41,297 nt of DNA from positions 1 to 41,297 of the forward strand of contig JAEEOY010000127.1 of the NCBI GenBank assembly GCA_016284515.1, read 5' to 3'. Source of the DNA: Kiritimatiellia bacterium. GTDB lineage: Bacteria > Verrucomicrobiota > Kiritimatiellia > RFP12 > UBA1067. Positions 1 to 41,297 of the stretch are shown in pieces; the first letter of the stretch is position 1; every line of letters starts with the position of its first letter. A program made the position numbers and the translations under genes. Below the pieces are notes generated by a model, which had not been told where the DNA came from, ran no database searches, and saw only the letters and a program-made list of their open reading frames with translations.

Positions 1-1198
1 TCAGCGCGCGCTCGAGCGCGACGGGATCCGCCGTGTCAACCTGTATCGGACACGCGGCGACGCTCTGCACCGTCTCGACGGTCCGCTCCAGCGTCGCGGC
101 CTCGTCGATTCCCGGAACGCCGCAGTTTACGTCAAGAACCTCCGCACCCGCGTCTATCTGCTTCACCGCCTCGCGAAGCACGTACGCCGTGTCCCCTCGT
201 AGATAAGCCTCCTTCAGGAGCTTCTTGCCAGTCGGGTTTATGCGCTCGCCGATGACGAGCCCCGCGTGCGGCCTCAGCTCCACGACGCCCGTTCCGGACG
301 AGACGACGGTACTAGGCTCGGCGCGTGAGACTTCCGTAGCTGAAAGGCTGGAAAACCTAGAGTTTGAATAATCGGCAAGCGCATCGCGCACGGCGGCGAT
401 GTGCGCCGGGGTCGTTCCACAGCACCCTCCGACGATCGATGCGCCCGCGTCCACGAGCTTCGCGACCGTCTCGGCGAATTCCTCCGGCCCAACGGTGAAC
501 ACCGTCTTCCCGTCCACGATCTTCGGCATGCCAGCGTTTGGCTTGACGACAATCGGCCTCGTCGAGACCTTCGCGAGGCGCTCCACGAACGGAAGCATCC
601 TGTCTGGACCGAGTCCGCAGTTGAATCCGTACGCGTCGACGCCGAGCGACTCGAGGAGCGTCGCGACGCACTCGACCGACGCGCCGGTGAGCAGCTTGCC
701 CGACTCGTCGAGCGCAACAGTCGCGTACACGGGAAGGCTCGAGTTCAGCTTCGCGGCGAGGACGGCGGCCTTAAGTTCGCGCGTGTCCCCCATCGTCTCG
801 ACGAACACCAGGTCCGCGCCAGCCTCCGCACCGAAGCGCACCATCTCCGCAAACGCCTCGTAAGCGTCGTCGAAGTCAAGGTCGCCGGCGGGCTTGAGAA
901 GCCTGCCAGTCGGGCCGATGTCGAGCGCGACCTTAGCGGACGCCGCGCCGCGGCGCGCGATGGAGATCGCGGACGCCACAAGTTCTTTCAGGTCGTAGGG
1001 TCCGTAGTACTTGAGCCGGTTCGCGCCGAACGTGTTCGCAAGCACGATGCGCGAGCCGGACTCTGCGTACGCGCGGTGGACGGACGCCACGGCGTCCGGA
1101 TTCTCCACGTTCCAGTCCGTCGGATCCTTCCCCGGCGGCAGTCCCGCCGCCTGCACCATCGTGCCGAAGCCTCCGTCGAGAAAATCAATCCCTTCCAT
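1..1198 (-). CDS. metH: Methionine synthase, homocysteine- and pterin-binding part (partial at left edge)
   Basis: The N-terminal 399 codons are visible and the gene continues off the window. Residues 1-280 look like a homocysteine S-methyltransferase domain: DGGFGTM near the N-terminus, and zinc ligands C194 (GFNCGLG) and C259-C260 (GGCCGTTP). From about residue 315 a pterin-binding (methyltetrahydrofolate) domain begins with GERINPTGKK and continues through LDVNCG. This is the layout of cobalamin-dependent MetH, which transfers a methyl group from methyl-THF to homocysteine. The ATG at 1198 lies inside the end of the upstream activation-domain gene (14-nt overlap), so the two are probably translationally coupled. 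metF is two genes upstream. Whether a B12-binding domain follows cannot be seen. The family assignment is confident. Confidence 0.93.
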   Translation of the reverse strand, partial: MEGIDFLDGGFGTMVQAAGLPPGKDPTDWNVENPDAVASVHRAYAESGSRIVLANTFGANRLKYYGPYDLKELVASAISIARRGAASAKVALDIGPTGRLLKPAGDLDFDDAYEAFAEMVRFGAEAGADLVFVETMGDTRELKAAVLAAKLNSSLPVYATVALDESGKLLTGASVECVATLLESLGVDAYGFNCGLGPDRMLPFVERLAKVSTRPIVVKPNAGMPKIVDGKTVFTVGPEEFAETVAKLVDAGASIVGGCCGTTPAHIAAVRDALADYSNSRFSSLSATEVSRAEPSTVVSSGTGVVELRPHAGLVIGERINPTGKKLLKEAYLRGDTAYVLREAVKQIDAGAEVLDVNCGVPGIDEAATLERTVETVQSVAACPIQVDTADPVALERAL

Positions 1199-1625
1199 CG
1201 CATCCTCCGATCTCGCATATGGCCGTCACGCTCTTTGACGGAACGAGCAGACAGGAATCCGTCACGGCGACTCCGATGCGCCGCGTCGCCTCGAGACGGT
1301 CGACTATCTCGCGGCTGAGCGAGAGCGGCATCTCGCCGTAGCCGGGCGAGCGGCGCGGCATGAGCTTCTCCCCGGGGGCAAGCGACGCGCGCGCCTCCGC
1401 CTCGAGCCGGTCCATCTCGCGCTCGACGGCGTCGAGCCCTATCTGCTGCGAAAAGTACGCGTCCGCGCCGCTCAGCGCCGCAAGCCTGCGCTGCCATGCG
1501 TCGAACGCCGCGCCGAGCGTGCCGCACATGTACACGCGCTCGCCGAAGCGCGCCCACACGCCCTTGGCCTCAATCGGCGCTTCGCGCTCGAGCTCGGCTT
1601 TCCGGATGTCGCACGCTCCGCTCAT
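1185..1625 (-). CDS. Stand-alone MetH reactivation-domain-like protein
   Basis: The protein has 146 aa. Its C-terminal half carries RRSPGYGEMPLS (residues 91-102) followed by a terminal segment with LLVPSKSVTAICEIG. This matches the SAM-binding activation domain normally found at the C-terminus of cobalamin-dependent methionine synthase (RxxPGYG motif). There it supports reductive remethylation of inactive cob(II)alamin. Here the domain is a separate polypeptide between metF and metH. Its ATG overlaps the metF stop (ATGA), and its end overlaps the metH start. The N-terminal 80 residues are helical-looking and give no further clue. The inference is that it reactivates the split MetH encoded next door. 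Confidence 0.82.
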   Translation of the reverse strand: MSGACDIRKAELEREAPIEAKGVWARFGERVYMCGTLGAAFDAWQRRLAALSGADAYFSQQIGLDAVEREMDRLEAEARASLAPGEKLMPRRSPGYGEMPLSLSREIVDRLEATRRIGVAVTDSCLLVPSKSVTAICEIGGCDGRD

Positions 1626-2491
1626 CGGGCGAGTATTCCCGCGAGGTTGTCCATTATGCGGCGGGCGAGCTCGGGCTTGTTCATCGTGTAGACGTGGACA
1701 TGCCCTACGCCGTTCGCGAAAAGGTCGATTATCTGCTCGGTTGCATATGCAACGCCCGCGTCGAGCATCGCCGCCGGATCGTCTCCGAATCGGTCCACGA
1801 TCGCGCGGAAGCGCGGCGGCAGGCTTGTCCCCGAAAGCTCGCATATGCGCGCGATCTGGCGTCCGTTGGTGACGGGCATTATGCCGGCCACTACCGGAAC
1901 CGTCACGCCGGCGTCCCTGAGCCGCGCGAGGTAGTGGAAGTAGACGTTGTTGTCGAAGAACATCTGCGTCGTCAGGAAATCGAGCCCGGCGTCGACCTTC
2001 TCCTTCACGTGCGCTATGTCGTCCGCAAAGTGAACGCTCTCGGGGTGCACCTCGGGATAGCACGCCCCGCCGAGGCAGAAGCCCTTCCCGGAAAGCTCCC
2101 TTACGAGATCCGACGCGTGCATGAACGCCGCGTTGCCGGGGAACTCGATTCCGGGGGGACAGTCCCCGCGCAGGCAGAGGATGTTTTCGATGCCCGCCTC
2201 GCGGAAGGACTCCACCTCGCGCTCTATCGACTCGCGCGTCGCCCCGACGCAGGTGAGATGCGCGAGGACAGGGACTCCGCACGACTTCTGCACGTGCTCG
2301 GCGATCGCGCGCGTGTTCGCGCCGGTCGAACCGCCAGCCGCGCCGTACGTCACGGACATGAACGAAGGCGCCGCCGCGGCGATCTGCGCGACGATCTCCT
2401 TCGTGCCCTCGAGCGGACGGTCCTTCTTCGGGGGGAAGACCTCGAATGAGACCGACGGACCTCCCTTTGCAAGTATCTCGGATATCTTCAT
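1622..2491 (-). CDS. metF: 5,10-methylenetetrahydrofolate reductase
   Basis: This 289-aa protein, the usual MetF length, starts MKISEILAKG. FEVFPPKK near residue 18 holds the catalytic Glu region of the TIM barrel. LRGDCPPG follows, equivalent to the LRGDxPPG motif of MetF. Further matches are the ADDIAHVKEKVDAG and LTTQMFFDN segments. It reduces methylene-THF to methyl-THF, the methyl donor for MetH two genes downstream, so the three genes form a methionine-methyl module. I chose the ATG at 2491 because an extended -10 box lies 6 nt upstream and homology starts there. An in-frame upstream start at 2536 would run into the end of the EamA gene. Translation from 2491 is probably leaderless. Confidence 0.96.
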   Translation of the reverse strand: MKISEILAKGGPSVSFEVFPPKKDRPLEGTKEIVAQIAAAAPSFMSVTYGAAGGSTGANTRAIAEHVQKSCGVPVLAHLTCVGATRESIEREVESFREAGIENILCLRGDCPPGIEFPGNAAFMHASDLVRELSGKGFCLGGACYPEVHPESVHFADDIAHVKEKVDAGLDFLTTQMFFDNNVYFHYLARLRDAGVTVPVVAGIMPVTNGRQIARICELSGTSLPPRFRAIVDRFGDDPAAMLDAGVAYATEQIIDLFANGVGHVHVYTMNKPELARRIMDNLAGILAR

Positions 2492-2497
2492 GCGCGT

Positions 2498-2506
2498 ATT
2501 ATACCA
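2498..2506 (-). promoter_or_regulatory. Extended -10 promoter of metF, predicted leaderless
   Basis: TGGTATAAT is read on the minus strand, 6 nt before the metF ATG, so the expected +1 falls on or next to the start codon. No Shine-Dalgarno fits in this space. No convincing -35 is seen. Confidence 0.7.
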
Positions 2507-2536
2507 TTTCCTGACGAATGCTTGTCGCGCGGGCAA

Positions 2537-3439
2537 TCAGATTAGACAGAGAAGAGCGACGCCGGCGAGGATTGCCGCAAGTGCAAAAGCCTTGCGGCGC
2601 AGGTTCGTCTCGCGGAACACCGCCCCGCCCAGAAAGAAGGTGAGGACGACGCTCGAGCGGCGTATCATGCTGAGCACGGATATCCTCGCCCCCTCCGAGC
2701 CCACGGCGTTGAAATAGCATGCGTCCGAAAGCGCAAGAAGAACGCCCACAAGCGGAATCGTCCAGCGGAAGGTGAACGGATGCGTTGCAAGGCCCGCGCC
2801 TTCCGGAACGCGCCCGCGGAGCTTCCGCCCAAGCGTCGCCGCGGCGTATATGACGCACATCCCGCCCATAAACCACCAGAGGACGGTTCCAGTGGGGATC
2901 GCCAGATCCTTGAGAAGATGCTTGTCGTAAAGCGCCGAGCAGCTGCCGAGGACAGTTCCGAGGAATGCGAGCCACACCGCACGGTTCCGCCTGAAGTCGA
3001 TTCCCTCGTGGGCCGCGGAGCGCGAAAACAGCACGCACCCCGTGACAACCATCGCCATGCCAAGCGCCTGCACGGGAGTGGGAACCTCCGCGAAGAGCAC
3101 GACGGCGCCGAGGAGAGTCCACAACGGACCAGTCGCGCGGATTGGCGCGGCGCAGGTTATCGGAAGTGTTCTCAGCGCCATGTAGGTAGCCGTCCAGCTC
3201 GCGCCGACTATGCAGCTCTTAACGAGCAGCAGGGCGACATGGGCCGGCGGCAGCGAAACGGCCGCGGCAAATGTGCCGCGCCAGACAAGACACGCCGTCA
3301 CGGCGAGCCACCCTGACGCCGTGCTCCCAAGAAGCGTCGGAAACACGGCGTTGCCGCTCACCGACGCCTTCTTGCTTAGGTCGTAGAGGCTTAGGACGAC
3401 GCACGAGGCGAGTATCCAGCCGAGCCAGTGCTGCTGCAT
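2537..3439 (-). CDS. EamA/DMT-family membrane transporter
   Basis: This 300-aa very hydrophobic protein has about ten predicted membrane segments arranged as two similar halves, the layout of the EamA (drug/metabolite transporter) superfamily. The first half includes the ALRTLPITCAAPIRATGPL segment typical of the family. The second half ends with ISVLSMIRRSSVVLTFFLG and a short positively charged loop. The substrate cannot be told from sequence; members export amino acids, metabolites or sugars. It starts 19 nt after the dapL stop, so it is probably cotranscribed with dapL. Its last codons are followed directly by the metF promoter. Confidence 0.85.
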   Translation of the reverse strand: MQQHWLGWILASCVVLSLYDLSKKASVSGNAVFPTLLGSTASGWLAVTACLVWRGTFAAAVSLPPAHVALLLVKSCIVGASWTATYMALRTLPITCAAPIRATGPLWTLLGAVVLFAEVPTPVQALGMAMVVTGCVLFSRSAAHEGIDFRRNRAVWLAFLGTVLGSCSALYDKHLLKDLAIPTGTVLWWFMGGMCVIYAAATLGRKLRGRVPEGAGLATHPFTFRWTIPLVGVLLALSDACYFNAVGSEGARISVLSMIRRSSVVLTFFLGGAVFRETNLRRKAFALAAILAGVALLCLI

Positions 3440-3458
3440 GGAATCGCCGTGGAGTCCG

Positions 3459-4682
3459 TCAGAGGACCTTCCTTATGCGCTCGACCGCCTCGAGGACGTT
3501 GGCGCGGGAGTTGAAGGACGAGATGCGGATGTACCCCTCGCCCGCCTTTCCGAATCCGGCGCCCGGAGTCGTGACTACGTTGGCTTCCTTGAGGAGCTTG
3601 TCGAAGAACTCCCAGCTGTCGCCCTTCACGTTCACCCAGAGATACGGCGAGTTGCCCCCGCCCGTCACCTCGTAGCCGAGCGCGGCAAGCGCCTCCTTCA
3701 TGAGACGTCCGTTCTCGAGGTAGAAGTCGATCGTGGCCTTCGTCTGCGCCTGGCCCTCGGGCGAATAGATCGCCTCCGCGCCGCGCTGGGTGATGTAGCT
3801 AGCGCCGTTGAACTTCGTCGTCTGGCGGCGCGTCCACATGGGACGGAGCTCGACCGGCGAACCGTCCGCGGCGAAAGCGACGAGCCCCTTCGGAACGACG
3901 GTGTATCCGCAGCGCACGCCCGTGAAACCTGCGGTCTTAGAATAGCTGCGGAACTCTATCGCGCACTTGCGCGCGCCATCGCATTCGTAGATGGAGTGCG
4001 GGATCCCGGGCGTCCTGATGAACGCCTCGTAGGCCGCGTCGAAGAGGATGAGCGACTTCCTGTCGTTCGCCCAGTCGACCCACTTCTGGAGCTGCTCCTT
4101 AGTCGCGACCGCGCCGGTGGGGTTGTTCGGATAGCAGAGGTACACGATGTCCGCGTCTCCCGCCGACTCCGGGCCGGGAACGAATCCGTTGGAAGCGTCG
4201 CACGTGAGGTACTTAAGCCCGCCGTAGCGTCCGCCCTCGTTGGCGCCAGTGCGGCCCGCCATCACGTTAGTGTCGACGTACACAGGGTAGACGGGATCGC
4301 CTACCGCTATCTTGACGTCGTTGCCGAAGAGCTCCTGTATGTTGCCGCAGTCGCACTTCGCTCCGTCGGAGATGAATATCTCGTCTGCGGCGATGTCGAT
4401 GCCGCGGTCCTGGAAGTCGACCTTCGCCGCCTTCTCGCGCAGGAACGCATAGCCCTGCTCTGGGCCGTAGCCATGGAAGTTCTCGCGCGCCGCCTCGTCG
4501 TCGACGGCCTTGTGCATCGCCTTCACGACTGCGTCGCAGAGAGGCTCGGTGACGTCGCCGATTCCAAGGCGGATGATCTTCGCGTCCGGATTCGCCGCCT
4601 GGTGCGCGGAGACGCGGTGTGCGATTTCGGTGAACAGGTAGCTTGCCTGTATCTTGGAGTAGTTTTCGTTTACGTGGAGCAT
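3459..4682 (-). CDS. dapL: LL-diaminopimelate aminotransferase
   Basis: The protein has 407 aa and is full length for the family. The start [17 protein letters not shown], the [12 protein letters not shown] segment (38-49), CYPNNPTG (183-190) and [15 protein letters not shown] with PLP lysine K249 are characteristic of DapL class I aminotransferases. The enzyme converts tetrahydrodipicolinate directly to LL-diaminopimelate for lysine and peptidoglycan synthesis. This variant pathway is common in the PVC group, Chlamydiae and anaerobes. The 29-nt leader contains half of a tandem repeat and a run of five C just before the ATG. No Shine-Dalgarno is visible, so initiation may depend on the upstream gene. 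Confidence 0.96.
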
Positions 4683-4695
4683 AGGGGGAATGTTG

Positions 4696-4722
4696 AATTA
4701 TGAATGGTTAATTATGAATGGT
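4696..4722. repeat. Tandem 13-bp direct repeat
   Basis: Two copies of AATTATGAATGGT lie at 4696-4708 and 4710-4722, one base apart. The second copy contains the stop codon and last codons (His-Ser-stop) of the O-antigen-ligase-like gene. The first copy sits in the dapL leader. Confidence 0.8.
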
Positions 4723-6319
4723 GGTGATCGTCGTCGCGCTTCTTCAGGCGCGGAAGGAACCCGTCGATGCACGCGAGCGAGACGAAGAACAGCGAAAGCA
4801 CGGCCGGCGAGCGCAGGGGACAGTCCCCGAATCCGTGGATGAAGGTCGCGACCGCAGTCGCGAGGATGCAGAACACCGGCGCAGGGATGACGAACAGCTG
4901 CACGGGCTGCGGCGGCTGCTCCTTGTTCGGAATGAACCGGATGGAGTCCACCATCGCCCTCCACACCCTGCCGAGCGGCATAAGCAGCAGCACCACGACC
5001 GTCACCATGAGTCCGAACCCTACGAGTCCGTGCTCGGCCAGGAACTGGAGGTAGTCGTTGTGGACGTTCACGCCGCCGACCATCTGGATCTGCCGCAGCT
5101 CCTTGTCCGTCATGTACTGGAGGCAGAAGTGCTTGTAGCCCCAGCCGCCGATGCCGAACGCGAAGTTGTCCTTCCATATCTCGGTTGCGACGCGGACATG
5201 GTACTGTCCCTTGCCCGTGACGCGGTCCAGAACCTCCGTCGTGTTCAGCGTGTTGACCTCGCGCTGGAGGTCCTCCGGCATGAACATCACCGCGCATATC
5301 GCTATCAGCGCGAGGACGAGCACGCTCAGCGCGCCGGACCTCACGCGCTGCGCCTTCTTCATCTTCGCAAAGGAGCAGACGAACGTGTGGAGGAAGAAGA
5401 TTATCGCAAGACCAGTCACGAGCATCACCGCCGCGCGGGAAAGAGTGTCGAGCGCGCAGAAGAAGAATATGACGGCGGGTATGAGGTAGTAGTGCCGCTG
5501 CCAGAAATGACCCTCCTTCTTCGGCGCGGACGAACCATGGTGATGGTGGTGGTGATGCGAATGCTCCGCATCGCCGCCCGACGCGGCCTCAGCGCCGACT
5601 GCCGGCGCGGAAGAAGGCGCCTTGATCATCGACGGGGATCGGGTGGACTCGTCAAGCTGCCAGCGCCAGAGCCCCACGGCAAGTCCGAACAGCGTCGTAA
5701 AGTAGTCGCCTGCCATGTTCGGATACCCGAACGTCGAGAAGAAGTAGGCGCTCTGGAAGCAGTCCTCCACCCACAGAGGCCCCTTCGCCTCCGTCATCTG
5801 CTGTATCGCGCCAACTACTCCGAGGGCGAGACCGTTCCACACAATCATCGCAAGGAACGTCCGCTTGCCCTTCTTCAGAAGCGCATGCTTTGCCGCAACG
5901 GTGGCGGTGAGCGTAGGAACGAACCACATGACGACGTTGAGATGCTCCATGCGGTTCACGCAGAACGGGATGAACGGAATCATAGGCTTGGGATCCGCCC
6001 CCGCCTGAATCGCGGGATAGTCGCACACCGGACACAGCCCGACGTTGAAGAACGGCACAATAAGCAGCAGAACGAGCCCAAGCGACACCCACACGAGCGG
6101 ATCCCCGCGCATCGCCTCCCAGACGCGCGAGCGAGCCTCGTATGTGGTCTCCCCCTCGTGCCTCTGCGGAAAGCACAGCATGACCTCCAGCAGGAAGGCC
6201 GTAAGCCACGGCATGACAGGCAGGATGTAGTCCGCCCTGGCTCCGCCGAACAGCCACGCAAACACCGCGCAGACCGCGAACACGTGGAACACCGCTATGT
6301 TATTGTAGAGAAACTGCAT
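4712..6319 (-). CDS. O-antigen ligase / polymerase-like membrane protein (Wzy_C family)
   Basis: This 535-aa polytopic protein has about ten membrane segments. HNDYLQFLAEHG at 420-431 is the conserved periplasmic motif of the Wzy/WaaL O-antigen ligase family. Segments before it (RVATEIWKDNFAFGIGGWG) also fit. It probably joins or polymerises surface glycans at the inner membrane; kdsB elsewhere in the window supports an LPS-making cell. An unusual feature is a His-rich hydrophilic loop at residues 253-261 (seven consecutive His after HS), plus a DDDHHHS C-terminus. Its ATG overlaps the ispG stop by 20 nt, so ispG and this gene are probably cotranscribed. Ligase versus polymerase cannot be decided. 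Confidence 0.82.
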   Translation of the reverse strand: MQFLYNNIAVFHVFAVCAVFAWLFGGARADYILPVMPWLTAFLLEVMLCFPQRHEGETTYEARSRVWEAMRGDPLVWVSLGLVLLLIVPFFNVGLCPVCDYPAIQAGADPKPMIPFIPFCVNRMEHLNVVMWFVPTLTATVAAKHALLKKGKRTFLAMIVWNGLALGVVGAIQQMTEAKGPLWVEDCFQSAYFFSTFGYPNMAGDYFTTLFGLAVGLWRWQLDESTRSPSMIKAPSSAPAVGAEAASGGDAEHSHHHHHHHGSSAPKKEGHFWQRHYYLIPAVIFFFCALDTLSRAAVMLVTGLAIIFFLHTFVCSFAKMKKAQRVRSGALSVLVLALIAICAVMFMPEDLQREVNTLNTTEVLDRVTGKGQYHVRVATEIWKDNFAFGIGGWGYKHFCLQYMTDKELRQIQMVGGVNVHNDYLQFLAEHGLVGFGLMVTVVVLLLMPLGRVWRAMVDSIRFIPNKEQPPQPVQLFVIPAPVFCILATAVATFIHGFGDCPLRSPAVLSLFFVSLACIDGFLPRLKKRDDDHHHS

Positions 6320-7370
6320 ACTCGACCACCTTTCCGACGGCATCCTCCTCGGACACCCTGCAAACCTGTTTTCCTCGAACGTACAGAACAAACTCCCCGT
6401 CCGCGCCGCATAGCGCTATGTCCGCGCCCTTCGCCTCGCCAGGACCGTTCACGACGCACCCCATGACCGCCACGTGCGGAAGCTTCACGCCGTCCTTCGC
6501 CAGCGTCTCCAGCGCGATCTCGACCTGCGACGCGACATGCATCAGGTCGACCTTGGTGCGTCCGCAAGTGGGGCACGACGTGATCGCCGGACCCGGCGCG
6601 CGCAGTCCGAGCGCGCGCAGTATCTCCATCCCGACGCGCACCTCCTTCTCAGGCTTCGCCGTGAGCGAGACGCGTATCGTGTCGCCGATTCCCTCACTCA
6701 GAAGGATCCCGAGCGCAACGGAATTCCGCACCGCGCCTGGAATTAGCGTGCCCGCCTCGGTCACGCCGACGTGCAGCGGGCAGTCCGTCCGCTCCGCAAG
6801 AAGCCTGTACGTCGCGATCGTGTCCGGAACGTTCGACGCCTTCGCGGAAATCACGACATCGCGGAAATCTTCGTCCTCGAGGATCTTCAGGTGCCCCATC
6901 GCGGACCTGACAAGCGCCTCAGGAACGTCTATCGTCCCCGCGTCGAGTTCGCCGCGGAGTCCCTTCTCGAGGGAGCCCAGGTTGACGCCGATCCTTATCG
7001 GAACCTTCTTCGCCTTCGCCGCCCTCACGACGGCCTCAACCCTGTCACGCGAACCGATGTTGCCCGGATTGATGCGGAGCGCGTCCGCCCCCGCCTCTAT
7101 CGCCGCAAGCGCGCAGCGGTAGTCGAAGTGGATGTCGGCGACGAGCGGAATCGGCGATGTGCGCCTCACCTCGCCCAGGACCTTCGCCGCGTCTACGTCC
7201 GGAACCGTGAGCCTGAAGATGTCACAGCCGAGCGCTGCGCATTCCGAAATCTGCGCAGAAAGCGCCGCCGCGTCGTGCGGATCGGCGTTCGCCATCGACT
7301 GGACGCTCACCGGGGCTCCACCGCCCACGGCAACTCCGCCGACATCAATTGCTCGCGTTGTCCGTCGCAT
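6300..7370 (-). CDS. ispG: 4-hydroxy-3-methylbut-2-en-1-yl diphosphate synthase
   Basis: The protein has 356 aa and normal length. The start MRRTTRAIDVGGVAVGGG leads into SVQSMANADPHD, the classic IspG/GcpE N-terminus. The [4Fe-4S] ligands are visible as C266 and C269 (SCPTCGRTKVD) and C305 (MGCVVNGPGEAKGAD), followed by the conserved E312. The enzyme performs the penultimate step of the MEP isoprenoid pathway in the cytoplasm, using reduced ferredoxin or flavodoxin. The ATG at 7370 overlaps the end of rseP by 26 nt. The pathway supplies prenyl diphosphates, the substrate class of the UbiA enzyme at 35558. Confidence 0.96.
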   Translation of the reverse strand: MRRTTRAIDVGGVAVGGGAPVSVQSMANADPHDAAALSAQISECAALGCDIFRLTVPDVDAAKVLGEVRRTSPIPLVADIHFDYRCALAAIEAGADALRINPGNIGSRDRVEAVVRAAKAKKVPIRIGVNLGSLEKGLRGELDAGTIDVPEALVRSAMGHLKILEDEDFRDVVISAKASNVPDTIATYRLLAERTDCPLHVGVTEAGTLIPGAVRNSVALGILLSEGIGDTIRVSLTAKPEKEVRVGMEILRALGLRAPGPAITSCPTCGRTKVDLMHVASQVEIALETLAKDGVKLPHVAVMGCVVNGPGEAKGADIALCGADGEFVLYVRGKQVCRVSEEDAVGKVVEYAVSLQ

Positions 7371-8526
7371 TGGTCTCCGTGGTCTCCCCAGCCTCGGCTT
7401 CCGCCGTCTCCGCGGCGTCCGGTTTGTACGTGTGAATCCTCCAGCTCCTGTGCGCGTCACGGAAGATAAGAAGCCCCATCGCGCCGAGGAGAAGGAACAT
7501 AAAGCCCGTGGAAAGCACGGCGACGATCCTCTCGGGGACGCGCCTGCGGAAGATGAGCGCATAGAGCGCGAAGAGGATGAGACCTCCGTCAAGGACGGGA
7601 ATCGGCAGGAGGTTCAGCACCGCAAGGTTGACGTTCAGGAAGCGGAGAAAGCCAACGCCGTCCCAGAAGTCGTGGCGGACGGACCTGTAGATGCCCTCAA
7701 CGATCATCTGCGGCCCGCCAAGAGCCTTCGCAGTGTTCTTCGCCTCCTTCGGCGTGACGAGTCCCTTGAGGACGCGGAATATCGACCCCGCGTCCCACGC
7801 GAGCTGCCTGAACGGATTCCTATGCGGCATCCAGCTCGACGCGCCGTTCTCCTTCGGAACGCTAACCGCGTTGATCATGTAGATTCCCGTCACCTTGTCC
7901 GCCTCCGGCGTAACGAGCGTCGTGCGCTCCACGCCCGCCTCGTTGCGGAGAACAAGCTCCGTCTCCTGAGCGCCGACTATCTGGAACTCGACCTGCATCT
8001 CCGACCAGTTGGCCACGGGCTTGCCTCCGACGGAAACCACGGTGTCGCCCTTCTTGATGCCTGCCCTCTCGGCGGGGCCGTCCTTGAGCGTGTAGGCGAT
8101 CTTGGCGGGAAGCTCGCCGAACTTGACGGACGGAATCGCGGCGAGGGTGAACGCGAGCACCACGGCGAGGACCAGATTCATCCCCGGCCCTGCAACCGCA
8201 ACGGCAATCTCCTTCCATGCAGGGACCTCCTTGCGCCCCCTCCCGGGCTCCTTCTTGCCGTCTTCGCCACCCTCGAGCTTCTTCGTGCCCTCGGGATCGA
8301 CGTCGGGAATCATCACGTATCCGCCAAGCGGAATCCAGCTGAGGCGGTACTCAACCCCGCGCCACGTCTTCTTGACGATGGCAGGCCCGAACCCGATCGA
8401 GAAGCGTTCGACCTTGAGCCCAAGCTTGAGCGCGACGATGAAGTGCCCGAACTCGTGAATCGCAATCGCGAGCGAGAAAAAGAGCACGCACAGGGCGATG
8501 TAGCCGATTGTTATTAAAATCTCCAT
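7345..8526 (-). CDS. rseP: Site-2 zinc metalloprotease
   Basis: The protein has 393 aa. The first membrane helix carries the zinc motif HEFGH (residues 24-28). A PDZ domain lies at about 145-215 (GPAERAGIKKGDTVVSVGG). The second active-site motif NLLPIPVLDGG lies near residue 325, with the third zinc ligand Asp. This is the RseP/RasP/SpoIVFB group of intramembrane proteases, which cleave anti-sigma factors or leftover signal peptides. The C-terminus ends in an unusual acidic Thr/Glu/Ala-rich tail. Only one PDZ domain is evident, against two in E. coli RseP. The start MEILITIGYIALCV is directly upstream of helix 1. Confidence 0.93.
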   Translation of the reverse strand: MEILITIGYIALCVLFFSLAIAIHEFGHFIVALKLGLKVERFSIGFGPAIVKKTWRGVEYRLSWIPLGGYVMIPDVDPEGTKKLEGGEDGKKEPGRGRKEVPAWKEIAVAVAGPGMNLVLAVVLAFTLAAIPSVKFGELPAKIAYTLKDGPAERAGIKKGDTVVSVGGKPVANWSEMQVEFQIVGAQETELVLRNEAGVERTTLVTPEADKVTGIYMINAVSVPKENGASSWMPHRNPFRQLAWDAGSIFRVLKGLVTPKEAKNTAKALGGPQMIVEGIYRSVRHDFWDGVGFLRFLNVNLAVLNLLPIPVLDGGLILFALYALIFRRRVPERIVAVLSTGFMFLLLGAMGLLIFRDAHRSWRIHTYKPDAAETAEAEAGETTETNATDNASN

Positions 8527-8622
8527 TTATATGATGCTTTTCTACTTTCTTCTTGAAACTATACTCCAACACAACCCGCAAGCCGATCCCTTTTTAACCG
8601 ACAACGGATGCATTGACCGAAT

Positions 8623-8631
8623 ATTATACCA
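8623..8631 (-). promoter_or_regulatory. Extended -10 promoter upstream of rseP
   Basis: TGGTATAAT on the minus strand, about 97 nt before the rseP ATG, would give a leader of roughly 90 nt. The -35 position falls inside the inverted repeat at 8632-8660. Confidence 0.6.
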
Positions 8632-8660
8632 AATACTGCCCCCAAAATGGGGACAGTATT
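8632..8660. repeat. Inverted repeat abutting the rseP promoter
   Basis: Arms AATACTGCCCCCA (8632-8644) and TGGGGACAGTATT (8648-8660) pair at 12 of 13 positions around an AAA loop. The repeat lies between the GH43 stop and the -10 box, so it could be a terminator-like hairpin, an operator, or a relic of a REP-type element. There is no T run to support a standard terminator. Confidence 0.75.
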
Positions 8661-8693
8661 CGATAACGTGTGCCTCGCGAGGTTGGCACAGGA

Positions 8694-11177
8694 CTAGTCG
8701 AGGCGCAGATAGTCGAAGTCAGCGTGTCCGCCAGGGGCCTTCGTCGAGTACATGAAGAGCGCGAAGCGGTATCCCGTGAAATGCGGAATGGTGTAGACGA
8801 GGCCGATGCTGCGTCCGATCGGAAGCCACGTCTGCCCGTCTGCGGAGTAGAAGAAGCGCCCGAGATCGGAGCCCGCCGGATTCCCCCTGAAGTCCGCCCC
8901 GGGCTGACGAGTGAAGTCTCCCGTCGCCTTGAGGTACACCTCGCTGACGCCCTTCGGCAGCTTCGCGCGCGCAATCTCCCTCACCTTGCCCTGCGGCGCA
9001 TGCCGCAGCACAACGAAGAAGTCTTCGCCCTCCTTCGTAACCGCCGCCTCGGCGTAGTCGCGCTGGAAGAGCGCAAGGCCCGCGCGGTCGCCGTCCTTGA
9101 TTCCCGAAACGTCCACCTTCGTTGTCGCGCGGCAGGCCGGACCCCAGCAGCGCTGCGTGAGCGAGTTGCGAGCCATGTCGAGCGACGCGTCCGTCCTGTC
9201 CGTGCGCAGGCGCATCCACCCCTCGCGCTCCGCAAGCGTCCAGAGCGCATCCGCCGGATTGTGGTTCCACTGCCAGACCGAACCAAGCGCCTTTTCGCCG
9301 AACTCGTCGGACGCAACGACGCCGGGAATTCCGCCCTTCGTCGGATGCAGGCATCCTTCAGCCTTCACGACTGGCCAGCCGTCGCGCCACTCGACCGGAA
9401 GCATGTACGGACAGCGTCCGACCGCGCCTCTGTCGCCGAAGAGGTACGCGTACCACTTTCCGTCGGGCGAGTCGATGAACGAGCCCTGCGCAATGCCCTC
9501 GTGCTGGAAGACGATCTTCCCCTCCCACGGACCTTTCATCGTACGCGAGCGATGAACGATGACTGTGCGGCACTTTCCGCGCGGCCAGCCGATGTTGACG
9601 AGATAGTACATTCCGTCGTGCTTGAAGACCTGAGAGCCCTCGCCGAGTCCGGAACCGCCCGCGCAGTCAGTGACGTTGTCGAGCACGATCTCGCCTCCGT
9701 CCACGAAACCGGAGAAGTCGCCCTTCATCTCGGTGAGGCGCACCTTGTACGGACGTCCCGGAACAGTCGCATATACCCAGAAGCGTCCGTCCTCGATCCA
9801 GAGCGACTCGTCGTACTGCTTGGGCTGCAGGCGGAAGAACTCCCAGCCGCCCTTCTCGGGATCCTTGCAGCGGAAGAAATACGTCGCGTCAACCTTGTTG
9901 TTGAAGCTCGTCACATAGAAGCAGTCCGTCTTCTCATCGTACCTTATCGAGCTCGCCCACGTCCCGAGCATGTAGTCGCTCTCGCCGTTCTCGAGCCGGT
10001 CCTTAGGACGGTTCTCGACCGTCGCGTAGCAGTAGCTCGCGATTCTCCAGTCCGCGAGGTTCTCCGAGACCATCACGGGGATTCCCGGATTGAAGTGCAT
10101 CGTAGTGGAGACCATGTAGTACTTTCCGTCCTTGCGGCACATCGCGATGTCCGGAACGTCCGCCCAGAGCGTCGGCTCAATCGTTCCGTGGACGGAGATT
10201 CCGGCCTTCGTCTGCGGGATGTACGGAATCGACCCGTCCGCTCCGCGCTCGTAGCGCTCCACGCAGAAGCTCCTGCGGCAGTCCGCGCCGTCCGGAAGGT
10301 TCGCGTTGTGGTAGAACATGTACCACTGCCCCTTGAAGAAGACGCTTCCGCCGTGGATCGTCCCGGTGTTCTCCGGCTCGTCCATGATGCGGCCGCGGTA
10401 GGTCCACGGACCGTGCACCGACTTCGCGGTAGAATACGCCCAGTGCTCCGGAACTCCGCCTGCGGCGTACTCGAGGTAGTACGTGTCGCCGAGCTTATAG
10501 ATCCACGGCGCCTCCTCGAAGTTCGTGTCGATCGGCTTGCGCGCGCCCGCGCCGCGCGCCTTCTTGAGCGGTTTGCCGAACGCGGACTCGTCCATAAGCC
10601 CTGGCACCGGTTTTATCTCGCCCGCGCACTCTACCATGTTGTCCTTGAGCTCGACGTACCAGCACCCGGGGTTGCCTCCGCAGTTGCCCCAGAAGAGATA
10701 CGCCTTCCCGTCGTCGTCGATGAACACGCTCGGATCGATGAAGCCCCAGCCATTGCCCACGACAGACCTGCCGATCGGGTCGGTCCACGGACCCTCCACC
10801 GAGTCAGCAGTCGCAACGCCGATTGCGTCGCGTCCAGTCTTCCCGTCCTGCACAGCGACGTACCAGTACCATTTCCCGTCGCGCCTTATCGCCTGCGACG
10901 CCCACGCCTTGTCGCCCTGGCGCGCCCACTTGAAGGTCGAGGTGTCCATCACGATGCCGAAGTCGACCCAGTCGGTCATGTTCGTCGTGCCGAACACCTG
11001 CCAGTCCTTCATGTGGTATCCGCGGGCGCCTGGCTCATCATGTCCCGTGAAGACGTAGAGCCAGTCCCCGTCCACGACGGGGGCCGGATCTGGAGTGAAT
11101 CTGCTCTTGACGACGGGATTTGTTCCGTCGTACCCGGCAAGGGCGGCAGCAGCCGCAAGCATTGTTACGATGTTCAT
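8694..11177 (-). CDS. Double GH43 glycoside hydrolase with C-terminal beta-sandwich
   Basis: The protein has 827 aa. Two five-bladed GH43 propellers follow each other. In domain 1 (about 20-330) the likely catalytic triad is D30 (TPDPAP), D148 (FIDPSVF) and E222 (FEEAPWI). In domain 2 (about 332-615) it is D343 (DVPDIAM, with YYMVSTTMHFNPG as in GH43 subfamily-12-like enzymes), D456 (YDESLWI) and E513 (GLGEGSQVF). Residues 625-827 resemble the GH43_C2 sandwich. Such enzymes act on arabinose- or xylose-containing plant polysaccharides. The N-terminus MNIVTMLAAAAALAG is a weak signal peptide with no basic residue. The gene stands alone with its own promoter. All six catalytic carboxylates appear intact. 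Confidence 0.88.
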   Translation of the reverse strand: MNIVTMLAAAAALAGYDGTNPVVKSRFTPDPAPVVDGDWLYVFTGHDEPGARGYHMKDWQVFGTTNMTDWVDFGIVMDTSTFKWARQGDKAWASQAIRRDGKWYWYVAVQDGKTGRDAIGVATADSVEGPWTDPIGRSVVGNGWGFIDPSVFIDDDGKAYLFWGNCGGNPGCWYVELKDNMVECAGEIKPVPGLMDESAFGKPLKKARGAGARKPIDTNFEEAPWIYKLGDTYYLEYAAGGVPEHWAYSTAKSVHGPWTYRGRIMDEPENTGTIHGGSVFFKGQWYMFYHNANLPDGADCRRSFCVERYERGADGSIPYIPQTKAGISVHGTIEPTLWADVPDIAMCRKDGKYYMVSTTMHFNPGIPVMVSENLADWRIASYCYATVENRPKDRLENGESDYMLGTWASSIRYDEKTDCFYVTSFNNKVDATYFFRCKDPEKGGWEFFRLQPKQYDESLWIEDGRFWVYATVPGRPYKVRLTEMKGDFSGFVDGGEIVLDNVTDCAGGSGLGEGSQVFKHDGMYYLVNIGWPRGKCRTVIVHRSRTMKGPWEGKIVFQHEGIAQGSFIDSPDGKWYAYLFGDRGAVGRCPYMLPVEWRDGWPVVKAEGCLHPTKGGIPGVVASDEFGEKALGSVWQWNHNPADALWTLAEREGWMRLRTDRTDASLDMARNSLTQRCWGPACRATTKVDVSGIKDGDRAGLALFQRDYAEAAVTKEGEDFFVVLRHAPQGKVREIARAKLPKGVSEVYLKATGDFTRQPGADFRGNPAGSDLGRFFYSADGQTWLPIGRSIGLVYTIPHFTGYRFALFMYSTKAPGGHADFDYLRLD

Positions 11178-11183
11178 GCCGCC

Positions 11184-11192
11184 ATTATACCA
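11184..11192 (-). promoter_or_regulatory. Extended -10 promoter of the GH43 gene, predicted leaderless
   Basis: TGGTATAAT on the minus strand, 6 nt before the ATG at 11177. The surrounding sequence through the first codons resembles that of the GH97 gene at 25326. Confidence 0.7.
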
Positions 11193-11297
11193 AACCCCGC
11201 CGCCGAACGCACTAACCCAAATGGGGGTGCACGGGAAATTTCGGTTCTTGAAGGAGGTTGGCGACAGAAGGTCGGCGCAGGCATCGAAACCAACCGC

Positions 11298-11337
11298 ATA
11301 AAAAACGGCGCGGGGCGGCCGAATGCCGCTCCGCGTC
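11298..11337 (-). terminator. Rho-independent terminator after hndD
   Basis: On the minus strand, 14-nt arms (11337-11324 and 11318-11305) pair at 12 positions around a 5-nt loop. A run of six T (11304-11299) follows. It begins 27 nt after the hydrogenase stop codon. The 186-nt spacer that holds it (11178-11363) shows no gene. Confidence 0.85.
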
Positions 11338-11363
11338 GCTTTTCGTCTCTACGACGTCCCGTA

Positions 11364-13175
11364 TTACGAGAACGTGTAGACGTCCTCCTTGTGGTACTTC
11401 GTGTGGAGGAGGTGGTGCGCCTTCTCGCCGCCCTGCGCGCCCGTCTTGCCGCCGAGGTAGTCCTTGTAGAGGGCCGTGACCTGGGGGTTGAGGTGCGACA
11501 TGCGGAGAGTGCACTTCTCGTCGTCGGTGTAGAGACCGGCCGTGCGCTGCGCGCGGACCTCGTCCGTCGCGAGGCAGGGCTGTCCGCCGCCGCCGATGCA
11601 GCCGCCACGGCACGCCATGACCTCGATGAAGTCGAAGCGCGGCTTGACGCCGTTCTTGCGGTCCTCGCGGATCATGTCCAGCACCTTCTCGACGTTGCCC
11701 ATCTGGTGCGCGACGGCGATGTTCACCTTCGTGCCCTTGATGTCGATCGTCGCGGTCTTGACGCCTTCCATTCCGCGCACCGCCTGGAAGTCGATGCTCG
11801 GGGGCTGCTTCTCGCCAGTGATGAGGCAGTAGGCCGTGCGGAGCGCGGCCTCCATGACGCCGCCGGTGACGCCGAAGATCGTGCCAGCGCCCGTGTAGGC
11901 GCCGAGCAGGTCGTCGGCATTCTCCTCGGGGAGCGCCTCGAAGTCGATGCCGGCCGCCTTGATCATGCGGGCGAGCTCGCGCGTCGTCAGCACGACGTCG
12001 GTGTCCTGGGTGCCGGTGGCGCTCATGAACTCGTCGCGCGCGATCTCGTGCTTCTTCGCCGTGCAGGGCATGATCGAAGTGACGTGGATCTTCGTGTGGT
12101 CGACGCCGTTCTTCTCGGCCCAGTAGCTCTTGCAGAGGGCGGAGAGCATCTGCTGCGGAGACTTCGCGGTCGAGAAGTTCTCGGTGAAGTCGGGCGCGTA
12201 CTTCTCCATCCAGTCCGTCCACGCGGGGCAGCAGCTGGTGAGGAGCGGCAGGTCCTTGTTCTCGGTGAAGCGCTTGATGAACTCCGTGCCCTCCTCCATG
12301 ATCGTGACGTCGGCGGAGAAGTTCGTGTCGAACACCTTGTCGAAGCCGAGCATGCGGAGCGCCGCGTAGATCTTGCCGGTCGTGAGGGCGCCGGGCTTCA
12401 TGCCGAACGCCTCGCCGAGCGCGACGCGGACGGCCGGGGCGATCTGCACGAGGCAGGTCTTCTCGGGATCGCGCAGCGCGGCCCAGACCTTCGCCGTCTC
12501 GTCGTTCTCGTAGATCGCGCCGACCGGGCAGTGCGCGGAGCACTGTCCGCACTTGATGCACGGCGACTCGGCGAGCTTGACGCCTGCCGCAGGGGCCATG
12601 ACCGTCTTCTCGCCGCGGCCGATGAACTCGAGAGCCCAGACGTTCTGCATCTCCTGGCACACCTCGGCGCAGCGGCCGCACTTGATGCACTTGTCGGAGT
12701 TGAGGACGATCGACGGCGTGGACTTGTCCGGATCGCGGTGGATGACTTCCTTCGGGAACGGGATCTCGCGGATGCCGAAGTCGGCGGCGATCGCCTGGAG
12801 CTCGCAGGAGCCGGAGCGCGGGCACTGCAGGCAGTCCTGCGGATGGTTCGCGAGGATGAGCTCGAGGACCGTCTTGCGTACCTGGACGATGTCGGGGTCG
12901 TGCGTGAGGATGTGCATTCCCGCCGTCGCCTCGGTGCAGCACGCGCGGAGCATCTTCGGGCTCGGGACGAGCTTGCCGTTGTCGGCGGGGTTGCGGCTCG
13001 GGACGAGTTGGCGCACCACGCAGATTCCGCAGCTCGCGCCCGGCTTGAGGTCCGGATGGTAGCAGAGGGTCGGGATCTTGATGTGCGCAGCCTTCGCCGC
13101 GTTGAGAATCGACGTGCCTTTCGGGACCGTGACGGACTTGCCGTTGATCTCGAGGGTGATCATTTCAGTTTCCAT
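11364..13175 (-). CDS. hndD: [FeFe] hydrogenase catalytic subunit, HndD/HydA type
   Basis: The protein has 603 aa. An N-terminal 2Fe-2S domain has C38, C49, C52 and C79. A His-Cys3 cluster region has H111, C115, C118 and C124. Two 4Fe-4S clusters follow (CIKCGRCAEVC 163-173, CIKCGQCSAHC 206-216). The H-cluster motifs are TSCCPAW (313-319), MPCTAKKHE (369-377) and EVMACRGGCIGGGGQP (518-533), all complete. A small-subunit tail with LLHTKY ends the protein. It makes or oxidises H2 in the cytoplasm as part of a HndABCD / electron-bifurcating complex with the three genes upstream. The ATG at 13175 has an AAGGAA Shine-Dalgarno upstream. A terminator follows the gene. Confidence 0.96.
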   Translation of the reverse strand: METEMITLEINGKSVTVPKGTSILNAAKAAHIKIPTLCYHPDLKPGASCGICVVRQLVPSRNPADNGKLVPSPKMLRACCTEATAGMHILTHDPDIVQVRKTVLELILANHPQDCLQCPRSGSCELQAIAADFGIREIPFPKEVIHRDPDKSTPSIVLNSDKCIKCGRCAEVCQEMQNVWALEFIGRGEKTVMAPAAGVKLAESPCIKCGQCSAHCPVGAIYENDETAKVWAALRDPEKTCLVQIAPAVRVALGEAFGMKPGALTTGKIYAALRMLGFDKVFDTNFSADVTIMEEGTEFIKRFTENKDLPLLTSCCPAWTDWMEKYAPDFTENFSTAKSPQQMLSALCKSYWAEKNGVDHTKIHVTSIMPCTAKKHEIARDEFMSATGTQDTDVVLTTRELARMIKAAGIDFEALPEENADDLLGAYTGAGTIFGVTGGVMEAALRTAYCLITGEKQPPSIDFQAVRGMEGVKTATIDIKGTKVNIAVAHQMGNVEKVLDMIREDRKNGVKPRFDFIEVMACRGGCIGGGGQPCLATDEVRAQRTAGLYTDDEKCTLRMSHLNPQVTALYKDYLGGKTGAQGGEKAHHLLHTKYHKEDVYTFS

Positions 13176-13236
13176 GATTAAGATATTCCTTTCCTTTTCA
13201 AGGGGTTCGGGGATGGGTGGCATCCCCGTCCGTTCC

Positions 13237-15024
13237 TCACCCGTGGCTGATCGCGCCGAACTTGCACGTCGCCTCGCAGGCGCCGCACTTGACGCACTTC
13301 GCCGGGTCGATGACGTGGGGGTTCTTCACAGTGCCGGAGATCGCGCCCGCCGGGCACTTCCTCGCGCACATCGTGCAGCCCTTGCACTTCGCGGGGTCGA
13401 TCTTGTACTGGATGAGCTTCGAGCACTTTCCGGAACGGCACTTCTTGTCCTTGATGTGCTCCATGTACTCGTCCATGAAGTAGCGGAGCGTCGAGCGCAC
13501 CGGGTTGGAGGCCGTCTGGCCGAGGCCGCAGAGCGAAGCCTTGTTCATGGCGTCGCAGATCGCCTCCATGTCCTTGATGTCCTGCTCGGTGCCGCGTCCG
13601 TCGGTGATCTTCTTCAGGTAGTTGAGGAGCTTCCTGCCGCCGATGCGGCACGGCGCGCACTTGCCGCAGCTCTCGTCGACCGTGAAGTCGAGGTAGAACT
13701 TCGCGATGTCCACCACGCAGTCCGTCTCGTCCATGACGATGAGTCCGCCCGAGCCCATGATCGAGCCGATCTTGGCGAGCGACTCGTAGTCGATCGGGGT
13801 GTCGAGGAACTGGGGCGGGATGATGCCGCCGGAAGGACCGCCCGTCTGGGCCGCCTTGAACTGGTGGCCGCCGCGGATGCCGCCGCCGATGTCGAAGATG
13901 ATCTCGCGGAGCGTCGTGCCCATCGGGACCTCGATGAGGCCAGAGTTGTTCACCTTGCCCGTGAGCGCGAAGACCTTGGTGCCCTTCGTCGTCGCCGTGC
14001 CGATCTTCGAGAACCACTCCGCGCCCTTGTTGATGATGACGGGGATGTTCGCGAGCGTCTCGACGTTGTTGATGACCGTCGGACGGCCCCAGAGGCCCTT
14101 GACCGCCGGGAACGGAGGACGGGGCTTCGGCATGCCGCGGTTGCCCTCGATGGACTGGAGGAGCGCCGTCTCCTCGCCGCAGACGAACGCGCCTGCGCCG
14201 AAGCGGAGCTCGATGTCGAACGAGAAGCCCGAGCCGAGGATGTCGTCGCCGAGGAGGCCGAGCTCGCGCGCCTGGCCGATGGCGACCTGGAGGCGGTGGA
14301 TGGCGAGCGGATACTCCGCGCGGATGTAGATGAAGCCCTTCGACGCGCCGATCGCGTAGCCCGCGATCGTCATCGCCTCGAGGATCGAGTGGGGGTCGCC
14401 CTCAAGCGTGGAGCGGTCCATGTACGCGCCAGGGTCGCCCTCGTCGGCGTTGCAGACCATGTACTTCTGGCCCTTGGGCTGCTGCTGGGCGAACTTCCAC
14501 TTCATTCCGGTCGGGAAGCCCGCGCCGCCGCGTCCGCGCAGGCCCGACTTGAGCATCTCCTCGACGACCTGCTCGGGCGTCATCTCGAAGAGCACCTTCT
14601 CGATCGCCTTGTAGCCGTCGCGAGCGATGTAGTCCTCGATCTTCTCGGGGTCGATCACGCCGCAGTTGCGGAGCACGATGCGGTACTGCTTCTGGTAGAA
14701 CGGGATGTTCGCCTCGGCGACAAGCTTCTTCGCCTGCTCGGGGTCGTAGCAGAGACGCTGCACGACGCGTCCCTTCACGAGGTGCTCCGCGACGATCTCC
14801 TTGACGTCGTCTTCGCGCACCTGCACGTAGAACGTTCCCTGCGGAAGTATCTTGACGATCGGGCCCTGCTCGCAGAAGCCGAGGCAGCCTGTCGTCACGA
14901 CCTGCACCTTCTCCTTGAGGCCGGCGGACTCGAGCTCGCGCGCGAACGCCTCGACGATCTTGTCGCCGCCACCGGAACAGCACGCAGTGCCGCCGCAAAC
15001 CAGTACATAAGATTCGTATGCCAT
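13237..15024 (-). CDS. hndC: NADH-binding flavoprotein subunit of hydrogenase, NuoF-like HndC
   Basis: The protein has 595 aa. An N-terminal thioredoxin-like 2Fe-2S domain has C10, C15, C47 and C51. The NuoF core has the FMN/NADH site GRGGAGFPTG (164-173) and CNADEGDPGAYMDR (191-204), and a 4Fe-4S site at C453, C456, C459 and C499. A C-terminal ferredoxin domain has two 4Fe-4S motifs (C547-C557, C577-C587). This is the expected domain order for HndC/HydB, the subunit that exchanges electrons with NAD(P)H and, in bifurcating complexes, with ferredoxin. It starts 15 nt after hndB with an AAGGGGAG ribosome site. Confidence 0.95.
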   Translation of the reverse strand: MAYESYVLVCGGTACCSGGGDKIVEAFARELESAGLKEKVQVVTTGCLGFCEQGPIVKILPQGTFYVQVREDDVKEIVAEHLVKGRVVQRLCYDPEQAKKLVAEANIPFYQKQYRIVLRNCGVIDPEKIEDYIARDGYKAIEKVLFEMTPEQVVEEMLKSGLRGRGGAGFPTGMKWKFAQQQPKGQKYMVCNADEGDPGAYMDRSTLEGDPHSILEAMTIAGYAIGASKGFIYIRAEYPLAIHRLQVAIGQARELGLLGDDILGSGFSFDIELRFGAGAFVCGEETALLQSIEGNRGMPKPRPPFPAVKGLWGRPTVINNVETLANIPVIINKGAEWFSKIGTATTKGTKVFALTGKVNNSGLIEVPMGTTLREIIFDIGGGIRGGHQFKAAQTGGPSGGIIPPQFLDTPIDYESLAKIGSIMGSGGLIVMDETDCVVDIAKFYLDFTVDESCGKCAPCRIGGRKLLNYLKKITDGRGTEQDIKDMEAICDAMNKASLCGLGQTASNPVRSTLRYFMDEYMEHIKDKKCRSGKCSKLIQYKIDPAKCKGCTMCARKCPAGAISGTVKNPHVIDPAKCVKCGACEATCKFGAISHG

Positions 15025-15039
15025 TGTCCTAGACTCCCC

Positions 15040-15435
15040 TTAGGCGTTCTTCACGATGTCGACGCTGGGCTTGTCGAGGATCTTGCCCTCGATGAGCTCG
15101 TGGCCGACGATGTGCTTCTCGACGATGTCCTTCGCCGTCGCGGCGTCGACGTGACCGTAGATGACCGTGGGCATTCCCGGGGCGACGACCTCGACGGTCG
15201 GCTCGGAGTGGCACAGGCCCATGCAGCCGGTCTGACGGACGAGGACGTTCGTGAGCCCCTTCTGCGTGAGCGTGTCGATGAGCGACGTGAAGGTCTCCTT
15301 CGCGCCGGCGGCTATGCCGCACGTGCCCATGCCGACGATGACCTGGACGTCCTTGTTCGAGGCGTCGCGCATGTCGAGCGCCTTCTGCTTCTCCTCGCGC
15401 ATCTTGCGCAGGTCTGCGAGCGTAAGCTTTGCCAT
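15040..15435 (-). CDS. hndB: Thioredoxin-like 2Fe-2S subunit, HndB-like
   Basis: The protein has 131 aa. A helical N-terminus (1-28) is followed by a thioredoxin-like ferredoxin fold with GTCGIAAGAK (C39) and TGCMGLCHSEP (C71, C75). This matches HndB of NADP-reducing hydrogenase operons. Only three Cys are present in the expected ligand region; the second position of the usual first pair is not Cys. The cluster may therefore have an alternative ligand or be absent. The gene sits between hndA and hndC with a 12-nt gap and a clear AAGGAG site, exactly the hndA-B-C-D order. Its role is inferred to be an electron-transfer or structural subunit. Confidence 0.88.
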   Translation of the reverse strand: MAKLTLADLRKMREEKQKALDMRDASNKDVQVIVGMGTCGIAAGAKETFTSLIDTLTQKGLTNVLVRQTGCMGLCHSEPTVEVVAPGMPTVIYGHVDAATAKDIVEKHIVGHELIEGKILDKPSVDIVKNA

Positions 15436-15447
15436 TTGATGTTCTCC

Positions 15448-15927
15448 TTAACCAAGTTTGCGATACTGGGCGATGATGCCGTCGACGTCCTTCGTCTCGA
15501 GCTTGCCGTGGACCTCTCCGTTGACGACCGCCACCGGCGCGAGGCCGCAGCAGCCGAGGCAGCGCACGGCCTCGACGGAGAAGAGCCCGTCGGACGTCGT
15601 CGCGTTGAGGCCGACGCCGAGCTTCTTCTCGAACTCCTTGATGATGTCGTCGCCGCCGCGCAGATAGCACGCGGTGCCGAGGCACACCTGGACGTTGTAC
15701 TTGCCGGCCTTCTGCAGGCGGAAGAAGTTGTAGAACGTCACCACGCCGTAGATCTTCGCCAACGGCACGTCAAGCATCTCGGATATCTCCAGCGCTATGT
15801 TGCGCGGGATGTACCCGAACGTCTGCTGGACGCGGTGCAGCACCATGATGAGGTTGCCCGGCTTCGACTTCCATTCTTCGATGAACGCCTTCAGTTCGGG
15901 CGTCATCGTCTCGAGTTTTTCGCTCAT
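15448..15927 (-). CDS. hndA: NuoE-like 2Fe-2S subunit of hydrogenase, HndA
   Basis: The protein has 159 aa. A helical N-terminal segment leads to GVVTFYNFF and a thioredoxin-like 2Fe-2S domain with ligands C82, C87 (CLGTAC), C123 and C127 (CLGCC). This is the NuoE/HydC family. It is the first gene of the hydrogenase operon. The promoter lies about 86 nt upstream, giving a leader of roughly 80 nt. The ribosome site is a weak AAGGA about 11 nt before the ATG. Confidence 0.93.
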   Translation of the reverse strand: MSEKLETMTPELKAFIEEWKSKPGNLIMVLHRVQQTFGYIPRNIALEISEMLDVPLAKIYGVVTFYNFFRLQKAGKYNVQVCLGTACYLRGGDDIIKEFEKKLGVGLNATTSDGLFSVEAVRCLGCCGLAPVAVVNGEVHGKLETKDVDGIIAQYRKLG

Positions 15928-16012
15928 TTTAGTTGTGTCCTTAGTTTAGTTCAAATCTCCACCTGCGACCGCCCAGCGCCCTTTCAGGGGCAAAGAACGG
16001 CGTATTGGTAAA

Positions 16013-16042
16013 ATTATATCGCAAAAGGGGTAAGTTAGGCAA
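16013..16042 (-). promoter_or_regulatory. Promoter of the hndABCD operon
   Basis: On the minus strand, TTGCCT (16042-16037), an 18-nt spacer and TATAAT (16018-16013). The leader downstream contains GCCC and GGGC arms (around 15968-15993) that could form a hairpin. The box lacks the TGn extension seen elsewhere in the window but has a better -35. Confidence 0.65.
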
Positions 16043-16059
16043 GGATAACTTGTTCATGG

Positions 16060-16797
16060 TCAATACATGACCTTCCAGAGGAACAATCCACGCGCCGGGG
16101 CGGTCTCCACGCGGGCCGTGCGAGGTGCCGCCGCGTCGAGCAGCTCCTTCACCGCCTCGGGGGACTCGTTGCCCTTTCCGACGGATATGAGAAAGCCCAC
16201 CATCGAGCGCACCTGCTTGTACAAAAAGCCGTCGCCGCGCACGACGAATGTGTAGCGCGGGCCCGCCTTCTTCACGTCGAACGAAAAGATATTGCGCACC
16301 GTCGACTCAAGGACCCGGTCCGGATTCGCCGCAAACGACACGAAGTCGTGGCGTCCGACGAAGTACGACGCGGCCCTGCGCATCGCCTCGAGGTCGAGCG
16401 GACGGTGGCAGAAGGTCCAGTACGGGGCGAGGTGCGGAGGCATGATGTCCGCCTGGTACAGCTGGTAGCGGTACTCCTTCCCCTTCGCCGAGAGCCGCGC
16501 GTCGAACGAGTCGGAGGCGTAGGCGGACTTGAGGATCCTTATCGCGTCCGGAAGCCTCGCGTTCATCGCGCGCACGAGGTTCTTCGGCGGAATGGGCTTG
16601 GTGAGCCGGAAGTGCCCGACGAAGCCCTTCGCGTGCACCCCGGCATCCGTGCGCGAAGAGCCGAACACCCTCACCGGAGCGCCCTCGAGCGAGGCAAGCA
16701 CGTCTTCGACGACCTGCTGGATGCCCACGGCGTTCTCCTGGTACTGCCATCCGGAGTACGCTGTCCCGTCGTAGGCGATGACAACCCGATACTTCAT
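16060..16797 (-). CDS. truA: tRNA pseudouridine(38-40) synthase
   Basis: The protein has 245 aa, typical for TruA. The N-terminus reads YRVVIAYDGTAYSGWQYQ. The catalytic Asp is D51 in SSRTDAGVHA. Later KEYRYQLY and DGFLYKQVRSMVGFLISVG fit the family. It isomerises uridines in the tRNA anticodon stem. It starts one base after the hisA stop and is the last gene of the rhaA-to-truA string. No terminator hairpin is seen before the hnd promoter. Confidence 0.96.
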   Translation of the reverse strand: MKYRVVIAYDGTAYSGWQYQENAVGIQQVVEDVLASLEGAPVRVFGSSRTDAGVHAKGFVGHFRLTKPIPPKNLVRAMNARLPDAIRILKSAYASDSFDARLSAKGKEYRYQLYQADIMPPHLAPYWTFCHRPLDLEAMRRAASYFVGRHDFVSFAANPDRVLESTVRNIFSFDVKKAGPRYTFVVRGDGFLYKQVRSMVGFLISVGKGNESPEAVKELLDAAAPRTARVETAPARGLFLWKVMY

Positions 16798-16798
16798 T

Positions 16799-17524
16799 TC
16801 AAAGCGCCGCGCGGTTCATCTCGCGCAGCGTGGTGCGTCCGTCGTACAGCGCCTTGCCGACGATCGCGGCCCTCAGGTTCGCGCGCTCGAGCCCCTTGAG
16901 GTTCTCGATGTCGAACGGAGAGCTCACGCCGCCCGAAGCCGTGATCTGGCACGTCGGCGCGGCGTCGCATATCGCCGCCATCTGCGTGAGGTTCGGTCCG
17001 CCCAGCATGCCGTCCGTCGCCGTGTCGGTGTAGATGATCGTCTTCGCGCCGGCCTTCGCGACGGCCGCGGCGAGTTCCGTCGCCTTGACCTTCGTCGTCT
17101 CGACCCAGCCCTTGGTCTGCACAAAGCCGTCGCGCGCGTCTATGCCGACCGCGATCTTGTCCCCGTAGAGCTCGATCGCCTCGGAAAGGAACGCGGGATC
17201 CTCCAGCGCGGCGGACCCGATGATCGCGCGCGCCGCGCCCGCCTCGAGGACTGCGCGGAGCGAGTCCATGTCGCGAAGCCCGCCGCCGACCTCGACAGGT
17301 CCGCCGAACGCCTCGATGATCCGCGCGATCGTCTCCGCGTGCTGCGGCTCGCCGGCGAACGCGCCGTCAAGGTCGACCACGTGAAGCTCCTGTCCGCCCT
17401 GCTCGCGCCAGTCGCGCGCCTGCGCGGCCGGGTCGTCTCCGTAAACCGTGACGTCGTCCGCCCGCCCCTGCCTGAGGCGCACGCACTTCCCGTCCTTGAG
17501 GTCAATTGCCGGTAGTATTATCAT
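16799..17524 (-). CDS. hisA: ProFAR isomerase
   Basis: The protein has 241 aa. MIILPAIDLKDGKCVRLRQG is the textbook HisA N-terminus with the catalytic Asp. VEVGGGLRD and YTDTATDGMLGGPN carry the phosphate-binding loops and the second catalytic Asp of the (beta/alpha)8 barrel. The enzyme performs the fourth step of histidine synthesis. I took the ATG at 17524. A TTG at 17533 overlapping the hisB stop is closer to a G-rich ribosome site, and it would add three residues. hisB is immediately upstream, but other his genes are not in the window. Confidence 0.95.
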   Translation of the reverse strand: MIILPAIDLKDGKCVRLRQGRADDVTVYGDDPAAQARDWREQGGQELHVVDLDGAFAGEPQHAETIARIIEAFGGPVEVGGGLRDMDSLRAVLEAGAARAIIGSAALEDPAFLSEAIELYGDKIAVGIDARDGFVQTKGWVETTKVKATELAAAVAKAGAKTIIYTDTATDGMLGGPNLTQMAAICDAAPTCQITASGGVSSPFDIENLKGLERANLRAAIVGKALYDGRTTLREMNRAAL

Positions 17525-17529
17525 ATGGT

Positions 17530-18114
17530 TCAAATTACCCCCTTGGAGGACGGAACGCCCTTCTCGTTCGGGTCAACCGCCTTCGCCTGCCTGAGCGCCC
17601 TGGCGAAGCTCTTGAATAGACCCTCGCACACGTGATGCGCCTCGTCGCCGTATATCTGGCGCAGGTGTATGTTCGCGCGCGCCTCCACGGACACCGCGCG
17701 GAAGAACTCCTCGACGAGCTTCACCTCGAAGTCGCGCACGAACATGTGCTTCATCGCGCACTGCATCACGAGGAACGGACGCCCCCCGAGGTCAAGCGAA
17801 GTCTCGCACAGCGCCTCGTCCATCGGTATGGACGCGAACCCGTAGCGCACGATCCCCTTCCTGTCGCCAAGCGCCTCGTTGATCGCCTTGCCGAGCACGA
17901 GCCCCACGTCCTCCACCGTGTGGTGGTAGTCAACGTCTATGTCGCCCACCGCCTTCACGGTGAGGTCGACGAGCGCGTGCTTCTTGAAAAGCTCGAGCAT
18001 GTGGTTGAAGAAACCGACGCCGGTGTCGATCGTCCCCTTGCCGGACCCGTCAAGGTCCAGCTCAAGGGAAATCTTCGTCTCCCTGGTGTCGCGTTGGATT
18101 TTCGCTTTTCTCAT
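17530..18114 (-). CDS. hisB: Imidazoleglycerol-phosphate dehydratase
   Basis: The protein has 194 aa, a monofunctional HisB without the phosphatase domain. Metal-binding motifs are present in both halves: HHTVEDVGL and later DEAHHVCEG, with FFNHMLE and DEALCETSLDLGG. It dehydrates IGP in histidine synthesis. The ATG at 18114 lies 6 nt after an extended -10 box, so a leaderless mRNA is predicted. A TTG at 18120 would add two residues but leaves no leader at all. The gene can also be transcribed from upstream, because ribE ends close by. Confidence 0.95.
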   Translation of the reverse strand: MRKAKIQRDTRETKISLELDLDGSGKGTIDTGVGFFNHMLELFKKHALVDLTVKAVGDIDVDYHHTVEDVGLVLGKAINEALGDRKGIVRYGFASIPMDEALCETSLDLGGRPFLVMQCAMKHMFVRDFEVKLVEEFFRAVSVEARANIHLRQIYGDEAHHVCEGLFKSFARALRQAKAVDPNEKGVPSSKGVI

Positions 18115-18120
18115 ACGCAA

Positions 18121-18129
18121 ATTATATCA
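18121..18129 (-). promoter_or_regulatory. Extended -10 promoter of hisB, predicted leaderless
   Basis: TGATATAAT on the minus strand overlaps the end of ribE and lies 6 nt before the hisB ATG. Confidence 0.62.
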
Positions 18130-18756
18130 AATAAATCCGGCTTTTTGTAGGGCGGCCTCCGTGAGTCCTCCCTTTTGCGCAGACTTCGCGACGTATTTGC
18201 CGACGATGTCGCCTTCGAGGTTCACCATGTCGCCGACCCTCTTCTGTCCGAGAGTGGTGTCCTTCGCCGTCGTCGGGATTACGTCTACCGCAAGCCAGTC
18301 GTCGCCGATTCCCGAGATGGTGAGCGACACGCCGTCGATCGTTATCGAGCCCTTCAGGACCGACTCCGCCGCGAGTACGCGTCCGCACCGGACGCGCAGC
18401 TGGAAGTCGCGCCCCTTCGGAGTCTTCGCGGCGATTGTGCCGCGGCAGTCCACATGCCCCTGCACGATGTGCCCGCCCATCGCGTCGCCCGCCCTCAGCG
18501 CGCGCTCGAGGTTCACCTTCGCGCCCGGCACGAGCTCGCCGAGCCCCGTGCGCGACTCGGTCTCGCGAAGAACGTCCGCGGTAAAGCGCGAGCCGTCGCA
18601 TTTCACCACGGTGAGGCACACGCCGTTGACAGCGACGGACTCACCTTCCTCGAGGGGCTTCGCCCACGACTCGTCGGCGGCAAGCTCCAGAACGAGCCCC
18701 GCCCCGCGCGAGACGCGCTTTACCGTTCCGATTCTCTGTATCAATCCAGTGAACAT
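18127..18756 (-). CDS. ribE: Riboflavin synthase alpha chain
   Basis: The protein has 209 aa. It starts MFTGLIQRIGTVKRV, the invariant riboflavin synthase N-terminus. Two repeated lumazine-binding domains follow: the first to about residue 95, the second from GHIVQGHVDCRGTI. It dismutates two 6,7-dimethyl-8-ribityllumazine molecules to riboflavin. AAGGAAG precedes the ATG by a good distance. folC ends 27 nt upstream. No other rib genes are nearby. The last codons overlap the hisB -10 region. Confidence 0.95.
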   Translation of the reverse strand: MFTGLIQRIGTVKRVSRGAGLVLELAADESWAKPLEEGESVAVNGVCLTVVKCDGSRFTADVLRETESRTGLGELVPGAKVNLERALRAGDAMGGHIVQGHVDCRGTIAAKTPKGRDFQLRVRCGRVLAAESVLKGSITIDGVSLTISGIGDDWLAVDVIPTTAKDTTLGQKRVGDMVNLEGDIVGKYVAKSAQKGGLTEAALQKAGFI

Positions 18757-18783
18757 GATAAGACTTCCTTCAACTTCAAGTGG

Positions 18784-19995
18784 CTAACATGTCGGCGTTA
18801 GAAGCTCTGCAACGTCAAAGCGGCAGCTTGGCCAGGGATACGCACCAAGTTCGACCAGCGCTTCGCCCGCGAGGAACAGCGAGCCGCAGATGAGTGCGCG
18901 GGGATCGGAAGCGGCAGAGCGAATTGCCGCGGCAAGAGATGGAGACGCGACGGCGTCGATTCCGGCGGCGCGCATCTTCTCCGCCGTCTCCTCTGCGGTA
19001 AGCGATCGCGGATTGTTCGTCCTTACGGCACGCCCCTTCTTCACGAACGGAGCGAGGATCGAAAGAACTTCACCAACGTCCTTGTCTCCGCAAAAACCCG
19101 CGATGAGCGTCAGCGGCTCCGAAAGATTCAGCTCGCGAAGCGCCGCGGCGAGAGCGCGCGCCGCGGGCGGATTGTGCGCGCCGTCGACGATGAAGTTTCC
19201 GACGCGCTGAAATCTCCCCGGCCAGACGACATCCGCGAATCCGCGCGCGTCGCCCTTCCCGAGCACCTTGAGGGCGGCGAGCGCGGTCACGGCGTTCTCA
19301 CGGTTGAACGTCCCGGCGAGCGGGAAATCGCGCGGCACATCTGCCGCGGACGCGACGTCGGGCGCATAGAAGAACGGCGCGCCGACTTCCTTCGCGCGCG
19401 CCTCGACGACTGCGCGAACCTCGGGCAAATTCTCGCCAAGGACTACGGGAACGTGTGGCTTTATTATGCCGGCCTTTTCGGATGCTATCTTCTCCACCGT
19501 GTCGCCGAGCCAGTCGCAGTGGTCGAGTCCGATGCGCGTTATGACGCACAGTTCCGGAACGCACACGTTCGTCGCGTCGAGGCGTCCGCCGAGTCCGGTC
19601 TCGAGGACCGCATAGTCGACCTTCGCGTCCGCATACACGAGAAACGCGACTGCTGTAAGAGCCTCGAAGAAAGTGAGGTCGGCGGGAGCGACTTTCGCGA
19701 CCTTTTCGGCCGCTGCCGAAAGGACATCGTCGCCAATCGGAGCTCCGTCGAGAAAGAAGCGCTCGTTGAGCTTGACGAGATGGGGCGACGTGTAGCGTCC
19801 GACGCGCAGTCCGCTTGCGCGAAGCGCCGCGTCGAGCATTGCGCAGGCCGCGCCCTTTCCGTTGGTGCCGGCGATGTGGATCGCGCTGAACGACTTCTGC
19901 GGATCGCCCAGCGCGGCACATGTGCCGCGGATCGCGTCGAGTCCGGGCTTCATCCCGAACCTGCGCCTCGCGGCGAGCTCTTCGAGAAACTTCAT
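18784..19995 (-). CDS. folC: Folylpolyglutamate / dihydrofolate synthase
   Basis: The protein has 403 aa. The P-loop HIAGTNGKGAACAML lies near residue 43. TGLGGRLDATNV and GLDHCDWLG are Mur-ligase-superfamily signatures of FolC, and a C-terminal domain has VDGAHNPPAA. It adds glutamate to folates and possibly to dihydropteroate. The ATG at 19995 overlaps the rlmB stop (ATGA). Folate polyglutamates are the cofactor form used by the metF/metH pair at the left end. Whether it is bifunctional cannot be read from sequence. Confidence 0.93.
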   Translation of the reverse strand: MKFLEELAARRRFGMKPGLDAIRGTCAALGDPQKSFSAIHIAGTNGKGAACAMLDAALRASGLRVGRYTSPHLVKLNERFFLDGAPIGDDVLSAAAEKVAKVAPADLTFFEALTAVAFLVYADAKVDYAVLETGLGGRLDATNVCVPELCVITRIGLDHCDWLGDTVEKIASEKAGIIKPHVPVVLGENLPEVRAVVEARAKEVGAPFFYAPDVASAADVPRDFPLAGTFNRENAVTALAALKVLGKGDARGFADVVWPGRFQRVGNFIVDGAHNPPAARALAAALRELNLSEPLTLIAGFCGDKDVGEVLSILAPFVKKGRAVRTNNPRSLTAEETAEKMRAAGIDAVASPSLAAAIRSAASDPRALICGSLFLAGEALVELGAYPWPSCRFDVAELLTPTC

Positions 19996-20786
19996 CCTCG
20001 CTGACGCACGATCTCGTACATCGCGACCGCGGCTGCGACGCCTGCGTTGAGCGACTCGAATCCGCCTGGCATCGGAAGTTCGGCGATGAAGTCGCACTTC
20101 TCGCGGACGAGCCGCGAGATGCCCTTCCCCTCCGCGCCGACGACTAGTCCGACCTTGCCCCGGAAATCAATCTTCGTGTAGGTCTTCGCGTCTTCGCCCC
20201 AGTCGAGTCCGGTGAACCAGAGCCCGGCCTCCTTGAGCTCCTCCATGGCGCGCGGAAGGTTCACGACGTGCGCGACCCTGATGTGCTCCGCGCCGCCTGC
20301 GGAGGCGCGGACCGCTGCGGGCGTTATGCCGCACGCGCGGTCCTCGGGAATCACGACGCCCGTCGCCCCGACGGCGCAGGCCGTGCGGAGGATCGAGCCG
20401 ACGTTCTGCGGGTCCTCGAGATGGTCGAGGACGATAACGAGGGCGTTTTCGTCGTCCGCTGCCATATGCACCAGCTCGTCGAAGCCGATGTACGGATAGC
20501 CAGTGGTCTTTAGGGCGACGCCCTGGTGGTGCCCAAAGCGCGTGAGCTTGTCCAGCTGGTCGCGGTCCATCGTGCGGACGACCAGACGGCGCGAGTGCGC
20601 CTCGTCGCGGATGCGGCGGATCTGGTCGTCTTCGTCGGGGAACGCGGGCGGAAGGACGATCTCGGACGCGGTGCGGCGTCCGGCGGCAAGAGCTTCCTCA
20701 ACGGGGTTGCGCCCGTAGATCCACTCGCCGCCGGTCACCAGCTCGCGCGGGCCCTTGTGGTGCCTTGTATTCTGGTAGTTTCCCAA
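19992..20786 (-). CDS. rlmB: 23S rRNA 2'-O-ribose methyltransferase, SpoU/TrmH family
   Basis: It is 264 aa if started at the TTG at 20786. That codon sits 4 nt after a GGAGG site just behind rhaA; no ATG is available before the conserved region. An N-terminal substrate-binding domain (EWIYGRNPVEEAL) is followed by the SPOUT knot domain with DHLEDPQNVGSILRTA, VVGAEGKGIS and MPGGFESLNAGVAAAVAMYE, motifs 1-3 of SpoU enzymes. RlmB methylates G2251 of 23S rRNA in E. coli; the exact target here is inferred. It is coupled to folC downstream. Confidence 0.9.
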   Translation of the reverse strand: MGNYQNTRHHKGPRELVTGGEWIYGRNPVEEALAAGRRTASEIVLPPAFPDEDDQIRRIRDEAHSRRLVVRTMDRDQLDKLTRFGHHQGVALKTTGYPYIGFDELVHMAADDENALVIVLDHLEDPQNVGSILRTACAVGATGVVIPEDRACGITPAAVRASAGGAEHIRVAHVVNLPRAMEELKEAGLWFTGLDWGEDAKTYTKIDFRGKVGLVVGAEGKGISRLVREKCDFIAELPMPGGFESLNAGVAAAVAMYEIVRQRG

Positions 20787-20800
20787 TTTGCCTCCAGGCG

Positions 20801-22036
20801 TTACCGCTTGAGCAGCACATCCTTCTCGTACTTCTCGACGTCCTTGAACCAGGACTCGTCCGCAGCGACTCCGTTGCGCTTGCAGAACTCGGCCCAGACT
20901 TCGTCCGCGGGATAGTTCTTGTACTCCTCCTGGAGGACGAGCTGCGCGGTGAAGTTGCCGGACTCCTGCTCGGCGGTGAGCGACTTCCACGGAACGAGCA
21001 TCGCCTTGAGGAGCTCCTTCTGCATGTTGCGCATTCCGAGCACCCACGCCGCGACGCGGTTGATGGACGCGTCGAAGTAGTCGAGCGCGATGATGAAGTT
21101 CTCGGGACCCATCTTGACGATTTCCTGCGCGCAGGCGCGGAGGTCGTCGTTCTGGCGGATGACGTGGTCTGAGTCCCAGCGCACGGGGCGCGAGATGTGG
21201 AACGCGACCTTGCCGAACGTCATGAGGAACGAGCTGATCTTGTCCGCAACCGACTCGGTGAGGTGGAAGTGCCCCATGTCGAGGAGCGCGAGGATCTTCT
21301 GCTTCATCGCGTAGCCCATCACGAACTCGTGCGAGTTCACGGTGTAGCTCTCGACGCCGATGCCGAAGAGCTTCGACTCGAGGAACGGGATGACGGCCTT
21401 CTTGTTGTACTTGTACTTGAAGATCTTGTCAAGCGACTCTGCCATGCGCTGGCGCGGCCCGAGGCGGTCGGACGGCTCGTCCTTGTATCCGTCGGGGCAC
21501 CAGAAGTTGATTCCGCACGGGCTCTTGAGCTCCTTCGCGAAGTACTCCGCGATCTTGAGGCACTGGATGCCGTGCTTGATCCAGAACTTGCGGATCTTCT
21601 TGTCCGGAGAGGAAAGCGTGAGGCCGTCCTTCACGTTCTTGTGCGAGAAGAACGTCGGGTTGAAGTCGAGCTTGACGCCGGTCTTCTTCGCCCACTTCAC
21701 CCACGGCTCGAAGTTCTTTGCGGTGAGCTTGTCGCGGTCGTCGATGTGCCCCTTGTGGATGCCGTAGCACGCGTGCAGGTTGACGCGGTGCTTTCCGGGG
21801 ATGAGCGCGAGCGCGAACTCGAGGTCCTTCATGAGCTCCTCGGGGGTGCGGGCCTTGCCGGGATAGTTGCCGGTCGTCGCAATGCCGCCGGACGCCCCGC
21901 CCGTCGTCTCGAATCCTCCGACGTCGTCTCCCTGCCAGCAGTGGAGCGAGATCGCGATCTTGCCGAGGTCCTTGATCGCCTTCTCGGTGTCGATGCCGAT
22001 CTTGGCGTACTTCTTCTGCGCTTCCTTGTAGCTCAT
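20801..22036 (-). CDS. rhaA: L-rhamnose isomerase
   Basis: The protein has 411 aa. ISLHCWQGDDVGGFE near residue 28, NLHACYG, DFNPTFFSH and LLDMGHFHLTESVADK are signature segments of RhaA. The enzyme converts L-rhamnose to L-rhamnulose, the first step of rhamnose breakdown, in the cytoplasm with divalent metal. The gene has its own extended -10 promoter and a strong GGAGGA ribosome site. No rhaB, rhaD or transporter is adjacent. It is instead followed by housekeeping genes. Rhamnose is common in pectins, which fits the GH43 and GH97 enzymes nearby. Confidence 0.95.
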   Translation of the reverse strand: MSYKEAQKKYAKIGIDTEKAIKDLGKIAISLHCWQGDDVGGFETTGGASGGIATTGNYPGKARTPEELMKDLEFALALIPGKHRVNLHACYGIHKGHIDDRDKLTAKNFEPWVKWAKKTGVKLDFNPTFFSHKNVKDGLTLSSPDKKIRKFWIKHGIQCLKIAEYFAKELKSPCGINFWCPDGYKDEPSDRLGPRQRMAESLDKIFKYKYNKKAVIPFLESKLFGIGVESYTVNSHEFVMGYAMKQKILALLDMGHFHLTESVADKISSFLMTFGKVAFHISRPVRWDSDHVIRQNDDLRACAQEIVKMGPENFIIALDYFDASINRVAAWVLGMRNMQKELLKAMLVPWKSLTAEQESGNFTAQLVLQEEYKNYPADEVWAEFCKRNGVAADESWFKDVEKYEKDVLLKR

Positions 22037-22067
22037 CTTCCTCCTTTTATGAGTTTATTTTTCGGAT

Positions 22068-22076
22068 ATTATATCA
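22068..22076 (-). promoter_or_regulatory. Promoter and leader of rhaA
   Basis: TGATATAAT on the minus strand precedes the rhaA ATG by 31 nt. AAGGAGGA lies just before the ATG, so this transcript has a normal leader, unlike several neighbours with the same -10 type. Confidence 0.65.
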
Positions 22077-22086
22077 AAAAACGCGG

Positions 22087-22788
22087 CTATTCGTTAGCAC
22101 CTTTGTAGCGAATCTTTCCGCGTGCGCCCTTTCGCGGTGGCGGCGTCGGGGCCCGTCTGGCGGTCTCCGCCTTCTCCTCGTCCGTCATGACATGGCTGTC
22201 CGCTTTCTTCTTCGAGACGAGGACGGAGCGCCTGTAGCCGTGGTGGGCGAGAAGCGTCATGAAGGCGCGCGCCTGTCCCAGGTCGCGCTCCGCGTCCTCT
22301 TCGACCAAAATGTGGATGACGCTGTCCTTCGGGACATCGTAGTCGGAGAGGATCTTCGGAATCTTGTTCGGATTGACGAACCTGTCGCCGAGGAGGAAGC
22401 CCTGCGTCGAGTATCGTATCGACGGATGCGCCGCGTCGAGCACGATCTCCGACGGACCGCTGCTCGCGCACCCGGCGTTGAGGAGGCACATGTAAAGCAC
22501 CGTTCCCGCGACTATGCTCACGAGCGCATTGCGGCGCCACAGCTGAAGCCCCACGACAAGCGCGCCCGCGAGGTAAGGCCACGCGGTTTTCCACTGGAGG
22601 CCGGAGTACGAATACACGATGAGCGCGGCGATGATGACGGGCGAGACTAGGTCGCCAAAGCGGGTTATCCATTTCGGGATCTCCCTGTCCTTCCCGGCGA
22701 AGAGCAGGAACGGAATCGCCCTGAGCGCATAGTTCACGGCGAAGCCCGCCGCGACTATGCCGAGCATGTAGAGGATCTCGGCCTTCAT
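22087..22788 (-). CDS. AzlD-like membrane protein with ExbD/TolR-like C-terminal domain
   Basis: The protein has 233 aa. Residues 1-105 hold about four membrane segments and resemble AzlD, the small subunit of branched-chain amino acid exporters (NYALRAIPFLLF at 19-30). Residues 120-195 are soluble and resemble the ExbD/TolR periplasmic fold (FLLGDRFVNPNKIPKIL, then VIHILVEEDAERDLGQARAF and HHGYRRSVLV). The tail is basic and proline-rich. No azlC partner is visible. The ATG overlaps the kdsB stop (ATGA). I do not know a described family with this combination; function is unassigned. The ExbD-like call is by eye and less certain than the AzlD-like one. Confidence 0.6.
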   Translation of the reverse strand: MKAEILYMLGIVAAGFAVNYALRAIPFLLFAGKDREIPKWITRFGDLVSPVIIAALIVYSYSGLQWKTAWPYLAGALVVGLQLWRRNALVSIVAGTVLYMCLLNAGCASSGPSEIVLDAAHPSIRYSTQGFLLGDRFVNPNKIPKILSDYDVPKDSVIHILVEEDAERDLGQARAFMTLLAHHGYRRSVLVSKKKADSHVMTDEEKAETARRAPTPPPRKGARGKIRYKGANE

Positions 22789-23552
22789 CTCTTCGCGCGC
22801 TCCTCGAGGATTCTGCCTACGCGGACCGCATCCTCCGGCGTGTCAACTCCGACACCTTCGTCCTCTGTGCGCACCACGGCGATCTTCGCACCCATCCAGA
22901 GCGCCCTCAGCTGCTCGAGCTTCTCCGTCTTCTCAAGCTCGCACGGCGGCTCCGCGATGTAGCGCTTGAGGAATCCGCCGCGGTAGGCGTAGATGCCGAG
23001 GTGGCGGACATAGAGGGAATCACGGCCGAACGCAGGCGCGGTGTCCCTGTCGCAGGGAATCGGCGCACGGGAGAAATAGAGCGCGCCGCCGTCGCGGTCC
23101 ATAACGACCTTGACGACGCTCTTCGCGGCGAAGTCTTCCGCGCTCTTGATCGGCGTCACGGCCGTGGCCATAGACCAGCGCTCGTCGCCCTTGAGCTTCG
23201 CGGCGAGCTGCTCGATGAGCGCGGGGTCGATGAGAGGCTCGTCGCCCTGGATGTTCACGAGAATGTCGTCGTCGTCGAAGTCGCGTCCGAGGAAGTTGCG
23301 CGCGGCGCATGCGACGCGGTCCGTCCCGCTCGGAAGCTCCGACGGCGTCATCACGGCCTTGCCGCCATGCTCCTCAACGGCCTTGACAATGCGCTCGTCG
23401 TCTGTAGCGACGAGGACTTCGTCGAGCCCCTTCGCCTTCTTGACGGCCTCGACGACCCATGCGACGAGCGGCTTGCCCGCGAGAAGCGCGAGCGGCTTGC
23501 CCGGAAAGCGGCTCGACCCGAACCGCGACGGAATGATACCGTAGATTTTCAT
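22785..23552 (-). CDS. kdsB: 3-deoxy-manno-octulosonate cytidylyltransferase
   Basis: The protein has 255 aa. MKIYGIIPSRFGSSRFPGKPLA is the nucleotide-binding start of KdsB. NIQGDEPLIDPALI and ATAVTPIKSAEDF follow as in the family. It activates Kdo as CMP-Kdo for LPS inner core synthesis, which implies an LPS-bearing outer membrane. The ATG at 23552 lies 7 nt after an extended -10 box. A longer in-frame start would cross this box and is rejected. Confidence 0.95.
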   Translation of the reverse strand: MKIYGIIPSRFGSSRFPGKPLALLAGKPLVAWVVEAVKKAKGLDEVLVATDDERIVKAVEEHGGKAVMTPSELPSGTDRVACAARNFLGRDFDDDDILVNIQGDEPLIDPALIEQLAAKLKGDERWSMATAVTPIKSAEDFAAKSVVKVVMDRDGGALYFSRAPIPCDRDTAPAFGRDSLYVRHLGIYAYRGGFLKRYIAEPPCELEKTEKLEQLRALWMGAKIAVVRTEDEGVGVDTPEDAVRVGRILEERAKR

Positions 23553-23559
23553 ATCTGGA

Positions 23560-23568
23560 ATTATACCA
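23560..23568 (-). promoter_or_regulatory. Extended -10 promoter of kdsB, predicted leaderless
   Basis: TGGTATAAT on the minus strand is 7 nt before the ATG. A CTGACA sequence 19 nt further upstream is a possible weak -35. Confidence 0.68.
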
Positions 23569-23673
23569 AATATCGCGCTTCCCGTGTCAGAGTTTCGGTA
23601 TGGCCAGCGCATTAAGATATCCCGCGTCAGCGGGGAGAAGGAAATTCTGACGCGTCGGCCGTACTACAACGGA

Positions 23674-25326
23674 TCATTCCAGGCGCGGTTCCACTATGGC
23701 GGCGAAACCGCCGTTCGCAGCGCAATTGACGGATAGCGAATCCGCTTCGAACGTCTCTACTGCGACTGGTGCGCAGCCCCGCGCGTCGGACGGATCTGCG
23801 TCACGGAAGAGCCGAACTCTGCAGGGGGATGTCCCGGCAAAATCGAGCGGAAGCTTGACAGCGCGCGTCTGCCCCGCATTGATGGCGCCGACGAACCACA
23901 CGTCGCCCTTGCGCCGCGCGACAACGGCGAACTTTCCGATTTCGCCCTGGAGGAAGCGCGTCTCGTCGAACGACGCTGGCAGTTCGCGCCAGAAGTCGAG
24001 CGCGGGGTTCGACTCGTCTATCTGGTCCGGCCTGCTGTACCAGAACAGGAACTGCCATCCGCTCGTGTAGACGCACGGCAGCGCGAGCTGGTGCGCGAGT
24101 GTGTTCTTCACACGCGCGTTCTTCCAGCACGGAGTGTAGTCACCGGGTCCGTCGAGATAGCGGGTGAAAGGCAACGCGCAGTCGTGCGCGGCATCTGGCA
24201 TCTCCTCGTTGCCGCGAATCCCCTCGACCGTCATGACGTTGGGATACGTCTTCTGGATTCCAGTGAGCCGGTATTCGTCGTGGATGTCGACGAGAAGCTT
24301 CCGCTCCGCCGCGGCCGCGATCGCGTCCGTGACCCATTTGCGCCACTCCTGGCTGCCGACATTGACGAATCCGTACTTCACGCCCTTCACGCCCCACTCG
24401 ACTAGCTTGTCGAGAATCGCATCGCGGTTCTTCTTGAGTGGCTCGCGGTTGACGTAGAGAATGACTCCGACGTCCTTCTCCTTCGCATAGCGCAGTATCT
24501 CGAAGAAGTCGAACTTCTCGCCCTTCGCGACACGCTCAGGCGAAAGACCAGGTTTAAGCGGATCGCCGATGTGCTCCTGTCCGTACCACCCGCAGTCAAG
24601 CTCGATGTACTGCATGTTGTTGCGCTTGACGAAATCCACCGCCGCCTTGCCGCAGTCCGTGTCGAGCTTTGCGACGCGCAGCACCTTCCCGGGTTTTATC
24701 CAGCTCGTGTCAGCGATGCGCGACGGCGCGTTGAGCGCGTCCATTACGCCCGGCTGGGCGTTTGCGAGCGACGCGGCGTCCTTCGCGACATGGATATACC
24801 GCCACGGCGTCGCATAAGGCGCATGCACCTTCGCCGCACCCTCAAGCAGCGTCTTCACCTGTCCCTTCTTAGCCCCGCAAGCGAACCTGACGCGGGAGTA
24901 GTCGAGGCATCCGGCGTCGCCGATTGCCGCAACGAAGCCCGTGCCTTCGACGACGAGCGGACCCTCCGCCGTGCCCGGGTACGACGTCGCATAGTTGTGC
25001 ATCTCGCCTATTCCGGCGGCGACGGGCGCGAAGCCGGGACGCGGCGCCATCTCGGCGATAGTCGACAAGGTCTTCGGCACGTATTCGCCCTGCGCATGGG
25101 AAACAGGCCAGCACTTGAGGTCCACGCCGAAGTCGAAAGTCCACTCCTCGTTCTCGACAACGCGCTCGCCGTCGCCCTCGAACCGCACCCGCCAAGCGAC
25201 AGCGCCTACGAGATTTGTCGTCTCAATGACTGCACCTTCGCCAAGGGAAGGCGGAGTGACATCGCATACCTTCTCCCCAGCCGGACCGAACACGGCAAAC
25301 GCCGCAAGTAGAGTTATTGTGTTCAT
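23674..25326 (-). CDS. GH97-family glycoside hydrolase
   Basis: The protein has 550 aa. A N-terminal beta-sandwich (to about 200) leads into a TIM barrel with WIKPGKV (209-215), YIELDCGWYG (240-249), VKYGFVNVGSQ (316-326), LLVDIHDEYRLTG (344-356), TYPNVMTVEGIRGNEE (360-375) and HDCALPFTRYLDGPGDYTP (381-399). These are the conserved blocks of GH97 (SusB-like) alpha-glucosidases and alpha-galactosidases. A C-terminal sandwich ends the protein. It is shorter than most GH97 members. The N-terminus MNTITLLAAFAVFGPAG is a short, uncharged signal-like segment. The substrate (alpha-glucoside or alpha-galactoside) is not decidable here. Confidence 0.88.
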   Translation of the reverse strand: MNTITLLAAFAVFGPAGEKVCDVTPPSLGEGAVIETTNLVGAVAWRVRFEGDGERVVENEEWTFDFGVDLKCWPVSHAQGEYVPKTLSTIAEMAPRPGFAPVAAGIGEMHNYATSYPGTAEGPLVVEGTGFVAAIGDAGCLDYSRVRFACGAKKGQVKTLLEGAAKVHAPYATPWRYIHVAKDAASLANAQPGVMDALNAPSRIADTSWIKPGKVLRVAKLDTDCGKAAVDFVKRNNMQYIELDCGWYGQEHIGDPLKPGLSPERVAKGEKFDFFEILRYAKEKDVGVILYVNREPLKKNRDAILDKLVEWGVKGVKYGFVNVGSQEWRKWVTDAIAAAAERKLLVDIHDEYRLTGIQKTYPNVMTVEGIRGNEEMPDAAHDCALPFTRYLDGPGDYTPCWKNARVKNTLAHQLALPCVYTSGWQFLFWYSRPDQIDESNPALDFWRELPASFDETRFLQGEIGKFAVVARRKGDVWFVGAINAGQTRAVKLPLDFAGTSPCRVRLFRDADPSDARGCAPVAVETFEADSLSVNCAANGGFAAIVEPRLE

Positions 25327-25332
25327 GCCGCA

Positions 25333-25341
25333 ATTATACCA
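25333..25341 (-). promoter_or_regulatory. Extended -10 promoter of the GH97 gene, predicted leaderless
   Basis: TGGTATAAT on the minus strand is 6 nt before the ATG at 25326. The 101-nt spacer to the AAA+ gene holds no other recognisable element. Confidence 0.7.
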
Positions 25342-25427
25342 AAGCGGCAGCAAAATACGCACTCCCACTTACGGGGGATGAAATGCCGTTTGTCTTGCGG
25401 ACGCGAAACGACAGCCCGGGCAGGCGA

Positions 25428-27446
25428 TTAGTCTTCGTCGGAGGCGTCGGGATCCTTGAGCTTCACGCCGAGGTCCCTGAGACGAATCGTCACGAGCTCT
25501 TCGGCCGACGGATCGGCGAGTTCGGTGACGCGAAGCGACTGACGCTCAACGGACTTCTCGAACAGGTTCCTCGCCCAGCGCGCGTTGCCGAAGTTCTTGT
25601 CGCGCTTCTCGGTGAGCATGGAGATGTACGGAAGAAGCCAATTCTCCGTGTCGGCCGACAGTTTATACTTCGCCTTCTTCGCCATCGAGCGGTATACTTC
25701 CGCAAGTTCCTTTGCGCTGTAGTCGGGAAACTCCACCGTCCTGTTGAAGCGGCTTTCGAGTCCGGAGTTGATCTCCATGAAGCGCTTCATCTCGGCCTTG
25801 TATCCGGCGATGATCACCACCATCGATCCGCGCGCGTCCTCCATGCGCTTCAGCAGCGTCGCCACGGCCTCTGCTCCGTACTGGTCGTTCTCGCCCTGGT
25901 TGAGCTGGTACGCCTCGTCGATGAAGAGGATGCCGCCCATAGCGGAATCGATAAGCTTGTTCGTCTTCGCCGCCGTCTGGCCCTCGTACTTCGCTACGAG
26001 CCCCGAGCGGTCGGTTTCGACGAAATTCGCCCTATCCAGCACACCCAGTGCGCGGAACGCCTTGCCGAGTATGCGCGCAACTGTCGTCTTGCCCGTGCCG
26101 GGATTGCCGGTGAACACGAAGTTGTAGCTCATCGTGACGTTGTTTTCGAGGCCCTTCTCGGTGCGCATCTTGTTCGCGCGCACCGTCGCGACGAGACGCC
26201 GCACTTCGTCCTTCACGGGCTGGAGCCCCACGAGCGCGTCTAGTTCCGCAAGCACGTCCTCGATCTTCGGCGCGCGGATGTCCTCCTTCTTCTCGCCTGC
26301 GGAGAGGTCCGAGAGCGCTAGCGTCTTCAACGCCTCGGCGTCCATGTCACCAGACTCCGCGAGCCGCGTCGCCTGGCGCGCGGTTGCGTCCTCGAAGAGC
26401 TGACGGACGAACCTGGCGTTGCCGAAAGTGCGGTCACGCTTCGCCGTGAGCTTCGCGATCGCCGCGTCGAGTCCCTCGTCGAGATCCGGCGCGAGCACGA
26501 ACTCGTTCTTCTTCGCCATCGAGCGGAATATCGCAGCGAGCTCTGGCGCCGTGTAGTCGGCGAATTCTATCGTCTTGGGGAATCGGCTTCTGAGTCCGGA
26601 GTTGGCGTCTAGGAAGTCGCGCATCTCGTCCGTGTAGCCGGCCGCGATGACAATGAGCTTGTCGCGATCGTCCTCCATGCGCTTCAGGAGCGTCGCGATC
26701 GCCTCCTTGCCATAGTCGTCTCCGTCACCGCTCACAAGCTGATATGCCTCGTCGACGAAGAGGATTCCGCCAATCGCCTCGTCTATCTTCTCGTTCGTCT
26801 TGACCGCGGTTTCGCCCGCGTAGCGTCCGACTAGTCCGGAGCGGTCCGTCTCCACAAGCTGGCCCGTCTTCGCGATTCCGAGCGCGCGGAACGCGCGCGC
26901 GACGATGCGCGCGACGGTCGTCTTGCCCGTGCCGGGGTTGCCGGTGAAGACCATGTGGTATGTCATCGGCGGGACCTTGAGTCCCTGCGCGCGGCGCGCC
27001 TCGTTGACCTTCGCGAGGTTGACGATCTTCTTTACCTCGGACTTCACCTCCTCGAGTCCGACAAGCGAATCAAGCTCCGCGAGGACTTCCTCCACGGACT
27101 CGACCTGGTTCGTGGACTGCGTATCGCTTTTCGCGCCTTGAGGTCCGTTGTTCGTGGCTGGTGGTTCGTCTGTTTCGGACGTGTCGAGCGAGATCGGACA
27201 CACAAGCGCGAACGCGAGGCAGACGAGCATGCCGATCGGACCGATCAGGACACGCGCCCACTGCGGCGTCCGTTCGTTGAAGACGGCGATGCGGATGATC
27301 CACACCGGGATCGTCATCAGCATCATGTAGATGATCGCGGAAACAGCGCAGTCCTCCGAAAACGCGAGGACGAGCACCACGAACAGCGCGACGTCGACCA
27401 GACATCCGAATCCGATCGACGCCGCGTTCTTGCCAGATATGTTCAT
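25428..27446 (-). CDS. Membrane-anchored double AAA+ ATPase, CbbX/SpoVK-like
   Basis: The protein has 672 aa. Three hydrophobic segments (about 14-30, 34-54, 66-84) anchor it. A linker (85-115) is polar. Two similar AAA+ modules of the CbbX/SpoVK type follow: Walker A GNPGTGKTT at 169-177 and 447-455, Walker B ILFVDE at 228-233 and ILFIDE at 506-511. Each module has an EVLAELDSLVGL-like entry and a FGNARxxR sensor/arginine region. CbbX-type ATPases remodel protein complexes; EccA of type VII secretion belongs to the same branch. It starts 3 nt after the FHA gene and is certainly in its operon. Substrate and role are unknown. Confidence 0.88.
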   Translation of the reverse strand: MNISGKNAASIGFGCLVDVALFVVLVLAFSEDCAVSAIIYMMLMTIPVWIIRIAVFNERTPQWARVLIGPIGMLVCLAFALVCPISLDTSETDEPPATNNGPQGAKSDTQSTNQVESVEEVLAELDSLVGLEEVKSEVKKIVNLAKVNEARRAQGLKVPPMTYHMVFTGNPGTGKTTVARIVARAFRALGIAKTGQLVETDRSGLVGRYAGETAVKTNEKIDEAIGGILFVDEAYQLVSGDGDDYGKEAIATLLKRMEDDRDKLIVIAAGYTDEMRDFLDANSGLRSRFPKTIEFADYTAPELAAIFRSMAKKNEFVLAPDLDEGLDAAIAKLTAKRDRTFGNARFVRQLFEDATARQATRLAESGDMDAEALKTLALSDLSAGEKKEDIRAPKIEDVLAELDALVGLQPVKDEVRRLVATVRANKMRTEKGLENNVTMSYNFVFTGNPGTGKTTVARILGKAFRALGVLDRANFVETDRSGLVAKYEGQTAAKTNKLIDSAMGGILFIDEAYQLNQGENDQYGAEAVATLLKRMEDARGSMVVIIAGYKAEMKRFMEINSGLESRFNRTVEFPDYSAKELAEVYRSMAKKAKYKLSADTENWLLPYISMLTEKRDKNFGNARWARNLFEKSVERQSLRVTELADPSAEELVTIRLRDLGVKLKDPDASDED

Positions 27447-27449
27447 ATA

Positions 27450-28406
27450 TTATGCAGGCTTGGTGGGAAGCTTGAGCCCGGGCTTCATGCCGGGCTTCGG
27501 GGGAAGCTTGAGACCCGTAGGTATGGAGCCCTTCGGCGGAAGCTTGAGCCCTGTCGGCATCGCCCCGGGCTTGGTGGGAAGCTTAAGACCAGGCTTGAGA
27601 CCGCCCTTCGAGCCGGGAAGCGTCGGACGGCGCAGAGCCGTCCCGCCCGGACGCGGCGCGCCGGCAGGCGCGGCAGGCTTCGCCTCGTCAACGGGCTTGA
27701 GCTCCTCGACAGGAGTGAGCTCCTCAAGCGGCGTGAGTTCGGCCACCGGAGTCAGTTCCGCGACCGGAGGCAGCGGCTCAACCGGCTTTAGCTCCTCCAC
27801 CGGAGCAAGCGGCTCAACCGGCTTTAGCTCTTCGACAGGCGCGAGCGGCTTTACGGGCGCGGGCTTGGGCTCGGGCTTGGCGGGCGCGATCGGGGAAAGC
27901 GGGGAAACGGGCTTCACGACCTCGGCAGGCTTGACCGGCTCAACTGGCGCGACGGGCTTCGGAGTGAGCTCGGTCTTGCGCGGGGTGAGGAGCGAGGGCG
28001 TGTTGGGGCGATGAGGCTCGACGAGCTTCACGACCGTCGGGGCTACCGCCGGAATCGGCTTGGGCGCCGCGGCGTCCGCAGCCGTCATGGGCGCGATGGG
28101 GTCGCCGGCCTGGAAATCGAAAGACGCAATCTCCATGAGACCGCAGCGGATGGAATCGCCCTTCTCGATCTTCTCGGGGGCCTCGATCTTGACGCGGTTG
28201 CGGTAGGTGCCGTTCGTGCTGCCAAGATCCTCGACATACCAGTCGCCGTCTCTGAAGAAGATGCGAGCGTGGTGGCGCGAGAAGCCGTCCACGTTGATGG
28301 GCGCAATCGTGTTGCCGATTTCGCGCCCGATTGTTATCACTGCGGACTGGTCAAAGGTGTACCCAAGGTAGATACCCTTGATGTTTGCGATGAATTGAAT
28401 CTTCAT
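27450..28406 (-). CDS. FHA-domain protein with long proline-rich repeat tail
   Basis: The protein has 318 aa. Residues 1-100 form a forkhead-associated domain: IGRE (26-29), GFSRHHARI (41-49) and DLGSTNGTYRN (60-70), the phosphothreonine-binding loops. Residues 105-318 are disordered-looking, with PVEELKP-type repeats (189-240) and GLKLPxKP-type repeats (270-318). There is no signal peptide or membrane segment. It is cotranscribed with the AAA+ gene, and I infer that it links that ATPase to phosphorylated partners. No kinase gene for FHA recognition is in the window. Confidence 0.88.
   Translation of the reverse strand: MKIQFIANIKGIYLGYTFDQSAVITIGREIGNTIAPINVDGFSRHHARIFFRDGDWYVEDLGSTNGTYRNRVKIEAPEKIEKGDSIRCGLMEIASFDFQAGDPIAPMTAADAAAPKPIPAVAPTVVKLVEPHRPNTPSLLTPRKTELTPKPVAPVEPVKPAEVVKPVSPLSPIAPAKPEPKPAPVKPLAPVEELKPVEPLAPVEELKPVEPLPPVAELTPVAELTPLEELTPVEELKPVDEAKPAAPAGAPRPGGTALRRPTLPGSKGGLKPGLKLPTKPGAMPTGLKLPPKGSIPTGLKLPPKPGMKPGLKLPTKPA
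27453..27842 (-). repeat. Coding repeats in the FHA protein tail
   Basis: Degenerate repeats encode PVEELKP/PVAELTP units (27687-27842) and four GLKLPxKP units (27453-27599), separated by an APRPGG linker region. Confidence 0.8.
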
Positions 28407-28416
28407 GGTATTAGCA

Positions 28417-28445
28417 ATTATAGCACAATTCAGGACGGGTGGCAA
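28417..28445 (-). promoter_or_regulatory. Promoter of the FHA-AAA operon
   Basis: TTGCCA, a 17-nt spacer and TATAAT with a TGC extension are read on the minus strand. The box ends 10 nt before the FHA ATG, so the leader is at most a few nucleotides. It is the best-matching sigma-70-type promoter in the window. Confidence 0.75.
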
Positions 28446-28469
28446 CGGGACGGACAGGGCAAATTTCCG

Positions 28470-29297
28470 TCAGCGGGACTGGGCAAAGAGCCAGTACAGG
28501 ACGAAATCATTGGCGTATGTGCGCGTCCAGCAGTCGTGGTTGACGTTCGGATATTCCGTGTACAGGTGCGGAATTCCCGCGTCCGAAAGCGCCTTGTCCA
28601 TGCGCCGCGAATAATCGACCGGCACTGCGCCGTCGACGGAACCGTGGAAGAACACGAGGGGAAGTCCGCGGTAAAGCTCCGCCGTCGTCTCGTCAACCCC
28701 TCCGCAGATCGGCATCGCCGCGGCGAAGAAACCGGGCATGCGCGAGGCAATGTCCCATGTTCCGAATCCGCCCATCGAAATGCCGGTGACGTACACCCTG
28801 GACAGATCGACGGGCAGCGTAGCGACGAGCTCGCGCAGGAGCGCCATGACGGCGGTCATCTCCGCGCTCGGCGTCTCTGGACGCTTCATCGACGGAGTGC
28901 TCCAGTCCTGGTTGACCCACTTCTTGCCGCTCGGACACTGCGGCGCGACGACGAACGCATCGCCGTGGCGCATCGCGTACCTGCAGATCGGCAAAACGCC
29001 GTGAACCAGCGTGGCGGTGTTGTCGTTTCCGCGCTCGCCCGCGCCGTGGAGGAAGAGGACTAGCGGATACTTCACCCCCGGCTCGCACTTCGGAGAATGG
29101 CGGCGATAGAGAAGCGTGTAGCCGTCCTTCTCGAACGTGCACTTCTCCGTAAGCTCATCGCCCTTCATCGCCGCTATTGCGGAGATCTCGGCGACGGGAC
29201 GATCGACGGGACGTACGACCTTATTCCCGAAATCAAGGCTGCATCCCGTCAACGCAAGCGCGACGAGGGCGGAAACTGCAATGCTATTTGTTTTCAT
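28470..29297 (-). CDS. Lipoprotein carboxylesterase, alpha/beta hydrolase
   Basis: The protein has 275 aa. The N-terminus has a lipoprotein signal with lipobox LTGC ending at C19. The hydrolase fold shows LVLFLHGAGERG (79-90, oxyanion region), nucleophile S174 in GISMGG, D222 in SVDGAVP and H254 in NVNHD, a complete triad. It resembles the phospholipase/carboxylesterase or acetyl-xylan-esterase-like dienelactone hydrolase group. It probably removes ester groups from polysaccharide outside the inner membrane. The ATG at 29297 follows cysS by 31 nt. The lipobox fixes this start. Confidence 0.85.
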   Translation of the reverse strand: MKTNSIAVSALVALALTGCSLDFGNKVVRPVDRPVAEISAIAAMKGDELTEKCTFEKDGYTLLYRRHSPKCEPGVKYPLVLFLHGAGERGNDNTATLVHGVLPICRYAMRHGDAFVVAPQCPSGKKWVNQDWSTPSMKRPETPSAEMTAVMALLRELVATLPVDLSRVYVTGISMGGFGTWDIASRMPGFFAAAMPICGGVDETTAELYRGLPLVFFHGSVDGAVPVDYSRRMDKALSDAGIPHLYTEYPNVNHDCWTRTYANDFVLYWLFAQSR

Positions 29298-29328
29298 GGG
29301 CGACTGTCTTGTGTTGTTTGCGTGAATG

Positions 29329-30687
29329 CTACTTCTTCGAAACACTCTGGCCTTCCTTGGAGTCCTTGACGACCCAGCCCGCCGCGGCGATCGCGTCGCG
29401 GAGACGGTCCGACTCGGCCCAGTTCTTCGCCTTCCTGGCCTCGGCGCGCGCTTCGAGCATCGCCTGTATCTCCGCCGGAATCTCCACCGCCTTCTTCTCG
29501 TTCTCGAAGAAGATGACGCCAAGAACCTCGTCCATTCTGCGGAACACTCCCAGCGTGCCGGCCGCGCCCTTGCCGTTGGCGTCGCGCACGAGCGCGAAAA
29601 GCGCCGCGAACGCGCTCGGAAGGTTCAGGTCGTCGTTCACCGCCGCGGTGAAGTCCGCGAGATGCTTCTGCGCCCAGTCCGGAACCTCGCCCTCGGTCGC
29701 CTGCGCGACGCACGCGTCGATGCGCGCAAGCGCCTTGCGCGCGTCCTCAAGCGCGGAGAACGCGAAGTTGAGCCCCGTGCGGTAGTGCGCGTTGATGAGG
29801 ACGTAGCGTATCTCCCGTCCGGTGTAGCCCTTCTCGAGAAGGTCGCGAAGAGTGAAGAAGTTGCCTGCGGACTTCGACATCTTCTCGCCGTTGACGCGAA
29901 GGTGCGCGCAGTGCATCCACGTGCGGACGAACTCCTTGCCCGTCGCGGCCTCTGCCTGGGCGATCTCGTTCTCGTGGTGCGGGAAGAGGTTGTCGATTCC
30001 GCCCGTGTGAAGGTCGAACGTCTCGCCCAGGTACTTCATGGACATCGCAGAGCACTCGATGTGCCAGCCGGGGCGGCCGCGTCCCCACGGGGAATCCCAG
30101 CCGACGGGTCCGTCGGACTCCTCCCACGCCTTCCAAAGCGCGAAGTCGCCGACATTCTCCTTGTCGTATTCATCAGCCGCGCACCTAAGGCCCGTGCGCT
30201 GGTTGTCGAAGTCAATGTGCGCGAGCTTGCCGTAGCCAGGGAACTCGCGGACCTTGAAGTAGACCGAGCCGTCCTCGCTCTGGTACGCGACGCCCTTCTC
30301 CATGAGCTTCTGCACGAGCGCGATCATCTCGGGGATGTGGTCCGTCGCCGCGGGGTAGACCTCCGCCGGCTGGATGTTCAGCTTCTTGAGGTCGGCGAAG
30401 AACGCGTCCTTGTACGTCTTCGTGTAGTCGGTCAGCGCAACGCCCGCGGCGTTTGCGCCGCGGATCGTCTTGTCGTCGACGTCGGTGAGGTTCATCACCT
30501 GGCGTATCTTCATTCCGTTGAACTGCACAACGCGGCGAAGGATGTCCTCGAACGCGTAGGCGCGGAAGTTGCCGATGTGGGCGAAATTGTACACGGTCGG
30601 TCCGCACGTGTAGAGGCGGATCGTGTTTCCCTCGAGGGGCTTCAGCTCCTCGACTCTTCTGGTAAGAGAGTTGTAGACGTTCATCAT
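29329..30687 (-). CDS. cysS: Cysteinyl-tRNA synthetase
   Basis: The protein has 452 aa. YTCGPTVYNFAHIGNFRAY carries the HIGH-like motif and a zinc Cys. GWHIECSAMS and FPHHENEIAQ give the remaining zinc ligands, and EKMSKSAGN is the KMSKS loop. It charges tRNA-Cys. The start has two adjacent ATG codons (30687 and 30684). An extended -10 box ends 8 nt before the first, so initiation is leaderless or nearly so. It follows the seven-gene lipid operon but has its own promoter. Confidence 0.97.
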   Translation of the reverse strand: MMNVYNSLTRRVEELKPLEGNTIRLYTCGPTVYNFAHIGNFRAYAFEDILRRVVQFNGMKIRQVMNLTDVDDKTIRGANAAGVALTDYTKTYKDAFFADLKKLNIQPAEVYPAATDHIPEMIALVQKLMEKGVAYQSEDGSVYFKVREFPGYGKLAHIDFDNQRTGLRCAADEYDKENVGDFALWKAWEESDGPVGWDSPWGRGRPGWHIECSAMSMKYLGETFDLHTGGIDNLFPHHENEIAQAEAATGKEFVRTWMHCAHLRVNGEKMSKSAGNFFTLRDLLEKGYTGREIRYVLINAHYRTGLNFAFSALEDARKALARIDACVAQATEGEVPDWAQKHLADFTAAVNDDLNLPSAFAALFALVRDANGKGAAGTLGVFRRMDEVLGVIFFENEKKAVEIPAEIQAMLEARAEARKAKNWAESDRLRDAIAAAGWVVKDSKEGQSVSKK

Positions 30688-30695
30688 AGGTGTGT

Positions 30696-30704
30696 ATTAT
30701 ACCA
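30696..30704 (-). promoter_or_regulatory. Extended -10 promoter of cysS
   Basis: TGGTATAAT on the minus strand is 8 nt before the first ATG. Upstream, a 6-bp hairpin at 30731-30748 (CCGCGA and TCGCGG arms) lies in the spacer after the nitroreductase gene, without a T run. Confidence 0.65.
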
Positions 30705-30772
30705 AAACGGCGCCGCGCTTGGCTATACGGCCGCGACCCAAATCGCGGCACATCCGCCGCACATCGGCGCGG

Positions 30773-31582
30773 CTACTGAACTTCCACGGACATCGGACGC
30801 GGATGCGGGACGCGCGCGTATTCGACGGCGGGAACGCCGAAGAGGAGAACGGCTCCGACTTCGTACCCGCGCGGCATATTGAGCGCCTTGCGAATGCCGC
30901 GCATGCCCTTGAACGCATGGACGCCAAATCCGCTCCAGCACGTGCCGAGTCCGTTCGCCTGCGCCAGAAGGTCGAAGTAGCTTAGCGCGATCCACGGATC
31001 CGCCTCGCGGCACGGAGCCTTTTTCGGCGTCGACGCAACAATCATGCACGGAGCATTGCGGAACACGACATCGTCGCCACGCATGATTTCAGCCATGTAG
31101 CGGCGAAACTTCGGGAAAAGAATCTGCGGTATGCGCGTGCGGACAAGCTTCTGCAATGTCCTTGCGACCTCCCGCCTATACCAGTCCATCTTCTCGCGGC
31201 CTCGGACAATCGTGAAATGGAGCCGATGGTCGTTGCATCCCGTCGGCATCCAGGCGAGCGTGTCGACAAGCCGTGTCCAGACTTCCTCCGGAATCGGATC
31301 GTCGCGCCACTGGCGAGTGCTCCGCCGCTGGCGGAGAAGCGCCGCCTCGGCTCGTCCGTCTGGAATCTGCTCGACATCTAGCGTTTCGCCGAAGCCTACG
31401 TCATTGCAGGTGACGGCGCCATGTGCGCACACCGCGAGGCAGTGCTGGCAATTCAGGCAGAACCGCTCGTCCTCCTTTCGGAACGCGGGATATCCGTCCT
31501 CGCCCTTCGTCAGGACGTGGACGATGCAGTCCCGCATGCAGGCTCCGCAGCGGACGCATTTGGATTTATCTATAACTATCAT
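30773..31582 (-). CDS. Ferredoxin-nitroreductase fusion flavoprotein
   Basis: The protein has 269 aa. The N-terminal 65 residues hold two 4Fe-4S motifs (CVRCGACMRDC and CLNCQHCLAVC). The rest is a nitroreductase-family FMN domain, starting RQRRSTRQWRDDPIPEE and ending with a PRGYEVGAVLLFG segment. Such fusions pass electrons from low-potential donors to small or lipid substrates, for example in double-bond reduction. It is the last gene of the seven-gene operon, overlapping the SDR stop by 17 nt, with a good GGAGGA site before its ATG. The substrate is unknown. Confidence 0.9.
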   Translation of the reverse strand: MIVIDKSKCVRCGACMRDCIVHVLTKGEDGYPAFRKEDERFCLNCQHCLAVCAHGAVTCNDVGFGETLDVEQIPDGRAEAALLRQRRSTRQWRDDPIPEEVWTRLVDTLAWMPTGCNDHRLHFTIVRGREKMDWYRREVARTLQKLVRTRIPQILFPKFRRYMAEIMRGDDVVFRNAPCMIVASTPKKAPCREADPWIALSYFDLLAQANGLGTCWSGFGVHAFKGMRGIRKALNMPRGYEVGAVLLFGVPAVEYARVPHPRPMSVEVQ

Positions 31583-32537
31583 GGCGGAATTCCTCCATTC
31601 CCATCTTGTCGAACCAGGCGAGCATGCGCGCGTTGCTGAAGTCGAGGTTGTGCGCGACCGTGTCAAGCGCATACAGCGTCGGATCAAACAGCGGATTATT
31701 GCGATTGCGCGAAAGAAACGTAGAGAACCGCGCAACAGGACGAATCGCCCACATCGGAATGCTGCATTCGCGCAGGCGCTTCCCCGGCAGGAACTCCGCG
31801 GCAAGCTCGCGGTAGTATTCGCCCAATGTCGTCCGCTTCGAATCGAGAACCGTCACGCCTTCCCCTCCCGCCTCCGGCAGAATCATCGCGGCGTGGAGCG
31901 TGCGGCAGACGTTTTCCACATGGGCGAGCGGCCAGCGGTTGCGTCCGCGCCACTTCCCGAAATGGAACACAAGCGGCGAGTTCTTGAGGTACGCAACCGT
32001 GCGCGGCGTGATGGAAGTGTCGCCGCGTCCGTAGACGACGCACGGCCTTACGCAGCTGAAACGCTCGCGCGGCAGATTCGCCGCGAGCCACTTCTCGGAA
32101 AGAATCTTGTACTTCGGATACGGATTCGTCACCGTTTCGTCGAAGGCAAGCGCTTCCTCGCTCTCGCCGTTGAAATCGTGAAGGCCGTAGACGTCCGCGG
32201 TGGAAAGATAGACAAACCTCTTCACTCCATGCTCCATCGCCGCAGACGCAAGATTCTTCACGGCTTCGTAGTTCGCCTCGCGGAACCATTCGTCGCGTCC
32301 GACGTCGCTCGCCCGTGCGGCGACATGGACGACGAAGTCGATCTTGTCCTCGAACAGCCGCGGCAGATTCGCCGCGTCCGCGAGATCGATCTTGATCGTC
32401 TTGATTCCAAGCCGAGTCAACCGCTCCGCGACACGGTTACGCACCGTGCCTATTACGCGATACCCCGCTTTCGCGAAGTATTCGGCGGCGTTCGACCCGA
32501 TGTACCCGCCCGCACCTGTTATAAGAACAGTTTCCAT
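31566..32537 (-). CDS. NAD-dependent epimerase/dehydratase (extended SDR)
   Basis: The protein has 323 aa. The Rossmann motif is GAGGYIG (8-14), with DLADA, HVAARASDV and the catalytic pair Y140/K144 (YPKYK). It is in the extended SDR family of nucleotide-sugar epimerases and lipid ketoreductases. The bacterial ceramide pathway uses an atypical SDR of this epimerase-like type as reductase. In an operon led by an SPT-like gene, I infer that it reduces a 3-keto lipid intermediate. A sugar epimerase remains possible. It starts 3 nt after the ThiL-like gene. Confidence 0.88.
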   Translation of the reverse strand: METVLITGAGGYIGSNAAEYFAKAGYRVIGTVRNRVAERLTRLGIKTIKIDLADAANLPRLFEDKIDFVVHVAARASDVGRDEWFREANYEAVKNLASAAMEHGVKRFVYLSTADVYGLHDFNGESEEALAFDETVTNPYPKYKILSEKWLAANLPRERFSCVRPCVVYGRGDTSITPRTVAYLKNSPLVFHFGKWRGRNRWPLAHVENVCRTLHAAMILPEAGGEGVTVLDSKRTTLGEYYRELAAEFLPGKRLRECSIPMWAIRPVARFSTFLSRNRNNPLFDPTLYALDTVAHNLDFSNARMLAWFDKMGMEEFRHDSYR

Positions 32538-32540
32538 AAT

Positions 32541-33467
32541 CTACACCCAAAGCGAAGTCCAGTATGATGCCGTTTCCGTGAGCCAGTTCTCGCGCGGGAT
32601 CGAGCGGTAGTCAGGCGGCGGAGTGGACATGCGGCCGGTCTTTCCGCCGTACATGATGCGGAAATCGCACGCATCCTCCGCGGCAAATCCGCCGCGTCCG
32701 ATCTTCACGGCATCTGCGACGGGCGTTCCGGCGGGAACGGCGAACACAAGCTCGTATTCGCCAACTCCACCGACGAGCGCCCAGCCCTTCTCCACTCCCG
32801 GCGGAAGACTCCGCGTAACTTCCGGCGAAACGGCGCGATCCGCATCCAGCTCAAGCCACATCCCGTTATTGACGCGGCGGAAGTTCTCCAGCGCGTCGAA
32901 AAGCCCGCCGCTCGTATCCGTCGCGAAAAGCGCCGAACCCGGCACGGGCGCACGAAGCTGCGGCTCGGGGATCGCACGGCCAAGAAACACAGCCGCGTTC
33001 GCCGCACCGAGCGGACCTGTCGCATACAAATCGAAATCTACGCGCTGCGACGCCATGCGGCAAACCGGCGTTTTGCATGTCGCGAAAACCGTTGCCGTCC
33101 AGCACCACTCCTTCGCCGTGCCTACATCGCCGCCGATGACCTTTGCGCCGTAGTGCGACACGACCTGCTGGACGCCCTGTGCGACGCGCTCATAGAACCT
33201 TTCGTCGTGCAAGTCGTCTATGTTCCACACCTGGACAATAAACTCCGGATTCGCCCCGCAGGCGAGGATGTCCGCAATCGCGCCATACGCCATCACCCTT
33301 CCCATGGCCTCCGGCTCAAGGCCGGAGAGGAAATCCTCGCGTTCGGAAAAGGAATCCGTCGAGACGAGTAGATTCGTTCCTTCAAATGGAACTACCTCCG
33401 CATCCGACCCAAAAGGCCGGGTGCCGTGAATGCGGGAAAATACTTCTATCAGCTTCTGTTCTTGCAT
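32541..33467 (-). CDS. ThiL / AIR-synthase-superfamily protein
   Basis: The protein has 308 aa. LLVSTDSFSEREDF is the Asp-rich metal/nucleotide start of the ThiL/PurM/SelD fold. MAYGAIADILACGANPEF and KVIGGDVGTAKEW follow in the expected order, and a second AIR-synthase C domain is recognisable (ATDTSGGLFDAL). These proteins form or use phosphates with ATP. No thiamine, purine, selenium or hydrogenase-maturation gene is adjacent, so thiamine-phosphate kinase is doubtful. I chose the ATG at 33467 because AAGGAG sits 7 nt upstream; the ATG at 33473 is too close to it. It overlaps the kinase gene by 19 nt. Confidence 0.78.
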   Translation of the reverse strand: MQEQKLIEVFSRIHGTRPFGSDAEVVPFEGTNLLVSTDSFSEREDFLSGLEPEAMGRVMAYGAIADILACGANPEFIVQVWNIDDLHDERFYERVAQGVQQVVSHYGAKVIGGDVGTAKEWCWTATVFATCKTPVCRMASQRVDFDLYATGPLGAANAAVFLGRAIPEPQLRAPVPGSALFATDTSGGLFDALENFRRVNNGMWLELDADRAVSPEVTRSLPPGVEKGWALVGGVGEYELVFAVPAGTPVADAVKIGRGGFAAEDACDFRIMYGGKTGRMSTPPPDYRSIPRENWLTETASYWTSLWV

Positions 33468-34330
33468 CTGCATTCTCCTTCATTCTGGGACACCACAAGG
33501 CGCAGACGGTTTTGGAACAAATCGACCGACCCCGGCAGCGAACCATGAGGGTCGCCGTCGTATTCAATCGCGACGGGCACATTGGACGAGATTGCCGTCT
33601 TGCCGCGAAGGACGCGGATTTCTCCGCAGGGCTTGCCGCGATACAGATTCCAGACAATCCGCAAGCATCCGAAACGCGAAACATGCTTCGCAAACCAAAG
33701 CGCGTACTCGTCGTCGGCAATCGGGGGCAACGCAATTTTGAGTCCACCGGCGATGCGCGGCATTCGCGTAACGAGCGCATGGGCGACATTGCGTATCTCC
33801 TCGCCGTTCACCATGATGTCATAGCGTCTGCCGCGCACGACTTCGCGCAGAACAGCCCAGAGCGTTCCTATAAAGTCGCCAAACTTCGGGCGCATCCGAT
33901 TGGCAGAAGCGGCGACAGCCGCCCCCATTCCCAAGTTCATTGAACAGAAGAACGGAACGCCGTTTGCCGTAAGAACTGGAATCTCACGCACCGCGCCATT
34001 GCGCAAGAGGGCGATTGCCTGTTCCGCATCCGTCGGGATGCCATGCGCACGGCAGAAGTCTGGACTCGTGCCGGCATAGATGACGCCGAACTTAATCGAC
34101 GTGTCCGAATTCTCCAGAACTCCGCCAGCCACGGCGTTGATTGTTCCGTCGCCTCCACAAGCGACTACTGCTTCATATCCCTTAGCCTCGCGCGCAAGAC
34201 GCGACGCTTCCTCAATGTTCTTAAGGACTACAAACTCCCCTTCCGGCAGCAACTCACGAAGGCGCGGCAAAATGCGGACGGAGCGTCCGCCGTGCGAAAG
34301 CGGATTGACCAAAACGAGAAATCGTTTCAT
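33449..34330 (-). CDS. Diacylglycerol/sphingosine-kinase-family lipid kinase
   Basis: The protein has 293 aa. The N-terminus MKRFLVLVNPLSHGG and VACGGDGTINAVAGG (GGDGT at 59-63) mark the DAGK catalytic domain, a family that includes DgkB, YegS, sphingosine and ceramide kinases. Later VAIEYDGDPHG matches the conserved second-domain DG(E) region. A GTSPDF segment replaces the usual GTGNDF, an Asn-to-Pro change in the nucleotide-site loop. It probably phosphorylates a lipid hydroxyl at the inner membrane. The ATG overlaps the radical SAM stop (ATGA). Confidence 0.88.
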   Translation of the reverse strand: MKRFLVLVNPLSHGGRSVRILPRLRELLPEGEFVVLKNIEEASRLAREAKGYEAVVACGGDGTINAVAGGVLENSDTSIKFGVIYAGTSPDFCRAHGIPTDAEQAIALLRNGAVREIPVLTANGVPFFCSMNLGMGAAVAASANRMRPKFGDFIGTLWAVLREVVRGRRYDIMVNGEEIRNVAHALVTRMPRIAGGLKIALPPIADDEYALWFAKHVSRFGCLRIVWNLYRGKPCGEIRVLRGKTAISSNVPVAIEYDGDPHGSLPGSVDLFQNRLRLVVSQNEGECRCKNRS

Positions 34331-35571
34331 CTGTAGATTCCCATTTTGTCGTAAACCTTCGTCGGCGTGCCGCCCTTCCATCCTGAAACGAGTTTCTCCG
34401 TCTCTGTCCAAGGAAGAGGAAGTCTATCGCCCGACTTAGAGGCGATTTCGGCGGCGCGGCGCTCGCACGTCCACTCCTCGCACGGCACGGCAAACGCCTT
34501 GCGCATCCGCGCATACGCAGTCTCGAACGGCACTTCGTTGAGATTCCCGAAAGAGATGTTCACGAACTCGCAGGGCTGGACGTCTCCGTTCGCGCCCACG
34601 TAGAAGCGGTCGATTCCGCCGCAGCAGCATCCGAGCATCTCCGCGGACTCCTCGTAGACCTGCGCCGTGAGAATCGTCGGAATGCGCGACTTGGCGGAAT
34701 TGTAGTGCCGCTGCGCGGCGCATGCGACGCGGACGGCTTCTGCGTGGAGCGACTTGTCGAATGCCTTGCCCATCCACGCTCCGCATGCCTTCGGATGGAT
34801 AAGCTGGATGTAGTCGCAGTTGTTTTCCGCGGCAAGGTCCATGATGCGGTCGATTCCGCCGTCAACCACCTCGCGGTCGGAAAGCACCGTATTGAACCCG
34901 ACAAGCATTCCCGCCTCGCGGCAGTCGCGCAGGAAATCGAGCGCGCGGCGCCACGATCCGGCTACTCCCGTGAACGCATCGTGCGCTTTCTCGTCGACGG
35001 AGTGGATGGACGACATTATGCCTGTCACCTTCAGTTCCGCGAGACGGCGAATCTTCTCCGGCGTCGCGCCGCGTCCCGTCGAATTGACCCACACCTCAAG
35101 TCCCGCGATTTCCGCGAGAACCGCCTCAAGGCGTTCGAATCGGAGAAGCGGTTCGCCGCCTTCGACAGCCCACGCGACGATGCCGAAGTCGCGCATCTTG
35201 CGGACGTTCTCAATGAGCGCAGGAAGTGGCATTTCGTGCGGATCGTCCTTGCGCTGGTAGCAGTGCGGGCACTTGTACGCACACGCCTTCGAAATAGAGA
35301 GAACGACGCTGACGGGGCGCGGCGGACGGCAGATGACCTTGTCCTCAAGTGCAGTGAAGAACGCCTGGGACGGATAGCGCGGCAGATAGAAGTCGAGCTT
35401 GTATTCGCCGGACGCGAGGCGCTTCAGCTTGTGCTTAAAGAAGATGCGCGTCAGCTGCGACGCCTTCATGAGCGCGGCGGGATGACGCCAATACCGCCAT
35501 GCGCACGCAAGCGACATGCGGACATAGAAGAGAAACTTCCGGAATCCCGTTATGTTCTCATTCCTTTTCAT
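34327..35571 (-). CDS. Radical SAM protein with SPASM-like C-terminus
   Basis: The protein has 414 aa. The radical SAM motif is CAYKCPHC (C97, C101, C104), preceded by a basic, partly hydrophobic N-terminal region of about 85 residues. WAVEGGEPLL is the GGE motif. The C-terminal third has many Cys: GCCCGG, NGDVQPCEF, FGNL and CEEWTCE, the layout of a SPASM domain with auxiliary iron-sulfur clusters. SPASM enzymes often modify peptides, but no precursor peptide gene fits in this fully overlapping operon, so a lipid or small-molecule substrate is more likely. The ATG lies 14 nt before the UbiA stop. Confidence 0.88.
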   Translation of the reverse strand: MKRNENITGFRKFLFYVRMSLACAWRYWRHPAALMKASQLTRIFFKHKLKRLASGEYKLDFYLPRYPSQAFFTALEDKVICRPPRPVSVVLSISKACAYKCPHCYQRKDDPHEMPLPALIENVRKMRDFGIVAWAVEGGEPLLRFERLEAVLAEIAGLEVWVNSTGRGATPEKIRRLAELKVTGIMSSIHSVDEKAHDAFTGVAGSWRRALDFLRDCREAGMLVGFNTVLSDREVVDGGIDRIMDLAAENNCDYIQLIHPKACGAWMGKAFDKSLHAEAVRVACAAQRHYNSAKSRIPTILTAQVYEESAEMLGCCCGGIDRFYVGANGDVQPCEFVNISFGNLNEVPFETAYARMRKAFAVPCEEWTCERRAAEIASKSGDRLPLPWTETEKLVSGWKGGTPTKVYDKMGIYR

Positions 35572-36487
35572 CGTTGTACCAGAGGAAGAGAAGCTGGATG
35601 GCGACAAGGGAGACGATGGCATAGAGCCAAGTCGCCGCAATAAAATGCAAGAGCAGCATAAGAACGCACAACTGACAATTCAGGCAAGTCGCACGGTGAA
35701 ACATATAATGCGAGACCTGGCGCTGGAATTCGATGACAAGCGCGACAACAATGACCGAAAGAACGAAAAATTCAACATTGAACCATGAAAGGAAATTCAA
35801 GCGCAGCACAGCAAGACATGGATAGCATACGGAAACGAACAGCGCGACTCTCGGCCATATTGTCTGAAGCGTTCGTACTCCAGCCGCACGATCACCCTCT
35901 ACGTCTTTGAAATAGCTGTTGTGGCACATCAGAAAATGAGCAGGCACAATCCAATCCCCGACAAATTCCAGCTCCGGGCCATTCGGACAGCGCCCTGCAA
36001 TGCCAGCAATCGCGAACAGCGCACAACACGAAATGGCGTAGGCGTAGACAAGGCAATTCAATACTGGCACACGCTTGAGGAGCGAATACGCGATGTTCAA
36101 AACGCCGCCAAGCGCGAGGAACGCAAGCGTCCACGGTGACATCAGATACCCGGCGACCGCGATAGCGGCAAGTCCTACGGCGGAAACCGCAAACGCCGGA
36201 AGCGGTTTGAGCGCACCCGTCACCATCGGACGGTGCGGCGCGTTGATCGCATCCTCCTTCCTGTCGCACCAGTCGCTGAAGATCTGGTTGAAGCCCCAGG
36301 CGAAGAACCCCATCGCAAGAAGCCCCGCATCGCGCAACGTCCACGGAAAGTCGTTTAGCGTCCAGGACAACTTAAGCTCGTTGTAAGTGCCATGCGCCAG
36401 GCACAGCCCCGCCAGCACGGTCGTCGCGGTGACGAATCCGTAGTAGAGCCGCATCGAGCGGAGGTAGTAGTAGAGAAACTTCAGCAC
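35558..36487 (-). CDS. UbiA-family prenyltransferase
   Basis: The protein is 309 aa if started at the GTG at 36487, which overlaps the stop of the SPT gene and has AAGGGCG upstream; an ATG at 36454 is the alternative. It has about eight to nine membrane helices. The first Asp-rich motif is NQIFSDWCDRKEDAIN (67-82) followed by PHRPM. The second is NSYFKDVEGDRAAGVRTL. This is the UbiA superfamily, which transfers prenyl groups to aromatic or glycerol-phosphate acceptors in the membrane. No quinone or chlorophyll genes are near, so the acceptor may be the lipid made by this operon. Confidence 0.9.
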   Translation of the reverse strand: MLKFLYYYLRSMRLYYGFVTATTVLAGLCLAHGTYNELKLSWTLNDFPWTLRDAGLLAMGFFAWGFNQIFSDWCDRKEDAINAPHRPMVTGALKPLPAFAVSAVGLAAIAVAGYLMSPWTLAFLALGGVLNIAYSLLKRVPVLNCLVYAYAISCCALFAIAGIAGRCPNGPELEFVGDWIVPAHFLMCHNSYFKDVEGDRAAGVRTLQTIWPRVALFVSVCYPCLAVLRLNFLSWFNVEFFVLSVIVVALVIEFQRQVSHYMFHRATCLNCQLCVLMLLLHFIAATWLYAIVSLVAIQLLFLWYNDEKE

Positions 36488-37665
36488 TTAAGCGCCCTTG
36501 CAATAACATCCGCGGCTTCGTCGATGATTTCGGTCGTATGCGCGGCGGTTACGCTGGTGCGGATCAGAGCGGCGCCCTCGGGTGTTGCAGGCGGAATGAA
36601 CGGATTCACGAACACGCCTTCGTCGAACATCTTCCTTGCGGCCGCGCAAGTCTCGTACGTGCCGCCCGCCTGTATCGGTATTATCGGCGTGAAGCGGCGC
36701 ATGGCAGGCTCCAGCACCGGCAGTCCGCGCGATGCGAACGCAGTGCGCGTGTATTCGGATATCGAACGCAGCTTCGCCACCAGCTCCGGATGCTGCTTCA
36801 GGTATCTCAACGCGGCGAGCGCTGCGGCCGCGCTCGCGGGAGGCACCGAGGCGGAGAACACGAACGGGTAGGACGAATGGCGCAGGAAGTCGATTACCTC
36901 GCGCTTCCCGGCCGCAAAGCCGCCGAGCGAGGCGAGGGACTTCGAGAACGTTCCCATGACGATATCCACGTCCGCGTCGAGTCCGAAATGCGACGCCGTG
37001 CCGCGTCCGCCATCGCCAAGGACACCAAACCCGTGCGCGTCGTCGACCATCACGGCGGCACCGTACTTCTTCGCCAGTGCGCAGATGTCGGGGAGGTTGG
37101 CGATGTCTCCGTCAACGGAGAACACACCGTCAACCACAACAAGCGCCCCCGCGCCAGACGGCACCGAGGCAAGGCGCGCCTCTAGCCCCGCCATGTCGTT
37201 GTGCTTGAAGCGGAGCATCTTGCCGAGGCACATGCGGGCGGCGGAATAGATGCTCGCGTGGTTGTCGACGTCGCAGACAAGATAGTCGTGGCGTCCGACG
37301 AGCGCGCTTATGACGCCGAGGTTCGTCTGGAAGCCGGTGCCGAACGTAATCGCGTCCTCCTTGCCGACGAAGTCCGCGAGTTCGCGCTCAAGCTCGAGAT
37401 GGAGGTCAAGCGTGCCGTTGAGGAAGCGCGAGCCGGAGCAGCCCGTTCCGTACTTCTCGACCGCCTTGACGGCGGCCTCCATGACTTCAGGACAGGCCGT
37501 GAGGCCGAGGTAGTTGTTGGAGCCCAGCATGATGCGGCGCTTGCCCTCCATCACTACGACGGCGTCCTGCCGGGACTCAAGCCGGTGGAAATACGGATAG
37601 ACCCCCGCCCTACGTGCATCCTCTGCACGAGTGTCGGCAACACATTTTTCAAAAATCAGCTTCAT
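36481..37665 (-). CDS. Serine-palmitoyltransferase-like alpha-oxoamine synthase
   Basis: The protein has 394 aa. GVYPYFHRLESRQDAVVVM and IMLGSNNYLGLT (45-56) are closer to bacterial serine palmitoyltransferases than to BioF or Kbl in my reading. Active-site features are H136 (DNHASIY), D208 and H211 (MVDDAHG), and PLP lysine K242 in GTFSKSLASLGG. Such enzymes condense an amino acid with an acyl-CoA or acyl-ACP with loss of CO2; serine plus palmitoyl gives 3-ketosphinganine. It leads the seven-gene operon. Kbl or BioF activity cannot be excluded from sequence alone. Confidence 0.88.
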   Translation of the reverse strand: MKLIFEKCVADTRAEDARRAGVYPYFHRLESRQDAVVVMEGKRRIMLGSNNYLGLTACPEVMEAAVKAVEKYGTGCSGSRFLNGTLDLHLELERELADFVGKEDAITFGTGFQTNLGVISALVGRHDYLVCDVDNHASIYSAARMCLGKMLRFKHNDMAGLEARLASVPSGAGALVVVDGVFSVDGDIANLPDICALAKKYGAAVMVDDAHGFGVLGDGGRGTASHFGLDADVDIVMGTFSKSLASLGGFAAGKREVIDFLRHSSYPFVFSASVPPASAAAALAALRYLKQHPELVAKLRSISEYTRTAFASRGLPVLEPAMRRFTPIIPIQAGGTYETCAAARKMFDEGVFVNPFIPPATPEGAALIRTSVTAAHTTEIIDEAADVIARALKC

Positions 37666-37691
37666 ACTGGTTATATTATCCCTGTGCCGAC

Positions 37692-37700
37692 ATTATACCA
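37692..37700 (-). promoter_or_regulatory. Extended -10 promoter of the seven-gene operon
   Basis: TGGTATAAT on the minus strand is 26 nt before the first ATG. A second AT-rich box (GATAAT) lies 9-10 nt from the ATG. The rest of the 137-nt spacer from 37666 to 37802 shows no gene or clear terminator. Confidence 0.6.
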
Positions 37701-37802
37701 TTTCCGCATTTTCCACCGCAACTAGGGCGGACATGAGCGCGGAACCATGTTTGACCCTGTAGCCTCCGCACCCGACCATTCCAAAATGATAAAACAGGTC
37801 AG

Positions 37803-40800
37803 CTACTCGACTCTGACGCGGAAGAAGAAGGCGTCGCTGGCGTCGTCGGGCGGGACGGCCAAGAGGCGCACGCGGTCGCCGGCGGGGGAATCGATCCAGA
37901 CCTCGACATCGACGCCGGCCGGGGAGAATTCGTCCGGTTCGGGCGTCTCGGCGCCTTCGACTAAGAAGGCCTTCATCAGGTTCTCCAGAAGCGTCTTCTC
38001 CGTCACGGCCGCGGACGAGCCGATCTCCACGCCGTCGATTTCGACTTCGAAGGCGAAGGCCCCCGCATTGTCCGCCGGCCCGAACGCGACAATGCGCACG
38101 TCATCGCTTCCGAAGTCGTCCGGCAGGAGCGTGTCGGACCCCAACGCGAACGAAAGCCACGCGTGCGGCGATTCGCGGACGGCCGCCGCGCCGGCAAGCG
38201 CGGCGCCGCCCGTCAGTTTCACGGCCTGCGCCCAGGCGCGGTAGGCCGAATACGCGTCGGCGTCGGCGACGTGTTCGACGAGGGCGGAGTCGGCGGAGCC
38301 GGCCAGCGACGAGGCGATCCGCTCCGGCGCGGCGTCGGCGGAAAGCTCGGGAATCGGATTGCCCGGCGGCGGCGCGATCCAGCCGAGCTCGACCGAGCGC
38401 AGGACCGTGACGTTCGTGCACTGCGGATGGAAGTCGTACTCCGGTTCGCCGTACCAGAGCATGCCCACCTGCGAGCTGAAGTCGTAGCCCTTCTTCCAGA
38501 ATTCGTAGACGTCGCAGAGTCCGTCGTTGTCGCCGGCCTCCTTGTCCGCGTCGGCGTCGCCGCTCCACCAGCCCCACGTGGAGGAACACAGGAAGATGCC
38601 GCCCCGCCGATAGGAATCCGGGAGGTCGTAATAACCGTCGCCCGACCCGTCCTCCATCCACCATTCGTCGCCGTAGCACGGATCGACCATCCATGCGTCG
38701 GTGTGGTAGAATCCGCCGTCGAGGGAATCGTAGTATTCGGCCGCCACGGCCCAGCCGATTTCGGAGGCGGAAAGCGAGCGGTCGACGTTTTCGCCGCGGG
38801 CGCGGCGCTGCGCGCGGACAGCATCCATGTGCGCCGAGACGCGGCCCGCGAGGTCGAACGACGCGGCGGCGGCTCGCGCCGCGTCGCGGCTCTTGAAGAG
38901 GCCGGCGGAGTGGCAGGCGTCGACGATCACGGCGACCTTGACGCCGGCCGGAAACGCCGCGAGGTCGTCCGCGATCTCGTAGTCGTTGTAGGCCGTCGTG
39001 TTGTCGTAGTAGTCTTCATCGTAGACGCAGAGGAAGGTCGCCTTGCCGGTTTCGTTGGTGATGAGGTCGCCGGTCGTGTCGTTGAACTGCCCGCCGTGCG
39101 AGGAGTGCTGGTAGACGAACGTGTCGCCGGAAACCACCTGCGCGGCGATGTTCGAGATTGCGCCGCGGATCGCGGACTTGGTCGCCTGAGAGTCGAGCAG
39201 GACAGTCATGTTCGCCGCGTCCCATCCGCCGCGCTCCTCGAGGTTCGCAGCCATGAACTTCGCATCGTTCACGCAGCCCGCCAGACTGGAGATATGCGCG
39301 TATTCGTTGATGCCGACGCACAACGCGAACTTCTTCGGCGCGAACGCGACGACGGAGAAGCTTGCCTGTGCGGGGCCGTTGGCATTGACGGCCGTAATGG
39401 TGAAGGAATACGTTCCGACGGCCTCCGGCGTGAAGGAGAGCAGGCCGTCCTCCAGCACGGCCGACGAGTCGCCTTCCGTTATTTCGAGAGAGGTGACGGG
39501 CGCTTCCTCGGGGGCGCCGACGCGGATGGTCGCCGTTGCGGTCTGGCCGACCGGGACGGCGATGTCGCCGATGGAACGGATGCTCGGCGGGGCCGACGGA
39601 TCCGCGACGAGCGTGACCTCCACCGTTTCGGAGAAGGGCCCGGGGCCATTCCCGACGGCGCAGACGCGCCAGTAGTACGTGCCGGGAATCAGTCCGTCCA
39701 CCGTGAAGGAGGTGCCGGTAACCGTCTGCGAGAACTGGAAGTCGGGCTCGCCCCCCACCCCGAAGACGTTGTTGGACACGGCGAGGAGGTAGGACGTCGC
39801 GCCGGCGACAGCGTCCCAGCTGGCGGTGAAGGAGGAGTCGGTGAGGCCGGAGCTGGCGAGGCCGGAAGGGGCGGCGAGGACGGCCGAGACCGCCATGGTC
39901 GCCTTGGCGGAGGCCCCGGCGGTGGCATTGGTCGCGCGGAACGAAAAGGAGAATTCGCCGTCGCTCGCGGGGGTGAAGGTGAAGTCTGCGCCGTCCAGCG
40001 AGTAGGTGCCCGACGGAGCCGTGGCGGACTCGACCGAATAGGAGATGGAGCCGGCGACGCCGGCCAGGTTGGTGGCGACCAGGGTATAGTCGAGCGGTTC
40101 GCCGACGGTCGCGGTCTGCTCCGGAATCGGGACGAACCGGACGTCCGAGGGCGGTTCGTCGCCGACCCAGCCGGCGCGGACGGACCGGAGGACGTCCGTG
40201 TTGAAGCACTGGGCCTCGGTGTAGTCCTCGGTGCCGGGCGGGCCTTCTCCGACCGCGATGTCCTTGGCGTAGTTCCAGAGCTCGTAGAAGTTCGCGTAGC
40301 CGTCCTCGTCGCCGCACGGGGCGACGTCGCAGGCGCCGGTGCGCCAGCCCCGGTTCGCGGCCAGCGTGAACTCGCCGCCGACTTCGTCCTCGGAATCGAA
40401 GCTGTACTGGAAGTAATCGGCCGCCGTGACCCAGCCGATTTCGGAGGAGGAGATCCCCTTCGGCCTGGAGCCGCGCCGGACGGGCTCCTTCGCGCGGATC
40501 GCGTCGATTTCGGCGCCGACGCGTTCGGCCAGGGCGAACGGGGCGGGTGCTGGGCTCGCGGCCGCTGAACGGGCGCGAGCGCGGTGCTTGTCCTTGAAGA
40601 GGCCGGCGGAGTGGCAGGCGTCGACAAACACGACGACCTTCGCGCCGCTCGGGAACTTCGCGAGGTCGGCGGCGAGCTCGTAATCCGCGTAGTCGCCGTC
40701 GTAGGCGCAGAGGCCGGTGTCGGCCGTATAGGCGCCGGTTTCGTCCTCCTCGCTCCAGCCGTGCGACGAATGCGTGTAGACGAACACGTCGCCGGGGGCG

Positions 40801-41078
40801 GCCGCGGCCGCGGCGTTCGTGATCGCGTCGCGGATCGCGTCCTTCGTGGCGGCACCGTCCAGCAGGAGCGTCGCGCTCCCAGGCGTCCACTCGCCGCGCT
40901 GCGTGAGGTTGGTCCACAGGTTGCCGGCGTCCGCCACGCAGCCCCGCAGCCAGTCTTTGCGGGGGACGTAGTCCGTGTCGTACTCGTTCACGCCGACGCA
41001 GACGGCGACATGCGCCGCGGAGGCGGCGGCGGCGAACGAGACGGCAAGCGCAACTCCTGCACATGCTGAAAGCTTCAT
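37803..41078 (-). CDS. Secreted protein with two caspase-like (C14) domains
   Basis: The protein has 1091 aa. A signal peptide (1-22) ends in AAASAA. Caspase-like domain 1 spans about 23-300 with dyad H106 (HSSHG) and C155 (DACHSAGLF). Residues 310-400 look like an Ig/cadherin-type domain, 403-490 a fibronectin type III domain, and 495-580 another Ig-like domain. Caspase-like domain 2 (582-900) repeats the pattern with H661 and C722. The C-terminus (about 905-1091) is unassigned. Both dyads are intact. The protein is predicted to act in the periplasm or outside. A GGAGGAAA site precedes the ATG. Local G+C is much higher than in the neighbouring operon. Confidence 0.9.
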   Translation of the reverse strand: MKLSACAGVALAVSFAAAASAAHVAVCVGVNEYDTDYVPRKDWLRGCVADAGNLWTNLTQRGEWTPGSATLLLDGAATKDAIRDAITNAAAAAAPGDVFVYTHSSHGWSEEDETGAYTADTGLCAYDGDYADYELAADLAKFPSGAKVVVFVDACHSAGLFKDKHRARARSAAASPAPAPFALAERVGAEIDAIRAKEPVRRGSRPKGISSSEIGWVTAADYFQYSFDSEDEVGGEFTLAANRGWRTGACDVAPCGDEDGYANFYELWNYAKDIAVGEGPPGTEDYTEAQCFNTDVLRSVRAGWVGDEPPSDVRFVPIPEQTATVGEPLDYTLVATNLAGVAGSISYSVESATAPSGTYSLDGADFTFTPASDGEFSFSFRATNATAGASAKATMAVSAVLAAPSGLASSGLTDSSFTASWDAVAGATSYLLAVSNNVFGVGGEPDFQFSQTVTGTSFTVDGLIPGTYYWRVCAVGNGPGPFSETVEVTLVADPSAPPSIRSIGDIAVPVGQTATATIRVGAPEEAPVTSLEITEGDSSAVLEDGLLSFTPEAVGTYSFTITAVNANGPAQASFSVVAFAPKKFALCVGINEYAHISSLAGCVNDAKFMAANLEERGGWDAANMTVLLDSQATKSAIRGAISNIAAQVVSGDTFVYQHSSHGGQFNDTTGDLITNETGKATFLCVYDEDYYDNTTAYNDYEIADDLAAFPAGVKVAVIVDACHSAGLFKSRDAARAAAASFDLAGRVSAHMDAVRAQRRARGENVDRSLSASEIGWAVAAEYYDSLDGGFYHTDAWMVDPCYGDEWWMEDGSGDGYYDLPDSYRRGGIFLCSSTWGWWSGDADADKEAGDNDGLCDVYEFWKKGYDFSSQVGMLWYGEPEYDFHPQCTNVTVLRSVELGWIAPPPGNPIPELSADAAPERIASSLAGSADSALVEHVADADAYSAYRAWAQAVKLTGGAALAGAAAVRESPHAWLSFALGSDTLLPDDFGSDDVRIVAFGPADNAGAFAFEVEIDGVEIGSSAAVTEKTLLENLMKAFLVEGAETPEPDEFSPAGVDVEVWIDSPAGDRVRLLAVPPDDASDAFFFRVRVE

Positions 41079-41297
41079 TCCGTTTCCTCCGGGTTCGGCG
41101 ACGATTCTACCGCAAGCGGCGGGAAGAGTGCAAGCGCCCCTTTGCGCGTCGCTTGACAGGCGGGGGGGCGTTTGGTGCAGGATGCCGGCTGCTCGCGGGG
41201 CTGCGCCCGCACGCGATGCTCACGGGCCACCTGCACGAATGCTGGCTCGAGCCGCCCGGGGGGGCGCACGACGACTACGGCGCGCCTTGCCCGCCGC
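41079..41297. other. GC-rich right-edge region, no supported gene
   Basis: This region holds the ribosome site of the caspase gene and several G runs. On the plus strand TTGACA at 41153-41158 could be the -35 of a divergent promoter, but no good -10 follows. Short open frames run off the right edge; none is recognisable. Confidence 0.4.

Follow-up and report, generated by a model that had tools for sequence, protein, structure and literature searches.

A seven-gene operon led by a serine palmitoyltransferase in a Kiritimatiellia bacterium is a candidate pathway for an undescribed lipid

The window, by which we mean the whole 41,297-nucleotide stretch of Kiritimatiellia bacterium DNA that was analysed (contig JAEEOY010000127.1, positions 1 to 41,297), contains seven minus-strand genes that form one tight unit. 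In their order within the unit, these encode:

36481..37665, minus strand: serine palmitoyltransferase (SPT)-like alpha-oxoamine synthase, 394 aa (NCBIfam NF047600, 3a2b, trees)
35558..36487, minus strand: UbiA-family membrane transferase, 309 aa, GTG start (PF01040, 89 bits)
34327..35571, minus strand: radical SAM/SPASM protein, 414 aa from the ATG at 35571 (PF04055 and PF13186)
33449..34330, minus strand: diacylglycerol/sphingosine-kinase-family (DAGK-family) lipid kinase, 293 aa from the ATG at 34330 (PF00781 and PF19279)
32541..33473, minus strand: ThiL-like kinase of the PurM superfamily, 310 aa (TIGR01379 thiL, 90 bits)
31566..32537, minus strand: extended short-chain dehydrogenase/reductase (SDR), 323 aa (PF01370, 118.7 bits)
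30773..31582, minus strand: 2[4Fe-4S] ferredoxin domain fused to a nitroreductase-family flavoprotein, 269 aa from the ATG at 31582 (PF00881, 67.3 bits, and 4Fe-4S domains)

An earlier note on this DNA had named the same seven families, and all were recovered at these coordinates with their Pfam domains. Its description of the genes as stitched together by overlaps holds for five of the six junctions. With gene starts refined by overlap and upstream sequence, which likely makes the radical SAM, DAGK and nitroreductase genes shorter than their listed ORFs, the overlaps are 7 nt (SPT/UbiA), 14 nt (UbiA/radical SAM), 4 nt (radical SAM/DAGK), 25 nt (DAGK/ThiL) and 17 nt (SDR/nitroreductase); only ThiL and SDR are instead separated, by a 3-nt gap. 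A promoter scan found five sigma-70-like sites in the region, where shuffled sequence gave 2.2 on average; none of them immediately precedes the SPT gene on that gene's strand.

Related loci were collected with the radical SAM protein as the only bait and the best 80 of 135 were kept (L124 and L125 are excluded from the 80-locus tables); collapsing loci whose radical SAM proteins share at least 80% identity left 49 non-redundant loci. Their genes were called with HMMs trained from the same loci, at E 1e-6 for core families and 1e-5 for others, so that generic paralogues can be included in the calls. Examples are the minus-strand SPT in L057, the ThiL in L089 and the SDR in L110. All six core families occur together in 45 of the best 80 loci and in 29 of the 49 non-redundant ones, counts that retain loci cut by contig ends and in which absences are therefore partly artefacts. 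Complete sets among the best 80 of 135 bear 12 phylum labels, and gene order is shuffled between loci while the six families stay together. Within the phylum, UbiA and DAGK genes adjoin a close homologue of the radical SAM gene in 13 of 13 genomes, the window's own included, and all 13 are among the 15 of 288 phylum genomes with UbiA profile matches. As a control, 17 distant radical SAM homologues (at most 29% identity) were fetched, and in all 17 the flanks (about 1.5 kb, or to the contig end) were free of the other six genes. Overall, these empty flanks and the conservation of the group across phylum genomes and collected loci make a chance grouping very unlikely. The earlier note would have taken a lack of co-occurrence in any other genome as a refutation; co-occurrence is in fact wide, and while that note had looked to PVC and Bacteroidota, the distribution reaches far beyond both. 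A phage origin was rejected, the viral scan giving only two weak radical SAM loci (24 and 23% identity), as was a plasmid origin, all 72 matching plasmid records being below 60% identity and the one that covers 80% of the radical SAM protein standing at 23%. A search of the open-access literature in PMC found no published description of the operon.

The seven genes of the window correspond to a reduced form of a larger cluster, which may add an acyl carrier protein (ACP), a FabF-like ketosynthase (KAS) and an MMPL exporter, and in which an Old-Yellow-Enzyme (OYE)-type reductase may replace the nitroreductase. ACP is present in 17 and KAS in 16 of the best 80 of 135 loci, and ACP adjoins the synthase in 8 of the 13 non-redundant loci that have both. 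In the window, HMMs built from the related loci and run at E 1 over frames of at least 50 aa gave no match for ACP, KAS, OYE, MMPL, a DH-like protein or a small membrane protein, and Pfam detected no GNAT or other N-acyltransferase (bCerS) among the seven proteins. The earlier observation that GNAT and ACP are lacking is thus accurate for the window operon, but for ACP the lack is confined to reduced forms of the cluster. The two flavoenzymes, OYE in 33 and nitroreductase in 14 of the same 80 loci, never occur together; the nitroreductase takes the place of the OYE-type enzyme. The OYE-type enzymes have a conserved C-terminal CxxCNxC cysteine cluster and the nitroreductase is fused to a ferredoxin, and by sequence both look like iron-sulfur flavoenzymes.

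The window synthase is best matched by the NCBIfam model NF047600 for SPT of the CFB type, at 493.9 bits and short of its cut-off of 640, and its best solved relative is serine palmitoyltransferase 3a2b (397.9 bits, the best non-SPT entry reaching 277.4). In trees of 71 and then 38 rows it falls together with two reference SPTs (support 100/97 and 97). As the earlier note had supposed, it lies with true SPTs and outside BioF and Kbl, identities rejected by the solved-structure match and the trees alike; in the 38-row tree the genome's own synthase paralogue sits with a BioF reference. A capnine-type start was also rejected, since the cysteate acyltransferase 28eh scores only 215.7 bits against the 397.9 of 3a2b. 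The cluster as a whole is not SPT-led: the SPT lineage accounts for only 12 of the 60 cluster synthases in the 71-row tree, other lineages of alpha-oxoamine synthase serve most loci, and the earlier note's term is true only of one gut lineage related to the window. An AU test on the 38-row tree speaks against placing all cluster synthases in one clade (rejected at p-AU 0.0018), and on the radical SAM tree the window SPT lineage is nested within loci using another alpha-oxoamine synthase lineage. This implies that the synthase was swapped while the operon was kept, a true SPT being able to replace an earlier enzyme without loss of the operon. The synthase lysine is kept in 60 of 60. The other two lineages fall outside the SPT clade, and all ten of their proteins that were scanned score highest with general BioF/Kbl-type models, below every cut-off. 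Their placement is unsure, as the two trees differ: the third lineage is sister to Kbl in the 71-row tree but not in the 38-row tree, and the second is one supported branch in the 38-row tree but is not resolved as one in the larger. SPT homologues outside the SPT-like clade described in PMC11334938 are, by the account given there, probably not sphingolipid enzymes.

The two kinases are adjacent in 37 of the 38 non-redundant loci with both, and in 60 of the 66 such loci among the best 80 of 135, five of the six exceptions being due to an inserted gene; this is as expected of consecutive steps. The DAGK-family protein has its GGDGT catalytic motif in 73 of 73 homologues, and its nearest solved relatives are 4wer and DgkB, sphingosine kinase 1 being much weaker. 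The ThiL-like protein misses the TIGR01379 equivalog cut-off of 184.15 bits. Its family profile aligns with both domains of solved ThiL at E 7e-34 (positions 36-288 of 326 onto 5dd7), and the ATP/metal motifs of ThiL are kept: D40, D47, GGD116, D186 and EYEL are invariant in 14 of 14 sequences, and among 66 homologues GGD and D[TSI]SxG are each found in 65 and EYEL in 62. A separate ThiL above the cut-off occurs in carrier genomes G037 and G043 and nowhere in the other 10 of 12, the window's included, so that the ThiL-like protein may have a thiamine role there.

For the UbiA-family enzyme, the nearest solved structure by profile is digeranylgeranylglyceryl phosphate (DGGGP) synthase 6m31 (E 5.9e-16), followed by chlorophyll a synthase (3.3e-11); in Foldseek 6m31 ranks first by E-value, although ApUbiA has the higher TM-score (0.66 vs 0.55). 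Taken alone, the window protein is best matched in NCBIfam by the PRK12884 prenyltransferase and BchG models, ahead of the GGGP geranylgeranyltransferase model. Motif 2 (Y134/K138) and motif 3, the DxxxD motif (K194-D195-x-x-G198-D199), are invariant in 14 of 14. In almost every member, motif 1 deviates from NDxxDxxxD, which makes the donor site uncertain. The window has SDWCDRKED, with Ser for Asn; at the D66 position, 70 UbiAs have D (26), G (33) or N (10), with one unmatched, and 22 of the 26 that keep this second Asp have Ser for the first Asn. UbiA and radical SAM genes are adjacent in 30 of 41 non-redundant loci and fused in L072, L073 and L075. The radical SAM protein keeps CxxxCxxC in 79 of 79 homologues and its SPASM cysteines C315, C334 and C369 in 14 of 14, PF13186 being just above threshold. 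Its predicted model (pLDDT 90.1) is nearest to the folds of SkfB, SuiB, viperin-like proteins, DesII and BlsE. DesII carries out vicinal amino-alcohol chemistry; the likeness is a hint and not evidence, the fold matches being class-level only, at TM of about 0.5. The SDR is best matched in NCBIfam by OleD 2-alkyl-3-oxoalkanoate reductase (92.7 bits vs a cut-off of 580), and its Y140 and K144 are unchanged in all 14 sequences compared. Identity to the window SDR is as low as 20-24% for the SDRs of L098, L109, L110, L111 and L119.

These features are perhaps best reconciled with a dedicated biosynthetic operon for an undescribed lipid, a reading to which we give a probability of roughly 0.4. Beyond the families, kept motifs, operon conservation, gene pairings and enzyme swaps documented above by sequence comparison, we infer substrates, step order, the direction of the UbiA reaction and the product as follows. 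The alpha-oxoamine synthase, here a true SPT, would condense L-serine with a long acyl thioester into a 3-ketosphinganine-type amino-ketone, which the SDR would reduce to a long-chain base (a 2-amino-1,3-diol). The serine-derived primary alcohol would be phosphorylated by the DAGK-family kinase, and the ThiL-like kinase would add a second phosphate to give a lipid diphosphate. UbiA, whose closest relatives are archaeal DGGGP synthase and chlorophyll synthase, would then form a C-O bond between the activated chain and a second hydrophobic partner, the long-chain-base diphosphate being more likely donor than acceptor; this diphosphate is not allylic, so that as a UbiA donor it would need unusual chemistry. 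Finally, the radical SAM/SPASM protein and the iron-sulfur flavoenzyme, of nitroreductase or OYE type, may modify the chain or its double bonds. The phosphorylated or prenylated long-chain-base lipid suggested by the earlier note is compatible with these results.

Parts of this scheme have precedents. Rhodobacterial ceramide synthesis (spt, acpR, aasR, cerR, cerS) with the CC_1160 ceramide kinase of Caulobacter, as outlined in PMC11324152, likewise has SPT, an SDR-type reductase and a lipid kinase, together with the ACP found in some of our loci, whereas the operon adds the ThiL-like, UbiA, radical SAM/SPASM and iron-sulfur flavoenzyme genes, all absent from the list of ceramide genes given there, and its seven genes include no N-acyltransferase. 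The same source states that Bacteroidetes SPTs use acyl-CoA and not a dedicated ACP. Archaeal diether lipid synthesis (PMC9385802) contains the closest solved UbiA by profile and Foldseek E-value, DGGGP synthase, and its lipids are likewise tailored by a flavoenzyme and radical SAM enzymes. In contrast, neither the seven genes nor 20 extra related-locus proteins scanned include a GGGP synthase or CDP-archaeol synthase, motif 1 (N62, D66 and D70 of NDxxDxxxD in M. jannaschii DGGGP synthase) is altered, and the operon backbone apparently derives from serine via the alpha-oxoamine synthase. A chain-building synthase also feeds an alpha-oxoamine synthase acting as SPT in the two-gene sgaAB cluster for polyketide-derived sphingolipids of Pseudomonas fluorescens MYb115, where sgaA is reported as an iterative type I PKS (PMC12134224). 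Some of our loci instead have discrete KAS, ACP and a DH-like protein, along with kinases, UbiA and radical SAM. Sulfonolipid (capnine) synthesis, through cysteate fatty acyltransferase, also starts with an alpha-oxoamine synthase, although the window enzyme is much closer to SPT. Plant phytol salvage uses phytol kinase VTE5, phytyl-phosphate kinase VTE6 and a UbiA-type transferase; the proposed logic is similar, two kinases making a lipid-alcohol diphosphate for a UbiA-type enzyme, but the lipid differs and the plant kinases belong to other families.

A rather unlikely alternative reverses the UbiA reaction, making a hybrid prenyl-sphingoid ether lipid. The long-chain-base 1-phosphate would be the acceptor, UbiA adding a geranylgeranyl-type group to its free secondary hydroxyl, the flavoenzyme saturating the prenyl chain and the ThiL-like kinase making a diphosphate head group. 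DGGGP synthase does accept a lipid phosphate with a free secondary alcohol, and a long-chain-base 1-phosphate would be laid out like GGGP. In the account of PMC9385802, moreover, UbiA enzymes cluster by acceptor and a ferredoxin-like partner raised the activity of an archaeal geranylgeranyl reductase. However, the second kinase is left without clear need, most members have a changed motif 1, which in DGGGP synthase lies at the metal site of the donor, and Pfam found no prenyl-diphosphate synthase among the 20 extra related-locus proteins scanned. The larger clusters, which combine KAS, ACP and alpha-oxoamine synthase, could also be read as building a small heterocycle or redox-active pigment and no sphingoid at all. 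In this scheme the KAS and alpha-oxoamine synthase pair would build a pyrrole-like ring, as happens for prodigiosin, and its hydroxymethyl arm would receive two phosphate groups and be transferred in the manner of thiamine assembly. Hydroxymethyl diphosphates suit ThiL-type chemistry, and PigJ is a weak match (44-61 bits) for three KAS proteins that were scanned. This reading is nonetheless improbable: the same three match FabF far better (204-272 bits), KAS occurs in only 16 of the best 80 of 135 loci and is absent from the window, in the window lineage the synthase gave way to a true SPT, and UbiA and MMPL point to a hydrophobic product.

Quite improbable, too, is an ordinary bacterial sphingolipid variant, in which ceramide phosphate lipids are made from a long-chain base phosphate supplied by SPT, SDR and a kinase, with an N-acyltransferase encoded elsewhere and UbiA, ThiL-like and radical SAM proteins representing an unrelated, co-transcribed pathway. 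SPT-type genes do lie near DAGK-family genes in Parabacteroides and Roseomonas records, the latter with ACP, and ceramide phosphate in Caulobacter is made via a dedicated kinase according to PMC11324152. The persistence of the six families through shuffled gene orders and 12 phylum labels argues against an accidental pairing of two pathways. The swapping of the synthase while the rest of the operon stays also speaks against this variant. That the genes are housekeeping or chance neighbours with no common pathway is extremely improbable, given their conservation across loci and the empty flanks of all 17 distant radical SAM homologues; single genes could be housekeeping, the cluster UbiA being the only UbiA found in 4 of 12 carrier genomes and ThiL above cut-off being lacking in 10 of 12.

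Returning to the two-kinase lipid pathway, the operon of this gut bacterium appears to start like sphingolipid synthesis and to proceed with enzymes known from no sphingolipid pathway. It could tentatively be viewed as the first case of a new class of lipids in diverse bacteria, most of them uncultured. In such a membrane lipid, a long-chain base derived from serine would be turned into a diphosphate by two consecutive kinases, joined by UbiA to a second chain and tailored by radical SAM, so that sphingolipid-type assembly would meet archaeal-type coupling. The occurrence of six-gene sets in loci with 12 phylum labels argues that the pathway is old or mobile enough to matter. If true, this reading would offer a case in which to test the activation of a lipid alcohol by two kinases ahead of UbiA coupling, and an SPT gene would be at work outside the ceramide pathway, so that an SPT match alone would not mean that an organism makes ceramides. 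If the lipid is made, a recognisable but still unassigned class should be present in lipidomes from the gut and from anoxic environments, and its producers could then be predicted from their genomes.

The operon lies on the minus strand in contig 77 of a 3.86-Mb source genome of 292 contigs, and its genes overlap at five of six junctions, the exception being a 3-nt gap between the ThiL-like and SDR genes.

Genes of the operon and its upstream neighbour (window coordinates)
37803-41078, minus: protein of 1091 aa in which an fn3 domain accompanies two caspase-like (PF00656) stretches; immediately upstream
37665-36481, minus: SPT
36487-35558, minus: UbiA
35571-34327 (ATG), minus: radical SAM/SPASM protein (rSAM)
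34330-33449 (ATG), minus: DAGK-family kinase
33473-32541, minus: ThiL-like protein
32537-31566, minus: extended SDR
31582-30773 (ATG), minus: ferredoxin-nitroreductase

We saw no reason to include the caspase-domain protein or the downstream cysteinyl-tRNA synthetase gene. Elsewhere in the window, a tandem AAA protein with AAA_lid_6 domains adjoins a protein that has an FHA domain and a region rich in Pro, Val and Glu (25428-27446 and 27450-28445, minus), and a NuoF-type subunit (13237-15024, minus) carries extra 2Fe-2S and 4Fe-4S domains, which resemble those of electron-bifurcating hydrogenases. A 1503-aa open frame (8670-13181, plus), matchless in a Pfam scan and opposed by long minus-strand frames, is probably a shadow frame.

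We consider the operon a real conserved pathway (probability about 0.97). Among 288 genomes of the phylum, rSAM matches at E 1e-20 occur in 32 and close ones (45% identity or more) in only 13, all of which carry UbiA and DAGK alongside, and 11 of which carry the ThiL-like gene, within short flanks; around the distant homologues fetched, the other six genes are absent in 17 of 17 (about 1.5 kb each side, or to the contig end). The UbiA profile matches 15 of the 288, comprising these 13 and two partial matches (81 and 230 of 326 positions).

Scanning genome_contigs with the rSAM alignment gave matches in 147 stretches; 135 of these encode relatives, and the best 80 were kept. The closest, at 95-98% identity, come from MAGs under the titles uncultured bacterium, Verrucomicrobia, Lentisphaerae or Kiritimatiellae, with goat and roe deer among the sources. 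Within these best 80 of 135, rSAM is present in 80, DAGK in 74, UbiA in 70, the ThiL-like gene in 68, SDR in 63 and alpha-oxoamine synthase in 61; all six occur together in 45, or in 29 of 49 after collapse at 80% rSAM identity. By label, mostly that of a MAG and in some cases possibly misbinned, the complete sets belong to Lentisphaerota (16), Verrucomicrobiota (6), Elusimicrobiota (5), Kiritimatiellota, Rifleibacteriota, Auribacterota and Omnitrophota (2 each), and Pseudomonadota, Fidelibacterota, Bdellovibrionota, Ignavibacteriota and Fibrobacterota (1 each), with five further sets lacking a phylum in the label, one titled Riflebacteria. Two copies of the cluster (L076, L079) lie on different contigs of one Alphaproteobacteria genome (PG1894_72). 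A locus labelled Thermoplasmatota archaeon (L106:1-2800), starting at a contig end, holds only the rSAM and UbiA genes plus one for a small membrane protein, the other core genes being absent; its contig may be misbinned.

Accessory genes in the best 80 of 135 comprise acyl carrier protein (ACP, 17), FabF-like ketosynthase (16), MMPL exporter (9), Old-Yellow-Enzyme-type flavoenzyme (OYE, 33) and nitroreductase (14). Six loci (L109, L113, L119, L120, L122, L123) share the order UbiA, OYE, ACP, alpha-oxoamine synthase, DAGK, ThiL-like, ketosynthase, SDR, rSAM. Riflebacteria loci L091, L098 and L099 add an MMPL exporter (HAE3/HpnN-like in the one protein tested) and, next to ACP, a putative dehydratase, so labelled from our reading of a DH...HGPTFQ pattern; the one member tested gave no NCBIfam match. 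OYE and nitroreductase never share a locus among the 80, and because a single switch on the rSAM tree accounts for this exclusion, it represents one historical event rather than repeated evidence. With a conserved C-terminal CxxCNxC cluster in the former and an N-terminal 4Fe-4S ferredoxin domain in the latter, both look like Fe-S flavoenzymes. A further conserved protein, of membrane type and about 125 aa long (PPNHxGY..ANRNLIxYG), adjoins rSAM or UbiA in L080, L086, L088, L092, L106, L116, L119 and L123; the one member scanned, that of L119, had no Pfam match.

It is established that the DAGK_cat family phosphorylates lipid alcohols and that ThiL converts a phosphate monoester to a diphosphate. 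Both sets of motifs are kept, and the two genes adjoin in 37 of 38 non-redundant loci having both (60 of 66 uncollapsed, from the best 80 of 135); the six departures comprise five inserted genes and one different order (L111). In L047 the insertion is an AAA_14/DUF4143 ATPase gene (6814-8148), and related ORFs, about 400 aa long, occur in L048, L049, L052, L053 and L054. Ten of 12 carrier genomes searched, the window's own included, hold no ThiL at the family cut-off; G037 and G043 encode one above it elsewhere, and the cluster copy is therefore not the sole one there. On balance, the two kinases probably act consecutively, yielding a diphosphate.

UbiA adjoins rSAM in 30 of 41 non-redundant loci (from the best 80 of 135). 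In L072, L073 and L075 the two are fused in one frame of about 725 aa; L041 and L042, which share contigs with two of these loci, show it too. By profile and Foldseek E-value UbiA is closest to DGGGP synthase; it retains motif 3 and the Y/K pair, and motif 1 is altered, its second Asp being present in 26 of 70. According to PMC9385802, UbiA enzymes cluster by the acceptor they use. We tentatively suggest a long-chain-base diphosphate as donor; that the long-chain-base phosphate serves instead as acceptor is somewhat less likely. The scheme we favour, in which serine and an acyl thioester would be condensed, the product reduced, phosphorylated at C1 and again, coupled by UbiA, and tailored by rSAM and the flavoenzyme, is possible as a whole but somewhat doubtful. 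That the product is lipid or lipid-like, begun by the alpha-oxoamine synthase, is very likely.

The Caulobacter ceramide genes described in PMC11324152 share the start of the pathway, but the operon lacks their N-acyltransferase and has four extra enzyme types. We found no published description of the combination in the open-access literature searched. The window synthase matches CFB-type SPT best (493.9 bits, under the cut-off of 640), has SPT 3a2b as closest solved structure (397.9 bits versus 277.4 for the best non-SPT), and clusters with Parabacteroides and Roseomonas SPT references (support 100/97 in a first tree, 97 in a second). In one Parabacteroides record (L128:3831-6188) and one Roseomonas record (L133:2717-7050), an SPT-type gene has a DAGK-family gene nearby, with ACP too in Roseomonas; the incomplete gene table annotates no UbiA or rSAM in the stretches shown.

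In the first tree, 60 cluster synthases fall into the SPT lineage (12), a second set (37) and a third (11), and a single clade for all is rejected in the second tree (p-AU 0.0018). Ten second- and third-set proteins score under every NCBIfam cut-off, with general BioF/Kbl-type models on top. Both sets may belong to the SPT homologues outside one clade that PMC11334938, which assigned sphingolipid potential to 38 Black Sea phyla, set aside. On the rSAM tree, SPT-type loci are nested among second-type loci, with three synthase-type changes in total, a pattern most simply explained by replacement of an earlier synthase by a true SPT. This replacement in turn suggests that the earlier product was also 3-ketosphinganine-like, although the product may have changed at the swap.
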